From positions 62,001 through 126,000 of the forward strand of contig JAJEDE010000002.1 of NCBI GenBank assembly GCA_022821645.1: DNA of 64,000 bases. The letters are read 5' to 3'. Below the pieces are notes generated by a model. That model made no database searches. It saw only the letters and a program-made list of their open reading frames with translations, and had not been told where the DNA came from. Numbering within the stretch: position 1 is the first letter of the stretch; each line of letters starts with the position of its first letter. Below, piece by piece: positions 1 to 64,000 of this stretch. Source of the DNA: Chloroflexota bacterium. Lineage in GTDB: Bacteria > Chloroflexota > UBA11872. The position numbers and the translations under genes were made by a program.

Positions 1-39
1 CTCGATCTGTTGAGTGATGACCTGGTTCACGACGGACAT
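1..39 (-). CDS. N-terminal fragment of a gene, probably the ABC transporter permease
   Basis: An ATG at 39-37 opens a minus-strand frame that runs off the left edge after 13 codons (MSVVNQVIT...). An in-frame GTG at 30-28 sits about nine bases after an AGGAG stretch and may be the real start, because the AGGAG touches the ATG directly. The only reason to call it a permease is position: it follows the sugar-type substrate-binding protein on the same strand, where the first permease of such operons usually lies. Too little sequence is present for a domain call. Confidence 0.35.
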   Translation of the reverse strand, partial: MSVVNQVITQQIE

Positions 40-121
40 CTCCTCATGTCGTGGAACCCGTCCAGACCCGCCGGCGTACCGGGCGTCGCCGCAGGGAAAA
101 CGTAGCACGACGCGGCACCAG

Positions 122-188
122 GCAGCGCAAGCGCTGCTTCCGAAACGCCGACCGGCCGAAGCCCGAAGGCGTCGGCCGGTCGAGGCGT
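122..188 (-). terminator. intercistronic hairpins after the binding-protein gene
   Basis: Two inverted repeats sit between the binding-protein stop and the next gene. A short one, gcagcg/cgctgc, is at 122-137. A stronger one pairs 145-159 with 172-188 through a gaccggccga/tcggccggtc core plus an acgcc/ggcgt extension with one bulged base and a 12-base loop. There is no T-tract in either direction. A stem-loop behind a binding-protein gene commonly stabilises its mRNA or partly terminates transcription, so the binding protein is made in excess of the permeases; that role is inferred here. Confidence 0.35.
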
Positions 189-214
189 GGCACGCACAAC
201 GCGCCTCTTCGCAT

Positions 215-1774
215 CTAGCTGGGCAGCGTCTTTATGTAGGCCTCGTATGCGTCGTAGTCCTCCTTGGTCGCCTGCAGGACCTTGTCGGACGTCGTGACCA
301 TCCGCTCGATGCTCTGTTCGGCGGTCTCCTCGCCGGCGAACCCAGGATCGGCCGAGCCCCACCAGGCCGCCCACTCCCACCAGTGCGGGTGCGCGCCCTG
401 CCAGTTGCGCTGATCGTCACGCTCACGCATGAGCTTGATATGCAACGTGCCGTAGTTGTCCGGCGGCGGCGCGTTGATCACGTCGCCGTCATAGATCTCC
501 TTGAGCACAGGAGTGCTGCCCTTATCGATGGCGATGCGCTCCTGGACGACGGGTCCCGCCATGAAGAGCAACCACTCGATAGCTTGCTCGGTGCTGCCGG
601 CATTGCCCGCCGCATTCGTCACCGCGTGCGGTTGACCGATATACGAGCCCGGAATCTGCCCTCGCGGTCCTTCAGGGGGCACGATGAGCCCCCAGTGGAA
701 CCGGTCTTTGATGCGGGCCACATTTCCGCCGACGCCGCCGTTGTGCCACCCGTAGAGGACTTTCCCGGCCGAGAATGGGTCGCCGAACTCACCAGAGAAC
801 TCGCCGGCATCCGAAGGCGGGAATGCGTATTTGTCCTTGTGAATGGAATCAATGGCCAGCTGATAGCCCTTGTCGCCGCCTTCGTCGAAGCACTCGAGGT
901 GCAACCCGTCGGCGCTTCGGAAATGCCTGGTCCCGGTGTCGCTCAGGCCGAAGACCCAGCCACCCCAGGTGAGGGCGGGATGCACGTGCATCCACTTGCC
1001 CCACTCGCCGGCTTCGGCGTCGGTCGCTTTCATCGCGGTTTCGACGAAGTCGGTGGTCAGACCGAAGCTGCCCTCAGAGGGCTCGGGGATGCCTTTCGCT
1101 TCAGCCATGTTGTAGTTGAAGATCAGGCCGGTGCAGGCCCCCTGATAGGTCATGCCGAACTGCGGACCTTCAATGGGCTTGTTGGTTGGGGCCGGGATGG
1201 TGTTGAAGAAGTTGACCGTGTATTCATCGGCCGAGAACCACCAGCGCGTGGGATCCCAGTCCGAGTGCTTGCGCATTTCTTCGTTGATCTGCGTGAATCC
1301 ACCGGGCTGAATCCACTGATTAACGAAGCCTGCGTCGAGCAGCGCAATTTCGGCTTGCGTTCCGGCCGTCATCTGGATTCCGAAAGCTTCCTGATAATCC
1401 CCACCCTGAGGCTCGAACTTGATGGGAATGTGCGGGTATGCCTTGGCGAACTGCTCGAGCGCCCACTTCATCGCCGTACCCCGCGGACCGGAGGTGTGGT
1501 CATGGGCTACGCGGATGATGGCGGTCACGGCCTGCGGCCCGGCCTGAACCTCTACGACTTTCTCGACTTCCTTCACGACTTCCTTTGTGACGATCTTCTC
1601 AACTTCCTTGACAACCTCCTGCGTGACGACCTTTTCGACCTCAACTTCCTTTATGACTTCAACGACCTGAGTCTCACCGCAGGCGGCCAGGGCCACGGCG
1701 GCGCTCGCACCTAAGGCGCCGGAGCCAACCAGTTTCAGTATTGACCGTCTGCTCATGTGCCTCTTGCGGTCCAT
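215..1774 (-). CDS. ABC transporter substrate-binding lipoprotein, Tat-exported, sugar type
   Basis: This is an extracytoplasmic solute-binding protein of 519 residues, of the sugar-type (SBP_bac_1-like) class, feeding an ABC importer whose permease probably starts at the left edge of the window. The N terminus carries a twin-arginine signal (SRRSILKLVG) followed by a lipobox ending LAAC, with Cys32 as the lipid attachment site. Residues about 37-75 are repeated EV/KEV/EKV units that should form a charged stalk or coiled coil, a style frequent in Chloroflexota binding proteins. The mature part is Trp- and Gly-rich as in carbohydrate binders (HPHWWEWAAWWG near the C terminus). I chose the ATG at 1774 because GGGAGG lies just upstream and the Tat motif follows at once; the frame stays open 20 codons further. 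The ligand cannot be read from sequence; the neighbouring glycosidase-like gene hints at an oligosaccharide. Confidence 0.9.
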   Translation of the reverse strand: MDRKRHMSRRSILKLVGSGALGASAAVALAACGETQVVEVIKEVEVEKVVTQEVVKEVEKIVTKEVVKEVEKVVEVQAGPQAVTAIIRVAHDHTSGPRGTAMKWALEQFAKAYPHIPIKFEPQGGDYQEAFGIQMTAGTQAEIALLDAGFVNQWIQPGGFTQINEEMRKHSDWDPTRWWFSADEYTVNFFNTIPAPTNKPIEGPQFGMTYQGACTGLIFNYNMAEAKGIPEPSEGSFGLTTDFVETAMKATDAEAGEWGKWMHVHPALTWGGWVFGLSDTGTRHFRSADGLHLECFDEGGDKGYQLAIDSIHKDKYAFPPSDAGEFSGEFGDPFSAGKVLYGWHNGGVGGNVARIKDRFHWGLIVPPEGPRGQIPGSYIGQPHAVTNAAGNAGSTEQAIEWLLFMAGPVVQERIAIDKGSTPVLKEIYDGDVINAPPPDNYGTLHIKLMRERDDQRNWQGAHPHWWEWAAWWGSADPGFAGEETAEQSIERMVTTSDKVLQATKEDYDAYEAYIKTLPS

Positions 1775-2108
1775 TGGCCCCTCCCACTGCGAATACACGA
1801 CACCCGGCCACGCCTCGTGGCCGCATATCGCCACTCCAGACTCCGAAGAGATGATGCGGCACCGAAACTCTCGGCGTCAAGAATCTCGATACCGAATCCC
1901 TTCTGACCGAAGGCGGTCGAAAGGAGTCAAACCTCAGGTGCATCCTCGAGCGGCAAGCAGCAACTGTCGCCACCGCTGCGCCCAGAGGGCCCGGCCAGCG
2001 AAGCTTTTGCGACTTGCGACATTCTCGATCTGGAATGGGGCCCTGAGACCCGTCTGCTAGATTCGCGGCCAGTCGGTGCGACGCTGCGGCGAGCCGCGTG
2101 AGGATGAG
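1775..2108. promoter_or_regulatory. divergent intergenic region
   Basis: This 334-base gap separates the minus-strand transporter operon from the plus-strand glycosidase-like gene, so it must hold promoters for both directions. I see no clear pair of -35/-10 boxes and no operator palindrome that I would defend. The only local signal is GAGGA at 2100-2104, the likely ribosome binding site of the downstream gene. No credible gene is present. Confidence 0.4.
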
Positions 2109-3635
2109 ATGGCTTTCTCGTTTCCGACAGGGGTAGAGCGGCGGACCGATTGTCTCTCGATGATCCTGGGCGAGGATGTCGCCGAGCAGGAGATGATGGC
2201 CTGGCGGTTGGAGCCGGGCGAGCTTGACTCCAACAATCCGCTGGTGACGCCGGCGAGGCCGTGGGACAGCGGCTCGGTGTTTGCGCACGGAACCTTCGCG
2301 CATGACCCGATCGACGGGTTGTGGAAGGCGTGGCACGTCTCGACGCCATTGACAACGGAGTACTTCGAGAATTTCCGGCGGGTGACGCACCTGGCCTCCG
2401 AAGACGGGGTGGAATGGACACGTCCGGAACTTGACCTGTGTCCGCAGCCGGGGTATCCGCGGACGAATATCCTGCTGGACTTCGATTCGGGCGGGCCGAG
2501 CAATTACAGCTCGGTGATGATCGACCCGGAGGCGGAGCCGGAGCGGCGTTACGAGATGTTCGTGATGCGCGATCCCGGCAATACGGCGGCAGGGAGTCCG
2601 GGGTTCGTTCGCGGGTTGCCGCCGCCTCCGCCGGGCGAGACGCACAAGCGGGGCATTTACCGGTATTTCTCGCCGGACGGGATCAACTGGACGGTGAGCG
2701 AAGGCCCGGTGCTGGAAGTGGCGGTGCCGGGGGTGCGGCTGGTGATTCCGTACGAGAATCCGAAGCATACGGCGGATACGACGTATATCTTTCGCGAGCC
2801 GGACGGCACGTATATGGCGACGCACAAGCTGGGCGAGCCGGCGCATCCGGGCGGGCTGGTGCCGTACGACATCTTCGCGGAGGGTCGGCGGGTGATGGCG
2901 CGGCGGACAAGCCCGGACGGGTCGAACTGGAGTCCGTTCGAGACGATTATCCAGCCGGACATTTACGACCCACAGGACATCCAGATCATGGAGTTGTGCG
3001 TGACGCCGGTGCGGAGCGGGTACCTGGGGGTGATCGGGATTTACCTGAACCGGACGCAGACGATGGAGTTGCACCTGGGCGGGAGCGCGGACGGGCGTAT
3101 CTGGGACCGGCGGGTACGGCTGCCGGCGGTGTCGACGGGTGCGCTGGGGGACTACGGCGGCGGGATGCTGTGGCCTTCGCACAACCTGATCGAACACGAC
3201 GGCCGGCACTACATGTACTTCTCGGCGACGGAGGGGTTGCACGGGGATCCGGCGTCGAAGAGTCCCTCGATCTGGCCGTTCTTTTCGGCGATCTGCCGGG
3301 CCAGTTGGGCGGTCAACCGGTACTGGGCGGCGGTTTCGGGTCCGGGCGGGGACGTGGTGGGGACGCTGACGACGCATCCGTTGCCGGTGGGCGGGAAGCA
3401 GTTGCTCCTGAATGCGGCGACTTCGACGGTGACGGAGGGGACGTTGCAGGCGGAGTTGCTGAATCCGGACGGGAACGTGGTGGAAGGGTTCAGCAAGGAC
3501 GATTACATCCCCTGGCACGGGGATAGCACCTCGGCGACAGCGCGCTGGACCGGTGGGACGCGGTCTCCGATGGAGGAGTGCGCGGTGCGGTTCTACCTGG
3601 AGCGGTCGCGCCTGTACGGCTACGCATGGGAGTAG
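2109..3635 (+). CDS. five-bladed beta-propeller glycoside hydrolase-like protein
   Basis: The 508-residue product resembles the GH43/GH32-type five-bladed beta-propeller superfamily (arabinanase/levansucrase/invertase fold). The evidence is repeated blade-like segments with Asp-box style turns such as YFSPDGINW, SEDG/ASEDGVEW and GSADGRIWDRR, together with acidic residues near blade starts (FAHDPIDGLWKAW, HNLIEHDGRHYMYFSA). No signal peptide is visible, so it may act in the cytoplasm on imported sugars or be a non-secreted homologue. The ATG at 2109 is preferred over the upstream GTG at 2076 because a GAGGA site precedes it by about five bases. It is divergent from the sugar-binding lipoprotein and lies 25 bases before the penicillin-acylase-like gene, which suggests an operon with the latter. 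The catalytic residues cannot be assigned with certainty, so the substrate is unknown. Confidence 0.65.
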   Translation: MAFSFPTGVERRTDCLSMILGEDVAEQEMMAWRLEPGELDSNNPLVTPARPWDSGSVFAHGTFAHDPIDGLWKAWHVSTPLTTEYFENFRRVTHLASEDGVEWTRPELDLCPQPGYPRTNILLDFDSGGPSNYSSVMIDPEAEPERRYEMFVMRDPGNTAAGSPGFVRGLPPPPPGETHKRGIYRYFSPDGINWTVSEGPVLEVAVPGVRLVIPYENPKHTADTTYIFREPDGTYMATHKLGEPAHPGGLVPYDIFAEGRRVMARRTSPDGSNWSPFETIIQPDIYDPQDIQIMELCVTPVRSGYLGVIGIYLNRTQTMELHLGGSADGRIWDRRVRLPAVSTGALGDYGGGMLWPSHNLIEHDGRHYMYFSATEGLHGDPASKSPSIWPFFSAICRASWAVNRYWAAVSGPGGDVVGTLTTHPLPVGGKQLLLNAATSTVTEGTLQAELLNPDGNVVEGFSKDDYIPWHGDSTSATARWTGGTRSPMEECAVRFYLERSRLYGYAWE

Positions 3636-3660
3636 AGCCATAGCCATCGACTCGCTGGAG

Positions 3661-6036
3661 ATGCTGCGACGGCTAGGGCGCGGGGCATCTATTGCGGACG
3701 TTCGCTCAGCGGCGGGGTTGACAAGGGATAAGTTCGAAGATTGGTGGGATCGGGAGACGAAGCGCCGGTTGGCGGTGATCGAAGGGGAGACCGCAGGGCC
3801 GGTTGGGGCGGCGGTGGAGATTCAGCGGGACGCCTGCGGTGTGCCGCACATCTTCGCGGAAACGGAGCCGGACCTGTTTGTGGGGTACGGCTACGCGATG
3901 GCGCAGGACCGGCTGTTCCAGATGGATTACCTGCGGCGGCAGGCGTTGGGCCGGTTGTCGGAAGTTCTGGGGCCGGAAGCATACGAGTACGACCTGCTGG
4001 CGCGGACGGTTGGGCTGCATCGAATCGCGGAGGAGGAGACGGCGCGGCTGCCACGCGAGACGGCGGCGAGGTACGAGGCGTTCGCGGCGGGGGTGAACGC
4101 GTTTATCGAAGCGAGCCGGGACGCGCCGCCGATCGAGTTCGACCTGCTGGACTACCGGCCGGAGCCGTGGCGGCCGCTGGATTCGATTGCGCTGCTGGGG
4201 GAGTTTCGCTGGTATCTGACCGGGCGGTTTCCAGTGATCGCGGTGCCGGAGCTGGCGAAGCGCGCGCTGGGAGAAGGGGCGCTGTACCGGGCCTTCCTGA
4301 CGGCGGAGGCGATTGACGAGACGATCCTGCATCCGGGGGATTACGCGAGCGCCGGGCGCGGTGTGGGCGAGCCTCCGATGGGTGGGATTGACGACGGTAC
4401 GGGTAGCAACAACTGGGTGATAGGGCCGAGCCGGAGCACGTCGGGCGGGGCAATGGTGGCGAGTGACCCGCATATCGCGTTTGGCGCGCCGAACTGCTGG
4501 TACCAGGCGCACCTGGTGGGCGGGCGGTTCAACGTGGCGGGGGCCGGGTATGCGGGGGCGCCGGGGATCCTGATCGGTCGAAACCTGCGAGTGGCCTGGG
4601 GGATCACGAACAACATCAGCTCGCAGCGGGACCTCTACCAAGAGCGGACGGACCCGGCGCATCCTGGGGCGTTTCTCTATGACGGTCAGTGGGAACCGGC
4701 TCGGGAGCGGGTGGAAGCCATCGGAGTGCGTGGCGAGGGGGTTCGCGAGGCGGTGGTGCGGTCGTCGCGGAATGGGCCGGTTGTCGACGAGATCCTGCCG
4801 GATTTCGCGCGAGGGACGGGGCCGGTTTCGCTGCGGTGGGTCGGAGCGCTGCCGTGCGGGTGGCCGACGTCGATCCTGGATATGAACGCAGCGGAGTCGT
4901 GCGACGAGTTCGAGCATGCCCTGCGGGGATGGGCGTCGCCGACGCTGAGCATGGTGTTCGGGGATGTGGACGGGGGCTTTGGGTACCGGGCGACAGGCCA
5001 GGTGCCGATTCGGACTCGCGAGGAGCGGGGCTACCGGCGCGGGTGGGACCCGGCCGATGGGTGGCAGGGGATGATTCCGTTTGAGGGCATGCCAGCGGTG
5101 CGTGAGCCGGAGCGTGGATGGGTGGCGACGGCGAACAACCTGCCAGCGGAAGCCGACTTTCCGTTCCCGCTGGCCAACATGTCGCCGACGGGTTACCGGG
5201 CACGGCGCATCCGGCAGATGATCGAGTCGCGCGAGGTTCATAGCCGCGAGGACATGGCCGCGATGCAGTACGACGTGCTGGCGCTGCGGGCGGTGGATGC
5301 GACGCCGGCGCTGGTGCGGATCCTGGACGGGGGCGATGCGCGGTTGCGGTCGGCAGCGGCGGCGCTGCGGGCGTGGGACCGGCGCGTGGAGACCGAGAGC
5401 GCGGCGGCGGCGATCTTTGAAGCGTTCCAGTTCCAGTGGGACGAGGCGGTGGCGGCGGAGCGATTTTCAGCGGATGCCTCGGCCCTGGCGGTCGGCGATC
5501 CGGCTGCATTCGTAGCTGGAGGGATCGGCAGTTTGTCGCTCCGCCTGCTGGGAGATGACGACGTGGGGTGGTTCGCATCGCCAGAAGCGCGGGACGCGGC
5601 GGTGCGGGCGGCGATGGGCCGTGCCCTGGACGATCTCGCGGAGCGGCTGGGTGATGACATGTCGACATGGCGTTGGGGGCGGCTGCACAGGTTGCCGTTG
5701 CAACACCTGCTGTCCGGTCGGGGCGACCTGGGACCGTTGCTGGACCGCGGCGGCGACGCGGTGAGCGGGAACGGCCTGGTGGTGTCGAATACCGGTTCCG
5801 CGCCGGACTTCGTCTCGCGAAGCGGTGCGAATTATCGGCTGTTGGTGGACCTCTCCGAGGCACCGGCCCAGATGTGGTCGCTGGATGCGGCGGGTCCGTC
5901 AGGGCAGCCGGGGAGCCCGCACTATGCGAATCAGACCGGAGATTGGATGAAGGGGCGGTATCAGCGGATCGGCCTGGGTCGTGATGACGTGCGACCGACC
6001 ATCAGGAATACGCTGAGGATTCAGCCGCGGGCGTAG
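3661..6036 (+). CDS. penicillin acylase family Ntn hydrolase
   Basis: This 791-residue protein belongs to the penicillin amidase (peptidase S45) family of N-terminal nucleophile hydrolases, which cleave amides such as beta-lactam side chains or acyl-homoserine lactones after autoproteolysis. The alpha-chain region shows EIQRDACGVPHIFAET and YGYAMAQDRLFQMDYLRRQ. The beta chain should start at Ser249 in TGSNNWVIGPSRS, codon 4405-4407. Downstream are further family segments: SDPHIAF, GYAGAPGILIGRN, VAWGITNN and MVFGDVDGGFGYRATG. Length fits the family, but no signal peptide is visible, unlike the periplasmic relatives. The start is uncertain: ATG 3661 has GGAG directly against it, and the frame is open upstream into the preceding gene. 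Spacing suggests co-transcription with the glycosidase-like gene. The true substrate is unknown. Confidence 0.9.
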   Translation: MLRRLGRGASIADVRSAAGLTRDKFEDWWDRETKRRLAVIEGETAGPVGAAVEIQRDACGVPHIFAETEPDLFVGYGYAMAQDRLFQMDYLRRQALGRLSEVLGPEAYEYDLLARTVGLHRIAEEETARLPRETAARYEAFAAGVNAFIEASRDAPPIEFDLLDYRPEPWRPLDSIALLGEFRWYLTGRFPVIAVPELAKRALGEGALYRAFLTAEAIDETILHPGDYASAGRGVGEPPMGGIDDGTGSNNWVIGPSRSTSGGAMVASDPHIAFGAPNCWYQAHLVGGRFNVAGAGYAGAPGILIGRNLRVAWGITNNISSQRDLYQERTDPAHPGAFLYDGQWEPARERVEAIGVRGEGVREAVVRSSRNGPVVDEILPDFARGTGPVSLRWVGALPCGWPTSILDMNAAESCDEFEHALRGWASPTLSMVFGDVDGGFGYRATGQVPIRTREERGYRRGWDPADGWQGMIPFEGMPAVREPERGWVATANNLPAEADFPFPLANMSPTGYRARRIRQMIESREVHSREDMAAMQYDVLALRAVDATPALVRILDGGDARLRSAAAALRAWDRRVETESAAAAIFEAFQFQWDEAVAAERFSADASALAVGDPAAFVAGGIGSLSLRLLGDDDVGWFASPEARDAAVRAAMGRALDDLAERLGDDMSTWRWGRLHRLPLQHLLSGRGDLGPLLDRGGDAVSGNGLVVSNTGSAPDFVSRSGANYRLLVDLSEAPAQMWSLDAAGPSGQPGSPHYANQTGDWMKGRYQRIGLGRDDVRPTIRNTLRIQPRA

Positions 6037-6474
6037 CCCTGGTCGCGCCGAGGTGCCAGACGATGGACGCTGTCACCATGTGGGATTAAGCAGCCGGCTG
6101 CGCTCGGTAAATCGACGTTGACGCCGTGGCTGAATTCACGGCCAGGTTGCCGCAATTTGCTTCGCCGAGATTTGCCGCCGGTGGGATGGACTGCGACGGC
6201 TTCTGGGCCGGCACGGGCAAGCGACGCTACTCGCGAGAGAGTGGGTTGCGTATTCTTCGGATCAGGTGATGTCTTCGAACGAAACGACGCCCAGGGGTTT
6301 GGCGATGCCTTCACCCAGATACTCCGCTTGCCAGGCAGATAATCGTGTCCTCACGATCGTCGCTGGAACCGAGTGTCGGAGTGCCGGCGGGCAGGTAGAT
6401 TCCGTGGGGCTAAGCACGGTGCGCCGGCACGTGAGGGCACCGGGCCGGGGGGCATTCAGAAGCTCGAGAGGGTT
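6037..6474. other. intergenic region before the PKS gene
   Basis: This 438-base stretch has no gene I can support. Short open frames exist on both strands. One on the minus strand ends at 6262 with a protein-like string (AEYLGEGIAKPLGVVSFEDIT read across 6262-6327), which may be a relic or chance. The PKS promoter should lie here, but I could not pick boxes reliably. The PKS ribosome binding site, GAGAGG, is at about 6465-6472. Confidence 0.4.
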
Positions 6475-9400
6475 ATGAGAGGGCCAGCAGACGAATCACA
6501 GTTTCATGCCGTCCCGGGCGCTCGGCCTGTCGAATCCAGGGCGAGTGCAGGCCAGGGTGGAGAGCCGATTGCGGTTGTGGGGATGGCTTGCCGGTTTCCG
6601 CGGGCACCGAGCGTGGTGGACTTCTGGCGGTTGCTGGAAGCTGGCGAGAGCGGGGTGATCGAGGGCGTTCCGGGTTCCGGCGTTGGGCGTATCGGCGAGC
6701 TCTTCCCGACCGCTGACGTTCAGAGCGAAGGCTGTCGTTTTGGCGCCTACCTCGACGACATCGACCTGTTTGATGCCCCGTTTTTCCGCATATCGCCCGT
6801 CGAGGCGCAACTGCTGGACCCGCAACAGCGGCTGATGCTGGAAACGAGCTGGCGAGCCCTGGAGGATGCGGGGATTGATCCGGATGGGTTGCACGGCAGC
6901 CGCACCGGGGTCTACGCCGGGGTCAGCAACCAGGAATACCGCGAACTGACCCAGAACATCGGCGAGACGGCCGGGCCCGCCGCCAGCCTGTATGCAGTAA
7001 GCGGCACGTCATTCAACACCGCCATTGGTCGCGTCGCCTTCGCGCTGGGTCTGCAGGGACCGGCTATGGCGCTGGATACCGCGTGCTCGTCATCGCTGGT
7101 TGCGATTCACCAGGCGGTGGCCGGGCTGCAGCGGGGCGAGGCGGACCTGGCGCTGGCGGGCGGGGTGCACGTGATGCTGTCCGGGCGGCTGATCGAGCTT
7201 CGCGCCAATGCCCGGATGTTGGCGCCCGACGGACGGTGCAAGACTTTCGACGCCGCCGCCAACGGGTATGTGCGGGGCGAAGGTTGCGGAATCCTGGTGC
7301 TGAAGCGGCTGCGCGAGGCGGAGGCCGACCGCGATCGAATCTGGGGCGTCATCCGTGGATCGGCGGTGAACCAGGACGGGGCCAGCGCGGGGCTGACGGT
7401 GCCAAACGAGACTGCCCAGGAGCAGGTAATTCGAGAAGCGCTGCGGCGGGCGGGCGTTCGGCCGTGCCACGTGGACTACCTGGAGGCGCACGGCACAGGA
7501 ACCGAGGTCGGCGATCCAATCGAATTACGGGCAGCGGCGGCGGCCTATGGTGCAGAGCGCGAGGCGGATCGTCCGCTGCTCATCGGATCGGTCAAGACAA
7601 ACCTTGGCCATCTCGAGCCGGCTGCGGGTACCGCCGGCCTGATCAAGGTGCTACTGGCAATGAACCACGGGGTGATCCCCAAGCACCTGCATTTCCGCGA
7701 TCCCACGCCGGAGTTCGACTGGGAGCGGATCCCGCTGCGCGTCACGTCGGAGGCAACGACCTGGCCGTCGCATGCAAATGGCCCTCCGCTGGCCGGCGTC
7801 AGCGGCTTCGGCTGGTCGGGCACCAACGCACACGTCGTGGTGGAGGGGTACGTGCAGCCGGACGTCGCGTCCAACGGACTCGACGAACACTGGGGCCCGC
7901 CGGGTTTGCCGCGCACGGTTGCCGTTGCGCCTCGGGAGCCGGCAGTGGACGGACGGGCTCGACGCCCGCTAGATATACGTACGTCGCGGTTGTTGTCGCT
8001 GTCCGGAAAGACAGTCCAGGCCCTGCGGGATCTGGCGGGGCGCTACCTTACCTGGCTCGATCAGAAGGCCGAGGCCCTTGCGACTTCGGACGGGGCGGCG
8101 GACCACTTGCTCGCCGACATGGCCTGGACGGCAAGCGTCGGGCGCAGCCACTTCCCAGTCCGTGCGGGCCTGACCTTTCGCGACGCTGAGTCGTTGCGGG
8201 ACGGGCTTCGCGCGCTGGCCGCAGCCACCGAGGAGCCCAGCGAGGCGCCGCCACAGAGCGTGGCGTTCGTCTACACCGGCCAGGGCAGCCAGTGGGTCGG
8301 GATGGGCGAGGACCTGTACCGGAGCGAACCCGTGGTACGGGACGTGCTGGACCGCTGCGACGCGGTCTTCAGGAACGAGCGGGGCACGTCGCTGCTTGAC
8401 GTGATGTTTGGGCGCCCCGGCGCCAAGGGCGACCTTCACAACACGGCCTGGGCGCAGCCTGCGGTGTACGCGTTGGAGTGTGCGTTGACGGCGCTGTGGG
8501 CCAGCGTAGGCATCCGGCCGAGCGTGGCCATGGGCCACAGCCTGGGAGAAATCGCGGCGGCGCAAGCGGCCGGCGTGTTCGGACTGGAGGACGGCATGCG
8601 CTTCGTGACCAAGCGCGGCGCCTCGCTGTCCCTCCGATCGAAGCCAGGCGCCATGGCCGCGATCTTCGCTTCAGAGCCAGAGGTGACCGCAGCGATGCGC
8701 GAGGTCAACGTCGCGTCGGACAGCGTCGGTCTCAGCATCGCGGCCCACAACGGTGCGCATCAGGTTGTCAGCGGCCCGGTGGCCGCCGTTGAAGCCATCG
8801 TGGAGCGATTTGAATCCGAAGAGGTTCGGGTCCGCCGGTTGAATACCAGCCAGGCCTTCCACAGCGCCCTGGTCGAGCCGGCCCTGGGTGAGGTGGAAGC
8901 CGCCCTGAAGGGTGTCTCCATCGCGACCCCGTCGATCACTCTTGTGAGCAACGTCACCGGTCGTGCCGTGGCGTCGGATGAGTTGCTGGACACGACGTAC
9001 TGGCGTCGACACACCCGGCAGCCGGTGGCGTTCGGCCGCAGCGTCGAGGCGCTGGCGGCGCTGGGCGTTGACCTCGTCGTGGAGATAGGCCCGCACGCCG
9101 TCCTGGGCCCGATGGCGACCCTGGCGTGGCCGGAGAGCGCGGGTGAGACCCCTGCGGCGCTTGCCACCCTGCGGCGGCCGCCGAGGGATGCCGCGACGCC
9201 AGAGCCGGAGACCGGCTTTGTCGACGCCGTGGCGGAAGCCTACGAGGCCGGACTGGATATTGACTTCGAGGGATTGTTCGCGGGCGAAACCCGGCGTCGA
9301 ATCTCATTGCCGGGATATCCGTTCCAACGCCAACGCCACTGGGTCGAGACGTCGAAGCGACGGCGCCAGGACGCCGGTCATCCCTTGCTCGGCATCCGGC

Positions 9401-12400
9401 ACGAATCCGCTCGCGGCGAGATCACGTTCGAGACGGAAGTGTTCCCGTCCGATCCGGCGTGGCTAAGCGACCACCGGGTCTTCGGCCGGCTGATGGCACC
9501 GGGCGCGTTCTACGGCGCCATGGCGGCCTCGGTGTCGTTTGCCGAGGGCAGCGGCTCGACGGTCGTGGAAGACATGCAGTTGCAGAACGCCCTGGTCTTT
9601 GCCGAGACGACCACCGCGGATGGGACGGACGACGAGGGGCGGAGAGTGCAGGTGGTGCTCGACGATTTCGAGCAGGCGTCGTCGCGTGACTTCCAGATCT
9701 TCAGCCAGGGCGGCGACGAGGACTGGACGCTGCACGTGGAAGGGCGCGTGTCTCCGGGCGGTCCGTTGCCGGAAGCCGGCGAGCGAATCGATCTCGATGA
9801 ATTGAAGGCCCGCTTGTCGCCGGTTGACGTGCCGGCCTACTACCGCGCCAAGTTCGATACCGGCATCGATCTTGGTCCGTCCTTCCGCACGTTGGGTGCG
9901 GTCTGGTCAGGGCCGGGCGAGGCGTTGGGCGAGGTGAGCCTTCCCGAAGCCTTGGGGCCGAGCGAGCTCGACGTCCATCCGCTGGTCCTTGACGGCTGCT
10001 TTCAAGTCGTGGGCGCGGCACGCAACATGTCCGGCGGCCCGGACGAGCCCACCTATCTGCCGTTTGGCTGGGACCGGTTTTGGCTCGCGAGGCGGCTGCC
10101 GGATCGTGTGTTCTGCCACGTGCGCATGAGCGAGGCCTCGCAGGAAGCGGAGGCGGCAGCGGGAGAGCCGCCCGAAGTACAGAGTGGCGACCTGCGAATC
10201 TACGATGGGAACGGCGCGGTCATGGGTGGGCTCAGCGGCTACGCCGTGAAGCGGGCTACGCGGGCGGCGCTGCTCTCGGCGGTCGAAGGTGTCGAGGACC
10301 TGCTGTACGAGGTGGTCTGGCGCGAACGCGCCCTCGAATCGGGACTCCTGCCAGCACACTTCTTCCCGGGTCCCGCCGAGCTTGCGGCCACGTCTCGGCT
10401 GTACGCCGATCACCTGAAGGACGCGGGTGACGACCCTAAGGTCCGGGACGCCCTGCTTGGGGATCTGGAGCGGTGGTCGTGGTCGCGCGCGCTCGCCACG
10501 CTGGAAGAGCTGGGCTGGCAGCGCGCACCGGGCGACGTCGTGAGTCCCGAGGAACTGCGTGAAGCACTAGACGTTCTCCCGGAGCACAGCCGCCTCTTCC
10601 GCCGGTTGCTCGAGATGCTCGCCAAGACCGGGGTATTGGACGAGACGGACGACGGATTCGTGGTCGTGGTGAGACCGGACGACCCGTTGCCCGACGACAT
10701 GCCGCTGGATCTCGATGCGCTCGACGCCCGGATGACGGGCTCATATCCCGATGGCCTCATCGAGATCGGGCTGTTCCGCCGGTCCGGCCGCGCCCTGGCC
10801 GAGGTGCTCCGCGGTCGAGAAGATCCCCTCACGCTCCTCTTCGGCAGCGGCGAACCGACCGCGGCCGACTTGTATCTGAAGGCGCCGGCGGCGCACGCAG
10901 CCAACCGGATGCTGCAAGAGGCGATCCAACCGCTGATCGCCGCACTGCCCGAGGGCCGGCGACTCAGGATTCTCGAGGTCGGGGCGGGTACGGGGTCCGC
11001 GACGGCTTTCGTGCTTCCGGAGCTTCCCGAGGGGCGCTTCGACTACACCTTCACCGATATCTCCGCCGGCTTCTTTGCCGAAGCGGAGGCGCGGTTCGGC
11101 GACGACGGCATCGAATACCGCCCGCTGGATATCGAGCGGGACCCGATCGCCCAGGGCTTTGATTCCCACGGCTACGACTTGTTGATCGCCTCCAACGTGT
11201 TGCACGCGACGCGCTATCTGCGGGAGACGCTGGGGTACTGTCGTGAGTTGCTGGCGCCATCCGGTCTGCTGGTGGCGCTGGAGAACCTTCGCCCCCAAGG
11301 CTGGATGGACCTCACCTTTGGACAGTTGGACGGCTGGTGGCGGTTTGCCGACGCCGATCGGCCGCACCACGCCTTTGCTGATCCCGCGGTGTGGAAGCAG
11401 GCGCTCGGCGACGCCGGTCTCGAGGAGGCCGTTGTGCTGGGGCCGGACGAGGGCGGGACACCGGACAAAGGCGTGATCGTGGCGCGAGGTCCCGCGAAGG
11501 TGATGGAGCCGGCGGGCCTCTGGATCCTGGCGTCGGATCGCCGCGGCGTGGCGGACGAGCTGGCCACGGCGTTGGCGGCGCGGAATCAGACGGTTGTCGT
11601 GGCGGTCGGGGAAGAGTCGGCAAGCGGCAACGCCGCACCCGATGACCCGCTGATCCGAACGGCCGCCGTTGACGCGGACTGTCGCGAATCGTGGCAATCG
11701 TTGCTGGCGAATCTGCCGGCGGACGCGCCGCTCACGGGCATCGTCCATCTGGCGGCGCTGGACGGACACGGCGCGCAGTCGAACGGCGAGGAGTTTGCGG
11801 CGGATGCGCGGCTTACGGGAGCCAGCGCATTGGCCCTGGTGCAAGGTATCGCGGACGCCGACGTGACACCGGCCAACGGCGTCTGGCTCGTCACGCGGGG
11901 CGCGCAGGTGCTGGAACGTGAGCGCGGCGGGCAGCTTGCCGGCGCTCTGCTCTGGGGTGTCGGCAAGGTGATACGCCACGAAGCGGGCCACCTGCAACCG
12001 CGGATGATCGACCTGGATCCCAGCACGCCGCCGCAGCCGACCGACCTCGTCAATGACCTGCTGTATCCCGACAAGGAAAACCACATCGCGTATCGCCTGG
12101 GACGGCGTCAGGCGGCGCGTTTGGTCAGGTCCGAGGCCGAGGATCGGCGTCTCGCCTTGCCGGCGGAATCGTCCTGGGTCCTGGCGCCGGATCCGGACGG
12201 AATGTTCGATCGACCCCAGGTCAAGCCGCTACCCACGCGTGACCTGGCGCCGAACGACGTTCGCGTCGCGGTCGAGGCAACCGGCCTCAACTTCTGGGAC
12301 GTGTTCCGATCGCTCGGCTTCATCCAGGAAGGCGATCTGGGCCGGGAGATGTGTGGACACGTCGTCGACATCGGTTCCGAGGTGTCGACCGTCGGCGTCG

Positions 12401-15400
12401 GCGACCGCGTGGTGGGTCTGGGTTTTGGCGCATTCGGCCCGGAAATGATCACGCGAGAGGAATTGGTGGCGCCGGCTCCCGCACGAGTGTCCGCGTCGGA
12501 CCTGGCAACGATCCCGACCGCGTACGTTTCGGCCGCGCTTTCGTACGAATACTCAGGACTTGGGGCCGGAGATCGCGTGCTGGTTCACGCCGGCGCCGGC
12601 GGAGTCGGACTTGCAGCCATCCAGCTGGCCCAAGCCGCCGGCGCGGAGGTCTTCGCGACGGCCAGCGCGCCAAAGCAGCCCTATCTCCGGTCGCTTGGCG
12701 TCGAGCACGTCTTCGATAGCCGGCAGACGACATTCGGCCAGGAAGTCCTTGAAGCCACCAACGGCGTGGGCGTTGACGTGGTGCTGAACAGCCTCACGAG
12801 CGAGGGATTCATCGATGCCAGTCTGTCGTGCCTCGCGCATGGCGGTCGCTTCGTCGAGCTGGCCGCGCGCGACATCCTCAGCAAGGAGGAGATGGCGGCG
12901 GTTCGTCCGGACCTGACCTACGACATCCTGGACATGGACGGTCTGAAAAAAACCGATCCCGCGTGGGTTGGGGAGGTGCTGCGAGGCGTCATGACGCGTC
13001 TTGCGGCGGGAGAGCTCGAACCGCTGATTCACAGCCGGTGGCCATTAGCCGAGGCGGGAGCCGCCCTGGATTTCATGCGATCGGCCCGGCATATCGGAAA
13101 GATCGTCCTCACGCCGCCGCCGCTCATGCAGGGGCAGTTGCGACACGACCGCACGTACCTGGTCGCGGGCGGTCTGGGCGGGATTGGATGCGCCGTGGCC
13201 GGCTGGCTGGCGGACCGCGGCGCCGGCGCCATTGTGCTGAACGGGCGTCGCGAACCCGATGCCGAGGCAGTCGCCGTCATCGACGCGCTGCGCAGACGCG
13301 GCGTCACGGTCGAGGTGGAATTGGCCGACGTGACCGACGCCGGGGCGGTCGACGGGATGCTGGCGCGCATCGATGCCACGCTGCCGCCGCTCGGCGGCGT
13401 GATCCACAGCGTGGGGGTGCTGTCGGACGCCGTGCTCACCAACCAGACCTGGGAGAGCTTTGAACGGGTGCTGTGGCCGAAGATCGTGGGGGCCTGGCAC
13501 CTGCACCGTGCGACCGAAGATCGAGACCTGGACCTCTTCCTCCTGTTCTCAAGCCTCGTGGGCGTGATGGGGAATCCAGGCCAGGCGAACCATGCCGCGG
13601 CCAATGCGTTTCTGGACCAACTTGCCGGTCATCGTCGGGCGCTGGGTCTCCCCGGGCAGGCCATCGCCTGGGGGGCATGGTCGGATATTGGTGAAGCCGA
13701 GGAGCAGCGGGAGCGGATCGAAGGGCGACGGGCAGCACTCGGCGGCCGCTGGTTCACCCCGCAGCAAGGTCTTCGGGCGCTTGACCGCCTGATGCGCGAG
13801 GACGCCACCACGTCCGTGGTGATGTCGATGGACTGGACAGTGTTCGAAGAAGCCGTTGAGGACCATCCTCCCCTGGTGGAAGAGCTGCTGTCGTCGGACG
13901 ACAGCGCCGATGACGCGACCGCGGCGGACGACATCCTCACGCAACTGCGAGGCGCGCCTGCAACCGAGCACGAGCAATTGCTCGAGTCGTTCCTCCAGGA
14001 GGAAGTGCAGGCGGTGCTGCGGCTGTCGGCGGCGCCGGCGGCCACCGTGGGGTTCTTCGATCTGGGGATGGACTCGCTTATGGCGGTGGAGTTGCGGAAC
14101 CGCCTCAATCGCGCCTTCGACGGGGAGTACACCGCGTCAAACACCATGGTGTTCGACTACCCCGACATTGCCAGCCTCGCCGGCCATTTGACCGGGGAGC
14201 TTGGCGAGGTTGCCGGGGCGACGGCGCTGCCCGAGCCGGAGGCTCCCGAGCCGAGCCCGCAGGTCGAGCTGGCGGACGATGGAATCGCCATCATCGGTAT
14301 GGGATGCCGCTTCCCCGGCGCCGAAGACCCGCTCGAGTTGTGGCGGATGCTGAAAGCGGGCGTGGATGCGGTGGCGGAGGGCCGCGACGAGGCCGGTTCC
14401 TGGACCGGATTTTTTGGCGATCCCGCCGCCCAGGATCCCGTGTTTCGGCGCGGGGCATTCATCGAGGGTATTGAGCAATTCGACTCGCGGTTCTTCCGCA
14501 TTGCGCCGATCGAGGCGCGCGTCATGGATCCGCATCAGCGCCTGTTACTGGAAACCACCTGGCACGCGCTCGAGGACGCGGGGATCGATCCGGGCAAGCT
14601 GCGCGGCAGCCGCACGGGGGTTTATATCGGGCTGGGCGGCAGCGAATACCGGGAAGTGATCGCGGCCAGCGACTTTGACGACACCTTTGTCGGCACGTCA
14701 GCCAGCATGACTGCCGGACGTTTGGCCTTTGCGTTCGGTCTGGAAGGGCCGGCGATTCCGATGGACGCCGTCTGCGCCTCATCGCTGGTCGCGGTGCACC
14801 AGGCAATGTCGGGCCTCCAGCAGGGCGAGGTTGACATGGCGTTGGTCGGCGGCGCGAACATTCCGCTGTCCCGCGGGGTGACCAGATTCCTCAACGATGT
14901 GGGCATGTTGTCGGCCAACGGGCGCACCCGCTCGTTCGATGCGGCCGCCGACGGCTTCGTGCGCAGCGACGGCTGCGGCATGGTGGTGCTGAAGCGGCTG
15001 CGGGACGCCGAAGCGGCCAATGATCGAATCTGGGGCGTGATTCGCGGATCGGCGATCAACCAAAACGGCGCGAGCGCCGGCCTGACGGTTCCAAACGGAC
15101 CCGCCCAGGAGCGGGTGCTGCGGGACGCGCTTGCACGGGCGGGTGTGACGCCGTCGGACGTGGACTACCTGGAAGCGCACGGCGGCGCTTCCACGCTGGG
15201 CGACCCGATCGAGGTGCGTGCCGCGGCGACGGTCTACGGTCAGGGACGCGATCCCGACCGTCCCTTGGTGCTGGGCTCGGTCAAGCCCAACATCGGGCAT
15301 TCGGAACGGGCGGCGGGAATTGCCAGCCTGATCAAAACCGTCCTGGCCATGCACCAGCGAATGATCCCCCGGCAGCTGCACTTCGAGACTCCGAGCCCGG

Positions 15401-16830
15401 AGATTGACTGGGACCGGCTGCCGGTTCGCGTGGCGTCAGACGACACGCCCTGGCCGCCGGCCGCCGACCGCCCGCCGCTGGCCGCGGTCAGTTCATTCGG
15501 GATGTCGGGCGCAAACGCGAACGTGGTCGTTGAGGGCTATGACTCGCCGGCGAGTCCCTCAGTCACATCCGGCGACGTCCGGGTTCCGGCAGGGGCCGCT
15601 CGCGCGGTGCCGGTATCCCTGCCAGGCACGCCGGCCGATCTGGCAGCGACGACAGGCGGAATCGCCGAGCGCGGGACGCGGGTGCTGCCGCTCGCGGCAC
15701 GGTCCGACCAGGCGCTGCGGGAGCTGGCCGAACGCTACGTGTCATGGCTCGGCGAGCAAGGCGAGCCGGACGCGAGCAACGACGCCGTCGACGGCTCCGG
15801 CCTCGCGGACATGGCGTGGACGGCGAGCGTCGGACGGAGTCACTTCGACTACCGCGCGGGCGTGGTGTTCCACGACGTCGCGTCGCTGGGCGAACGATTG
15901 CGATCCATCGCCCAGAGGCCGGTCGAGCCGCAGGCGGCGACGCCGCGGCGCGTGGCGTTTGCCTACACCGGCCAGGGCGGCCTATGGACCGGCATGGGCC
16001 GAGCGCTCTACGAAACCGAGCCGGTGGTGCGGGCCGTGCTGGACCGCTGCGAGGCAGTGGTGCGAGACGAGCGCGGGTCGTCGCTGCTGGACGTGATGTT
16101 TGGCCGAGGCGACTCTACCAGCGACTTGCATGACACCGCCTGGGCGCAGCCGGCGATTTACGCGCTGGAGTGCGCGCTGACGGCCCTCTGGGAGAGCCTG
16201 GGCATTCGGCCCGGCGCGGTGGTGGGGCACGGCTTGGGCGAAATTGCCGCCGCCCAGGCGGCGGGGGTGTTCAGCTTGGACGACGGGATGCGCTTCGCCC
16301 TGGCGCGCGGTGCGCTCATGTCGGCCTTGCCGGGCCCCGGGTTGACTCTCGAAAGCAGTCTGGAAGCGGCGCTCAGCGACATTGCGGTCTCGTCCCCATC
16401 GTCAACCCTGGTGAGCGGCGTCACGGGCCGCGCGGTCGGGCCAGACGAGGCGCTCGACGCCGCCTACTGGCATCGCCAGGCGCGCGAGCCGGTGGACTTC
16501 GGGCGCTGCGTCGAGACGCTGGCGGCATTGGGCGTGGACGTGATCGTGGAGATTGGGCCTGATGCGGTGTTGCAACCGCAAGTCGCCGCCGCCTGGCCCG
16601 CTGCGGCGCCCAATGCCGACGCAGCCCCGCCGCCTACCGTGATCAGTAGCCTGCGGCAGCCGGCCGGTGATGGCTCGACCTCGGAATCCGAATGCAGCTT
16701 CGTGGCGGCGGTCGCCGCCGCCTATGAGGCGGGGCTCGCGATCAATTTCCCAGGGCTCTTCGCGGGCGAAGTTCGGCGCCGGGTTTCCTTGCCGAGCTAT
16801 CCCTTCCAGCGGCGGCATCACTGGGCATAG
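6475..16830 (+). CDS. type I polyketide synthase, one full reducing module plus KS-AT(inactive)
   Basis: A 3451-residue type I PKS. Domains in order with approximate residues: KS1 30-456 (Cys204, His339, His379); AT1 595-885 (GHSLGE Ser689, His796); DH 969-1265 (His1000 in HxxxGxxxxP, Asp1173 in DGCFQ); C-methyltransferase about 1440-1660 (LEVGAGTG at 1500); structural KR 1675-1890; ER 1910-2212 (HAGAGGVGLAA); KR 2220-2420; ACP1 2495-2570 (DLGMDSL, Ser2534); KS2 2602-3025 (Cys2767, His2902, His2942); AT2 3160 to the end. AT2 reads GHGLGE, so Gly3253 replaces the nucleophile, and about 75 residues including the AFHS histidine are missing. The KR catalytic Tyr is His2373 (NHAAAN). The chain ends after the post-AT linker (SYPFQRRHHWA) without an ACP; a free ACP follows. 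The expected product is a fully reduced, methyl-branched acyl chain. The start at 6475 is set by GAGAGG. The plan recalls sponge-symbiont PKSs, from memory only. Confidence 0.95.
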   Translation: MRGPADESQFHAVPGARPVESRASAGQGGEPIAVVGMACRFPRAPSVVDFWRLLEAGESGVIEGVPGSGVGRIGELFPTADVQSEGCRFGAYLDDIDLFDAPFFRISPVEAQLLDPQQRLMLETSWRALEDAGIDPDGLHGSRTGVYAGVSNQEYRELTQNIGETAGPAASLYAVSGTSFNTAIGRVAFALGLQGPAMALDTACSSSLVAIHQAVAGLQRGEADLALAGGVHVMLSGRLIELRANARMLAPDGRCKTFDAAANGYVRGEGCGILVLKRLREAEADRDRIWGVIRGSAVNQDGASAGLTVPNETAQEQVIREALRRAGVRPCHVDYLEAHGTGTEVGDPIELRAAAAAYGAEREADRPLLIGSVKTNLGHLEPAAGTAGLIKVLLAMNHGVIPKHLHFRDPTPEFDWERIPLRVTSEATTWPSHANGPPLAGVSGFGWSGTNAHVVVEGYVQPDVASNGLDEHWGPPGLPRTVAVAPREPAVDGRARRPLDIRTSRLLSLSGKTVQALRDLAGRYLTWLDQKAEALATSDGAADHLLADMAWTASVGRSHFPVRAGLTFRDAESLRDGLRALAAATEEPSEAPPQSVAFVYTGQGSQWVGMGEDLYRSEPVVRDVLDRCDAVFRNERGTSLLDVMFGRPGAKGDLHNTAWAQPAVYALECALTALWASVGIRPSVAMGHSLGEIAAAQAAGVFGLEDGMRFVTKRGASLSLRSKPGAMAAIFASEPEVTAAMREVNVASDSVGLSIAAHNGAHQVVSGPVAAVEAIVERFESEEVRVRRLNTSQAFHSALVEPALGEVEAALKGVSIATPSITLVSNVTGRAVASDELLDTTYWRRHTRQPVAFGRSVEALAALGVDLVVEIGPHAVLGPMATLAWPESAGETPAALATLRRPPRDAATPEPETGFVDAVAEAYEAGLDIDFEGLFAGETRRRISLPGYPFQRQRHWVETSKRRRQDAGHPLLGIRHESARGEITFETEVFPSDPAWLSDHRVFGRLMAPGAFYGAMAASVSFAEGSGSTVVEDMQLQNALVFAETTTADGTDDEGRRVQVVLDDFEQASSRDFQIFSQGGDEDWTLHVEGRVSPGGPLPEAGERIDLDELKARLSPVDVPAYYRAKFDTGIDLGPSFRTLGAVWSGPGEALGEVSLPEALGPSELDVHPLVLDGCFQVVGAARNMSGGPDEPTYLPFGWDRFWLARRLPDRVFCHVRMSEASQEAEAAAGEPPEVQSGDLRIYDGNGAVMGGLSGYAVKRATRAALLSAVEGVEDLLYEVVWRERALESGLLPAHFFPGPAELAATSRLYADHLKDAGDDPKVRDALLGDLERWSWSRALATLEELGWQRAPGDVVSPEELREALDVLPEHSRLFRRLLEMLAKTGVLDETDDGFVVVVRPDDPLPDDMPLDLDALDARMTGSYPDGLIEIGLFRRSGRALAEVLRGREDPLTLLFGSGEPTAADLYLKAPAAHAANRMLQEAIQPLIAALPEGRRLRILEVGAGTGSATAFVLPELPEGRFDYTFTDISAGFFAEAEARFGDDGIEYRPLDIERDPIAQGFDSHGYDLLIASNVLHATRYLRETLGYCRELLAPSGLLVALENLRPQGWMDLTFGQLDGWWRFADADRPHHAFADPAVWKQALGDAGLEEAVVLGPDEGGTPDKGVIVARGPAKVMEPAGLWILASDRRGVADELATALAARNQTVVVAVGEESASGNAAPDDPLIRTAAVDADCRESWQSLLANLPADAPLTGIVHLAALDGHGAQSNGEEFAADARLTGASALALVQGIADADVTPANGVWLVTRGAQVLERERGGQLAGALLWGVGKVIRHEAGHLQPRMIDLDPSTPPQPTDLVNDLLYPDKENHIAYRLGRRQAARLVRSEAEDRRLALPAESSWVLAPDPDGMFDRPQVKPLPTRDLAPNDVRVAVEATGLNFWDVFRSLGFIQEGDLGREMCGHVVDIGSEVSTVGVGDRVVGLGFGAFGPEMITREELVAPAPARVSASDLATIPTAYVSAALSYEYSGLGAGDRVLVHAGAGGVGLAAIQLAQAAGAEVFATASAPKQPYLRSLGVEHVFDSRQTTFGQEVLEATNGVGVDVVLNSLTSEGFIDASLSCLAHGGRFVELAARDILSKEEMAAVRPDLTYDILDMDGLKKTDPAWVGEVLRGVMTRLAAGELEPLIHSRWPLAEAGAALDFMRSARHIGKIVLTPPPLMQGQLRHDRTYLVAGGLGGIGCAVAGWLADRGAGAIVLNGRREPDAEAVAVIDALRRRGVTVEVELADVTDAGAVDGMLARIDATLPPLGGVIHSVGVLSDAVLTNQTWESFERVLWPKIVGAWHLHRATEDRDLDLFLLFSSLVGVMGNPGQANHAAANAFLDQLAGHRRALGLPGQAIAWGAWSDIGEAEEQRERIEGRRAALGGRWFTPQQGLRALDRLMREDATTSVVMSMDWTVFEEAVEDHPPLVEELLSSDDSADDATAADDILTQLRGAPATEHEQLLESFLQEEVQAVLRLSAAPAATVGFFDLGMDSLMAVELRNRLNRAFDGEYTASNTMVFDYPDIASLAGHLTGELGEVAGATALPEPEAPEPSPQVELADDGIAIIGMGCRFPGAEDPLELWRMLKAGVDAVAEGRDEAGSWTGFFGDPAAQDPVFRRGAFIEGIEQFDSRFFRIAPIEARVMDPHQRLLLETTWHALEDAGIDPGKLRGSRTGVYIGLGGSEYREVIAASDFDDTFVGTSASMTAGRLAFAFGLEGPAIPMDAVCASSLVAVHQAMSGLQQGEVDMALVGGANIPLSRGVTRFLNDVGMLSANGRTRSFDAAADGFVRSDGCGMVVLKRLRDAEAANDRIWGVIRGSAINQNGASAGLTVPNGPAQERVLRDALARAGVTPSDVDYLEAHGGASTLGDPIEVRAAATVYGQGRDPDRPLVLGSVKPNIGHSERAAGIASLIKTVLAMHQRMIPRQLHFETPSPEIDWDRLPVRVASDDTPWPPAADRPPLAAVSSFGMSGANANVVVEGYDSPASPSVTSGDVRVPAGAARAVPVSLPGTPADLAATTGGIAERGTRVLPLAARSDQALRELAERYVSWLGEQGEPDASNDAVDGSGLADMAWTASVGRSHFDYRAGVVFHDVASLGERLRSIAQRPVEPQAATPRRVAFAYTGQGGLWTGMGRALYETEPVVRAVLDRCEAVVRDERGSSLLDVMFGRGDSTSDLHDTAWAQPAIYALECALTALWESLGIRPGAVVGHGLGEIAAAQAAGVFSLDDGMRFALARGALMSALPGPGLTLESSLEAALSDIAVSSPSSTLVSGVTGRAVGPDEALDAAYWHRQAREPVDFGRCVETLAALGVDVIVEIGPDAVLQPQVAAAWPAAAPNADAAPPPTVISSLRQPAGDGSTSESECSFVAAVAAAYEAGLAINFPGLFAGEVRRRVSLPSYPFQRRHHWA

Positions 16831-16832
16831 AC

Positions 16833-16854
16833 CTGGCCGGGCGCGCCCGGCCAG
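16833..16854. terminator. perfect 22-base palindrome right after the PKS stop codon
   Basis: ctggccgggcg and its exact complement form a perfect 22-base palindrome starting two bases after the PKS stop codon (TAG, 16828-16830). As RNA it would fold into a stem of about nine G/C-rich pairs with a four-base loop. There is no T-tract, so a strong intrinsic terminator is unlikely. An intercistronic structure that stabilises mRNA, attenuates, or affects ribosomes leaving the PKS is more plausible. The downstream ACP gene begins 88 bases later in the same frame. Confidence 0.5.
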
Positions 16855-16941
16855 CCACACCGCCGATTGATCGCGTCCATGGCCACCGTTACACTGGCTG
16901 CCGCTTTGCCCATCTGGTCTCTCCAGGACAGGACTCCACGC

Positions 16942-17187
16942 ATGGCCACGACCGCAGAACGTGTCAGACAGCTCGTTGCAGACAACCTCGAAGTCGACGG
17001 TCAGCCAGTGGCCGTCCCAGCCGATTTGAACGTTAGTCTCACCGAGGTTGGCGTCCCATCGATGGACTTCGTAGCGTTTGCCAAGGTGCTCGTCCGGGAG
17101 TTCGACGTTCCGCTGACGCCAGACGACTGCGCGGGCTTCAGCACTCTGAAGGACCTGGCCGCGTACATTGACGGGCAGGCCGCCTAG
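16942..17187 (+). CDS. stand-alone acyl carrier protein
   Basis: An 81-residue acidic protein with the carrier-protein signature GVPSMDF; Ser40 is the predicted phosphopantetheine attachment site (the usual motif is GxDSL/GxxSxD). Length and helical pattern match a discrete ACP. I chose the ATG at 16942 because AGGA sites precede it and the ACP fold begins there (MATTAERVRQLVADNLEV). The frame is open upstream to 16831 and is the same frame as the PKS, so only the PKS TAG stop separates the two. It most likely supplies the carrier domain missing from the terminal KS-AT part of the PKS and is activated by the PPTase encoded next. It could instead serve a different acyl transfer, but the context argues for the PKS. 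Confidence 0.88.
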   Translation: MATTAERVRQLVADNLEVDGQPVAVPADLNVSLTEVGVPSMDFVAFAKVLVREFDVPLTPDDCAGFSTLKDLAAYIDGQAA

Positions 17188-17255
17188 CCACACAACCCTG
17201 CGAGAGCGCCCGACTCTCGCTGACGTCGGGCGGGCAAGGAGCGCGCAGCGAAGCA

Positions 17256-17987
17256 ATGTGCTCCTCGTTTGGCGGGTGCTGGTGGCAGCCGTTCAGAACG
17301 GTTGCCGAGGCTACGGTCTTTCACGTTGACCTTGCGGCCCATGCCGCGCATGAGGCGCAGGCCTTGCAGTGGCTGAGCGCTGAAGAACGGATACGTTCCC
17401 GTCGCTACGTTCATGCCGGGCCGCGGCGCCGGTTCGCGTTGTGCCGCGCGGCACTGCGAGCCGTCCTTTGCCATCGTCTTGGGTGTGACAGCCAACAGCT
17501 CACATTCGGCACGTCCGGCCATGGCAAACCGTTCGCGCGAGTCGACGAGATTCCCGAGCCGATTAGCTTCAACGTCAGCCACGGACGCGGCCACGGGTTG
17601 ATTGCCGTTGCCGCGGGTGGGCGCCTGGGCGTCGATATTGAGGAACGCCGTGCGCGCGACGACCTGGAGGACCTCACAGGCGCCGTGCTAGGTCCCAACG
17701 AAACGCGCGAATTTGCGCTGCTTCGCGGAAATGCGAGAACTCACTTCTTCTTCCGCATGTGGACCCTCAAGGAGGCCCTCATCAAGGCTCTCGGCCTGGG
17801 TTTTTCCCAGGACCCAGCGGAGTTTGAGGTGCCCGTGGCAGTTCGCCGGGGCGCACGAACCAGCACGTTCAGGTTTCCCAGCCGGCCGGGAGCCCTCTGG
17901 CGTGTCGATGATCTGGGAACCGATGACTTTGCGGCCGCCCTTGCACTAGAGATGATTCCCGACCGTCGTCTGTCGTCTGATGGCTAG
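17256..17987 (+). CDS. 4'-phosphopantetheinyl transferase, Sfp type
   Basis: A 243-residue Sfp/AcpT-type transferase that moves 4'-phosphopantetheine from CoA to the serine of carrier proteins. The family signatures are clear: the substrate-binding NVSHGRGHGLIAVA, the Mg-binding GVDIEER with the paired acidic residues, and FFRMWTLKEALIKALGLG near the C terminus. Length is typical of the Sfp class. It lies 68 bases after the free ACP and should activate both ACP1 in the PKS and that ACP. A small inverted repeat (cgcccgac/gtcgggcg, 17207-17232) sits in the gap. The ATG at 17256 has AAGGAG about 14 bases upstream, longer than ideal, so a slightly different start is possible; the first conserved segment begins at FHVDL, residue 22. 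Confidence 0.93.
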   Translation: MCSSFGGCWWQPFRTVAEATVFHVDLAAHAAHEAQALQWLSAEERIRSRRYVHAGPRRRFALCRAALRAVLCHRLGCDSQQLTFGTSGHGKPFARVDEIPEPISFNVSHGRGHGLIAVAAGGRLGVDIEERRARDDLEDLTGAVLGPNETREFALLRGNARTHFFFRMWTLKEALIKALGLGFSQDPAEFEVPVAVRRGARTSTFRFPSRPGALWRVDDLGTDDFAAALALEMIPDRRLSSDG

Positions 17988-18095
17988 TCGCGCACTAGAC
18001 TCTCGACGCCCGTCGTTGAGGTTCCACGGAGCAGGCCGCCTGCACTTGCCGGTCTTCGATCGGTCGCAGGTTTCCGTCCGAAAGAAGTCCAAGCT

Positions 18096-19007
18096 GTGAC
18101 CTCGGATTCGCAACCCACCTGGGAGGTCCCCGAGCCTCTCGCCGTGTGCGAGGTGAGCGTTGATGAGAGCACGCGGGTCGTCCTGCGGCGACACGGCAAT
18201 CCATCCGGACCGCGCCTAGTCCTCAGCCATGGAAATGGCCTCGCCATCGACCTTTACTACCCTTTTTGGTCACTCCTGGCCGACGACTTCGACCTCGTCA
18301 TCTACGACCTCAGGAATCATGGCTGGAATGCCCTGAGTCAGTTGGAAGATCACAACGTTCCGACGCTGGTGCGCGACCACGACCGGATTCTGGAGGCGAT
18401 TGATACCAACTTCGGAGACAAGCCGAAGGTTGGCGTGTTTCATTCCGTGTCGGCGCTGACAACGCTGCTGTCGCCCGCCAAGGGCCGCGGACTCTCAGCG
18501 CTCGTCCTGTTTGATCCCCCGCTGTGCAGACCCGGCGCCAGTTACGAGGAGTTTGACGCCGCCGCGATGCGAACCGCCGCGATGACCAGACGGCGCACCG
18601 AGCTGTTTCAGTCCGTCGACCAGTTCGCCGATCTCCTGAGCTTCGTGCCGACCTTTTATCGGTCAGTTCCCGGGACCTGGGATCTTGCGGCCCGGACGAC
18701 GCTTCGAGAGCGCAAGGAGCGGGACGGCTATGAACTGCGCTGTCCGCGCGATTACGAAGCGCAGATTGTCGACTACGCCAGCGCATTTGCCGTGCTCGTG
18801 GACTTCGATGCATTTCACTGCCCGATCAAGGTTGTTGGAGCCGACCCGACGTTGCCGTACTCGTATCTGCCAACGTTCGACCTGAGCCACGTATTGACCG
18901 TGGACTACGACTTTCTTCCCGAGACGACGCACTTCCTGCAACTTGAGCAACCCGAGGCGTGCGCCCGGTCGATGCGCGATTTCCTGGATCAGATCGCGCC
19001 GGACTGA
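18096..19007 (+). CDS. alpha/beta hydrolase, possible PKS release enzyme
   Basis: A 303-residue alpha/beta hydrolase-fold protein. The first strand and oxyanion region read LVLSHGNGLAIDLYYPFW, followed by FDLVIYDLRNHGWN. The nucleophile elbow reads GVFHSVSA, placing Ser117 in an H-S-V-S context instead of the usual GxSxG. A late acid/His pair is plausible (Asp residues near LTVDYDFLPETTHFLQLEQPE). It starts with GTG at 18096 and a weak ribosome site. As the fourth gene of the PKS-ACP-PPTase set, it could hydrolyse or transfer the finished acyl chain from the carrier protein, or edit stalled chains. This is inference from context; it has no obvious type II thioesterase signature beyond the fold, and an unrelated esterase role is possible. 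Confidence 0.75.
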   Translation: MTSDSQPTWEVPEPLAVCEVSVDESTRVVLRRHGNPSGPRLVLSHGNGLAIDLYYPFWSLLADDFDLVIYDLRNHGWNALSQLEDHNVPTLVRDHDRILEAIDTNFGDKPKVGVFHSVSALTTLLSPAKGRGLSALVLFDPPLCRPGASYEEFDAAAMRTAAMTRRRTELFQSVDQFADLLSFVPTFYRSVPGTWDLAARTTLRERKERDGYELRCPRDYEAQIVDYASAFAVLVDFDAFHCPIKVVGADPTLPYSYLPTFDLSHVLTVDYDFLPETTHFLQLEQPEACARSMRDFLDQIAPD

Positions 19008-19051
19008 AGCTCGCGCCCAGCCCAGGTTGACGCGACCGGGGCCCGCTGCAG

Positions 19052-20794
19052 CTACGGGGAGGCGTCGACCCGGACTGTGACGATGTCTAATCCCTGATAT
19101 TTCTGGTGCCGGACGGACGATGCGTAGTGTCGTAACAGTCGAAACGACAGGTCTCGATCGTCCATCGTCTCGGTCTCCTCATCCAAGTACGCCAGACGAT
19201 CCGCGAGATTCGCCTCCTCGAACACCGTCAGGAATTCCAGTTCCACGGCCGTGCCCTCGGGACTTGCCGTGACTATCAGGCGCGGCGCCTTTTCTTCCAG
19301 GCACAGATCGTCCGGCTGCAAGAGACTCGAGAGCGCCTCCTCACCCGCCGATCGCAGCCGTTCGGTCGAGGCGGCGTTCCAGCGCATCGCGGAGGCAACT
19401 TCCTGGAGAAATGCGTCAAGACGCGGCAGGTCGGCCATGTCCAGCCGCGTCTCAAGTCGTCGGCCTCGCGACTTTGTCAGCTCCAGCAGGACTGTCAGCC
19501 CAATTGCTGTCGCGGCGCCAACGGTGATGCCGTTACCGAGCAAGGAGCTCCATGGCTCGTCAAGCAGATCTTCGAATACGTTCCGGTTCTGGAAGCCAAC
19601 GCCCAAGGCAAATGCCAGGCCCACGACAAGGGTGGTTTGACCGTCCAGCCCGGCCCGCGCGACGGTCCGAACACCCTCGATGAATAGCATCCCAATCGCC
19701 ACCAGCAGGAAGGCACCCATCACGGGGTTGGGAATGGTGAGCAGCAAGCCTGTGACCTTGGGAAAGACGGCAAGGGCGACCAGGATGATCCCGATGGCGT
19801 AGCCAACACGACGTGCGGCAACGCCCGTTAGCGTGATGAGCGAGACGCTGGACGACGAGTAGGAGGTCGTGGGTGGGGTCCCAACCAGCCCGGCTATCAG
19901 CATGCCCAGGGCACTGGCGTAGACCGTGCCCTGGATCAGGCGGAAATCTGTGGCCCGCGGACGCCGCCAGGCCACCTGCTGCACGACCACCCCGTCGCCG
20001 ACAGCCTTGATTGCCTGCACGAGCGTTACGACCAGGAACATCGGGAGCAACGCCCAAAACCCTGGGGCTGGCGTCAAGTCAAGTCCAGGGATGACTGCGT
20101 CGGGTATCCCGATCCACGGCGAGTCAAGCAGGCGGTCGAGGTCGTACAGGCCGAAGGCCGCCGCGGCCGCGCAGCCCGTCGCGATGCCGATCAGCGGCGA
20201 CCAGATTCGCAACGCGCCTGGCGCGCGCAGGGCAAGAATCGTCGTCACAGCCAGCGTCACCGCCGCCACTACGGGTCCCGCGAACGTTGGCGACCCCTCC
20301 GGGACCTCCTGAAACCGATCAAACGAGATGGGCAGAAGAATCACCGCGATGAGCATGAGGACAGTTCCAGAGACGGCCGGCGTGATGATGCGGCGCAGTT
20401 GTGGCAGCCACGTCGCCACGGCCAGATAGAACAGCGACGAGAGCACCAGCAGACTTGCCAGGGTGGCCGGGCCTCCCTCGGACAGTGCCAGCACGGAGAC
20501 GGCGATGAAGTTGGGAGTGATTCCGGTCACCAGCACGTGGCCCAGGCCCAGGCGCCCGACCCTGACCGCCTGAAAAACAGTGACGATACCGCTGACGATC
20601 AGTGCCGCAAACACAGCCCAGGTCAGGTACCGCTCATCCTGACCAGCCGCCAGTGCGCTGACAGCGACAACCAGCACAATCGGCGCCAAGACCAGCAAAA
20701 CGCCCTGAAGCCCGACGCCTATCGCCACGAGCGGCGGGCATGGCTCGCCGGGCTCGTACCGAATTGACTGGTCGGCTTGGATCGTCGCCAACAT
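19052..20794 (-). CDS. NCS2 xanthine/uracil-type permease with C-terminal ATPase-like domain
   Basis: A 580-residue membrane protein. Residues about 20-438 are an NCS2 (xanthine/uracil permease, SLC23-like) transporter with some 12-14 hydrophobic segments; recognisable parts are ITPAVSGTVLMLIAVIL, VGTPPTTSYSSSSVSLITLTGV and PKVTGLLLTIPNPVMGAF. The usual NVG of the substrate motif is replaced by SSVS. Residues about 439-580 are soluble and resemble a degenerate RsbW/HATPase_c_2 domain: LRSAGEEALSSLL at the place of the N-box, and FRLLRHYASSVRHQKYQGLDIVTVRV at the C-terminal strand region. The N-box Asn is not seen, so ATP binding is doubtful. I prefer the ATG at 20794, with GGGAGG close upstream, over the longer frame to 20878. 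It is convergent with the PKS cluster. The substrate, purine or pyrimidine, is not determinable. Confidence 0.85.
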   Translation of the reverse strand: MLATIQADQSIRYEPGEPCPPLVAIGVGLQGVLLVLAPIVLVVAVSALAAGQDERYLTWAVFAALIVSGIVTVFQAVRVGRLGLGHVLVTGITPNFIAVSVLALSEGGPATLASLLVLSSLFYLAVATWLPQLRRIITPAVSGTVLMLIAVILLPISFDRFQEVPEGSPTFAGPVVAAVTLAVTTILALRAPGALRIWSPLIGIATGCAAAAAFGLYDLDRLLDSPWIGIPDAVIPGLDLTPAPGFWALLPMFLVVTLVQAIKAVGDGVVVQQVAWRRPRATDFRLIQGTVYASALGMLIAGLVGTPPTTSYSSSSVSLITLTGVAARRVGYAIGIILVALAVFPKVTGLLLTIPNPVMGAFLLVAIGMLFIEGVRTVARAGLDGQTTLVVGLAFALGVGFQNRNVFEDLLDEPWSSLLGNGITVGAATAIGLTVLLELTKSRGRRLETRLDMADLPRLDAFLQEVASAMRWNAASTERLRSAGEEALSSLLQPDDLCLEEKAPRLIVTASPEGTAVELEFLTVFEEANLADRLAYLDEETETMDDRDLSFRLLRHYASSVRHQKYQGLDIVTVRVDASP

Positions 20795-21251
20795 TGACCT
20801 CCCCAGCGGCCATCCGACGTAGAGCGTAACTGCCGCCGTCGGGCATTCAGCGACTGGAGATTCGCGTTCGGCGTCCAATTCGGGGGACCGAAGCGATCAT
20901 TTGGCAAGAGCCGCAGCAATCCCGGCGAGCACGCACGGCAGTCACTGTCACGTCTCGATTGCTAGCAGACGTGTGCAACGTCAGTGGGTCCTGATTCAAA
21001 GATCCGAGACACCGCTGGGCATGGGTGGCGCGAGAGAACTCAAGCCAATGGCCTCACGGATGTGAACCGCCACGCCCTCCATAGCTAGGCCACGAGTTCC
21101 TGGGGCGCTGCCGCTCGAGATGTACGCTGCGGCATCCGGCGCACTCTCGCTGGAAGACCCGCCCGGGAGTTAGGGCGCGGCTCACCACAAGTACGCTGTC
21201 GCCAGAGTTTCCCGGCGCGATGCGGTTTCAGATGGCGCGGAGGCAGCAATT
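20795..21251. promoter_or_regulatory. divergent intergenic region
   Basis: These 457 bases separate the minus-strand permease from the plus-strand DJ-1-like gene and must carry promoters for both. The permease frame remains open to 20878, so the first 84 bases might be coding if a start further upstream is used. Beyond that I see no convincing gene, repeat or operator. Confidence 0.4.
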
Positions 21252-21842
21252 ATGGACACGGCAGCGGATGGCGTTCTGATCGTCGTGGGCGACGCCGCCG
21301 AGACGGTGGACACGCTCTACCCGATTCTGCGGCTGCAGGAAGACGGCTTTCGCCCAGTGGTGGCCGGGCCTCAGAAGCGCCGGTACCAGATGGTCCTGCA
21401 CGAGATTCCACAGACCGGCTGGGAAATCACGCGCGAATACGAGGGCTACACCATCCAGGCCGATGTGGCCTTTGCCGAGGTGCAGCCCGAGGCGTACGTG
21501 GGGATATTCTTTTCGGGGGGCCGCGCGCCCGAGTACATCCGCTACGACCCTGACCTTGTCCGCATCACGCGGTACTTTTTCGAGCGCGACAAGCCAGTGG
21601 CCTCTGTCTGCCACGGCGTGGAAATCCCCGCGTATGCGGGTGTCGTGGAGGGGCGCACAATGGCGTGTGTCCCCAAGTGCAAGTTTGACCTGGAGGTGTG
21701 CGGGGGGATCTATTCCGAGGAGACCTGGGCGATCGACGGCAACCTGGTTTCGGGGCGAACCTGGCACGACCACGGGCGGTACATGAAGCACTGGATCGAG
21801 CTGCTGAAGGCCGAGCTCGAACGCATGCGAGAGTCGCGTTGA
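21252..21842 (+). CDS. DJ-1/PfpI family protein
   Basis: A 196-residue member of the class I glutamine-amidotransferase-like DJ-1/PfpI superfamily, which includes glyoxalase III, deglycase-like and protease-like proteins. The nucleophile elbow is ASVCHGVEIPA with Cys120 and His121; the upstream acidic partner is likely within FFSGGRAPEYIRYD, residues 87-99. Two further cysteines follow in MACVPKCKFDLEVCGG. Length suits the family. It is separated by two bases from the next gene, a sugar-isomerase-like TIM barrel, so the two are probably co-translated and act in the same small-molecule pathway. The reaction cannot be told from sequence. Confidence 0.88.
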   Translation: MDTAADGVLIVVGDAAETVDTLYPILRLQEDGFRPVVAGPQKRRYQMVLHEIPQTGWEITREYEGYTIQADVAFAEVQPEAYVGIFFSGGRAPEYIRYDPDLVRITRYFFERDKPVASVCHGVEIPAYAGVVEGRTMACVPKCKFDLEVCGGIYSEETWAIDGNLVSGRTWHDHGRYMKHWIELLKAELERMRESR

Positions 21843-21844
21843 TC

Positions 21845-22687
21845 ATGGGTTATGTCAAGTTGGGTGCAGGAACTTACGCCTTTCGGGACATGGATGTGTT
21901 TGAGGCCCTGCCAGGCTTGCGCCGGATCGGGTACGAGGCCATTGAGATCCTGGCCGGCGAGGGCTGGCCAACCGCACCGGCGCGCTTGAACCGGGACGAT
22001 CGGACCAGGCTGTCGGATGCGATTCAGCAGCAGGGCTTCAAGTCGCCGGCGCTCATGGTGTTGCTGCCGCTGTGTGAGGAAGGGGCAACGCAAAGGGCGG
22101 TCGACGCCGAGTTCCGCGCCGTCTGCCAGCTGGCCCGCGATCTCTCGTTCTCGGATGACCCGTCGGTTCTCAGCTCTCCCATTGGGCACCAGAGCCCGGC
22201 GTGGGCAAGCGGCCGGGCGCGCATCGCGGACCGCCTGGTTGCGCTGGCAGACATCGCGCGGGAGCACGGGGTAATCCTGGCTGTCGAGCCACACGTCGGA
22301 AACCCGCTGGACAGCCCGGAGAAGGCCGTTTGGCTGATGGAACAGACGAATCATCCCGCGCTGCGGCTCAATTTCGATATGAGCCACTTCCACGTGCAGG
22401 GCATGGATCTGCGCCACTGCATCGAGGCATGCGTTCCGTACGCCGCGCACATTCACGTCAAGGACGGATACATCGACGCCGACGGGCAGGTTGTCTTTCA
22501 GCTGCCGGGCGAGGGAAGTCTGGACCTTGGCGAGTACTTCCGAATCCTGGCCGAGCACAACTCCACCATTCCGGTCACCGCCGAGGTCAGCGCCATGATC
22601 TGGCGGCGGCCCGATTACGATCCCTGGGCGGCGGCTGAACGGTCATTTGCCGCCCTCGATGCGGCTCGACGGGCCGCCAACAGCTAG
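21845..22687 (+). CDS. sugar phosphate isomerase/epimerase family TIM-barrel protein
   Basis: A 280-residue xylose-isomerase-like TIM barrel (AP_endonuc_2 family), whose members isomerise or epimerise sugars and inositols with a divalent metal. Recognisable elements are GYEAIEILAGEGWP near the N terminus, the metal-ligand glutamate in ILAVEPHVGNPLDSPEKA, LRLNFDMSHFHVQGMD with Asp and His ligands, and AHIHVKDGYIDADG with the HVKD signature. The ATG at 21845 follows the DJ-1-like stop by two bases; the frame is open further upstream inside that gene. It ends 21 bases from the convergent PhyH dioxygenase gene. The exact sugar is unknown. Confidence 0.88.
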   Translation: MGYVKLGAGTYAFRDMDVFEALPGLRRIGYEAIEILAGEGWPTAPARLNRDDRTRLSDAIQQQGFKSPALMVLLPLCEEGATQRAVDAEFRAVCQLARDLSFSDDPSVLSSPIGHQSPAWASGRARIADRLVALADIAREHGVILAVEPHVGNPLDSPEKAVWLMEQTNHPALRLNFDMSHFHVQGMDLRHCIEACVPYAAHIHVKDGYIDADGQVVFQLPGEGSLDLGEYFRILAEHNSTIPVTAEVSAMIWRRPDYDPWAAAERSFAALDAARRAANS

Positions 22688-22708
22688 CCTGGCGCTTCCG
22701 CCGACCGG

Positions 22709-23587
22709 TCAGTCCCAGGCATCCAGCCCCAGCAGTTTCCTGCCGAGGCTGGTCAAGACGGCCGATGACTGGGTGCGGTGCTCCCGGTCGCGCGGATCGC
22801 GGGGCCACCCGGCTCCACCGCCTGGCGACCGTGCCGGCCGGCGTTCCCGCCACGACTCGATGCGTAGTCGCCGCAGTTCGTCGTCGAGTTCTTCGGCAGG
22901 CTGCATGGTGATGTACTGGGCCAGGCGCGGTTTGTCCGAGGTGTTGTGACCGTTGCCGTGCGCCAGCATGCGGTCCCAGATAATCAGGTCGCCGGCCTTG
23001 CCGGCGATAGACTTGACCTCAAGTCCAGCAAGGTCCGGAGACCAGGGATCGCGGTCGGCGGGTTGTGTCTTCACCCAAGCGTCAAAGGCGCGGTGGAAAC
23101 CCGGAACACACTGGAAGCCGCCCTGATCCTCGGCCGTGTCGGTCAGATACAGCACCCCTTGCACCCCAAGCGGAATTGTCCGGCGAGAGGTGTCTACGTC
23201 CCAGTGGATCATGCCCGTGTGGCCCCACTCGGGCCGGTCGGCTCGGACGGGAGGCTTCATGTTGACCCGGTCCAGCGAGACCCACAGCCGCTCGCTGCCC
23301 AGGATCTGCGTGAAGGCCTGATACACCCGCGGATATTGCCGGTTGTCCCACATGGCTTGGTGTTGGTACATCGACACCATGCCGGCCTCGGAAATCGGGG
23401 TCCGCGGATCGTTCCGGTCGTACGGGGTCCACTTGTACCAGTCATCCGGGTTGTCCGGGTCCATCTCCAGGAAGTCCCAGATGACGGCGACCAGCGCCGC
23501 AAGCTGAGGCTTCGGCACGGCACCGGGCAGCACCACGTACCCGTTTTCTTCCCAGAATTCCAAGTCGCGTTCACCTAGCACCGGCAT
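22709..23587 (-). CDS. phytanoyl-CoA dioxygenase (PhyH) family protein
   Basis: A 292-residue Fe(II)/2-oxoglutarate dioxygenase of the PhyH family. The metal triad is visible as His128 and Asp130 in MIHWDVDTS and His210 in RMLAHGNGHN, with Arg221 (KPRLAQY) as the likely 2-oxoglutarate anchor. The N-terminal FWEENGYVVLPGAVP is a family hallmark. Such enzymes hydroxylate lipids, quaternary ammonium compounds or natural products, and they are often multiplied in sponge-associated and marine Chloroflexota. It stands alone on the minus strand, convergent with the isomerase gene and about 170 bases from tRNA-Thr. The C-terminal 40 residues are Arg/Pro-rich and low in complexity. The substrate is unknown. 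Confidence 0.9.
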   Translation of the reverse strand: MPVLGERDLEFWEENGYVVLPGAVPKPQLAALVAVIWDFLEMDPDNPDDWYKWTPYDRNDPRTPISEAGMVSMYQHQAMWDNRQYPRVYQAFTQILGSERLWVSLDRVNMKPPVRADRPEWGHTGMIHWDVDTSRRTIPLGVQGVLYLTDTAEDQGGFQCVPGFHRAFDAWVKTQPADRDPWSPDLAGLEVKSIAGKAGDLIIWDRMLAHGNGHNTSDKPRLAQYITMQPAEELDDELRRLRIESWRERRPARSPGGGAGWPRDPRDREHRTQSSAVLTSLGRKLLGLDAWD

Positions 23588-23753
23588 TGATCTTTTACCG
23601 CTTCAGTGGCACCAGTGCACTTTAGCGGCTGGCGCGAACCGGATGTTCGATCCGACGACGGGACCAACGCGGAGATCGGGACCCGGATTCCGTCGGCTTT
23701 GGCGCGGATGGGCTGGCGGCAGGGCACGGGCCGCCGAATCTGTAGACCTGCGG

Positions 23754-23829
23754 TGGAGCCCACATCCGGACTTGAACCGGAGACCTCGTTCTTACCAAGA
23801 ACGCGCTCTACCGACTGAGCTATGTGGGC
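23754..23829 (-). tRNA. tRNA-Thr (anticodon GGU), CCA encoded
   Basis: Read on the minus strand, a complete cloverleaf is present: acceptor GCCCACA pairing with TGTGGGC, D-arm GCTC...GAGC, anticodon stem CGTTC/GAACG around the loop TTGGTAA with anticodon GGT, a five-base variable loop, and the T-arm TCCGG-TTCAAGT-CCGGA. The discriminator base is T (23757) and the CCA end is encoded (23754-23756). The GGU anticodon reads ACC/ACU threonine codons. Confidence 0.97.
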
Positions 23830-23913
23830 CAAGAGCCGTGGCGGGGCGCTGACGCCGCGATGCTGCCGATTGCTGATCGTACCGCGTCCGCCTCGCGAGT
23901 CCCGAGGCGGGCG

Positions 23914-24402
23914 TCACCGAGCTTGCTGGGCTGCGGCCCTCGCATCCAGCAGAGCGACGATCTCGTCCACATGGGTGCTTGGATCCACTTCCGGCCAAAC
24001 GTGCTCGACGACACCGTCGGGGCCGATGAGATAGGTCACCCGATCGGCGCACGTGACACTGCGACCGCGGATTTGCTTCTGCACCCAGGCCCCGTAGGCC
24101 TCGATTACGCCGTGATCCGGGTCTGCCAGGAGCGGAAAGTTCAGGTCGTACTTCGCCGTAAACCGCTGGTGCGAGTCGACGTCGTCGTCGTTGATGCCAA
24201 GCACATCCACTCCGCGCGCAGTCAGGTCGCCCAGACTGTCGCGGAAGCCGCAGGCCTCGATGGTGCACCCGGGGGTGTCGTCACGCGGGTAGAAATAGAG
24301 CAGGACTCGCCGGCCGCGCAGGTCCGACAACGTGACCCTTGAACCGCCGGTGGCAGTGAGGGTGAATTCGGGAGCCTTGTCTCCGGGAGCTAACAGGGGC
24401 AT
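23914..24402 (-). CDS. bcp: peroxiredoxin, Bcp/PrxQ type
   Basis: A 162-residue thioredoxin-fold peroxidase that reduces hydroperoxides. The sequence DDTPGCTIEACGFRD holds the peroxidatic Cys and, five residues later, the resolving Cys typical of atypical two-Cys Bcp/PrxQ enzymes. The preceding GDKAPEFTLTATGG and VLLYFYPRDDTPGC are standard, except that the usual K before the DxTPGC is R-D-D. The C-terminal part (RVTYLIGPDGVVEHVWPEVDPSTHVDEI) is also family-like. I chose the ATG at 24402 because the fold begins immediately. It is divergent from an SDR gene and ends 84 bases before tRNA-Thr. A cytoplasmic antioxidant role is expected. Confidence 0.95.
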   Translation of the reverse strand: MPLLAPGDKAPEFTLTATGGSRVTLSDLRGRRVLLYFYPRDDTPGCTIEACGFRDSLGDLTARGVDVLGINDDDVDSHQRFTAKYDLNFPLLADPDHGVIEAYGAWVQKQIRGRSVTCADRVTYLIGPDGVVEHVWPEVDPSTHVDEIVALLDARAAAQQAR

Positions 24403-24583
24403 GTGGGCGGTTCGCAGGGATGGCAGTATTGACGCAGGCTCATTGTGCGCGACGGCCGCTTGCCGTGCGAGATGCGCGCATCCAACTGCCCGGTCGCCGC
24501 CGCCAGCCTGACCGCTGACGCTGCAAAGACCGCCCCCGGACCTGCCTGATATCTTCATCGCGACGTGCGGAGGAGACAGCCCG

Positions 24584-25360
24584 ATGCGGGACGAACTGAC
24601 AGGGAGTCCGTTTGACCTGTCTGACCGCGTGGCCCTGGTGACAGGCGCCGGTCGAGGCATCGGACGGGCAATTGCGCTAGGACTGGCCGCTGCCGGGGCC
24701 GACGTGGCCGTCTCTGCTCGATCCGCCGACCAGTTGGCCGAGGTGTGCCACGAAATCCGAGCGCTGGGTGGCCGGGCACTCGCCCTGCCCGCCGATCTGG
24801 CTGATCTGGACGCACTGGCCGGCGTATTCGAGTCAGTGGAGACCGAGTTTGGAAGACTCGACATTCTGTTCAACAACGCCGGAACCGGCTTCCGCAAGCC
24901 GCTGCTGGAGATCACGCAGGCTGACTGGGACCGAGTCGCCGACTTGAATCTGCGCAGCCTTTTCTTCGCATGCCAGCACGGCATCCGCCTTATGCAACCC
25001 CGAGGTTATGGGCGGATCATTAACACCGCCTCGCTCACTTCGTTTTTGGGCTTTGCGCAAGTTTCGGTCTACGGAGCGACCAAGGGCGGCGTTGCGCAAC
25101 TCACGAAGGCGCTGGCCGTGGAGTTTGCCCAGAGCGGCATCACCATCAATGCCATCGCCCCGGGCTACGTCTTTACGGAACTCACGCGTCCGCGCTTCGA
25201 AGACCCCGAGACCCGCGACTGGCTCATGGGGCGCATTCCCCAGGGCAGGCACGGGGAACCGAGCGACATGACCGGCACAGCGGTGTTTCTTGCCTCGGGA
25301 GCCTCGGCTTACCTAACCGGCGTGGTGGTGCCTGTCGACGGCGGCTGGCTCGCCGCATGA
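24584..25360 (+). CDS. short-chain dehydrogenase/reductase
   Basis: A 258-residue classical SDR. It has the cofactor motif TGAGRGIG at about residues 21-28, NNAG at about 102-105, a catalytic Ser in NTASLTS, YGATK as the YxxxK motif, and an INAIAPGYVFTELT segment; the ending GVVVPVDGGW is typical. Overall it looks most like gluconate 5-dehydrogenase or 2-deoxy-D-gluconate 3-dehydrogenase relatives, which start FDLSDRVALVTG, but the substrate is not certain. Start ATG 24584 has a good GGAGGAG site eight bases upstream. It is divergent from the peroxiredoxin gene and precedes the glycan region by 79 bases. Confidence 0.93.
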   Translation: MRDELTGSPFDLSDRVALVTGAGRGIGRAIALGLAAAGADVAVSARSADQLAEVCHEIRALGGRALALPADLADLDALAGVFESVETEFGRLDILFNNAGTGFRKPLLEITQADWDRVADLNLRSLFFACQHGIRLMQPRGYGRIINTASLTSFLGFAQVSVYGATKGGVAQLTKALAVEFAQSGITINAIAPGYVFTELTRPRFEDPETRDWLMGRIPQGRHGEPSDMTGTAVFLASGASAYLTGVVVPVDGGWLAA

Positions 25361-25439
25361 GGGCCTTGGCTCGACTACTTCAAGCATTTCGAGCTCAACT
25401 CATTCGCTGACCAGTTCACCAAGCCACTATCCAACCGCC

Positions 25440-26750
25440 ATGGACAGGATGCTATTGACTGCCACTTCTCAGACGCGTGTGGCCGCGTTGTTGATTTTGT
25501 TCGCCACGCTGAACGCACTCCTTTGGTCATTTGTGCGCGTACCCGGTAGCGGAGGACCTGACGAAAAGAGTCACTTCGGTGTTGTCGAACAAATGGTCTT
25601 TACCGGAAGACTCCCGGAATTCAACCCATACGAACCAGGGGCTTTTTCCGATGGCCCGGTCCGCGCTCAGGTCGCATACGAACTGACGCCAAACCTAGCA
25701 GCGATACCAGTAGCGATCACCCTTGCTGCGATAGGATCTGACGACTACGAATTCAACGTACATATCGCCCGACTATTTATGGTTGCACTTTATCCTGTCA
25801 CACTATGGTACGCATACCTCACATTACGACTAGTCTTCTCCAGTATTTCAATAGCTCCAATCTGGGGAATAGCCGCGATGGCCACAGTACCGATGTTCAC
25901 TCTCGTACATACATATTACACGAACGATGCCCCGGCTATTACGGCTTCGACGATCGCAACGTATGCACTGATTCGAGCACATCATTCGGCCTTTGCCACT
26001 TCCGACACAGTTCTTCTGGGAGTTTCGCTTGCAATCGTCGGACTCCATAAGTACACAGGCTTCTTGATGTTTCCCGTAACCGGCATCATGCTCACATGGC
26101 ATCTCTATCGACAACCAGCAGTTCTGATTCGAAGAGCCGTAATCATCTTTGGGATCGCGACTGCGATTGCTTGCTGGTGGTATGTCCGGAACTGGATGCT
26201 GTACGGCGATCCCTTCGGTGTAAGCTTCACACAAGCCGCCGTCGATGCCTCCGGCGGCGCCCCCAAGCCGCCAAGGGCACGAGGTCTCAACCCGATAGAC
26301 TTTGCCAGCCAGACCAGCTGGCTGCCTGAGAATTTTGCCTCGTTCTGGGCAGGTTATGGAGTGCACCGCCTTAAGCTCCCTGGTGCTGCATATCTGTCCT
26401 TTGTGGCACTAATCGCAGCGGCAGCTTTCGGCCTGATTTTTCGCGTTGCACGATCACTATGGCTTAGGCGTGCCCAGGACGCATCACCAGTTCTCTTCGT
26501 ATTTGGACTGCTTCATATCGGTCTATGGATGGTCAGTTTCTGGAGCAGCTACACAGTTGATGTCGCCCTGCATGGCAGGTATGTTTTCCCAACATTTGTT
26601 GCATTCATCGCTATCTTCATTTCGGGTTTGTCGGTATTTTCAAGATACGTTCGCATATCGTCTTTAGTTGCACCGATGACCATTCCCATTATGCTGGCTG
26701 CAAACGGAGCGTATTTCGTTCACTCGATTATCCCCGACGTGAATAGGTAA
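25440..26750 (+). CDS. polytopic membrane protein, GT-C/DUF2142-like glycosyltransferase candidate
   Basis: A 436-residue membrane protein with roughly ten hydrophobic segments. After the first segment an outer loop carries GGPDEKSHFGVVEQMVFTGRLP, with Asp41, Glu42 and His45; an acidic pair in this place is the hallmark of GT-C fold glycosyltransferases (PMT, ArnT, DUF2142), which transfer sugars from polyprenyl-phosphate donors outside the membrane. Further recognisable segments are VHTYYTNDAPA and WWYVRNWMLYGDPFG, the latter frequent in PMT-like proteins. DNA here is clearly richer in A+T than in most of the window, suggesting recent acquisition. The next gene begins four bases after the stop, so they form a pair. 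The donor and acceptor are unknown. Confidence 0.72.
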   Translation: MDRMLLTATSQTRVAALLILFATLNALLWSFVRVPGSGGPDEKSHFGVVEQMVFTGRLPEFNPYEPGAFSDGPVRAQVAYELTPNLAAIPVAITLAAIGSDDYEFNVHIARLFMVALYPVTLWYAYLTLRLVFSSISIAPIWGIAAMATVPMFTLVHTYYTNDAPAITASTIATYALIRAHHSAFATSDTVLLGVSLAIVGLHKYTGFLMFPVTGIMLTWHLYRQPAVLIRRAVIIFGIATAIACWWYVRNWMLYGDPFGVSFTQAAVDASGGAPKPPRARGLNPIDFASQTSWLPENFASFWAGYGVHRLKLPGAAYLSFVALIAAAAFGLIFRVARSLWLRRAQDASPVLFVFGLLHIGLWMVSFWSSYTVDVALHGRYVFPTFVAFIAIFISGLSVFSRYVRISSLVAPMTIPIMLAANGAYFVHSIIPDVNR

Positions 26751-26754
26751 TCAC

Positions 26755-27597
26755 GTGCAGATCCGCAGCCGCATTGACTCTCGCATGGGTCAGACAGCTC
26801 TTGCACTCTCGACGGCTGCGGCTATTGCTTGGCTGGTCATTCTTGGCGTTCAACCCGTGCATGTTCCGCTTAGGGATTTCTCCAAAGGCCATATTCCAGC
26901 CTTTACCCAAGCTCTGAGTGGCGTCAAGGGTCAAACATTGATCGTTCCGTCCGATAGACTATCTCGCGTTGACATCTGGATGCGTACCCGGATCCAGCCA
27001 GACGAGCATATTCAGGTTACATTCGACCTGATAGATATCGTAGATCAAAAGGACGTGTTGGCTTCGGGAATAGTTGTCTTCAATCGTTCGGGAGACCTAT
27101 GGCAGGTACGTGTGGTCTTCGATCCAGAACTTGTTTCCAAAGGTAATCGGATCTACTTGCGAATGTCGTCAGTCCTTAGTTCGCCAGAAGCGAGTCTCCA
27201 CTACGCATTCGTCCGTGGAGACTTGTACGTGCCCGGACAATTGCGCGATGCCGATCGTGTGGACTTCCCGGATCAGGACTTACGCTTTAGACTTTACCTT
27301 GAGCCTATGCTCCCGAAGCCGTTCGCTTGGCTGGAGACTGTACTGGGGCCAACCGCAACAGCAGCTGTCAAGGCTAAAGGTCCTCCCACGTGGATTGTCA
27401 CTTCGATAACGGTTGTTATCGGTGCACTGATTGCTGCATCCACAGTACTTGGCACTGTTTTCGCATCCCGCTTCTTTCAAGCCAGATTACAGCTCCTAGG
27501 CACAGCTGCACTGCTCTTTATCGAGCTAGCAGTCGTCATGACGATTCTCGCAGGCGCAGAAGCTCCTATAGCGAAGCTCTGGGTACAGCTCACCTAG
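26755..27597 (+). CDS. membrane-anchored protein of unknown function
   Basis: The 280-residue product is not recognised. It has an N-terminal membrane segment (about residues 14-33), a predicted extracytoplasmic part of about 180 residues rich in beta-type sequence (QTLIVPSDRLSRVDIWMRTR, IQVTFDLIDIVDQKDVLASG, IYLRMSSVLSSPEASLHYAF), and two C-terminal membrane segments (about 215-240 and 250-272). The beta part is reminiscent of carbohydrate-binding or jelly-roll modules found beside membrane glycosyltransferases. It starts with GTG at 26755, four bases after the GT-C-like gene, with AGGT as a weak ribosome site; an ATG at 26785 is an alternative. The A+T-rich composition matches its partner. 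It may assist that protein in glycan assembly, by inference only. Confidence 0.6.
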   Translation: MQIRSRIDSRMGQTALALSTAAAIAWLVILGVQPVHVPLRDFSKGHIPAFTQALSGVKGQTLIVPSDRLSRVDIWMRTRIQPDEHIQVTFDLIDIVDQKDVLASGIVVFNRSGDLWQVRVVFDPELVSKGNRIYLRMSSVLSSPEASLHYAFVRGDLYVPGQLRDADRVDFPDQDLRFRLYLEPMLPKPFAWLETVLGPTATAAVKAKGPPTWIVTSITVVIGALIAASTVLGTVFASRFFQARLQLLGTAALLFIELAVVMTILAGAEAPIAKLWVQLT

Positions 27598-27609
27598 CAT
27601 CGTGCGTAC

Positions 27610-28479
27610 CTAAGCGTCACGACGTACACGCATCGCTTCTGCCAACAGGCCCACACTGAATACCTGCACTCCAATTAGGAATGTCACCCCTGCCAGAATA
27701 CCCATCGCTCCAATCCCCAGTATCCCCCAAACCAGGACTGCTGCCAGTGCCAGTATCCACATGCCAGCCGTGAGAACAGCGAACAGCTTGACGGGATTAT
27801 GTCGAACCATAGCTTGAATGAGTACTTGGGCAATACGAAACGTGTCTCGAACGAGGCGAACCTTGGACGAACCAATCCGTCTGGCATAGTCGACAGGCAC
27901 GAACGCTACCGCTCGAGCGTCGCTGATCATGGCCAACGTCAGACCGGTTGTAAAACTGAATCCTGGGCTTAGAATGCCGAAATATCCGACGCAAGCGGAT
28001 TTATGGAATATGCGGTATCCAGAGTTTACGTCGGGGATCCGCCGGCCGACGACAAAACTCGAAAACACTCGTAGCCCCGTCCGTGCTAGCGCACGGAGGC
28101 CGCGACCTCGAAACTGCCGTCCTGTACGGGCTGCCACGACCATGTCAAAGTGCTCGGCAAGGCTGGTTAGATCTTCAACAGCCGAGGGTGGATATGTTCC
28201 GTCTGCATCACAAATCAAGACGTAGGGGTATCGAGCGGCGACGATCCCGCGCCGGAGTGCAATTCCATATCCAAGATTCTGCGGCGAACTTACGATGGTC
28301 GCGCCCGCATCGGCCGCAACGTCAGCCGTACGGTCGTCAGATCCGTCGTCTACGACCAGAACCTCGAAAGGCAGGCCGATTGTCTCCAGCGCTTTGCGAA
28401 GTCCAAGCACAACATTGCCAACGGCTCGTTCTTCGTTGTAAGCCGGCAACACAACCGATACACCTTCAATCACGGCCAT
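27610..28479 (-). CDS. GT2 glycosyltransferase, dolichyl/polyprenyl-phosphate sugar synthase-like
   Basis: A 289-residue family 2 glycosyltransferase with two C-terminal membrane segments. The GT-A domain shows VSVVLPAYNEE, VLVVDDGSDDRT and the metal-binding CDADG (Asp91, Asp93), followed by DVNSGYRIF. This matches DPM/ArnC-like enzymes that charge polyprenyl phosphate with a sugar on the inner membrane face, the donors that GT-C enzymes use. It fits well with the GT-C-like proteins nearby. The ATG at 28479 has GAGG just upstream; a GTG at 28488 is the alternative. It is the last gene of the minus-strand operon with the methyltransferase and the asparagine-synthetase-like gene, and its stop lies 12 bases from the convergent unknown gene. 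Confidence 0.9.
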   Translation of the reverse strand: MAVIEGVSVVLPAYNEERAVGNVVLGLRKALETIGLPFEVLVVDDGSDDRTADVAADAGATIVSSPQNLGYGIALRRGIVAARYPYVLICDADGTYPPSAVEDLTSLAEHFDMVVAARTGRQFRGRGLRALARTGLRVFSSFVVGRRIPDVNSGYRIFHKSACVGYFGILSPGFSFTTGLTLAMISDARAVAFVPVDYARRIGSSKVRLVRDTFRIAQVLIQAMVRHNPVKLFAVLTAGMWILALAAVLVWGILGIGAMGILAGVTFLIGVQVFSVGLLAEAMRVRRDA

Positions 28480-28503
28480 TCGCCTCACGACGGCCGATGA
28501 GTG

Positions 28504-29271
28504 TCATGTCGCCTGACCTACGACCACCAACGACTGACCGAACGGGGGTCTGAACACAGATTCCAGCCATCGAAGCACTGGCACCGCTATTCTGTCAAAG
28601 ACACGCGCCTGAGCGTTCACCGATCGCGCATTGAGATCGTCGGTACGCAGAATCGACCCGTTCACGTACCACGCGATGGCTCCGAGAGCATTCACATACC
28701 TAGCCCTGCGAATCTCAAATCCTGTCGATTTCAGCAGCGTCGAAAGGTCTGACCGCGAGTATCGACGGAAATGCCCGGCCGCTTCATCAAGCGATCCATA
28801 AAGCCGGCTATGCGCAGGGACGATCAGCAAGAGATGGCCATGAGTTGGCCTAAGGATTTCGCACATGTTGGCGATGGCACTCCGCTCAGCTTCGATGTGT
28901 TCGAGAACATTCGAACACAGAATCGTATCGAATTCTCGTGTTGCCAGTTCTGCCGCGGTCGCCGGATCTGCAATGTCGGCGATCACGGTATCAATCTCAC
29001 GAGCTTCGAGCCGGCGTGCGGCAAACTCGAGTGCCGTTGACGACTCATCGAGTGCCGTTACTCTCGCGTTCGCGGGGAGTAGCCGCGTCAAGTTCCCGCT
29101 TCCGGCCCCGACTTCTAGCACGTGCTTGCCCACAAAGTCCTCAATTTGACTGAACATCCAGGAGTGATACCTAGACGCGTGCATAAGGGCGTGTGTCATC
29201 GTCTCAAGGCCCGACGGTGCGCATTTTGGTGCATTCGGCAGATTGCCGGGCCGCTCTCCGAAGCTGCTCAT
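28504..29271 (-). CDS. class I SAM-dependent methyltransferase
   Basis: A 255-residue Rossmann-fold methyltransferase. Motif I is HVLEVGAGSGNLTRLL (about residues 50-65), with an acidic residue ending the next strand (VTALDESS) and the post-II segment FDTILCSNVLEHIEAE. The C-terminal part includes HFRRYSRSDLSTLLKSTGFE, common in surface-polysaccharide methyltransferases. The ATG at 29271-29269 overlaps the stop of the upstream asparagine-synthetase-like gene in an ATGA arrangement, implying translational coupling. The substrate is likely a sugar or lipid-linked glycan, judged from its operon partners; the sequence alone does not tell. Confidence 0.9.
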   Translation of the reverse strand: MSSFGERPGNLPNAPKCAPSGLETMTHALMHASRYHSWMFSQIEDFVGKHVLEVGAGSGNLTRLLPANARVTALDESSTALEFAARRLEAREIDTVIADIADPATAAELATREFDTILCSNVLEHIEAERSAIANMCEILRPTHGHLLLIVPAHSRLYGSLDEAAGHFRRYSRSDLSTLLKSTGFEIRRARYVNALGAIAWYVNGSILRTDDLNARSVNAQARVFDRIAVPVLRWLESVFRPPFGQSLVVVGQAT

Positions 29272-31172
29272 GAAGCATCCAGCCAGCGCTCGCGCCACAT
29301 TTGAAACATCAGAATAGTCCAGATGGCCTTAGCATTGTTACGAGTCCGGCGTGCGTGTTGGTCAAGTAGGGTAGCAACTTCCGCAGGATCAAAAGCTCCC
29401 TCTCGTCTCAACCGTGCTTCGTTGAGATACTCATGGACTAGGCTGCGAAGGTCCTCGTTTAGCCACGCCGCGACGGGAATGCTGAAGCCCCGCTTGCGCC
29501 TAGTGATGATACTAGCTGGCAGCAGTCCCTTCACTGCCTTGCGCAAGATGTACTTTCGCGTCAAGCCACGGATCTTTAGGGTCACAGGAACTCGCTCAAG
29601 GTGCGCCAGCATGTCGCGATTGAGAAAAGGAACGCGCGTTTCAAGCGAAGTCGCCATGCTGGCGCGGTCTGTCTTGGCGAGAATGTCGCCTTCCAGGTAG
29701 AGCTTGAAGTCCTGGTAGAGGATTCGGTTCAGCGGATGCGTGGCACCGCTGGCGGCGGCCGTATCGGCCAACGTGGCTTCGAACTTGCCGTCGTCGGTTG
29801 CGCCCCTGACATCCGGATGCAGAACGGCAGCCTTGCTTTCGCCGAATAGAGATCCGGTCCACATCTGGTGCTGGCGCCACGGCGGAGCGTCGGCGCCTTG
29901 GATGAATCGACGCAGCAGGAAGTCGAAGGCCATGTAGCGCGGCGAGGCGGGAAGCCGCTCCGCGGCACGCTCCACGACTGCACGCCGAAAGGGTTCCGGC
30001 AGCATCCTGTACAGGGGCGCCAGTCGATGCGCCTGCAAGGTGGAATACCCAGCGAGCATCTCATCGCCGCCATCTCCGCCAAGAGCGACCTTCACGCGTT
30101 CACGTGCAAACCGACTGACCAAGTACGTGGGAACGATCGAGGGGTCGGCGAATGGTTCGTCGACAATTCCGGTAATCGTCGGCAGCGCTTCAAACAGGTC
30201 GGCTGGCGTAACTCGAAGCTCATGGTGCCGGGTGCCCAAGTGCGCCGCGACCATCCGTGCGTATCTGCTCTCATCGAAGGATCGTTCGGCAAACGACACG
30301 GAGAAGGACTGCACGGGCTCGTCGGCGGCTTGCGTCATGAAGGCCGCCACGGTGCTTGAATCGATGCCGCCGCTCAGCAGCACGCCAACGGGTACGTCGC
30401 TTACCATTTCCCGATTGACGGCCCGTCGCAGCACCTCGCGGAATGCGTGGACGTGGTCGTCCACGCTGCCTGGTAGCGGATCGCTTTCGGATTGCGCGAG
30501 CGACAGATCCCAATACGCTCGCTCGCTCACATGATCCATCGAAGCGGTCAGCACATGCCCCGGCCGAAGTTTCCGCACCCCATGCACAATGCTGGCCGGG
30601 GCCGGAATGTACTCGAGCGACAAGTACTGGCCCAGCGCCTGATAGTCCAACTTGCGAGGAACCAGGCCGCTTTTCAGCAGGGCCTTGAGTTCAGAACCAA
30701 AGACAAGGGCGCCATTGGCGTGGGCATAGTAGAGCGGCTTGATCCCGGCTCGGTCGCGCGCCAGCACCAGTCGTGCCCGGTCCTCGTCCCAGAGCGCAAT
30801 TGCAAACATGCCGTTGAGGTGGTTGACGAAGTCGTCGCCCCACTGCTCGTAGGCATGGACGATCGTCTCGGTATCCGAAAGCGTTCGGAATCGGTGTCCG
30901 AGGCCAGCCAGGGATTCGCGCAACTCCACAAAGTTGTAGATCTCGCCGTTGAACACGACATGAACGGTGTCCGTTTCATTGGACATCGGCTGATCGCCGC
31001 CCTCGAGATCGATAATGCTCAGTCGGCGCATGGTGAGTCGCACCGGGCCGCGAATAAACGAACCGTGCCCATCAGGGCCGCGGTGAATCAGCGATTCACG
31101 CATGGCGCGAAGAGCCGCCCGATCGTCGGGTCTCCGCTCGCCAAGTCGGAGAATCCCAGCTATTCCGCACAT
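29268..31172 (-). CDS. asnB: asparagine synthetase (glutamine-hydrolysing) family amidotransferase
   Basis: A 634-residue class II amidotransferase of the AsnB family. Cys2 is the glutaminase nucleophile (MCGIAGI), followed by HRGPDG and FNGEIYNF. The ATP-pyrophosphatase domain carries LLSGGIDSST at about residues 265-274, and LGGDGGDEMLAGY later. The length of about 630 and the location at the head of a glycosyltransferase/methyltransferase operon match the asparagine-synthase-like enzymes often found in exopolysaccharide loci, where they may amidate a sugar acid or other acceptor. Real asparagine synthesis remains possible. The ATG at 31172 leaves Cys2 exposed after Met removal, as needed for activity. 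The stop overlaps the methyltransferase start (ATGA). Confidence 0.92.
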   Translation of the reverse strand: MCGIAGILRLGERRPDDRAALRAMRESLIHRGPDGHGSFIRGPVRLTMRRLSIIDLEGGDQPMSNETDTVHVVFNGEIYNFVELRESLAGLGHRFRTLSDTETIVHAYEQWGDDFVNHLNGMFAIALWDEDRARLVLARDRAGIKPLYYAHANGALVFGSELKALLKSGLVPRKLDYQALGQYLSLEYIPAPASIVHGVRKLRPGHVLTASMDHVSERAYWDLSLAQSESDPLPGSVDDHVHAFREVLRRAVNREMVSDVPVGVLLSGGIDSSTVAAFMTQAADEPVQSFSVSFAERSFDESRYARMVAAHLGTRHHELRVTPADLFEALPTITGIVDEPFADPSIVPTYLVSRFARERVKVALGGDGGDEMLAGYSTLQAHRLAPLYRMLPEPFRRAVVERAAERLPASPRYMAFDFLLRRFIQGADAPPWRQHQMWTGSLFGESKAAVLHPDVRGATDDGKFEATLADTAAASGATHPLNRILYQDFKLYLEGDILAKTDRASMATSLETRVPFLNRDMLAHLERVPVTLKIRGLTRKYILRKAVKGLLPASIITRRKRGFSIPVAAWLNEDLRSLVHEYLNEARLRREGAFDPAEVATLLDQHARRTRNNAKAIWTILMFQMWRERWLDAS

Positions 31173-31604
31173 GTCAGGTCATTGTCGTTGCGAGCGCGTC
31201 CCCAGGCCGCCAGCGTGAAAGGGAACACTATGTCAAAGAAAGCGCTCAAGGGTCCCACCGCTTGCTGGCCGGGGGCCACGGGCCAGCTCGCAGAGTCATG
31301 ATCCGAGAAAGCCAGCAAGACTCGCGGTCAGATTGCACGCGCCAGGAATGGCCGGCGGAGGGGAGGCGCCGATGCGGTACTGTGATTCTCAGCAGGGACT
31401 CGGCTACCACAGCCTATCTGTGCCGGAATCGTCCGTTGCGTCGGCCAGATACAGTCTCCGCGTGTGGCGTCGCAGCACGTTCGTCCTCCATGAATGGCCC
31501 TGACCCTTGCAGACTGACGGGAGGCCTCGGGTCTCACGAATCGTGACGCCTCCGGTCTCGGAGTTCCACTTCAGCGGCACGCTCGGAGTGCGCGAGACAG
31601 CTTA
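31173..31604. promoter_or_regulatory. divergent intergenic region before the paralogue array
   Basis: These 432 bases lie between the minus-strand glycan operon and the first member of the seven-paralogue family. A 23-codon frame at 31231-31302 (MSKKALKGPT...) has AAAGGG upstream but nothing else in its favour, and I do not call it a gene. Promoters for both directions should be here; I could not identify boxes with confidence. The downstream gene starts with GTG without a clear Shine-Dalgarno sequence. Confidence 0.35.
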
Positions 31605-34601
31605 GTGACCATCGATCCCACAGTCGTGCCCGGCCTTCTCTTGCTGGCGCTTGAGCTTCTGGTTCTGGCAGCCGTCGGCTACATCGTCGCCCGTCTCGCG
31701 CTGCGGCAGTCCGACGACCTGGTGGCGCTGGCGCAGGGCATGCTTATCGGCCCTGCGTTGTGGGGGCTCATCGCAAACTTCGTCCTGCATCTGGCGCCCG
31801 GGCGGGTCGGGGCGCTGGTGTCTTGGATCGCATTGTTGGCTCTCGTTGCTGGCCTGGCATGGCGCTCGTCGCGACCGCTCAGGCCCAAGATGTTGAATGC
31901 GATTGGTCTCGCCACAGTTGCAATCATCACCTTCTGGGCAATGCTGGCCGCCCGACAGTTGCTACATATCACCGACGCGGAAATCCACCTGGGGCCGGCT
32001 GCCTACATTGGTGCGGGCGGCTGGCCGCCAGTCATTTCGTTCAACCCCGGTCAGTCGGTCCTCTATCACTACGGGGCCGATTTGCTGATCGGATTGCTGG
32101 TCCCGCCCGTCGGTCCCGACCTGCCATTCACGACTGAGTTGTTTGGCGCCTACGTATGGACCGGCTTTGCGCTAGCGACAGCGATGCTGCTACGGCGAGT
32201 CGGCGGCTGGATCAGCCTCCCCGTGCTGCTTCCGCTGCTGTTCACTCCTGGCGCCTGGACCCTCGTCGGTTTCATCATCGCTCCACCCGACATCCTGCAA
32301 GTCCCCGTCCCAGTCGGTGTGCCGGCAGCCGGCCTTCGCGCCTCACTGGCCGACATGTACTGGCCCGAAGTTTCGCTCCACTGGCAGACCGTCTACGAAG
32401 CCTCGCCGCCAAACATCTGGAAACCTCCATTCGTTCTGGCCTACGGGCTTGCGTTGATTGTGCTTAGTTGCGCAGCCAGGCGACGCCCATGGTCATCGTC
32501 GGCGGCGACTACGCTGGCCGCTCTGGTCGGATTCACCGGGCTGATAAGCGAAGAGATCGCGCTACTCACGCTGGCGCTGTGGGGCGCACTCGAGGCTGGT
32601 CGGGTTGTTAGCTGGCCCAGCCGCCTGACTCATAGAGCTCGCGAGCTCATCGTCTCCGTCCTACCGTTGGCGGCATCAAGGTTCGCCTGCTCGCAGCCAC
32701 CGGGCGACGGCACCACGCCGCCGCGCGCGCTGGATGGCCACGGGGAGCCGGATGTTCGCTCCGGGCGCTGGAAGACACACTTGCACCCTTTCGCAGGACC
32801 CGCGCTGGCCGCGCTGTTGCTAGCGGTCGGCGGCGGGCCGGTTACGGCGCTGCTGAGCGGGGTTTCAAGCGGAACTTCGCTCGGCTTGATCGACGATCTT
32901 GGCAGTCGACACCCGTTCGGCACGCCCCTGAAGTCGTGGCCGGGCGGCGTTGGACTGCTGGGGATCGGAGTGGTCCCGGTCGCAGCCACCGCCTTGATGC
33001 TGGCCTGGAGCCAGCGGGTCGTTCTGGCTCTGGTAGCCGGCGCCGCCGTGTTTATGGTGGCGGCGATTGCCCTCCAGCACCCAGCAGCCCAGTTTGACGT
33101 AACCAGGATGGACGGACACGCCCGCAACTTTGCCCTGCTGGCCCTGTTGATCGCCCTTAGTTGTCGGCTGTCAATGCTACGTCCAAGCTGGCGGTACGCC
33201 GCTGGCGCACTCATCGTCTTACTCGTCACCTGGCCTACCGTCGCCGGCGCTCTACGCACGTTTGGCCTTGAGGTAAGCCACGGGATCGAACTGGCCAATG
33301 CCCAGCCTGGCCCTCGGGGACGCGATCCCGAATTCGATTCCGACCGCTACTTCTCGGGCATGGGACGCCACACGACCAGACACTCGGTGTCGGAGCCGGT
33401 CGCCCAGTACATTCGCAGGCAGACAGCGGTCAACGCTCGAATCCTCTCGCCTCATCCACACGAATTGTCGGCCTCCACGGGCCGTCCCAACGCGTCGGGA
33501 TTCGCCGGACTCAACCATCTCCGGCCTCGAACAGGTCCCGAGTTTCTAGATTCCATCCGCTACCTTGAGCCGGCGGCCATCCGTCGTGCTGGCTTTGAGT
33601 ACCTTCACGCTCCAGATGCGTGGGTTGCATCGCTTCCCAACCAAGCTCTGCAGTGGCTGCAGGATCCTCGCTTCTTTGAACCGTTGGTTCGTGGCGACGC
33701 CGACTCGCTCTACAGCATCCGGGCGTCGTTCCTTCAGCTCAGTCCCAAGCCAACACCACAGTCGTTCGAGTCCCTTCGCCGGACTGTCCCCGAGTCCGCC
33801 ACCGTAGCGCTCGTCGGCCTGACCGGTATCGACGCGGCACGCGTAGCGTCGGCGTTGGAGCACGCCAAGTTGCTCGGAGACGCTAACCGGCCCGGCCTTC
33901 ACCTCCTGGAGCGAATCCCAACAGAGCCTCTGGGCACGCGTATCCCGGACGCATTAGTCCTTCCAGAGGGTTCAGCCAGCTTCTTTAGAGCCGGTCTTCC
34001 AGACTTTCCGCCAGAATGGAGAAGCCCCAGGGCAATCTGGCAGAGCCATGGACTCTCCGCCTACGCCGCCAGCCCGACGATTGCACCCACGGTGAATCTT
34101 CGTCCCCATCCAGACGATTTTGCAGTCCGTCTGTCCGACGTCCATTCAACGGGTGGCGCGATCACTTTCACCGCCACATTCGCCGATCACGCACCCAAGC
34201 AGTGGACGGGCCAGGATTGGCTGGTCGTGCCTCTGGACAATTCCGTTTGGCAGTTGCCGACCACCGTCGAGACCGATAGGTACACGTTATCGGGCGTTAT
34301 GCAGTGGTACGCCGGGCAAATCACCCCGGGGCGGGGTGTCACCAGTCACGTCTTTCAATTCGATCCCCGCTCAGTCAGCCTTGACTTGGGGAGGTCGACG
34401 GGCGAGTTTTTCGAAATCGAATCTTCCGGCGCTCCGCCTGGTCCGGGAGTCTGGGCCCTGACCGTCCGTCTACGGCATGGCTATCGGCAGGCGGCCACCA
34501 TTCCGATACTAAAGATCGTGGTCGCCGAAAGCGGAGACGTATCGTACAGGCTCTATGAAGACGAACTCCGCGCTAGCGTCGACCCTCGTCTCGAGCACTA
34601 G
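31605..34601 (+). CDS. GT-C-like giant membrane protein, paralogue 1 (longest)
   Basis: 998 residues. About 12 hydrophobic segments fill residues 1-560, and the remainder is predicted to be extracytoplasmic. The loop after the fourth segment has HITDAEIHLGPA (Asp124, His128) and then YHYGADLLIG (Tyr154-Gly157); an acidic residue plus His in this loop is what one expects of GT-C fold transferases. The soluble part carries ILSPHPHELSASTGRPNASG and, near the C terminus, WTGQDWLVVPLD and VWALTVRLRHGYRQAATIP. Unlike its relatives it has about 35-40 extra Pro/Gly/Arg-rich residues before the GPALAALLLAVGG segment (DNA about 32640-32780), which look like inserted sequence. It starts with GTG and no good ribosome site. 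It is the first gene of a three-gene plus-strand run. Function is inferred; a glycan polymerase or ligase is also possible. Confidence 0.8.
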   Translation: MTIDPTVVPGLLLLALELLVLAAVGYIVARLALRQSDDLVALAQGMLIGPALWGLIANFVLHLAPGRVGALVSWIALLALVAGLAWRSSRPLRPKMLNAIGLATVAIITFWAMLAARQLLHITDAEIHLGPAAYIGAGGWPPVISFNPGQSVLYHYGADLLIGLLVPPVGPDLPFTTELFGAYVWTGFALATAMLLRRVGGWISLPVLLPLLFTPGAWTLVGFIIAPPDILQVPVPVGVPAAGLRASLADMYWPEVSLHWQTVYEASPPNIWKPPFVLAYGLALIVLSCAARRRPWSSSAATTLAALVGFTGLISEEIALLTLALWGALEAGRVVSWPSRLTHRARELIVSVLPLAASRFACSQPPGDGTTPPRALDGHGEPDVRSGRWKTHLHPFAGPALAALLLAVGGGPVTALLSGVSSGTSLGLIDDLGSRHPFGTPLKSWPGGVGLLGIGVVPVAATALMLAWSQRVVLALVAGAAVFMVAAIALQHPAAQFDVTRMDGHARNFALLALLIALSCRLSMLRPSWRYAAGALIVLLVTWPTVAGALRTFGLEVSHGIELANAQPGPRGRDPEFDSDRYFSGMGRHTTRHSVSEPVAQYIRRQTAVNARILSPHPHELSASTGRPNASGFAGLNHLRPRTGPEFLDSIRYLEPAAIRRAGFEYLHAPDAWVASLPNQALQWLQDPRFFEPLVRGDADSLYSIRASFLQLSPKPTPQSFESLRRTVPESATVALVGLTGIDAARVASALEHAKLLGDANRPGLHLLERIPTEPLGTRIPDALVLPEGSASFFRAGLPDFPPEWRSPRAIWQSHGLSAYAASPTIAPTVNLRPHPDDFAVRLSDVHSTGGAITFTATFADHAPKQWTGQDWLVVPLDNSVWQLPTTVETDRYTLSGVMQWYAGQITPGRGVTSHVFQFDPRSVSLDLGRSTGEFFEIESSGAPPGPGVWALTVRLRHGYRQAATIPILKIVVAESGDVSYRLYEDELRASVDPRLEH

Positions 34602-34728
34602 CAGCAGACGGGCGGGTGCCAACGACCATTGTTGGAGAACTAACGCACTCAGCGACGCCAGAACTACGACGCGTCGGCGCACCGATCCGATGCGAGCGTC
34701 TGCCCTCAACGGTCGGAGAGACCGCTGA

Positions 34729-37614
34729 ATGACGGTTGACACAGTCGTGGTTCCGGGACTGCTTCTCCTGATGGCCGGGTTGTTCTTGCTGGCAGCGGTC
34801 GGCTTCGTCGTAGCGCGAGTCGCATTGGGCCAGACCGACGATCGTATGGCCCTGGCCCAGGGGCTGGTCATCGGGCCGGCGCTGTGGGGGCTGCTGGCCA
34901 ACTTCATCCTGTACTTCATTCCGGGCCTGGCCGGCGCCCTTGCAACCTGGGTCGTCACCCTGGCCTTAGCCGCCGCCCTGGCCCGCCGCGCCGCGAGCAG
35001 GTTCCGAGTGTCGGCCCGCACGCTGGCCGGCTTCAGTCTGGTCAGTCTCGCCGTTTTCTGGGTTGCGCTGGCCTGCCGGCAATTGCTGAGCATTCCCGAC
35101 GAGGACATTCACCTGGCGATTTCGGCAACGATTCGAGCCGGTCAGTTCCCACCGGTGCTTTCGTGGATTCCGGACCAACGCCTTCCGTACCACTACGGCG
35201 CGGACCTGCTGATCGCGTTGTTGACCCCGCCCGTGGGCCCGGACTTCGCATTCACGACCGAAGTCCTCGGCGCCTTCATCTGGACAGGGTTCGTCTTGGC
35301 GGTCGCGACTGCCGTGATGCGACATGCGGGCGTCAGCGCTCTGATTCTCGTGCCGCTCCTCGTAACGGCCGGCGCGTGGTCATTGATCTGGTACGCCGAC
35401 GCCCCGCACATCCTGCAGGCGGCGGCGCCCGCCGGAATCCCCGGCGCGGGAATCCGCGCCTCCCTGGGCGAAATCTACTGGCCATCCGTTTCGCTGCCCT
35501 GGACGTGGCCCGGGGAGGCATCGCCGCCGAACATCTGGAAGCCTCCGTTTGTCCACAGCTATGCGCTGGGCTTTATCGTGCTCGAACGGGCGGCCGCGGC
35601 GGAAGGCACGACCGGGCGACGCAGGTGGCCGCTGGCGTTCCTGGTCGGATTCATGGGCCTGATGGCCGAAGAGGTCGCTCTTCTCGTCCTGGCCCTTTGG
35701 GTTGGCCTGGAGATCTTGCGGTTTATGCACGCCCGGTCAATGGACGCCGCGAACAGGCGCATCGTGCTGCGGGCGGCGGCTGGACCCTTACTGGCAGTGC
35801 TCCTGCTCGTTCTGGGGGGTGGAGTCATCACGAGTATGTTGACCGGCGCGGAAGGAAAAGAGCTGTCACTGGGATGGCACGCAGATGCGGGGAGCCGTCG
35901 GCCGCTGGGCGCCTTTGACGCCATGCCCGGCGGCGTCGGCATCCTCGGCCTTGGCGTGCTTCCCGTCGCTTTGGCCGCCGTGCTTCTCGCCAGGCGGAAT
36001 CGCCTCGTCCTGGCGCTGGCGGCTGCAAGCGGCGGATTCCTCCTGACCGCGCTGGTGCTGCAATACGAGCCGGCAGGTGAAGTCACCCGTTTGGACGGAC
36101 ACGCACGAAACTTCGCGCTGCTGGCGCTGTTGGTGGCGCTGAGCGTCAGCCTTCCGCGCCTAAGGCCTCGCTGGCGTTACGCCGCCCTGGCAAGCATTGC
36201 GGCGCTCGTGATCTGGCCGACGATTGTCACTCCAACACGCAGCATGGCCCTGGCGCTCAGTCGCGGGGTGCACCTCGCCAACGCGCAGCAGAGCGAGCGC
36301 GAATTCGACGAGTGGGTCATGGGACGGGCAGTCATTAAGTCCCTCCGTTCCGAGCGAATCGCTGCCTACATCCGCAGCCAGACCGCGATTGACGCCCGGG
36401 TTTTCTCTCCTTACCCGCACAGCATGACCGTCTCCACCGGCCGCCCAAACGCGTCCGGTTTCCCCACGCTTATCCACCTGTTCGCAATAACGGGCGCCGA
36501 ATACGAGGACGCGCTGCGTTCCCTGGAACCTTCGGCCGTCCAGCGTCTCGGCTTCACTTATCTCCACGCCTCGGACGAGTGGGTCGCGCGCCTGCCCGCC
36601 CGCGCGCGGGCGTGGCTACAGCGACCCGATCTATTCGAGCCATTGATCCGTGACGGCCCTGACGCGCTGTTCCGGATTCAACCGGGATTCCTGCAATTGA
36701 CTCCCGCGCCAGACGCCCAGTCGTACGAGGCGTTGCGGCGCCGCGTGCCCGATGGCGCCACGGTGCACGTGCCAACCCCCACCAGCCCGCTGACAGCAAT
36801 CCGCGTTGCCTCCGTGCTGCCGCACGCCCGGATACTGGGGGCGCTGGATCCGCACGTCCATTACTCGCTGACCAACATCCCAACCGAGCCCCTGGCCGGC
36901 CGCCTGCCCGACATCGTGGTCGTTGAGCGCGACCTATCGTTTGACATCAGCACGCAGGAATTCACCCCGATCTGGTGGAACCACGCGGCTGCGGCCTACT
37001 CCACAGGGCCTGAACGCGCGGCCGCCGTCGATCCTCCGCCAGATTCAGAGAGCTACGTCACCGTCCGGCTCTCGAACGTCAGCCGGCAAGACGCCCGGAT
37101 CAGCTTTACCGCCCACTTCGTGAACCATGCTCCCGGCCAGTGGACCGGCCAGGACTGGCTGCTGGTCCGCGTGGAGGAAACCGACTGGCCGTTGCCCAGC
37201 GAGTTCGAGTCCGACGGATACACCCTGGTGGGCGTCCGCTGGTTCGGGGGGCAGCTATCCCCAGACGTCGTCGACACCTCGATCAGGTACCGATTCAATG
37301 CCGGAACAGGCCAGCTGGAGTCGGACGATTCCGCCGGCGGCTTCGTTGCGCTTCCGACGTCAGGCAGCCCACTGGAGCCGGCCGAGTACGTCCTTGTAAC
37401 CAGACTCCAGCGCGAGTACCTGCAAGCGGCAATCATCCCGGTGCTGAAAGTCCGAGTCACGGAGACCGGGTCGGCGGCATTCGCGGGCTACGCAGGCGAA
37501 CGCCGCGTGTCAGTGAACGCATGCCCGGAACGTCTGCGGATCGCCGCCCTCGGGGCCACGCTGTGCCGCAACCTGGAACTCCAAGCCTCGCCGCTCGCTT
37601 CCAGGCAGAATTGA
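34729..37614 (+). CDS. GT-C-like giant membrane protein, paralogue 2
   Basis: 961 residues with the family plan: about 12 membrane segments, then a soluble part of about 430 residues. The loop signature is SIPDEDIHLAIS, here with an acidic triplet (Asp-Glu-Asp) before the His, followed by YHYGADLLIALL. Later segments are EASPPNIWKPPF, ATGR equivalent STGRPNASG, and WTGQDWLLVRVEETDW in the C-terminal beta domain. The C terminus extends beyond the family end with about 30 residues containing two cysteines (NACPERLRI...TLCRNLEL), a feature shared with paralogue 6. GGAGAG about nine bases before the ATG at 34729 is a fair ribosome site. The gap from the previous gene is 127 bases. Confidence 0.8.
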   Translation: MTVDTVVVPGLLLLMAGLFLLAAVGFVVARVALGQTDDRMALAQGLVIGPALWGLLANFILYFIPGLAGALATWVVTLALAAALARRAASRFRVSARTLAGFSLVSLAVFWVALACRQLLSIPDEDIHLAISATIRAGQFPPVLSWIPDQRLPYHYGADLLIALLTPPVGPDFAFTTEVLGAFIWTGFVLAVATAVMRHAGVSALILVPLLVTAGAWSLIWYADAPHILQAAAPAGIPGAGIRASLGEIYWPSVSLPWTWPGEASPPNIWKPPFVHSYALGFIVLERAAAAEGTTGRRRWPLAFLVGFMGLMAEEVALLVLALWVGLEILRFMHARSMDAANRRIVLRAAAGPLLAVLLLVLGGGVITSMLTGAEGKELSLGWHADAGSRRPLGAFDAMPGGVGILGLGVLPVALAAVLLARRNRLVLALAAASGGFLLTALVLQYEPAGEVTRLDGHARNFALLALLVALSVSLPRLRPRWRYAALASIAALVIWPTIVTPTRSMALALSRGVHLANAQQSEREFDEWVMGRAVIKSLRSERIAAYIRSQTAIDARVFSPYPHSMTVSTGRPNASGFPTLIHLFAITGAEYEDALRSLEPSAVQRLGFTYLHASDEWVARLPARARAWLQRPDLFEPLIRDGPDALFRIQPGFLQLTPAPDAQSYEALRRRVPDGATVHVPTPTSPLTAIRVASVLPHARILGALDPHVHYSLTNIPTEPLAGRLPDIVVVERDLSFDISTQEFTPIWWNHAAAAYSTGPERAAAVDPPPDSESYVTVRLSNVSRQDARISFTAHFVNHAPGQWTGQDWLLVRVEETDWPLPSEFESDGYTLVGVRWFGGQLSPDVVDTSIRYRFNAGTGQLESDDSAGGFVALPTSGSPLEPAEYVLVTRLQREYLQAAIIPVLKVRVTETGSAAFAGYAGERRVSVNACPERLRIAALGATLCRNLELQASPLASRQN

Positions 37615-37663
37615 TCCTGAGCGCCTAGTCTCGAGGCGCGAAAAAGAGGGTAGCCGGCCACGC

Positions 37664-40483
37664 ATGACGATTGACCCCACCGTTATTCCCGGCCTCCTGC
37701 TGCTCGCCGCCGAACTGTTCGTACTTGCCGCCGTCGGATACATGGTCGCGCGCGTTGCGCTGCGGCAGACGGATGATCGACTGGCGCTGGCGCAGGGGTT
37801 GGTGATTGGGCCGGCGCTGTGGGGGCTGACTGTCAACTTTCTCCTGCATGTGCTGCCGGGGCTGTCCGGCACGCTGGCGGGCTGGATCGTCGTTCTGGCC
37901 GTCGGCGCTGGTCTGACGTGGCGATGTCGCGACGACCTACGGGTTCCGCCTCGAACGATCGCTGGCTTCGGCCTCGCCGGCACCGCCATCTTCTGGGTGG
38001 CGCTGGCCAGCCGCCAACTGCTGATTATCCCGGACGAGCTTCTCCATACCACGCTTCCCGCCACAATCCGCGCCGGCGGCTGGCCGCCGACGCTGTCCTG
38101 GAATCCCGATCTGGACCTGGCGTATCACCATGGCATCGACTTGCTAATCGGGTTGCTGACGCCACCGATGGGACCGGATCTGGCGTTCACGACCGAGTTG
38201 CTTGGCGCTTTTGTCTGGACCAGCTTGATCACGCAGGCAGGGGCACTGCTCCTGCGGCATGGTTCGTGGGCCAGCACGCTGGCGTTGACCCCGCTGCTGC
38301 TTTCGGCCGGCGCGTGGACACTGGTGTTTGGCGAACAACCGACGATGGTTCAGGTTCCAGTGCCCACCGGCATTCCATCGGCCGGACTGCGCGCAGCGCT
38401 GACCGAGACTTACTGGCCGGCTGTGGAACTGCCATGGTCATCGGAACAACACGCGACTCCGCCAAACATCTGGAAACCTCAATTCTCATTTGCGTACCCG
38501 CTGGCGTTCGTGACGTTGGAGCGGGTCGCCGCCAAGAACGACCATACTTGGCCGGCCGGTTTGACGCTGGCGGGCCTGGTGGGGTTCCTGGGCATAGTGG
38601 ACGAAACGGTTGCTCCGGTGGCGTTGGCACTGTGGGTCGTGGTCGAAGCCAGCCGGCTGCTCCAGACTCGACCGACTGGTTCAACTCCCCTGCGAACTGT
38701 CCTGCGCACAGCGGCGGGCCCCACGCTGGCTGCACTGCTGCTCGCCGGGGGCGGCGGGGTACTTACGGGAATTCTAACCGGGGGCTCCGGATCCGGCGAC
38801 CTGGCACTCGCATGGCCCCTAGACCCTCGAGACCGAGGCGCAGTGAGTTCCGTAACACCTATTGCGGGAGGACTGGGTCTACTTAGGCTCGGATCCTTGG
38901 TCGTGGTCGGTGCCGCCCTAGTCTTGGCAGCTCGCAGCCATCTTGTTCTTGTCTTGGTGGCAGGTGCTGGCGCATTCCTGCTCGCCGCCTTGACGCTGCG
39001 GTACGACATCGCGCCGCATGACATTGGCAGGTTCGACGGGCATGCCCGTAACTTTGCGCTGCTGGCGCTCATGCTGGCGCTGAGCATCCGTCTCGGGACC
39101 CTACAGTCACGGTGGCGCTACGCTGCCGCCGTGCTCGTCGCGGCACTCATCGCTTGGCCTACTGTCGCCACGCCGGCACGCAAACTCAGCCTCGCGATTG
39201 GGCATGGCGTGCAGATTGCCAACGCGCAGCCAGGACTCGGCGAGTTCGACGTTTGGTACTGGTGGATGGGGAGATACGCGCTGGAACGCTTCCCTTCCGA
39301 TCGGATTGCCGCTTGGCTCCGTGATCACACGGACCCAAATGCGCGAGTTCTCTCCCCCATGCCCCACGCGATGACTATCGCCACCGGCCGACCGAACGCC
39401 TCGGGTTTCGCACAGTTCTTGCACACGCGACCTCATATAGGACCCTCGTATCTGGACGCGGTCCGCCACTTAGAACCCGCAGCGCTCCAACGGCTCGGTT
39501 TCAGATACATCCACGCGCCGGACACGTGGGTTGCCAATCTCCCTGAGCGTGCCGCTCACTGGCTGGCTGATCCGAAGTTCTTCGAACCACTCATCCGCGA
39601 TGGCGCCCAATCGCTCCTCCGGGTGCGGCCGGCGTTCTTGCAGCTCGACATCCCGCCAGCCCCCGGCACCTACGAAGCCCTGCGACTGGCTGCTCCAACA
39701 GGATCGACGGTGTATCTCTCGCCAGCAACGGACTCGCTCAATACATTCCGCGCTGCTGCAGCGCTCCGCTATGCTCGGCTTTTCGGTTCGCCAGACCGAG
39801 CAGCCTTGCATCTGCAGGAAGACTTGAGCTTTGCGCCACTCGGTGGCCATGGTGCAGACCTCGTGGTAGCGCCAGTGCGGATGGCTCCGTCCGTGTTTGA
39901 GCATGACGTACGACGCCCAATCCTGTGGAACGACGAGATTGCCGTTTATTCCCCCAACGGAGCGGTGGAACCCGTCATGGACCCACCGCCACAGCCATTC
40001 AGCGTCCGCTTGTCGGACCCGCAAGTAATGAGGGGACGCCTCGCCTTCTCCGCTGAACTCACCGATCAGACCGGTGTCGGCTGGACAGGCCAGGACTGGC
40101 TGGTCGTGCCGGCGGACGCCTCGCCGTGGGCATTTCCGCTCATCCGACCAACCGACACCGCGGCCCAATGGTTTGCGGGACAGGCCGTACCGCGGCCCGG
40201 GACGATCACGCATCGGTACGAGTTCGACCCGCAGAAGGCCACTCTGGCGCTGCACGGGGGAGGGCGTAGCCTGACCGAGCTTCCATCGTCCGGCGCTGGG
40301 CTGGATCCTGGCGTTTGGGTATTGGGTGTGCGCCTTCGTAACGACTACCAGTTGGTCGCCTTCATTCCAACAGTGAAGATCGTGGTTTCAGACTCACGCG
40401 AGGTGTCGTATCACGTCTACGAGGGCGAGCTTGGAGTGCGACCGACCCCGGGTCCGGTAGGTTCGTCGAAGGGGCGGTTCTGA
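37664..40483 (+). CDS. GT-C-like giant membrane protein, paralogue 3
   Basis: 939 residues, same architecture. The loop reads IIPDELLHTTLP, so the Asp and His are kept while the intervening residues differ; next comes YHHGIDLLIGLL, where the usual YHYG is YHHG. The soluble part has VLSPMPHAMTIATGRPNASG and FFEPLIRDG, and the end has WTGQDWLVVPADASPW and VWVLGVRLRNDYQLVAFIP. It starts at an ATG 49 bases after paralogue 2, with GAGGG about 12 bases upstream, so it is probably co-transcribed. It is convergent with the epimerase gene, 123 bases away. No obvious terminator with a T-tract lies in that gap. Confidence 0.8.
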   Translation: MTIDPTVIPGLLLLAAELFVLAAVGYMVARVALRQTDDRLALAQGLVIGPALWGLTVNFLLHVLPGLSGTLAGWIVVLAVGAGLTWRCRDDLRVPPRTIAGFGLAGTAIFWVALASRQLLIIPDELLHTTLPATIRAGGWPPTLSWNPDLDLAYHHGIDLLIGLLTPPMGPDLAFTTELLGAFVWTSLITQAGALLLRHGSWASTLALTPLLLSAGAWTLVFGEQPTMVQVPVPTGIPSAGLRAALTETYWPAVELPWSSEQHATPPNIWKPQFSFAYPLAFVTLERVAAKNDHTWPAGLTLAGLVGFLGIVDETVAPVALALWVVVEASRLLQTRPTGSTPLRTVLRTAAGPTLAALLLAGGGGVLTGILTGGSGSGDLALAWPLDPRDRGAVSSVTPIAGGLGLLRLGSLVVVGAALVLAARSHLVLVLVAGAGAFLLAALTLRYDIAPHDIGRFDGHARNFALLALMLALSIRLGTLQSRWRYAAAVLVAALIAWPTVATPARKLSLAIGHGVQIANAQPGLGEFDVWYWWMGRYALERFPSDRIAAWLRDHTDPNARVLSPMPHAMTIATGRPNASGFAQFLHTRPHIGPSYLDAVRHLEPAALQRLGFRYIHAPDTWVANLPERAAHWLADPKFFEPLIRDGAQSLLRVRPAFLQLDIPPAPGTYEALRLAAPTGSTVYLSPATDSLNTFRAAAALRYARLFGSPDRAALHLQEDLSFAPLGGHGADLVVAPVRMAPSVFEHDVRRPILWNDEIAVYSPNGAVEPVMDPPPQPFSVRLSDPQVMRGRLAFSAELTDQTGVGWTGQDWLVVPADASPWAFPLIRPTDTAAQWFAGQAVPRPGTITHRYEFDPQKATLALHGGGRSLTELPSSGAGLDPGVWVLGVRLRNDYQLVAFIPTVKIVVSDSREVSYHVYEGELGVRPTPGPVGSSKGRF

Positions 40484-40606
40484 GCGCTCCGCACCCACAT
40501 CATTCCGGGAAACTACGTCTGAAACTGACCTCAAGTTACAGGCAGCCGCTCGACCCTTCGGACCTGCGAGCCGGGCCGGGCCACGCCCGCAGGAAACCGC
40601 CGAGGA

Positions 40607-41632
40607 TCAGATCAACTGCTCGCGCCAGGTTGCGGGGGCGCGTTCGCTGCCGATTTCGAGGCTGTCCGGCAGATAGGTCGGCTCGCGCGCGCCGACCTCG
40701 CGCGCCCAGCGCACCATGGCCTCGACACCCTCGCGCAGCGTGGTGGTATTGCGGAACCCCAGGAGCTGTTCGGCTGCCTCATGCGCGCAGTAGGCGTTCC
40801 TGACCTCAAGCGGTCGGCCCGGCATGTACTTCGGCTCCAGGCCGGCCGGCCACGGACCGCCGTCGAAGAACACGTCTCGAACGACATCCGCCAGCTGGTT
40901 GATCGACACGTCCTCCGACGAGCCGACGTTGAAAATGCGGCCGTTTGAGTGGTCACTGAGGCCGCCATCCACCATTACAGGGTTGGTGTCGCCGATGTAC
41001 GAGTACGCGCGGCGCTGTTCACCGTCACCGTAGATGTGGAACGCGCGGCCCCGTAGCAGCGCGTTGATGAAGATCGCCACGACGTTGCGATACGGGTCCG
41101 CCAGGTTCTGGCGCTCGCCGTAGACGTTATGCGGGCGAAAGATGGCGTAGTCAAAGCCGTGCACTGCCGACAGGTGCTCGGTGGCGGCCTCCATGGAAGC
41201 CTTCATGGCGGCGTAAACGTCCTCCGGAAGGCGCGGCATTGATTCTTCAAACGGCGCCTGCTGCGCGCCGTACACGCTCATTGAACTGACCAACACCATC
41301 TTGGACAGCCCGCGTTCGATGGCCGGGACCAGCGTGTTCAGATAGCCGACCACGTTGTTATCCATCGAACTGAGCGGCGTGAACTGGCTGCGCCCTTCGG
41401 TGGCGTCGGCCGCGTAGTGAAAGACGACCTCGGGATCCGACGCGTCGACCAGTGCGACCGCCGCCTCGCGGTCGGCCAGATCGCACTCCACAAACTCGGC
41501 GGCCGGGTTGACGTTCTCCACGTAGCCGCCGATCAGGCTGTCGGCGGCGGTGACCTCGTGGCCGTGGTCGAGCAGTCGGTCCACGGCATGGCTTCCCATA
41601 AAGCCGGCCGCGCCGGTTACCAGCACGCGCAT
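40607..41632 (-). CDS. NAD-dependent sugar-nucleotide epimerase/dehydratase (extended SDR)
   Basis: A 341-residue extended SDR of the UDP-glucose 4-epimerase (GalE-like) group, acting on nucleotide sugars. The cofactor motif is TGAAGFMGSH (residues 6-15), the Ser of the active site is in VLVSSMSVYG (116-117), and the catalytic pair is Tyr140 and Lys144 in VYAAMK. The segment FRPHNVYGERQNLADPYRNVVAIFI is a typical substrate-domain start. Length is standard. It sits between the two arms of the giant membrane protein family, transcribed towards paralogue 3, and likely supplies a sugar nucleotide for the glycan genes around it. The exact epimerisation, or a decarboxylase or dehydratase role, is not decided by the sequence. 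Confidence 0.92.
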   Translation of the reverse strand: MRVLVTGAAGFMGSHAVDRLLDHGHEVTAADSLIGGYVENVNPAAEFVECDLADREAAVALVDASDPEVVFHYAADATEGRSQFTPLSSMDNNVVGYLNTLVPAIERGLSKMVLVSSMSVYGAQQAPFEESMPRLPEDVYAAMKASMEAATEHLSAVHGFDYAIFRPHNVYGERQNLADPYRNVVAIFINALLRGRAFHIYGDGEQRRAYSYIGDTNPVMVDGGLSDHSNGRIFNVGSSEDVSINQLADVVRDVFFDGGPWPAGLEPKYMPGRPLEVRNAYCAHEAAEQLLGFRNTTTLREGVEAMVRWAREVGAREPTYLPDSLEIGSERAPATWREQLI

Positions 41633-41807
41633 GGGCTGCTTCAGCGCACTCCGATCAGCGTGGGCAGGTCAGGCATCGTGGCGCAGGGCGTCCGCCCCGC
41701 CGCGGGGATTCTAGCCCAGTGCCGGAATCGGCTCGCTGGATCCGACGCTGCGTGGCAGCGCCGGCCACGGGTCTCGCCCGACGCCGCCCATTACGGATCG
41801 GCCAGGG

Positions 41808-41880
41808 AGCCCAGGGTGGGACTCGAACCCACAACCTGCGGTTTACAAAACCGCTGCTCTGCCGATTGAGCCACCTGGGC
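41808..41880 (-). tRNA. tRNA-Thr (anticodon UGU)
   Basis: The minus-strand cloverleaf has acceptor GCCCAGG/CCTGGGC, D-arm GCTC...GAGC, anticodon stem GCGGT/ACCGC with loop TTTGTAA and anticodon TGT, variable loop AGGTT, and T-arm GTGGG-TTCGAGT-CCCAC, then discriminator T. The following genomic bases are CCC, not CCA, so the CCA end must be added enzymatically, unlike the other threonine tRNA in this window. It should read ACA and other threonine codons by wobble. Confidence 0.97.
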
Positions 41881-41963
41881 GTGGTTCGACTACGAGGGTA
41901 CTTGGGCAACCGGCACGAAGCTCGAGACGATGAAGCGGAACCGCCCGAACGAATGGCCCTGGG

Positions 41964-42512
41964 CTACGCCTGGCTGCGGATGAACGCGATGAAGTTCTGC
42001 AGTTCCTGTTCGCTCATGTTGGGGAAGGCCGGCATGCCGTTGCCGCCTTGCATGGCCTGCTCACGGATCCGCGAATCGGGCAGGTTCTCCATGGTGCGCT
42101 TTCTCAACTCCGGCCCGATTCCGCCGCTCAGGTCGGTACCGTGACAGGCGATGCAGCCCAGTGCCGTGAACTGCCGGCGGCCCTCTTCGGCGGCGCCGCT
42201 TAGCGAGGCGACGGCGACCGGCGTTTCGGTCGCGCCCGCCGCTTCCGTAGGCTCGGCGGCCGCCACGGCCGTGGGAACGGCCGTTACGGGAGTCACGGCC
42301 ACAATCGCCTCGGCCACGCGCGGCGTGGGCGACTCCACCGCTGCCGCTGGCGTCCGATCGGGCGGCATGGTGATCTGCGCCACCAAGGGGAGCCCATCCG
42401 GCTTCACAATGGCCACCGGCCGGCTTTCCCCACAGGAAGCCAAGATGCCCGCGACCACCAGAGAAACAGCCACCGCGGCAAGCAGGCGGCGGCTCGGGCT
42501 AAGGCCGGTCAT
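41964..42512 (-). CDS. lipoprotein mono-haem cytochrome c
   Basis: A 182-residue secreted cytochrome c. A signal peptide ends in the lipobox LASC with Cys27 as lipid anchor. It is followed by a long low-complexity Pro/Ala/Thr/Val linker (about residues 45-105) that should hold the haem domain away from the membrane. The haem motif is CIACH (Cys120, Cys123, His124), and Met160 in GGNGMPAF is the probable sixth ligand. The C-terminal helix LQNFIAFIRSQ is typical of small class I cytochromes. The ATG at 42512 is chosen because the signal peptide starts there and GAGGAG lies upstream. It follows acetyl-CoA synthetase on the same strand. It probably carries electrons between membrane complexes; its partner is not in the window. 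Confidence 0.88.
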   Translation of the reverse strand: MTGLSPSRRLLAAVAVSLVVAGILASCGESRPVAIVKPDGLPLVAQITMPPDRTPAAAVESPTPRVAEAIVAVTPVTAVPTAVAAAEPTEAAGATETPVAVASLSGAAEEGRRQFTALGCIACHGTDLSGGIGPELRKRTMENLPDSRIREQAMQGGNGMPAFPNMSEQELQNFIAFIRSQA

Positions 42513-42615
42513 GCGGTCACGATCTCCTCGGGCGCACGCGCGCCGTCTTGTGATTGTATTCACAAAGTCCGTTCGCCGCTAATCCTCGCGGCCAGCCCTG
42601 GCAGCTTACAAATGG

Positions 42616-44613
<1,998 letters not shown>

Positions 44614-44755
44614 CGATCACCCTCGCCGGTCTATCGGGTTGGCCCGAGCGGAACTGAGGCTAGAGAGCGGCCTCACACCCGTCAACCCCGACTCCGCCGA
44701 GACACCTGCCGGTTTCGTCACACCCATGCCCTCAAGGCGCGTCTCGAGCAGCTGC

Positions 44756-46990
44756 TCAGTCCGCAGTTATGTCAACGTATGTCGGGCTCGACCACGCCAT
44801 GTGCCCGTCCAGTTGCAGCACGCGCACGTGGTAGGCGTGAACGCCGTCGGGCGGCATGGAGTCGACCCAGGACAGCTCGGCGTCCAACGGACCGCCGTCA
44901 TGCGGCAGCGCTTGCAGACGCAGGTGCGCCCCCAGGCCCTTCGCCTCCACGAATAACGGACCGTCCTCAATCCCCGCCAGTGGCTGTGCCACTGTCAGCG
45001 GCTCGGCCGTGAATTCGATCACGGGATCAGTGGCGTCGGCCAATTCCAGCCACAAGCCGTCGTAGTCGCCGGCAGTCTCGCTGGTCCATGCCACGCGCTG
45101 CCCGTCGCCTCCGATCAAGCCCTCTTGCGGATGGTCGAACGCGAACGGCGAGACGTCATGGATGCGCGCCCCCTGCACGGTCAACTCACCATCCCACCGC
45201 TGCTTGCGCCCGCGCGCGATCCGCAGATTTCCGGTCCAGACCACCAGCACATGCGTTGGATCGCCCGCCGGCGTCCAGCGGTGCACCGGCTGTCCATCCC
45301 GGTAGACGGCGATTTCGATAATCGGCGCCGTGCCGCTGACCTGAACGTCAACCGGAACAGCGCCGTTCGCGGCGGCTTCGGCGCCCATGCGCGCGCCGGC
45401 GATTTGCGTGTCGATCAGAATCCTCGCGCCAGACGTTCCATGACAGTGGCGGGAGTGCAGGCCGCTCCAAATCCCATCACGCGTGAGTGCCGACGCGCGA
45501 ATGCAGGCCAGGCCGCCGTTGACCGGCATCTCATTGGCATTGGCCCGCGTTGCCCCCGGCCGTCCCATGTGGTCGTCGCTGCCCGCCAGGAACCCCACCT
45601 TCACGCCCGTCGCCAGCGCCTGCTGCAGGAACCACTCCGAGGTGCCGTGCGCCGAGTGCACTTCCACGACCGGTTCCAGCGTGGGGTCGATCCAGCGCAA
45701 CTCCGCCCGCCTACCACCGACGTGCGGCAGCAGCATCACGTCGTCGCGTCCGCGAAATCGCGCGTAGAGCTCATCCAGGTTCAATGCGTCTTGATCGGAA
45801 TCCAGTGGACGGCGGTCTTCGATCAGCCAGTGCCCCGAGCGCCAAATGTCGTCAGCTTCGGGAACCCTGCGGAATATCACGTTCCGGTCGCCGCCGACCT
45901 CGGTGTTCCCCGACCACTCGTACCCGTGAAAGCACACGAATTCGCCGTCCTGGTGGATCGCCTCAACCTCCCGCCGCAACCTCGCCCAGAACTCGTCCGT
46001 GATCTGGAAGTCGTTGCCCTGGTGACAGGTGAAGTCCGCGCAGGCGGTGTAGCGCGCGTAGTGAAAGTAGTCGGCCGAGGGGTTGGTCCCGACCGTCTCG
46101 CCGCTTTGCCCGTGTAAGTCGCCCCACCAGCGCCGTTCGGCCGGAAGCTCGGCGCCAACCCGGATCGGGTTGCTGGTGGCTCGCAGCCCGCTGGTCTGGT
46201 CCGTGACTTCCAGGCGGACTACACTGCAGTCCTCCAGCGCCAGATTCTCGATGGGAATCACCGGTCCCGTGCCGGCTGCCGCGCCGCGCACGTCCTGGCC
46301 GTCACCAACTCCGACCTGTAGCGAGGCGCCGGGCACCTCGGTGGGATTCCCCCAGACGTCCTCGAACCGGGCATGCACCGTAAACGGCTCTCCGGCCTTC
46401 ACGTCGCTGGGGGCAATGGCCACCAGCCGAGCGGCCGGCCCGGCCACCACCGGAAACGTCAGGAAGCCGTCCAGGTCCAGGAACTCTTGCGCGCCCTTGC
46501 AATCAACCGAGACCTGGAACTCGAAAGCCTTCACTACCGTCACCGGCGCGCGGATTCCCGGGCTGCCCCCTGACGTTTCGCCGAACGTCAACTCCAGCCG
46601 GTCGCCCGGCCACAGCCCGCCATCGTCGGTGTGAACCGTGACCGCCGGTACGAAGGGCCGTCGGTGCCCGCGCTCATTGAAGCGCGCCACCGGCCGAACC
46701 GTGCCGTCCGACACGGTCCGAACCGCCAGATAGCCCGGGGCGGCCGGATCCTCAAGCTGCGGCTCCCCCAACCCCGCCTGCGCCCGCCAGGAAACCCTTA
46801 CCGCCCCTCGGTCATCCACTCCAGACGCACCGGCGGTATAGACAATCCGAAACGTCACCGGCTCACCGGCTACGCCCGGCCCGTCAATCTCAAGCCGAGC
46901 CGAACCAAGAATCCTGTCCGCGATGTGTCTAGCCACAATCTCCAGCCCCGGGCGCAGCAGAAGCTGCGAATTCTGCCTTGCCACGACCAA
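44756..46990 (-). CDS. DUF3604 family protein (PHP-like metal-dependent hydrolase candidate)
   Basis: A 744-residue protein with the DUF3604 core, a family distantly related to PHP phosphoesterases. Residues about 1-280 form two beta-rich, Ig-like or filamin-like modules (VEPFTVHARFEDVWGNPTEVP style). The core starts at WWGDLHGQSGET (Asp291, His293) and continues through CADFTCHQGNDFQIT, CFHGYEWSGNTEVGGDRN, LLPHVGG, VEVHSAHGTSE and LAGSDDHMGRPG, a row of His/Asp residues suited to binding metals. No signal peptide is visible. The start is uncertain: the frame opens with TTG at 46990, with GTG at 46984 as alternative. It follows paralogue 4 by about 100 bases. Substrate unknown; carbohydrate or phosphoester targets are plausible. 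Confidence 0.82.
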   Translation of the reverse strand: MVVARQNSQLLLRPGLEIVARHIADRILGSARLEIDGPGVAGEPVTFRIVYTAGASGVDDRGAVRVSWRAQAGLGEPQLEDPAAPGYLAVRTVSDGTVRPVARFNERGHRRPFVPAVTVHTDDGGLWPGDRLELTFGETSGGSPGIRAPVTVVKAFEFQVSVDCKGAQEFLDLDGFLTFPVVAGPAARLVAIAPSDVKAGEPFTVHARFEDVWGNPTEVPGASLQVGVGDGQDVRGAAAGTGPVIPIENLALEDCSVVRLEVTDQTSGLRATSNPIRVGAELPAERRWWGDLHGQSGETVGTNPSADYFHYARYTACADFTCHQGNDFQITDEFWARLRREVEAIHQDGEFVCFHGYEWSGNTEVGGDRNVIFRRVPEADDIWRSGHWLIEDRRPLDSDQDALNLDELYARFRGRDDVMLLPHVGGRRAELRWIDPTLEPVVEVHSAHGTSEWFLQQALATGVKVGFLAGSDDHMGRPGATRANANEMPVNGGLACIRASALTRDGIWSGLHSRHCHGTSGARILIDTQIAGARMGAEAAANGAVPVDVQVSGTAPIIEIAVYRDGQPVHRWTPAGDPTHVLVVWTGNLRIARGRKQRWDGELTVQGARIHDVSPFAFDHPQEGLIGGDGQRVAWTSETAGDYDGLWLELADATDPVIEFTAEPLTVAQPLAGIEDGPLFVEAKGLGAHLRLQALPHDGGPLDAELSWVDSMPPDGVHAYHVRVLQLDGHMAWSSPTYVDITAD

Positions 46991-47094
46991 TCGCAGAAGT
47001 GGGATGGCTGTTCGTTGAACCTATCAATTGAGGCGACAACTCGACCCCGAGCGGCGCTCGAACCCGACGATCGCAAGCCGTGAGCCACCTCAGG

Positions 47095-49908
47095 CTAGTC
47101 AAGCAGCCTCGCCTCAAGATCGCCCTCATAGACCTCGTAATCCACACTCCCGTCCTGAGCGACCACGATCTTCATGACCGGAATCAGTGCAACTTCCCAC
47201 CACTCACCCCTGAGGCGCACCGCCAGCGTCCACACACCCGGCTCCAGCCCGGAGCCGGATGACTCCGCAACCTCGAATTCGCCTCCATCACCCCGCACGG
47301 CCAACGTTGCCGACCGCGGGTCGAATTCGTAGAAATGTCGCGTCGTTCCCTGGCCTGGGAGAACTTGCCCCGCGAACCATTGCGCGCCGGCGTGACGGAC
47401 ACCATCAGCTTCGAACCGGCTCGGAAACGCCCATTGGGAGCCATCCGTTGCTAACACCAGCCAGTCCTGCCCCTTCCACTCCTGGCGCATGTTGTCGGTA
47501 AATGTGGCGGAAAAGGCAATGCGCCCCTCGGATTCTTCGACATCTGCCATGCCGACGCTGAACGCAGTGTTGGCGGCGTTTGCTCTGGGCTTCGACACGT
47601 CTCGCAGCGCATAAGCGGCGAGTTCGCCGTTCCACCAAATTGGCTGGCGAAACCGCTGGTCAAGCGCGGACGGCGCGAGCACGGACGATGTGATCACGAA
47701 ATCGGGACGGCTTATCCCGAGAGGCGCCGTGGGAACGCGCGTCTGCAGGTGCAGAATCGACGAGGGTTCGACGCCAAGGCGTTGGGTGTTCCACAACGTC
47801 GCTGCGGCCCTGAGGGCAGCCAGCCGTTCGACATCCTTTGGCAGGATGCTCGGTGAGAAGTAGACCGTGGACCCTGGAGGAACCGCCTCTCGCAAGGCTT
47901 CAAATGAACCTGATGTCGGCGGCGATTCCAGGTCCCGGAACGCGGGCAGGACACGGTAGAGCGCGTCGGTGCCATCGCGGATCAGCGGCTCAAAGAAGCG
48001 ACGGTCGGCCAGCCACCGCCTCGCTCGGTCCGGCAGGCCGGTCACCCACCTGTCCGTAGCGTGAACATAGTCGAAACCGCGACGTTGCAGGGCGGCAGGC
48101 TCGAGGAATCTGATTGCGTCCAGGTACTCAGGACCAGGCTCGTAGCTGTAGTGCGCAAACTGCATGTAGCCGGCAGCGTTGGCACGTCCCGTGGAGGCTG
48201 AGAGACCGGTGGGGCTCGGCGAGAGGACGCGAGCGTTGATTCCGGTATGCGTGCGAATGTAGTCAGCGACGCGTTCCGCGGGGGGCTCCCCGAGTTCGTA
48301 CCGGCCGAGGAAGCTCCACAAGGCGTCGGGCGGGCCAGGCGAGGCCTGAGCGATCTGCAGCCCGCGGCTTAGCGCGTAGCCGATGTTGTGCACCGGCCGT
48401 ATGACCGTTGGCCACGCAATGAGCGCCACGGCTAGCGCACCCACCGTGTAGCGCCAGCGGGCGCGCACGGCACGCTGGCAGCGCGCCACGGCGAACAGCA
48501 GGGCCAGCAGCGCAAGGTTTCGAGCGTGCCCATCCAACCGGGTCACGTCTCTTGCCGGTTCGTATTGCAGGATGAACGCAGCGAGCAGACACGCAACGCT
48601 GCCGGCTACCAGCGTCAATACAAGGCGGTTGCGCCGGCCGAGCAACGCGGCTGCCATCGCGACCGGAATGAGCCCGACTTCCAGCACGCCGACACCGCCC
48701 GGAAGGGATGTTAAGCCTCCCACCGGTCGGCGGCTGGCTGGATCGTCAATCCACCCGAGCGTCAGTCCACTGCCGACGGAGCCGGCGAGCACGCCCGTGA
48801 TCACCCCGCCGCCGACGACGAGCAACCCCAGGGCAATCCCGGGTCCCGCGGCCGAGCGCACGATTTCCGCTCGGCTCAGGGAGCGCAGGCGCCAGCATTG
48901 CGCCAGGCGAATGGCCTCCACGACCGCCCAAAGCACCAGCACAATCAGCGTGAGGGTTTCCTCCACGAGGCCTGCAAACCCAACCAGTGCGGCCAGGGTC
49001 AGAACCGCCGGCCACGACCGACGCTTGCTGGTGACGACCCAGGTGAGCACGACGAACAGCAGGGCATATGCCAGCACGAACAGGGGCTGCCAGATGTTGG
49101 GAGGTGACACCTGGACGGGAGCGTTCCAAATCGCCTCCGGTGCTTCGAGCGATGGCCAATAGACACTCCCCAACGACGCACGCAAACCGGCCGCCGGGAT
49201 GCCTGCCGGGAGCGGGACCCGAAGGAGCCCCGGGGGTTCCGTGTAGTGAACCAGCGTCCAGGCACCGGCCGTGAGCAGAAGCGGGGTGAGCGTCAAGGCC
49301 GCCATCCCACCAAGCCGTACCAGGGTCGTCGCGATCACAAGGACAAAGCTGGTCCACACGTAAGCCCCCAGCAACTCGATCATGAAGACTGGCCCCGGTC
49401 CAGCCGGAGGGCTGAGAAGCCCGACCAATAGGTCCACTCCGTAGTGGTAGTACACGGGGATTCCTGGATTCCAGGGCAGGGCCGGCGGCCAAGCTCCCGC
49501 CCGGATAACAGCAGAGAGTCCCAGGTGGATATCGGGATCGGTGATTGAGATGAGCTGGCGGCTGGCCAAGGCGATCCAGAGCAACACCAGCGCCGCGGCA
49601 ACAAAACCCACGACCGTACGCGGCGGCAGGCGCAGCTTGTCGTGCGCGCGCCAGACCAGTCCGGCGCCGAGGGTCAGAGTGATTCCCCAGGCCACCATGG
49701 CTCCGGGCAGCCCCGGGACCACATACAAGACCAAGTTCGCGATCACGCCCCAGAGCCCCAGGCCAATAACCATGCCCTGGGCCAACGCCATCCGGTCGTC
49801 GTTCTGCCCCAGGGTCACGCGCGCGACGGCAAAGCCAACGGCAGCCAGAACCACCAGCTCCAAGCCGAGCAGCAATAGGCCTGGAATCACGGATACGTTG
49901 ACCGTCAT
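47095..49908 (-). CDS. GT-C-like giant membrane protein, paralogue 4
   Basis: 937 residues with the family plan of about 12 membrane segments and a large extracytoplasmic C-terminal part. The loop motif is SITDPDIHLGLS (Asp-x-Asp before the His), followed by YYHYGVDLLVGLL. Later landmarks are VSPPNIWQPLF, RLDGHARNLALLALLFAV, ARVLSPSPTGLSASTGRANAAG (NASG changed to NAAG), and WKGQDWLVLATDGSQW, where the usual Thr/Ser after Trp is Lys. It ends in WTLAVRLRGEWWEVALIPVMKI. ATG at 49908. It is the last of four minus-strand copies and sits 104 bases upstream of the DUF3604 gene. Confidence 0.8.
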   Translation of the reverse strand: MTVNVSVIPGLLLLGLELVVLAAVGFAVARVTLGQNDDRMALAQGMVIGLGLWGVIANLVLYVVPGLPGAMVAWGITLTLGAGLVWRAHDKLRLPPRTVVGFVAAALVLLWIALASRQLISITDPDIHLGLSAVIRAGAWPPALPWNPGIPVYYHYGVDLLVGLLSPPAGPGPVFMIELLGAYVWTSFVLVIATTLVRLGGMAALTLTPLLLTAGAWTLVHYTEPPGLLRVPLPAGIPAAGLRASLGSVYWPSLEAPEAIWNAPVQVSPPNIWQPLFVLAYALLFVVLTWVVTSKRRSWPAVLTLAALVGFAGLVEETLTLIVLVLWAVVEAIRLAQCWRLRSLSRAEIVRSAAGPGIALGLLVVGGGVITGVLAGSVGSGLTLGWIDDPASRRPVGGLTSLPGGVGVLEVGLIPVAMAAALLGRRNRLVLTLVAGSVACLLAAFILQYEPARDVTRLDGHARNLALLALLFAVARCQRAVRARWRYTVGALAVALIAWPTVIRPVHNIGYALSRGLQIAQASPGPPDALWSFLGRYELGEPPAERVADYIRTHTGINARVLSPSPTGLSASTGRANAAGYMQFAHYSYEPGPEYLDAIRFLEPAALQRRGFDYVHATDRWVTGLPDRARRWLADRRFFEPLIRDGTDALYRVLPAFRDLESPPTSGSFEALREAVPPGSTVYFSPSILPKDVERLAALRAAATLWNTQRLGVEPSSILHLQTRVPTAPLGISRPDFVITSSVLAPSALDQRFRQPIWWNGELAAYALRDVSKPRANAANTAFSVGMADVEESEGRIAFSATFTDNMRQEWKGQDWLVLATDGSQWAFPSRFEADGVRHAGAQWFAGQVLPGQGTTRHFYEFDPRSATLAVRGDGGEFEVAESSGSGLEPGVWTLAVRLRGEWWEVALIPVMKIVVAQDGSVDYEVYEGDLEARLLD

Positions 49909-50011
49909 TCAGTGACTCATCGACAGAGAGGTTGGAACGCCTGAGATTTGGCTGATCGCGCGGCCCGTTGCGGAAGGCCAGTCAACAACGGGGCGAGGGC
50001 CAAGGACGAAC

Positions 50012-52813
50012 TCACGGAGCCAGAACCGAGTCCAGAACTCCCGAATAGACCTCATAGGTCACCTCGCCATCCGTGGCAATGACTATTTTCATTACCGGGA
50101 TAAAGGCAACCTCCCACCAATCGCCGCGCAGGCGCACAGCTAATGTCCAGATGCCGGGCCCCAGCCCTTCTCCAGAAGATTGCGCAGCTGCAAATGCACC
50201 GTCCTCGCCACGGACCAGCAGCTTCGGCGCAAGAGGATCAAACTCAAACCTGTGAGTCGTGGATTCCTGTCCCGGTATGACCTGACCAGCAAACCACTGT
50301 CTGCCCGCGTGACGCCGTCCATCATCTTCGAGCTCGCGGGGAAACGCCTAGGGGGACGTGTCCGCGGCAGCAACCAGCCAGTCCTGACCGCTCCACCGAC
50401 TGGGAACCCGATCGGTGAACAAAGCCGTAAAGGCAACGCTCCCGTCCATGATTTGAACGTCAGATAGTTGAAGGCTAAATAGCGGAGCGGCCGGCGAGGT
50501 AATGGGGATATAGTCGCCACGGGGTGTGTAGACGGCCAGTTTGTCATTTCTCCAGACGGGCTGGCGTGCGTCCGGGATTAGTGCCGACGGTGCCACCAGG
50601 CTGGAAACCACTACGAAGTCAGGCGTGGAAGAGCCCAGTGGCTCTGTTGGCATCTCTGTTAGAAGATACAGGTTGGCGTGATGCAATTGGCCTAAGAGTC
50701 GAGCATGCGCCAGGACAGAAGCAACGCGAACGCTGTCGATCGGATCTATTGCTGGCGCGAGATAGACTTTGGCAGACGCAGGCACCGTTCGGCGCAAGGC
50801 CTCAAATGACCCCGGCGAAGGCTGGACCTCAAGTTCAAGAAATGCTGGCTGGATTCGGAGGAGGCTGCTAGTTCCCAAGAGAAGCAGCGGGTCAAAAAGC
50901 TGAGGATCCGCTAGCCACTCTTGTGCCCGTTCGGGTAGATCAGCAATCCAGTCAGACGGAGCATGCACGTGCGTAAAGCCGAGACGACGAATTGCCGAGG
51001 GTTCCAAATAGCGAGTGGAGTCCAAGTATTCTGCCCCGCCCTTTGGGTGCAGATGCAAATGCCCGGGAAAGCCAGAAGCGTTGCTTCGACCTGTGGCAAT
51101 TGTAATACGAGACGGTTCCGGCGAGAGAATGCGCGCGTTAGCGTCCATGTTTCTATCGATATAGGTAACCATCTGGTTAGGTATCGGTCTTCCTACTACG
51201 TAACGACGCATGAGATTCGAGACAAACGGCTGCCCTGGCTGCGCGTTCTCTAGCTTGGGGCCGTGGGCCATCCCCAAGAGCATGCTGTGAGTGGGTGCCG
51301 CGACAGTTGGCAATGTGACAATTGAAAGCAACCCAGCTCCTAGGACGTGGCGCCAGAGCGGACGCAGCAACACGAGACGGCCACTGATGGCGATCAGCAA
51401 TGACAGCAGAGCAAACGTTCGCGCGTGCCCATCCAGTCGGGTCACATCGCGCGCAGGCTCGTATTGCAGCATCAGCGAAGCAAGCAGAAACGCAATGCTT
51501 GCGGCCGACAGGGCCATTACAAGTTGGTCGCGTCGAGCCAGTAAACCGGCAAAAATAGCGACCACCAATGGGCCGATTCCCAGCACGCCAATCCCGCCCT
51601 GCAATGCGTCGAGTGTTGCCAGCGGTCGTCGGCTCTCGGCGTCAGGAGTCCACGACACCTCAAAATCACCCACACTTCCAAGTGAGCCTGTCAAAATGCC
51701 CGTAACCACCCCGCCGCCCGCCACCAGCAGCAACGTGGCGATCGCCGGGCCTGCGGCTGACCGAGAAACCAAATGCCAGTCGGGACTCCGCCCGAATAGG
51801 AACTTTCGAACGCTCATAACTTCCAGGACTGCCCAAAGTGTCAGGGCCATTAGGGCAACCGTTTCCTCCATCAAGCCTACGAATCCGACGAGGGCTGAAA
51901 GCGTGAGAACTGCCCACCACGAGCCGAGCCTGCGGCTACCGGCTGAGGTCAGCACGACGAGAAACAGTGCATAGGTGAGGAGAAACTGGGGCTTCCAGAT
52001 GTTTGGTGGCGACGCCTCAACCGGACGGGTCCAAGGCAGCTCAGCCGCCTCAACCGCTGGCCAGTAAATCTCCGCCAACGCGGCACGCAGGCCAGCCGCT
52101 GGCAAACCGGTAGGGACGGGAATCCGCAGAACGTCTGGTGCAGTCACGTAGCCAATTAGCGTCCAAGCACCTGATGAGAGCAGAAGTGGGGTCAATACGA
52201 GCACACTTACCCACCCACCTCGGCGTAGCATGGTCGCTACGATTAAGGCGAGCGCAGTCCACGCATACGCCCCAAATATCTCTGTCACTAGCGCCAGATC
52301 CGGCCCGGATGGCGGAGCCAGCAGCCCGATCAGCAAGTCCGTGCCATAGTGATAGTAGAGAGGCAGCCATGGATTCCACGGCAGGGTCGGTGGCCAACTT
52401 CCGGCCCGGATAGCGGCGGCTACTTCCAGGTGAATTTCAGGATCGGGGATCGTAAGCAGTTGCCTAGCGCCTAATGAAACCCAGAACAGCACTAAGGCTA
52501 TGGCGGTAAACCCAACAATCCCGGGCAACGAACACCTGAGCCTTAGCCGCCTCCGCCAGGCAAGTCCAAGTCCGATTGCAAGCACGACGGCCCAAGCTAC
52601 GGCCGCACCTCCTCTACCGGGAATCAAGTACATCACAAAGTTCACAGTCAATCCCCAGAGGGCTGGACCAATCACTAGACCTTGAGCCATCGCCATCCAA
52701 ATGTCGGCCTGCCGTAAGAGGGTTCGTGAGACGACCAAGCCCAGCCCGGAGAGCGCAAAGAACTCTAGAGCCAGGAGCGCTAGCCCGGGCAAGACCTCAA
52801 GGTCAACCGTCAC
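50012..52813 (-). pseudogene. GT-C-like giant membrane protein, paralogue 5, interrupted by an in-frame TAG
   Basis: The frame runs from GTG at 52813 for 821 codons to TAG at 50350-50348, and then continues in the same frame for 112 more codons to TGA at 50014-50012. The continuation is clearly family sequence: AFPRELEDDG, QWFAGQVIPGQ, WTLAVRLRGDWWEVAFIPV. The stop falls exactly where all six relatives have Trp (SPWAFP or similar), so one G-to-A change turned TGG into TAG. Everything else is intact: IPDPEIHLEVA, YHYGTDLLIGLL, EASPPNIWKPQF, WSGQDWLV. No in-frame start lies soon after the TAG, so the product would lose most of the C-terminal beta domain. TAG is an ordinary stop for other genes here, so recoding is unlikely. 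Confidence 0.85.
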
Positions 52814-52849
52814 TACGAAACCTCACCTACAGATCAAGGTGCTTCAACG

Positions 52850-55762
52850 CTACCTACCCAATGCAGCCTGTGTCGCGCTAGATCTCTCCGCCAGTCGTCG
52901 GCACGAAGCGGCATGCTGCAATTGCTGAGGACAAGGCTCGACAGTTGCTGTGAGTTGCCCCTCATAGGCCTTGTACGATACTGCGCCCGATTCGAAGACC
53001 CTGACGGTAAGCAGAGGGATGACCGCCGCCTGCAGATTGTCGTACCGTAGCCGCACGGCCAGAGCCCAGACGCCTGGGCCGAGACTGGATCCAGAGGACT
53101 CGAAAGCGGTAGCACCACCGTTTGGCCCTTGAGGTGCAAGGCGAATCCTGAGAGGATCAAACTCGTAAACGAATCTTCCTGACTGTTGGGTCGGCAGAAT
53201 CTGTCCGGCGTACCACTGCATTCCCTCGTAGATCGTGTATCTATCTGATCCCACTGGAATTGGCAACGCCCAGGGTGTGTCATCTACTCGAAGTACCAGC
53301 CAGTCCTGACCAGTCCACTGCTGCGACGCGCGGTTTGTAAACGTCGCGGTAAAGTTGACGGTATTCCCGGTCGAGTGGACTTCCGACACGAGAACCGAGA
53401 ATTGTGCCCCGCGCACCGGCTTGGTGGAGTCGATGTTCGTCACAGCACTTGGCCTCTTTGCGTAGGCCTGGAGTCCGTGACCCTGCCAGATTCTGACCGG
53501 TTCCCTCCACTTCGACGGGAAACCACGAATGCTGGCATACAAAAATGCAACGGCACCTTGAGGAACTAGCACGATGTCAGGGAATCGCTCGTCCAGCGGC
53601 TCGGATGCGATCTCCGTTAGAAGATGGATCCCGGTCGGGTCAATCTCGCCGTATAGCTGCGCATGCGCCAAAGTGGACGCTAGTCGAACGTTGTCAAGAC
53701 GATGGAGAGCCTCTGTTAAATACACGGTCGCAGACGACGGGACTGCGCGTCGCAAAGCCTCGAAAGACTGGTCCGAGGGATCTGGATCTAGTCGCAGGAA
53801 CGCTGGTTGCAGTCGGTAGAGCACATCGGTTCCATCGCGCACGAGTGGCTCAAATAGGCTGGCATCGCTCAGCCAGCGCTGGGCCCGAGTCGGGAGAGTG
53901 CCAACCCACGCGTCCGTAGCATGTACGTAAGCGATACCGAGCCGCCGAAGTGCGGTCGGCTCAAGGTAACGGATCGCGTCGGCGTACTCGGGGCCAGTCT
54001 TTGGGTGTAGGTGACGCAGGCCTGAGAATCCCGTGGCGTTTGGACGCCCCGTGGCGGAGGTGACGGCTTTCGGATGAGGTGAGAGAATACGGGCGTCGAC
54101 CAGAGTCTGCGCGCGAATATAGTCAGCCACAATCTCCGAACCGAACCGACTGACCGCGTAACGCCCCTCGAGCGAAGAATCAGCCTCTCCCATCTCAGGC
54201 TGTGTATTCGCCAAGTGGACTCCACGGCCTATAGCTTGAGCTAGGCTGAGAACTGGTCCGGCTGCCGTCGGCCAAGTCACAATGATAAAGACTACGGTGG
54301 CAGCAGCGTAGCGCTGCCGATAGCGCAATCTTGCTAAGCGTTCGCTCAGCGCCACTATGAGCGCCAAGAGGGCGAGGTTTCGTGCGTGCCCATCAAATCG
54401 CGTGACGTCCTGAGGGGCCGGTGCATACTGTAGGGCAAGTGCGGACACGAAGAAGACGCCGCTTCCGACTGTAAGTAGCAGCACGAGTCGCGTGCGTATG
54501 CTGAGCAGCGCAGCGGCAAATGCGACCAGAACTGGGCCGACCCCTAGCACCCAGATCCCGCCGGGCCGCGCGTCCAACGTCCCGAACGGTGACCGGCTGC
54601 CCGGGGTGTCGAGCCAACCCAATGAAAGACCGGACTGCGATGTACCGAACAGGATGTCGGTGATGCCTCCGCCACTCGCGACCAGCAGGAGCACAGCCAG
54701 CGTTGGACCCATAGCCGCAAGCCTGACGGTGTCATTGCCGAAGGATCTTGCGCGCCCAATCCGAAGAACCAGCCAAGCGTCCTGAAGAACCCAGAGGGCA
54801 AGCGTCACAAGTGCAATCGGTTCGTCCAAGAGGCCCACAAACGCAATAACGGCGGCCAAAGTCAGAGAGCCCGCCCAAGAGCGCACATCGGCCGTGGCGA
54901 CGCGCTCGAGCACGACAGTGGAAAGGGCGTACGACATGACGAATAGGGGCTTCCATATGTTCGGCGGCGTTGCATCGAATCGCGTCGGCCATGGAAGCGA
55001 AATCTCGGGCCAGTACAGGCCGGCTAGAGATTCGCGAACCCCGGCGGCTGGAATCCCTGCCGGAACCGGAATCTGCAAAACGGCAGGAGGCGTGGTGGCC
55101 ACTAACGTCCAGGCCCCAGCTGTCAGAAGCAGGGGCACCAACACCATGGCTATGAGCCACGAGCCTCGCTGCAACACCAGGGTTGCGACCACCAGAAGCA
55201 GGCCAATCCATGCGTAAGCGCTAAGCACTTCAGTGGTAAAGGCCAGATCCGGACCGAACGGTGGCGCCAACAACCCAATCAGCATGTCGACACCGAAGTG
55301 GTAGGCGAAAGGCTGCCCCGGATTCCAGGGGAGGGTTGGCGGATATCCTCCCGCCCGTATAAACGATGCCAGCCCCAAATGAATGTCAGCGTCGGGGATC
55401 GAAAGCGTCTGGCGTATGGCCAGGACAATCGAGAAGAGTGCAAGCCAGGCGGCAGCGAAAGCGGCAGCTGTGCGCACCGGCAGTTGCAGCATTTCTCGCT
55501 CGCGCCAAGCTAGTCTCGCGGCAACTGCCAGAACGAGGATCCAGCCCGCCAGAGCCCCGGCGCGGCCGGGAATCGCGTGAAGGATAAAGCTAGCAGCCAA
55601 GCCCCAAAGCGCAGGTCCGATCACCAGTCCCTGTGCCAGAGCCATGCGGTCGTCGGTCTGCCGTAGCGCCACCCGTACCACGACATAACCCACCGCCGCC
55701 AACGTCAACAGTTCAAGCGCCAGCAGTAACAGACCGGGAATGACTGCCGGGTCAACCGTCAC
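52850..55762 (-). CDS. GT-C-like giant membrane protein, paralogue 6
   Basis: 970 residues. The loop motif is SIPDADIHLGLA, followed by AYHFGVDMLIGLL, so YHYG is YHFG here. Other family landmarks are DATPPNIWKPLF, RFDGHARNLALLALIVAL, ARILSPHPKAVTSATGRPNATG and WTGQDWLVLRVDDTPW, with VWALAVRLRYDNLQAAVIPLL near the end. The C terminus is extended by about 30 residues that contain two cysteines (EPCPQQLQHAASCRRLAERS), resembling the tail of paralogue 2 and pointing to these two being closer relatives, or to exchange between the arms. It starts with GTG at 55762. The next copy follows 36 bases after its stop. Confidence 0.8.
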   Translation of the reverse strand: MTVDPAVIPGLLLLALELLTLAAVGYVVVRVALRQTDDRMALAQGLVIGPALWGLAASFILHAIPGRAGALAGWILVLAVAARLAWREREMLQLPVRTAAAFAAAWLALFSIVLAIRQTLSIPDADIHLGLASFIRAGGYPPTLPWNPGQPFAYHFGVDMLIGLLAPPFGPDLAFTTEVLSAYAWIGLLLVVATLVLQRGSWLIAMVLVPLLLTAGAWTLVATTPPAVLQIPVPAGIPAAGVRESLAGLYWPEISLPWPTRFDATPPNIWKPLFVMSYALSTVVLERVATADVRSWAGSLTLAAVIAFVGLLDEPIALVTLALWVLQDAWLVLRIGRARSFGNDTVRLAAMGPTLAVLLLVASGGGITDILFGTSQSGLSLGWLDTPGSRSPFGTLDARPGGIWVLGVGPVLVAFAAALLSIRTRLVLLLTVGSGVFFVSALALQYAPAPQDVTRFDGHARNLALLALIVALSERLARLRYRQRYAAATVVFIIVTWPTAAGPVLSLAQAIGRGVHLANTQPEMGEADSSLEGRYAVSRFGSEIVADYIRAQTLVDARILSPHPKAVTSATGRPNATGFSGLRHLHPKTGPEYADAIRYLEPTALRRLGIAYVHATDAWVGTLPTRAQRWLSDASLFEPLVRDGTDVLYRLQPAFLRLDPDPSDQSFEALRRAVPSSATVYLTEALHRLDNVRLASTLAHAQLYGEIDPTGIHLLTEIASEPLDERFPDIVLVPQGAVAFLYASIRGFPSKWREPVRIWQGHGLQAYAKRPSAVTNIDSTKPVRGAQFSVLVSEVHSTGNTVNFTATFTNRASQQWTGQDWLVLRVDDTPWALPIPVGSDRYTIYEGMQWYAGQILPTQQSGRFVYEFDPLRIRLAPQGPNGGATAFESSGSSLGPGVWALAVRLRYDNLQAAVIPLLTVRVFESGAVSYKAYEGQLTATVEPCPQQLQHAASCRRLAERSSATQAALGR

Positions 55763-55860
55763 TCAGACTCTCCCGGCATTGCTACACGGGGTGTGCGCCT
55801 GTCCAGAGGGCCGCCGGCCCGACGTGTGTTTCGGCCGACGCTCTGCGGATTCTGCCGGCC

Positions 55861-58695
55861 TCACGGAATTAACGCCGCGCCAAGCGTTCCTTCATAGACC
55901 GCATATGCAACCTCTCCTGCGTTTGAAACCGTAAGGCTCATCAGCGGGATGTACGCGAGTTCCCACCAATCGCCTCGCAGGCGCACGGCCAGCGTCCAGT
56001 CGCCTGGCTCAAGGGCCGTACCAGAGGAAGGCGCCGCCGCGAATTCACCGTCGCCCTCCGCCACCAGAAGACTCACCGCACGCGGGTCAAACTCAAACCG
56101 GCGCTCCGTCGTGCCCCTGCCGGGAACGACCTGACCGCCGAACCATTGCGACCCGGCATGACGACGTTCGTCCGCCTCAAATTCGCGCGGAATCGCCCAG
56201 GGCGAGGCGTCGGTTGACGTCACCAGCCAGTCCTGGCCCTTCCATTGGTCGGGCTCCCGGTCCAGGAACTTGGCGGTGAAGGCGATTCGACCATCGGCCG
56301 TCTGGACGTCGGACACCTCAACGCTGAACGGACGCGGCGGCGGCGGCATGATCGGGTTGGCGGCTTTGCCTAGCGGATATATCGCAATCTCGTCGTTCCA
56401 CCAGATTGGCTGACGCCGGTCCAGGGGAAACGCGGATGGGGCCAGGCGCGCCGACGTAACAATGAGGTCAGGCGTCCGATCTCCCAGTGGTTCGGTGGGA
56501 AAATGGGGTCGGCTGTGCCAGGTTGGCGTCGGTCGCGCACGACCGAGAAGCTGGGTGTGCGAAAGCACCACTGCGGCACGAATTGAATTCACCGGTTCGA
56601 GCGCCGGCGAGAGGTACACCGTGGCGTCGGGCGACACCGCTTGCCGCAGACCTTCGAACGACTCAGGCGGCGGTGTCGTCGCCATATCCAGGAACACGGG
56701 CTGGACTCGATACAGGGTGTCGACACCGTCGCGAATCAGCGGTTCGAAGAAGCTCGGGTCTTCCAGCCAGCGCTGCCCGCGCTCCGGCAAATCGGCGATC
56801 CACGCGTCAGGCGCATGGACGTAGTCAACGCCGAGACGTCGGACCGCCAGCGGTTCAAGAAAGCGGATCGCGTCCAGGTACTCCGGGCCATGCACTGGGA
56901 CGAATTGCACGAACTCGGCGTAGGCCGAGGCGTTAGGACGGCCAGTCACAATCGACATTTCGATGGGAGAAGGCGACAGGATGCGGGCGTCGACCGACGT
57001 GTGCTCGCGTATGTATTCGGCAACTACCTCCGACATCGGCTTACGCATCACGTAGCGGCCAATCAGGTCCGAATGAATGGCTGACGGATCGCGTCGGGCA
57101 TTAGCGAACTCGGGCCCGCGCCGAAGAGCAAGGCCAATGTTCTGTGCCGGCGCCGCGACCGTTGGCCAGGTGACAAGGGCAACCAGCACCGCGCTCGTGG
57201 CATAGCGCCAGCGTGGCGAGAGCGCGGCCATTCGCGCACCCAAGGCCACCAGCAACGCCAGCAGCGCGAAGTTCCGTGCATGACCGTCAAGACGAACCAG
57301 ATCCAACGAGAACTCGTATCGCAGCGACAGCGCCGCCAGCAGCATCAGAAGACTGGTCGCCGCCAGAGCCAGCACCAGTCGCTGTCGCCAGGCCAGCAGC
57401 AGGGCTCCGACGGTTACGGGCACGGTGCCAAGCGCCAGCACGCCTACGCCGCCCGACAAGCGGGTGAATTCGCCCAACGGCCGCCGGCTGCCGGCGTCGG
57501 CGATCCATCCAAGTGACAACCCCGTGTGTGACGAACTGGTCAGAGCCCCGGTAATCGCGCCTCCGCCAACGGCAAGGAGCAACGCCGCGAGCACGGGTCC
57601 CGAACACGCGCGAAGCACCGGCTCCCACCGCACCGGACTGCGGCTGCTGTCTCCGCGCAGGCGCCGAACGAGCGGCACGAGATGTGAGCCGCGATGCAGC
57701 TCATAGAGTTCCAGAAGTCCCCACAGACCAAGTACGACCGGGGCCACCGTTTCGTCAACCAGCCCTAGAAAACCAATGGCCAGCGCCAGGGCAACATGCC
57801 CCAGCCACCCTCGCCTGCCGCAAACCGTCGCGCGCTCCAGCGCTACAAACGCCAGGGCGTAGGCAAACACGAAATGGGGCTTCCAAATGTTCGCCGGCGA
57901 CGCTTCAACCGCGGTCTTCCAGGGATAGTCCACCGTGGGCCAGTAAACGCCCCACAACGAAGCGCGTACGCCGGCCTCCGGGATTCCCGCCGGAATCGGG
58001 ACCTGCAAAATGCCCGGCGGCGCTGTGTAGTGCAGTTGCGTCCACAGTCCAAACGACAGCAGTAGCGGGCAAATCACCAGCGCGGTGATCCGCGAGCCAA
58101 ACCTCACGACCGTTGCGACCACGAGCAGCGCCAGGCTGGTCCACGCGTACGCGTCGATGACCTCGGTCGAAAACGCGGGGTCTGGGCCCACCGGCGGCGC
58201 CAGCAGGGCCATCAGCAAGTCCGCCCCGTAGTGGTACGGCGCGGGCAACCCGGGGTGCCAGGGAAACGCCGGCGGGTATCCCCCGGCGCGGATGGAAGCG
58301 GCCAAGCCCAGGTGCAGATACGCGTCAACGATGTACATCAACTGACGGCTGGCCAGCACAAACCAGAAGAGCACCAGCCCCGCCGCCACAAACCCGACAA
58401 CGGTGCGAGGCTTGAGTCGCAGGCTGGCCGGCGCCCGCCAGGCAAGTCCGGCGGCCAGCGCCACCGTGACGATCCAGGCAGCCAGTGCACCTGCCAGACC
58501 GGGAAACAGGTGCAGGACGAAATTGACGGTCAGCCCCCAGAGCGCCGGCCCGATGACCATCCCTTGAGCCAGCGCCAGCAGGTCGTTGGACTGCCGCAGC
58601 GCCACCCGTGCGACCACGACACCGATAGCGGCCAACACCAGCAGTTCCAGGACCAACAGGATCAGACCCGGGAGGACGGTCGGATCAACCGTCAT
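55861..58695 (-). CDS. GT-C-like giant membrane protein, paralogue 7
   Basis: 944 residues, first of the four minus-strand copies. The loop reads YIVDAYLHLGLA (Asp124, His128), followed by YHYGADLLMALL. The segment between membrane regions near residues 330-355 carries a basic insert (RGSHLVPLVRRLRGDSSRSPVRW) not seen in most copies. Further landmarks are EASPANIWKPHF, RLDGHARNFALLALLVAL, ARILSPSPIEMSIVTGRPNASA and WKGQDWLVTSTDASPW; it ends WTLAVRLRGDWWELAYIPLMSL. It starts with ATG at 58695, shortly after the Nudix gene on the same strand, and is 98 bases upstream of paralogue 6. An operon from Nudix through DUF3604 is plausible. Confidence 0.8.
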   Translation of the reverse strand: MTVDPTVLPGLILLVLELLVLAAIGVVVARVALRQSNDLLALAQGMVIGPALWGLTVNFVLHLFPGLAGALAAWIVTVALAAGLAWRAPASLRLKPRTVVGFVAAGLVLFWFVLASRQLMYIVDAYLHLGLAASIRAGGYPPAFPWHPGLPAPYHYGADLLMALLAPPVGPDPAFSTEVIDAYAWTSLALLVVATVVRFGSRITALVICPLLLSFGLWTQLHYTAPPGILQVPIPAGIPEAGVRASLWGVYWPTVDYPWKTAVEASPANIWKPHFVFAYALAFVALERATVCGRRGWLGHVALALAIGFLGLVDETVAPVVLGLWGLLELYELHRGSHLVPLVRRLRGDSSRSPVRWEPVLRACSGPVLAALLLAVGGGAITGALTSSSHTGLSLGWIADAGSRRPLGEFTRLSGGVGVLALGTVPVTVGALLLAWRQRLVLALAATSLLMLLAALSLRYEFSLDLVRLDGHARNFALLALLVALGARMAALSPRWRYATSAVLVALVTWPTVAAPAQNIGLALRRGPEFANARRDPSAIHSDLIGRYVMRKPMSEVVAEYIREHTSVDARILSPSPIEMSIVTGRPNASAYAEFVQFVPVHGPEYLDAIRFLEPLAVRRLGVDYVHAPDAWIADLPERGQRWLEDPSFFEPLIRDGVDTLYRVQPVFLDMATTPPPESFEGLRQAVSPDATVYLSPALEPVNSIRAAVVLSHTQLLGRARPTPTWHSRPHFPTEPLGDRTPDLIVTSARLAPSAFPLDRRQPIWWNDEIAIYPLGKAANPIMPPPPRPFSVEVSDVQTADGRIAFTAKFLDREPDQWKGQDWLVTSTDASPWAIPREFEADERRHAGSQWFGGQVVPGRGTTERRFEFDPRAVSLLVAEGDGEFAAAPSSGTALEPGDWTLAVRLRGDWWELAYIPLMSLTVSNAGEVAYAVYEGTLGAALIP

Positions 58696-58786
58696 TCACC
58701 CAGCACCCTTCGGTGACGCCCACCGTCGCTCGTGTGGGCCATGGCAAACATCGGCGGCCGGGTCCGGAATCCTGCCGAGTGCGCGC

Positions 58787-59269
58787 TCAGCCCAAGAACA
58801 GGCAATACTCCCCGCCTCGGGGGTTTTCCACGTCGGCCGGATACAGGAGATTGCGTGAGGCGCCAAGCGCTCGCGCGGCGATGGCGCGATTGATTTCGGG
58901 CACCTGTTCCAGCGCATCCAGTTCCGACAGGGTCAGATACGCCGCGCGGTCGACTTCGTCGCCAGGCACCGGCTCGCCGGCCTCCGGCCGCATGAGAAAC
59001 ACCACGTATGTACTGTTCGTGTCATCCCAGCGGCTGCGAACGGCCAGGACTCCTTGAACGGAGGCTTCAACCCCGGTTTCCTCGCGCACCTCGCGCACCA
59101 CGGCCGAATCCAACGTCTCGTCGCGGTCAACGAAACCGCCCGGAATCTGCCAGTTGCCGCGCCCATACCGCGAGGCGCGGCGGACGAACAGCACGGAGCG
59201 ACCGCGCACCACCGCGCCTCCTACCCCGACGTTATAGCCCTGGTTGTACTGCTCGAAGCTCACGGGCAC
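58787..59269 (-). CDS. Nudix hydrolase
   Basis: A 160-residue Nudix-family pyrophosphohydrolase. The complete Nudix box GX5EX7REUXEEXGU is at residues 45-67 (GFVDRDE, then REVREETGV). The N-terminal YNVGVGGAVVRGRSVLFVRR and NWQIPGGFV are typical of ADP-ribose or nucleotide-sugar pyrophosphatases, though the substrate cannot be fixed. It starts with GTG at 59269, and a second GTG six bases later is possible. It is upstream of paralogue 7 on the same strand with a 91-base gap, and divergent from the PHP-domain gene. Confidence 0.93.
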   Translation of the reverse strand: MPVSFEQYNQGYNVGVGGAVVRGRSVLFVRRASRYGRGNWQIPGGFVDRDETLDSAVVREVREETGVEASVQGVLAVRSRWDDTNSTYVVFLMRPEAGEPVPGDEVDRAAYLTLSELDALEQVPEINRAIAARALGASRNLLYPADVENPRGGEYCLFLG

Positions 59270-59492
59270 CAGTTTCCCAAATCCCTGATTACCAATCCGG
59301 CTGACCGCCGATTATGGACCATGGCCCGCAGCTGGCTCCTGAATTGTCGGCTTGTTGGCTGCGATCCGGATAGTCTGTCCCAGCGGGAGCAGCGGCCGGC
59401 TGTCGGGTTTCCACGACGTTGTAGCCGAGCGCCCGCGCTCCCTAGAATCGAGCAGGCGCACGACGCCACTCCTACCATTGGTCACCGAAACC

Positions 59493-60170
59493 ATGCTCTT
59501 TGACTTTCAGACCCACACGTTCCTCAGCGACGGCGTTCTGTCGCCAATAGAACTGCTGCGCCGGTGCCATGTCTCGGGCTACACGGCCATAGCCATTACC
59601 GATCACGCCAGTCCGGCGAACGTGCAGGGTCTCGTCGAGGCCCTGGCCCGCGATTGCCGGGAGGCGGAGGCGGCCTGGGACATGGTGGCGCTGGCCGGCG
59701 TGGAGCTTACCCACGTGCCTCCGGCCGCGATCGACCGGGTGGCGCGCATGGCTGCGGAGGCCGGCGCGGAGTTCATCGCCGTTCACGGCGAGACCATCGT
59801 GGAGCCGGTAGCCGCGGGCACCAACCGCGCGGCCCTGGAGTCGGAATACGTACACGCGCTGGTGCATCCCGGCCTGCTCAGCCCAGAGTTGAGCCACGTC
59901 GCACGCGAGAACGGCAAGTTCGTCGAGCTTTCGGCCCGACGCGGTCATTCGCTGACCAACGGACACGTGGCCAATGTTTGTCGCCAGGCGGGAGCGAAGC
60001 TCCTCGTCAACAGCGATGCGCACGAACCCGGCGACCTTCTCACCGAGGCGCTAGCCCGCCGGGTTGCGCGCGGCGCCGGCCTGGACGCCGACGAAACGGA
60101 GACCGTGCTGGTGGACAACCCGCTGGAACTCCTGGCTCGGCTGGGTCGGTCCATTGCGGAAGGCGCATGA
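59493..60170 (+). CDS. PHP-domain metal-dependent phosphoesterase-like protein
   Basis: A 225-residue PHP-domain protein, a family of metal-dependent phosphoesterases related to histidinol phosphatase. Motifs seen: DFQTHTFLSDG at the N terminus, AIAITDHAS (Asp37-His38), FIAVHGETI, HALVHPGLLS, and the C-terminal VNSDAHEPGDL. In the first motif the usual HxH is Gln6-Thr-His8, so one metal ligand is replaced; related proteins may share this variant. The ATG at 59493 is the first start that gives the motif at once. Its TGA overlaps the Lon ATG (ATGA at 60167-60170), implying translational coupling with the protease. Substrate not known. Confidence 0.85.
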   Translation: MLFDFQTHTFLSDGVLSPIELLRRCHVSGYTAIAITDHASPANVQGLVEALARDCREAEAAWDMVALAGVELTHVPPAAIDRVARMAAEAGAEFIAVHGETIVEPVAAGTNRAALESEYVHALVHPGLLSPELSHVARENGKFVELSARRGHSLTNGHVANVCRQAGAKLLVNSDAHEPGDLLTEALARRVARGAGLDADETETVLVDNPLELLARLGRSIAEGA

Positions 60171-62590
60171 GCCCAATGGCGGACACCACGCTGCTGCACG
60201 ACGACCAACGGATAGCGGCTGAACGCGAGGCGACAGGCGCCAGCCCGCCGTCCGGCGGTCTGGACGACCAAACCATTGAGGTCGACCTGCCCGTGCTCCC
60301 GCTGCGCGGCGAAACCCTGTTCCCCATCCCGGATACGGTGAACTCGTTCGTGGTGGGTCGCGAGCAGTCCCTGGCCGCGATCGAGGAGGCCTTGAGTCGT
60401 GACCGCCGCGTCCTGGCCATCAGTCAGCACGATCCCGACGCCGAGACCGTGACCTTTAGCGATCTGCACGAGGTTGGAACGGAAGCCAAAATCGCACGCG
60501 TGCTCAAGTTGCCGGATGGAAGCACCAGCGTGCTGGCCGAAGGCATCCGACGAGTGCGAGCCATCACCCCGGTTTCCGAACACCCGTTCATCCGGGCGAT
60601 CGGATGGGTTGTCGAGGAGTTGAACGAAGCACCGGCCGAAGCCCGGGAGCTGATGCCGCTCACGCTGGAACTGTTTCACAGCGTGGTGGAACTCAACGAC
60701 ACGACGCCTGACGAGGCCTATATCCGCGCGATGAACGCGGAGACGCCCGGCTTGCTGGCCGACATCGTGGCGGCCTCGCTCAACCTGGTGTCCGGCACCC
60801 AGCAGGAATTGCTCGAGATTCGGGAAGTCTCAGAGCGCCTGCGGCTGGTTCACACGGTCCTGGAAGAAGAGATTCGCGTGCTGGAATTGGAGCGCCAACT
60901 CCGCGACGACGTGCGCGAGGAAGTGGACAAGGATCAACGTGAGTTCATCCTGCGCGAACAGCTGCGAACGATCACCAAGGAGCTTGGGGAGACCAGCGCC
61001 CAAAACACCGAGATCACCGAATTCCGCGAGAAGCTGGAAGCCGGACGCTATCCCGAAGCTGTAATCGAGCGCGGACTCAAAGAGATCGACCGCCTCAACG
61101 CTATGCCGCCCGGATCACCCGAGGCCAGCATGGTGCGGAATTACCTCGAGTGGCTGATTGAGCTTCCCTGGAAGAAGCGCACCCGAGATAACACCGACAT
61201 TAAGCGCGCGGCGCAGATTCTGGACACGCACCATCACGGACTTGACCGCGTCAAGGAGCGGCTTCTCGAGTACATCGCCGTGCGTCGCCTGGCGCGGCAG
61301 TCACGCAGCCCAATCCTGTGCTTTGTTGGTCCGCCTGGCGTCGGCAAGACCAGCCTTGGACAATCGATTGCCCAGGCGCTGTCGCGCAAGTTCGTGCGGG
61401 TCTCGCTAGGCGGCGTTCGCGACGAAGCTGAAATCCGCGGACATCGCATGACCTACATCGGTTCCATGCCCGGCCGCATCCTGCAAATGATGCGCCAGGC
61501 GGGCACCGTCAATCCCGTGTTCATGATCGACGAGCTTGACAAGCTCGGCGTGGACTTCCGGGGAGATCCTGCAGCCGCCCTGCTTGAGGTGCTTGACCCC
61601 GAGCAAAACGCCGCATTCAGCGACCACTACCTGGAGATTCCCTACGACCTCAGCCGCGTCATCTTCATTGCCACGGCCAACACCTTGGAAGGTCTGCCGC
61701 CGGCCCTCATCGACCGGATGGAGGTCGTCGAACTTCCCGGATACGTCGAGGACGAGAAACTGGCCATTGCTGAGCGTTTTCTGATTCCCAGGGAACTTGA
61801 GGAGCACGGCCTGGAGTCGGACGCCGTTCGCTTCACACACGATGCCCTGACTCGAATCATCCGCGAGTACACGCGCGAGGCCGGAGTGCGGGGACTGACG
61901 CGTTCAATCGCGTCTGTCGCACGCAAGCGGGCCCTGGCACGAGCCGAACGCAAAGATCGAGACTGGAAGATTAGCTCCCGCGACGTTCCCAAAGCGCTTG
62001 GCCCCCCACGTTTTCGCTTCGGCCCGGCCGAGACCGAGGCAAGCGTGGGCACGGCGATGGCGGTCTTCAGCACACCGGCGGGGGGCGACCTCTCACCGGT
62101 CGAGGTCTCACTGGCGTCCGGGTCTGGACAGATTCTGCTTACCGGACTTCTGGGACGCGTGATGAAAGAGTCGGCCCACGCGGCCCTCACCTACGCTCGA
62201 GCGTGGACCGACCGGCTCGAGCACAAGAACCACCACTTCGCCCAGTTGGATGTGCACGTGCACGTGCCGTCCGGCGCCTTGCCCAAGGATGGGCCATCGG
62301 CTGGGCTGGCCGTTGTCGTGGCGCTGATTTCGGCGCTTACCCGCCGGCAAGTCCGCCACGACCTAACGTTGACCGGGGAAATCACGCTGCAGGGCCGAGT
62401 ACTGCCAGTCGGCGCGATCAAGCCCAAAGTACTCGGCGCACACCGGGCCGGAGTTCGCACATTCGTGCTGCCGCAGGGCAATCGGCAGGACCTCGCCGAA
62501 CTCCCAAGGCACGTCAGGCAGGACATCGAATTCATCGAAGTCGCCACGGTTGATGAAGCGCTTCGCCGCGCACTCTTGGGTGTCCAATAG
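60167..62590 (+). CDS. lon: ATP-dependent protease Lon
   Basis: An 807-residue Lon (LonA) protease that degrades misfolded and regulatory proteins in the cytoplasm. The N-terminal LON substrate domain begins at about residue 40 (VLPLRGETLFP). The AAA+ module has Walker A GPPGVGKTS at about 388-396, Walker B VFMIDELDK, and the sensor region IATANTLEGLPPALIDRMEV. The protease domain has PKDGPSAG with catalytic Ser711 and the partner Lys754 (GAIKPK). Length is standard. The ATG at 60167 overlaps the PHP stop; a second ATG at 60176 is possible. GGAAGG lies just upstream. No HrcA/CIRCE-like element is apparent before it, since it starts inside the preceding gene's end. Confidence 0.97.
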   Translation: MSPMADTTLLHDDQRIAAEREATGASPPSGGLDDQTIEVDLPVLPLRGETLFPIPDTVNSFVVGREQSLAAIEEALSRDRRVLAISQHDPDAETVTFSDLHEVGTEAKIARVLKLPDGSTSVLAEGIRRVRAITPVSEHPFIRAIGWVVEELNEAPAEARELMPLTLELFHSVVELNDTTPDEAYIRAMNAETPGLLADIVAASLNLVSGTQQELLEIREVSERLRLVHTVLEEEIRVLELERQLRDDVREEVDKDQREFILREQLRTITKELGETSAQNTEITEFREKLEAGRYPEAVIERGLKEIDRLNAMPPGSPEASMVRNYLEWLIELPWKKRTRDNTDIKRAAQILDTHHHGLDRVKERLLEYIAVRRLARQSRSPILCFVGPPGVGKTSLGQSIAQALSRKFVRVSLGGVRDEAEIRGHRMTYIGSMPGRILQMMRQAGTVNPVFMIDELDKLGVDFRGDPAAALLEVLDPEQNAAFSDHYLEIPYDLSRVIFIATANTLEGLPPALIDRMEVVELPGYVEDEKLAIAERFLIPRELEEHGLESDAVRFTHDALTRIIREYTREAGVRGLTRSIASVARKRALARAERKDRDWKISSRDVPKALGPPRFRFGPAETEASVGTAMAVFSTPAGGDLSPVEVSLASGSGQILLTGLLGRVMKESAHAALTYARAWTDRLEHKNHHFAQLDVHVHVPSGALPKDGPSAGLAVVVALISALTRRQVRHDLTLTGEITLQGRVLPVGAIKPKVLGAHRAGVRTFVLPQGNRQDLAELPRHVRQDIEFIEVATVDEALRRALLGVQ

Positions 62591-62690
62591 CTCCCCGACC
62601 AACCGCGGTCAGGCCGTTATCCGCGTCACCATGCGGCTATGCTGACGCGCGGGTAGCGGTCGACGCGCCCCACCTATCCCGGAACCGTTG

Positions 62691-63746
62691 ATGTTCGGAC
62701 CGTTCAACGCGCTACTTGGGCTCTTCTCGCGCGACCTCGGGATCGATCTTGGTACCGCAAATACGCTTGTTTATGTCAAGGATCGAGGCATCATGCTTGC
62801 GGAGCCGTCGGTCGTCGCCACCGACACGCACACCGCACGCGTGCTGGCCGTCGGTGCCGAGGCCAAAAAAATGGTCGGCCGCACGCCAACGAACATTGTG
62901 GCCGCGCGTCCGCTGCGTGACGGCGTCATTGCCGACTTCGACACCGTGCACGCGATGCTGTCGTACTTCATTGGCCAGGTACACGGCGAACTGCCCATCG
63001 CTGCCCGACCGCGCGTCATTGTCGGCGTACCGTCTGGTGTAACCGAAGTCGAAAAGCGCGCCGTGCACGAAGCCAGCCTGCAGGCGGGCGCGCGCGAGGT
63101 CTACCTGATCGAAGAACCAATGGCCGCCGCCATTGGCGCCGGACAGCCAATCCAGGATGCCAGTGGCAGCATGATCGTCGACATTGGTGGGGGCACGACT
63201 GAAGTTGCCGTCATATCCCTGGGTGGCGTGGTCGTCAGCCACAGCATCCGAATTGCCGGCGACGAGGTTGATGAGCAGATCGTCGACTACTGCCGCAACG
63301 TTCACAATCTTCTGATCGGCGAGCGCACGGCCGAAGCGTGCAAAATCGCTATCGGCTCGGCAGCGCCCGGGCCTCAGGAAGAAACCACGATCGTGCGTGG
63401 CCGCGATCTGCAGTCGGGCTTGCCGCGACAGGTCGAGCTCACAGAAGGCCAGATACGTGAGGCTATTAGCGGGCCGGTGACCGAAATTGTCGAGAACATC
63501 AAGCTCGCCCTGGAGGCCACGCCGCCTGAACTGCTGGCCGACGTGATGGAACACGGGATCGCCGTGGCCGGCGGAGGCGCACTGCTCCGGGGGCTTGACC
63601 GGCGCATCGAGCAGGAAACGGATATTCCCGTGCATATCGCCAACAACCCACTTGAGGCAGTTGTGCGGGGTACGGGCGCCTGCCTGCACAACCTCGAGGC
63701 TTTTCGCGAAGTGTTCGTCGCTGAGAACGCCGCGCCGTACGTGTAG
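62691..63746 (+). CDS. mreB: rod shape-determining protein MreB
   Basis: A 351-residue bacterial actin that forms membrane-associated filaments guiding cell-wall elongation. Clear signatures are DLGIDLGTANTLVY (phosphate 1), MIVDIGGGTTEVAVISLGG (phosphate 2), VGVPSGVTEVEKRAV, LIEEPMAAAIGAG and the adenosine motif GIAVAGGGALLRGLD. The start ATG at 62691 fits the normal MreB N terminus; the frame opens one codon earlier with TTG. The mreC start follows 11 bases after the stop, so an mreBC operon is present, cut by the window edge. The 100 bases between Lon and MreB probably hold its promoter. Confidence 0.97.
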   Translation: MFGPFNALLGLFSRDLGIDLGTANTLVYVKDRGIMLAEPSVVATDTHTARVLAVGAEAKKMVGRTPTNIVAARPLRDGVIADFDTVHAMLSYFIGQVHGELPIAARPRVIVGVPSGVTEVEKRAVHEASLQAGAREVYLIEEPMAAAIGAGQPIQDASGSMIVDIGGGTTEVAVISLGGVVVSHSIRIAGDEVDEQIVDYCRNVHNLLIGERTAEACKIAIGSAAPGPQEETTIVRGRDLQSGLPRQVELTEGQIREAISGPVTEIVENIKLALEATPPELLADVMEHGIAVAGGGALLRGLDRRIEQETDIPVHIANNPLEAVVRGTGACLHNLEAFREVFVAENAAPYV

Positions 63747-63757
63747 ACGCCAACACA

Positions 63758-64000
63758 ATGCGCGGCGGTCAGCGGTCGGTATTCCTGCTCTTGGTCCTGA
63801 TTGTCGCCGCCATTGTGCTGGCCATCCTGCGAAACACGGGCGCCGGATCTGCCGTTGAGGCTACGGCTCTGGCCGCCATTGCGCCTGTTCGCGCCGCGCT
63901 CTCCAGCGCATCGTCCGGCGCGGCCGCCGCGATTGCCGACGCGCAGCGATTTGACGAGATAAGGAACGAAAACGAGGCGCTTCGCGCGGAGGTAGCGCAA
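63758..64000 (+). CDS. mreC: rod shape-determining protein MreC, N-terminal fragment
   Basis: The first 81 codons of a gene that runs off the right edge. The start ATG is at 63758. The sequence has a basic N terminus, one membrane segment (SVFLLLVLIVAAIVLAIL, about residues 7-24), an Ala-rich region, and then a probable coiled coil beginning RFDEIRNENEALRAEVAQ, the classic MreC pattern in which an anchored helix dimerises before the beta domain. The position right after mreB supports the call strongly. Confidence 0.88.
   Translation, partial: MRGGQRSVFLLLVLIVAAIVLAILRNTGAGSAVEATALAAIAPVRAALSSASSGAAAAIADAQRFDEIRNENEALRAEVAQ

Follow-up and report, generated by a model that had tools for sequence, protein, structure and literature searches.

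Asp-x3-His and Tyr-His residues as a candidate active site in an unnamed GT-C-type membrane protein family related to DUF2298

A stretch of 64,000 nucleotides from a Chloroflexota bacterium (contig JAJEDE010000002.1, positions 62,001-126,000; hereafter the window) encodes seven copies of an unnamed membrane protein, all of which carry the same short motif in an outer loop. Does this motif mark the active site of an enzyme and, if so, of what kind? The evidence given below suggests that the seven copies, which are related to DUF2298, are probably class A GT-C glycosyltransferases, in which Asp-124 would be the catalytic acid, His-128 its helper and the YH[YHF]G element a contact for the donor.

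A preliminary description of the locus had placed an Asp-x3-His pair and a following YH[YFH]G in the first large outer loop of all seven copies, pointing to positions 31965-32080, which are codons 121-159 of copy 1. Both elements are indeed present, with the same residue numbering in 7/7 copies: D124-x3-H128 and, beginning 26 residues past H128, YH[YHF]G at residues 154-157 (Table 1). Residue 156 is tyrosine in five copies, histidine in copy 3 and phenylalanine in copy 6. The triplets opening the Asp-His element are DAE, DED, DEL, DPD, DPE, DAD and DAY; the six listed originally are correct and DAD had been left out. The loop of residues 118-172 contains no lysine or arginine and the flanking inner loops contain three each, which places the motif on the outer side. 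As 177 of the 810 ungapped columns in the seven-copy alignment are also invariant, constancy of the motif among these copies is weak evidence by itself. The reading frame of copy 5 remains open and homologous past its in-frame TAG, and a further copy in the same genome (contig C27, ∼42-45 kb) is likewise broken by a TAG; because TAG is an ordinary stop of other window genes, the two interrupted frames look like decayed copies.

Table 1. Positions of the family copies, their motifs and neighbouring genes in the window.
Feature	Position	Strand	Description
PMT-family (PF02366) membrane protein	25440..26750	+	D41-EKS-H45 at 25560-25574
GT2 enzyme	27610..28488	-	best NCBIfam rows include the polyprenyl-phosphate-sugar synthases AglJ, ArnC and PpgS, all below cut-off
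Asparagine-synthase-like gene	29268-31172		beside the GT2 gene
Copy 1	31605..34601	+	ORF; 998-aa membrane protein, unnamed GT-C family
Copy 1 D124-A-E-I-H128	31974..31988	+	tip and first turn of JM1 (first loop helix, residues 125-136)
Copy 1 Y154-H-Y-G157	32064..32075	+	start of JM2 (second loop helix, residues 157-165)
Copy 1 R501-x-D-G-H505-A-R507	33105..33125	+	conserved basic motif; candidate donor-phosphate site (putative role)
Copy 2	34729..37614	+	DEDIH 35098-35112; YHYG 35188-35199
Copy 3	37664..40483	+	DELLH 38033-38047; YHHG 38123-38134
Copy 4	47095..49908	-	DPDIH 49525-49539; YHYG 49438-49449
Copy 5	50348..52813	-	early end at in-frame TAG; DPEIH 52430-52444; YHYG 52343-52354
Copy 6	52850..55762	-	DADIH 55379-55393; YHFG 55292-55303
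Copy 7	55861..58695	-	DAYLH 58312-58326; YHYG 58225-58236

Searches of Pfam and NCBIfam with the seven window copies gave no match above cut-off, neither to PMT (PF02366) nor to DUF2298; a match of copy 7 to NCBIfam PopT (11.6 bits, cut-off 400) was taken as chance. Sequence searches of the PDB with copy 1, a 55-row family profile (A2), the protein encoded at 25440 and the remote match L109 (see below) also yielded no meaningful match. The fold was examined in an AlphaFold2 model of copy 1 (mean pLDDT 88.3, pTM 0.87), which contains helices at residues 96-117, 125-136, 157-165 and 173-200. Structural comparison of the full model by VIA-align returned GT-C enzymes in rows 1-31 (STT3, AftA, ArnT, PMT, AftB, AftD, ALG12, ALG9, DPY19, PglB, AglB and EmbC), with Z scores of 13.4 to 7.7, of which values of 10-14 are below or at the level that the program's own note flags for helical bundles. 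The STT3 soluble domain followed in rows 32-33, aligned to model residues 593-722, and the first unrelated row had a Z of 6.7. The chain identity of three OST/translocon rows (6ftg_5, 8b6l_I and 9n9j_I) was taken from their titles, and absence from the rows, as of ALG6, does not exclude a family. WaaL, a GT-C_B enzyme, appeared at a Z of 5.5 only. A separate prediction of residues 119-722 (crop model; pLDDT 84.3, pTM 0.86) gave, in rows 1-47 of the best 50, either an OST domain or the GT-C fold, the latter occupying rows 1-43 and 45-47; one of the rows, 8imx_U, is presumably the PIGU chain. Foldseek alone was weaker, with two matches at E ≤ 0.001, both to GT-C proteins, and TM-scores of 0.24-0.32. 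The GT-C core starts at model residues 90-101 in most VIA-align rows, so that helix 96-117 corresponds to GT-C TM1 and three helices lie ahead of the core. As modelled, the family thus has the GT-C_A core (TM1, two juxtamembrane helices and TM2 onward), and the comparison supports the predicted motif-bearing loop as the GT-C first outer loop.

A catalytic Asp or Glu at the tip of JM1 is a hallmark of GT-C_A enzymes, and in the model D124, which directly precedes helix 125-136, fits this place. Its register against solved enzymes was read, row by row for the crop model (in which D124 is residue 6), from the pair that opens the alignment, followed by counting without gaps. The first aligned pair with CeDPY19 (7zlg and 7zli) joins D124 to Glu71, the proposed catalytic base, whose Ala, Gln, Leu and Met variants are reported to be dead. 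Counting places D124 on D58 of PimE (9dm5), D55 of ArnT (5f15), D62 of AftB (9dlh), D56 of PglB (5ogl and 6gxc) and D47 of AglB (3wak), each of which is named as a catalytic acid in the published descriptions. The catalytic acid is known for 24 rows; the register was exact in 8 of them, within two residues in 5 and off by 4-17 in 11, so that 13/24 place D124 within two residues of the acid and 11/24 do not. All 11 misses begin at residue 1 of the crop, and the 10 rows beginning at residues 2-6 gave seven exact matches and three within two; a gap in the loop ahead of D124 could explain the misses in these model-based alignments.

Conservation was assessed in a set drawn from the same genome, from stretches or loci of 18 related genomes and from a further 33 loci of named Chloroflexota. 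Filtering for coverage reduced 268 ORF hits to 216, of which 146 were distinct, and removal of contained fragments left the 124 rows of the set; its redundancy is high, with an effective number of 53.6 at 62% identity. At an E value under 1e-80, 20/61 related genomes carry the family, each with 2-17 matches. Where relatives are named, they are metagenome-assembled genomes of Chloroflexota, many of whose sample names we take to denote marine sponges. In the 124 rows, residue 124 is Asp in 118, Glu in 3, His in 2 and Asn in 1, and H128, Y154, H155 and G157 are kept in 105, 121, 123 and 116, respectively. One row is a distant relative from the same genome (L066, Glu at 124), and the counts on 123 rows leave it out: an acid at 124 in 120, H128 in 104 (elsewhere S, R, N, Q, D, V, A or Y), Y154 in 120, H155 in 122 and G157 in 115. 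By weighted entropy, H155 ranks 27th, Y154 35th, G157 66th, D124 82nd and H128 256th of 915 columns, and within the motif Tyr154-His155 varies least as far as the alignment goes. The invariance foreseen in the preliminary description thus holds nearly throughout for the acid and for Tyr154, His155 and Gly157, and fails for His128. We rejected His128 as an essential invariant residue as well as D124 as a universal one.

The three members without an acid at 124 may be inactive or altered copies. Two of them, from different genomes (L079:15804-18653 and L061:11840-14686), have H124/R128/F154 in common; this lineage retains H155 and R501 and is a possible pseudoenzyme. The third is a copy in the window's own genome (L017) with N124/D128. 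Under the scheme proposed here, some copies therefore cannot be active. The genome has 11 family copies; the one on contig C27 keeps the pair (DEIAH), and three on contig C24 carry D/S, D/S and N/D at 124/128, so that none of these three has H128 and one lacks D124. Gly replaces R507 in 4/123 rows (L035:20153-23104, L041:4827-7772, L041:10964-13912 and L049:14475-17399), all of them among the seven with R128, as if an arginine had crossed the pocket. This co-occurrence is probably one event by descent, and hence it lends weak support to the idea that residue 128 and the R501-R507 motif share a pocket.

Activity cannot be taken for granted from a GT-C fold: PIGU is described as having this fold without transferase activity, and the three acid-less members would fit a protein for scaffolding or lipid handling in which the motif is structural. 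We consider this improbable, given that the acid is kept in 120/123 members beside the highly variable columns 125-126, that the YH pair and R501 (123/123 rows) are kept, and that D124 coincides exactly with the catalytic acid in some of the structures. By fold, register and conservation, D124 is the best candidate for a catalytic carboxylate, in line with the original guess that the acidic residue marks the catalytic site.

What this acid would do is a separate matter. The preliminary description had it bind metal and donor, and D124 and H128 could jointly hold a divalent metal and through it the donor phosphate, since OST and ArnT are reported to use the equivalent acid with metal and H128 is present in 104/123 members. 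We regard a metal site as unlikely. H128 is lost in 19/123, and at a threshold of at least 85% the acidic columns within residues 88-599 are 124, 172, 178 and 498 only, which leaves the middle outer loops without a second ligand of the DxD/DxE type; in particular, no second acidic column like the D154/D156 motif of PglB is conserved in residues 179-497. This pattern does not favour an OST-type metal site. The published accounts further describe PimE, AftA, ALG6 and DPY19 as metal-independent and OST as needing metal, and they have the JM1 acid of GT-C_A enzymes act mainly on the acceptor, as a base (PimE and DPY19), or else, in AftB, as a nucleophile. The earlier reading was correct as to the acid and the loop in which it lies; the histidine appears secondary, and the metal role is not supported.

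The residues between Asp and His are of another character. Across 123 rows, 75 different triplets occur at 125-127, and residue 126 ranks 905th of 915 by weighted entropy, among the most variable columns. Some clades have fixed versions, DAYLH in 9/9, DEDIH in 6/7 and DPDIH in 3/3, and in clade information residue 126 comes 3rd to 8th among 903 columns. However, of the 38-46 columns with similar entropy, 8-12 are fixed by clade to at least the same degree, and judged from the alignment residue 126 shows some clade specificity, though not in excess of equally variable columns. For enrichment of clade-specific columns near the three motifs, three cut-offs for defining clades gave P values of 0.0037, 0.021 and 0.094, in windows picked after the list had been seen. 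These weak statistics neither demonstrate nor speak against the donor tuning by the middle residues that the preliminary description suggested.

More distant homologues extend the pattern. Starting from L066, which is encoded on contig C11, a second subfamily of 20 rows was reached, in which one protein appears twice (L066 = L084); the 19 distinct proteins have an acid at 124 in 17, H128 in 16 and YHYG in 19. Six still more distant proteins from the class or phylum have D124 in 6/6, H128 in 4/6 (Asn in two) and YHY in 6/6. A remote match, L109, belongs to DUF2298/Chlor_Arch_YYY (344 and 528 bits); L066, L105, L106, L107 and L110-L112 gave no DUF2298 match above the Pfam or NCBIfam cut-off. When a mixed profile of 68 rows was compared with DUF2298, 549 columns were aligned with a probability of 97.8 and an E value of 1e-12, against 15.0 and 8.4 for reversed controls; single-family profiles reached 79.1 and 94.2, against 0.5-0.9. 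D124 and H128 align with the first and second acids of a [DE]-x3-[DE] element, and YHY lies opposite YYY. On the strength of these profiles the window family is homologous, by common descent, to DUF2298/Chlor_Arch_YYY (PF10060, TIGR03662), and we regard it as an unnamed sister to DUF2298 and a probable member of the GT-C enzymes. DUF2298 shares the loop layout: of 28 segments, four stop short of the motif, and the 24 reaching it (23 distinct stretches) all have [DE]-x3-[DE], FPP-x-DPW and YYY. The window family differs in having H128 in place of the second D/E, and YHY, YHH or YHF in place of YYY. DUF2298 occurs in 79 of the 121 Chloroflexota genomes searched; ordinary matches lie at C7:66327-67772 and C10:87415-88935 in the genome studied here, as in most of these genomes, and Haloferax volcanii, which served as a control in this search, has one DUF2298 protein. 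A literature search for Chlor_Arch_YYY found no paper, and DUF2298 has hitherto been named only for its YYY motif.

These observations can be assembled into a mechanism. D124, on the outer side at the tip of JM1, would be the catalytic carboxylate, most likely activating the acceptor as a base. A helix turn further along, H128 would hold or tune D124 in most members; we assign it a helper role because it occupies the +4 position of Y62 in PimE and is replaceable within the family. Y154-H155-[YHF]156-G157 at the start of JM2 would take the place of Lys85, the donor-phosphate contact of ArnT, and together with R501/H505 could hold the phosphate of a polyprenyl-phosphate sugar. A donor contact formed by YH[YHF]G plus R501/H505 is the more likely arrangement, and R501 may, by analogy, be the donor-phosphate arginine found near TM10 in OST.

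The genes near copy 1 encode an asparagine-synthase-like protein, a methyltransferase, the GT2 enzyme and the protein at 25440, surroundings that resemble those in a glycan locus. The GT2 enzyme, ∼3 kb away, is by this proximity a possible donor maker for the family. The protein at 25440 had been called unrelated-looking; in fact it matches PF02366 PMT over residues 80-264 (E = 2.1e-7), which makes it a GT-C-type protein itself, and its own D-x3-H fits the GT-C reading. Farther off on the forward strand, a 3485-aa polyketide synthase (6373-16830) has two ketosynthase stretches, KR, DH and methyltransferase; a penicillin-amidase family protein (3553-6036, forward strand) lies directly upstream of it and a phosphopantetheinyl transferase (17256-17987) after it.

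The proposal provides an unnamed family with a function that can be tested and a residue for mutagenesis, and for DUF2298 it suggests the hypothesis that YYY forms the loop on the donor side of a GT-C active site. More tentatively, the multiple copies might form a metal-free toolbox, with Asp-His catalysis, a Tyr-His-Tyr donor clamp and clade-fixed middle residues that help to set sugar or acceptor; homology to the window family would then make DUF2298/Chlor_Arch_YYY proteins GT-C glycosyltransferases too, with a YYY clamp.

Among known GT-C systems, STT3, PglB and AglB have the top Z scores in both VIA-align lists, and the model has an STT3-like domain at residues 593-722 (2zag_B, Z 7.2, 102 residues, rmsd 2.9), as an OST-like enzyme moving whole glycans onto protein would have. 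We doubt that the family works in this way: the WWD motif of STT3 is absent from its consensus and DxD/DxE from its conserved acidic columns, and AftA, AftB, ArnT and PMT lie within one Z unit of the top, so that the ranking is not decisive. AftA (8if8) gives the greatest aligned length with the full model, 483 residues at Z 12.9 and rmsd 6.0 with 10% identity; this alignment starts from model residue 30, so that helices ahead of the core align too. ArnT (5ezm and 5f15) scores Z 12.5 and 12.3, with D55 matched in 5f15 and the register of 5ezm four residues off. Its K85, close to where the second loop helix begins, is reported to contact the donor phosphate and lies at D55+30, in parallel with Y154 and H155 at D124+30 and +31, a lysine there and Tyr-His here. 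PimE (9dm5) aligns over only 236 residues at Z 9.6, lacks large outer domains and has Tyr rather than His at +4. Nevertheless, its D58 at the JM1 tip is matched by counting, and its D-x3-Y dyad, in which Y62 is described as hydrogen-bonding D58 and Y62A as inactive, parallels the D-x3-H of the window family.

What the first reader, a model, noticed from the sequence alone, without database searches (positions are those of the whole stretch)
50348..50350. Single TGG-to-TAG change breaks paralogue 5 at an invariant Trp
After the TAG, 112 codons of intact, clearly homologous sequence continue in the same frame to a TGA at 50012. The stop sits on the Trp conserved in all six relatives (SPW, SQW, TPW, VW, DW). 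No other damage is visible, so the mutation is very young or readthrough keeps the gene useful. It would remove the C-terminal half of the beta domain.
Basis: seen in the sequence. Interest (0 to 1): 0.6.

Follow-up and report, generated by a model that had tools for sequence, protein, structure and literature searches.

The report
Stop-broken gene in membrane glycosyltransferase array
One copy in a row of duplicated, probably sugar-transferring membrane-protein genes of a Chloroflexota bacterium carries a single recent stop mutation; other copies in this genome and its relatives are broken in many different ways, so this is ordinary gene wear and tear, not a special decoding trick.

Summary
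A TAG at 50350-50348 (minus strand) interrupts paralogue 5 (52813-50012) at codon 822; the frame then stays open for 111 codons to a TGA. All six intact paralogues in the window have Trp there, and the counterparts in two congeneric genomes have TGG. Best explanation: a recent nonsense pseudogene in a birth-and-death array of GT-C-like membrane proteins. In 22 genomes, 7 of 170 near-full-length copies carry one in-frame stop (5 TAG, 1 TAA, 1 TGA), at differing sites; others are frameshifted or reduced to remnants. A second TAG-broken copy in this genome is intact in one relative and frameshifted in another. Readthrough gets no support: RF1 is present, no CUA-anticodon tRNA was found, no pyrrolysyl-tRNA synthetase passes its cut-off, and no structure follows the stop. 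Selection on the tail looks normal, so the stop is young. An assembly error cannot be excluded without reads.

The parts
50012..52813 (-). Paralogue 5: GT-C-like membrane protein gene, 933 codons to the original TGA, interrupted by one TAG
50348..50350 (-). Premature TAG at codon 822; Trp in all intact paralogues of the window and TGG in the counterparts of G007 and G009
50351..52813 (-). Sense codons 1-821, still translatable: predicted polytopic membrane region, alpha/beta region and the first three strands of the C-terminal beta domain
50012..50347 (-). Intact in-frame tail after the stop (111 codons plus TGA), about 91% nt identical to G007, dN/dS 0.21
50396..52813 (-). Divergent N-terminal segment of the mosaic (codons 1-806): 63% nt identity to the G007 counterpart, third positions 44%, GC3 about 0.605
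50372..50395 (-). Recombination boundary region: the conserved W[STK]GQDWL[VL] motif, where identity to G007 jumps
52850..55762 (-). Paralogue 4: intact neighbour, also without a close counterpart and GC3-poor (0.637); probably the other half of the replaced segment
47095..49908 (-). Paralogue 6: intact downstream neighbour, 90% aa identical to its G007 counterpart
55861..58695 (-). Paralogue 3: intact upstream neighbour, 90% aa identical to its G007 counterpart
31605..40483 (+). Three further intact paralogues (31605-34601, 34729-37614, 37664-40483)

Best explanation
Paralogue 5 is a recently inactivated (nonsense) copy in a birth-and-death array of large membrane proteins that look like GT-C glycosyltransferases. 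Inferred events: homologous recombination at the conserved W[STK]GQDWL[VL] motif joined a divergent N-terminal segment, probably part of a replacement of about 5.4 kb that also brought paralogue 4, to the resident C-terminal tail and downstream gene; and one base change in a Trp codon 45 bases past the junction made a TAG. The order of the two events is not known. Translation would end at residue 821, keeping the membrane part but losing most of the C-terminal beta domain, so the copy is probably inactive or impaired; with about a dozen relatives in the genome its loss is probably tolerated. Shown: the stop, intact counterparts elsewhere, the mosaic, the family-wide spectrum of decay, and no detectable relaxation yet in the tail. 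Inferred: glycosyltransferase function, loss of function, redundancy.
For: Intact syntenic counterparts with TGG in G007 and G009. In 22 genomes, 7 of 170 near-full-length copies (my hand count of the rows) carry one in-frame stop (5 TAG, 1 TAA, 1 TGA), beside many frameshifted copies and shredded remnants; the five other stops that I located all lie in different alignment columns. Copy L005 of this genome is broken by TAG at codon 225; its counterpart is intact in G007 and frameshifted in G004. A 93-residue remnant (L013) beside it also has a TAG. The TAG share fits codon usage: single mutations would give about 51% TAG. The genome is not error-ridden: 0 stops in about 57 full-length ABC ATPase domains. 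Tail dN/dS 0.21 against 0.08-0.25 for neighbours. Mosaic: third-position identity 0.44 before and 0.85 after the boundary, Fisher p = 1e-18. GT-C resemblance: AftA E 2.5e-5, DPY19, ArnT.
Against: The tail is still under apparent purifying selection, which fits a young stop but equally fits continued translation. No reads or second strain are available, so the base itself is unverified. The truncated 821-residue product could keep some function. The GT-C assignment rests on a model with modest TM-scores (0.34 by query), and no Pfam or NCBIfam family matches.
Confidence: 0.82

Rival explanations
1. Sequencing or assembly (consensus) error in the draft genome: the population gene is intact.
For: The assembly is 28 contigs with 7% estimated contamination; no reads available; a single base is the whole defect.
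Against: About 57 full-length ABC ATPase domains in the same genome have no internal stop, so base errors are rare. The other two broken copies lie in a zone that also holds an ABC fragment with a TAG, as expected of real decay.
Confidence: 0.1
2. UAG readthrough or suppression: the ribosome inserts an amino acid at UAG and makes the full-length protein at a reduced level.
For: All three broken copies in this genome have TAG; the tail is conserved; a survey of bacterial in-frame stops argues that many persist under purifying selection (PMC7918605).
Against: RF1 present; no PylS over cut-off; no CUA anticodon among the tRNA genes and no match to a strict CUA-tRNA pattern; TAG serves as the normal terminator of paralogue 6; stop positions and types vary across the family; no RNA structure after the stop (z = +1.15); the TAG excess is not significant against about 51% expected.
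Confidence: 0.04
3. The stop makes a shorter functional protein (domain loss rather than gene death): an 821-residue membrane protein without most of the beta domain.
For: 821 codons and the predicted membrane region are intact.
Against: The stop falls after the third strand of the beta domain, so the product would carry an incomplete domain; stops elsewhere in the family fall at unrelated positions.
Confidence: 0.04

Closest known systems
Nonsense pseudogenes in bacterial birth-and-death multigene families
   Same: Tandem paralogues, intact counterparts in relatives, scattered stops and frameshifts, and shredded remnants.
   Different: The gene is also a recombinant, with the junction 45 bases before the stop.
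In-frame stop codons in bacterial genes under purifying selection (Belinky et al. 2021, PMC7918605)
   Same: Single in-frame TAG with low dN/dS around it. That paper also notes that such stops tend to persist only for a short time, on the scale of population polymorphism.
   Different: The stop is not shared by any sampled counterpart, so the conservation that paper uses against pseudogene status is missing.
GT-C membrane glycosyltransferases (AftA, DPY19, ArnT)
   Same: Foldseek matches of the whole model: AftA 8if8 E 2.5e-5, DPY19 7zlh E 1.4e-4, ArnT 5f15 E 0.03; multi-helix membrane part plus soluble C-terminal region.
   Different: Low TM-scores, 9-16% identity, no Pfam or NCBIfam match; substrate unknown.

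Membership tests
Nonsense pseudogene | Premature stop in a frame whose homologues are intact | tested here: met
Nonsense pseudogene | Lineage-specific: counterparts in relatives lack the stop | tested here: met
   G007 and G009 have TGG
Nonsense pseudogene | Relaxed selection after the stop | tested here: inconclusive
   Tail dN/dS 0.21 is in the range of neighbours; a young stop would not show relaxation yet
Nonsense pseudogene | No functional full-length protein | not testable with these tools
   Needs proteomics
UAG recoding or suppression (pyrrolysine or suppressor tRNA) | tRNA with CUA anticodon | tested here: not met
   None among 52 tRNA matches in a 95%-complete genome; strict pattern 0
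UAG recoding or suppression (pyrrolysine or suppressor tRNA) | PylS or other dedicated synthetase | tested here: not met
   No PylS hit over cut-off; other synthetases not searched
UAG recoding or suppression (pyrrolysine or suppressor tRNA) | Absence or weakening of RF1 | tested here: not met
   RF1 present over cut-off
Programmed readthrough | Stop conserved at the same site in relatives | tested here: not met
GT-C glycosyltransferase | GT-C fold | tested here: inconclusive
   Foldseek E 2.5e-5 to AftA but TM-score 0.34 by query
GT-C glycosyltransferase | Match to a curated glycosyltransferase family | tested here: not met
   No Pfam or NCBIfam match; over the family only weak Pfam matches, best E 0.021 to a domain of unknown function

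The most novel reading that the evidence does not exclude
The TAG-bearing copies are a reserve of silenced cassettes in an array that keeps recombining at the W[STK]GQDWL[VL] motif: a stop in one copy is removed or moved by recombination with a neighbour, so copies switch off and on over short evolutionary time, as silent cassettes do in antigen-variation systems. The evidence shows recombination at the motif and a young stop side by side, but no switching.
Probability: 0.06. Interest if true: 0.55.

Novelty: new member of a known kind. Interest (0 to 1): 0.15.

Why it matters
By itself a single stop in one of about a dozen paralogues matters little. It is useful as a roughly dated example of turnover in a large, unnamed family of GT-C-like membrane proteins that reaches about 20 matches per genome in this Chloroflexota group, and it shows that these arrays exchange segments at a conserved motif. 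It also warns against reading a lone in-frame TAG with a conserved tail as recoding.

Tried and rejected
5-methylcytosine hotspot: the stop and the L013 stop both lie in CCTAGG and could have come from CCWGG sites, which suggested deamination or a methylation-linked base-calling error; no C5 cytosine methylase (PF00145) was found in the genome and stops of other copies lie in other contexts, so this was dropped. Pyrrolysine and amber suppressor: not supported. TAG excess: all three broken copies here are TAG, but about 51% of single-base stops would be TAG by codon usage and the family survey has all three stop types. Downstream stem-loop, promoter or terminator at the stop: none. A PDB search by sequence profile gave only weak antibody matches. 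No donor of the divergent segment was found among the fetched loci.

Full report
Check of the observation. The minus strand carries an open frame from GTG at 52813 to a TAG at 50350-50348; the same frame then runs 111 sense codons to a TGA at 50014-50012. Alignment with the six intact paralogues of the window puts the TAG on a column that is Trp in all six. The nearest counterparts, G007 (63% aa identity) and G009 (62%), are intact and have TGG at the site. In a 30-member alignment the column is Trp in 28 and Arg or Leu in two, so the residue is strongly preferred rather than invariant.

What the gene is. The window is part of contig C27 of a 3.55 Mb, 28-contig genome. Named records of close relatives are Chloroflexi/Chloroflexota MAGs. 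The genome holds about a dozen paralogues, on C27 and C24. None of three window members matches Pfam or NCBIfam, and over 30 members only weak Pfam matches appear. An AlphaFold2 model of the intact G007 counterpart (mean pLDDT 78.6) shows a multi-helix region, by its hydrophobic sequence a membrane part, over the first ~515 residues, an alpha/beta region and a C-terminal beta domain at about 778-928. Foldseek finds GT-C glycosyltransferases: AftA (E 2.5e-5), DPY19 and more weakly ArnT. TM-scores are modest, so this is a likely function, not a shown one. An epimerase and an asparagine synthase lie nearby, which fits glycan chemistry but proves nothing.

The gene is a mosaic. Neighbouring paralogues 3 and 6 are 90% aa identical to their G007 counterparts, while paralogue 5 is 63%. 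Along paralogue 5 the identity jumps: for codons 1-806, nucleotide identity to G007 is 0.63 and third-position identity 0.44; for the last 127 codons, 0.91 and 0.85 (Fisher p = 1e-18). The jump lies at about 50395, at the start of the family's W[STK]GQDWL[VL] motif. The stop is 45 bases further on, inside the conserved block. Paralogue 4 also lacks a close counterpart, and both it and the N-terminal part of paralogue 5 are GC3-poor (0.64 and 0.61 against 0.70-0.79 in the other copies; the tail itself is also low, 0.60, as is that of G007, 0.62). G007 has three genes (B, C, D) where this genome has two, and G007 and G009 are collinear. The simplest reading is that a segment of about 5.4 kb was replaced in this lineage; the donor is not among the fetched loci. 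Because the G007 and G009 copies also vary in identity along their length, further exchanges are likely.

Age of the stop. Against G007 the post-stop tail has 12 nonsynonymous and 17 synonymous differences, dN/dS 0.21; intact neighbours give 0.12-0.25 over the whole gene and 0.08-0.13 over their last 112 codons. Polarised with G009, 5 amino-acid changes in the block (the stop included) fall on this lineage and 6 on G007. If selection had ceased at the stop, the stop would date from at most about the last 15-35% of the branch. The test cannot separate a young stop from a tail that is still translated.

Readthrough. RF1 is present. The PylS search returned only sub-threshold matches. Of 52 tRNA matches above threshold, ARAGORN assigned no CUA anticodon; one was left unassigned with the four-letter anticodon tgca. 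TAG is the ordinary terminator of paralogue 6. No structure follows the stop. A published survey argues that many bacterial in-frame stops persist under purifying selection but also that they tend to be short-lived (PMC7918605); the criterion it relies on, a stop shared by orthologues, is not met here.

Decay is common in the family. In 22 genomes I counted by hand 170 copies covering at least about 700 profile positions; 7 have exactly one in-frame stop (5 TAG, 1 TAA, 1 TGA), and others are split by frameshifts or survive as fragments with several stops. Besides paralogue 5, I located five of these stops: at about codons 205 (G020), 225 (L005), 548 (G012:C152) and 899 (G010), and in G012:C146 one column away from that of G012:C152 (alignment of the last two by eye). 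All are different columns. In this genome L005 (C27:42202-44991) has a TAG at codon 225; its counterpart is intact in G007 at 84% identity and split by a frameshift in G004. Next to it lie a 93-residue remnant with its own TAG and an ABC ATPase fragment with a TAG. About 57 full-length ABC ATPase domains in the same genome have no stop, so this is not general base error. The share of TAG fits what single-base changes in this codon usage would give, about 51%.

Conclusion. The finding is real, probably a recent nonsense pseudogene in a birth-and-death array, and ordinary in kind. The added result is that the broken copy is recombinant, with its junction at a conserved motif close to the stop. 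An error in the assembly remains possible until reads are seen.

Noticed in passing
window 50396-55762: A segment of about 5.4 kb (paralogue 4 and codons 1-806 of paralogue 5) has no close counterpart in sampled relatives and is GC3-poor; its right edge lies at the W[STK]GQDWL[VL] motif.
   Followed up: partly
G000:C27:41735-46416 (outside the window; L046): A decayed zone: a TAG-broken paralogue (L005), a short remnant with a TAG (L013) and an ABC ATPase fragment with a TAG.
   Followed up: partly
window 31605-58695 and relatives: A large family of GT-C-like membrane proteins, up to about 20 matches per genome, without a Pfam or NCBIfam model.
   Followed up: partly
L051:4498 and L052:3640 (G012): Two copies of one genome carry TAG in adjacent alignment columns (around codon 550); probably chance.
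   Followed up: no
window 6373-16830: A 3485-residue polyketide synthase (KS, AT, DH, MT, KR, ACP domains by Pfam).
   Followed up: no
G005:C35:22692-26169: A shredded paralogue with several stops and frameshifts, an advanced stage of the same decay.
   Followed up: no
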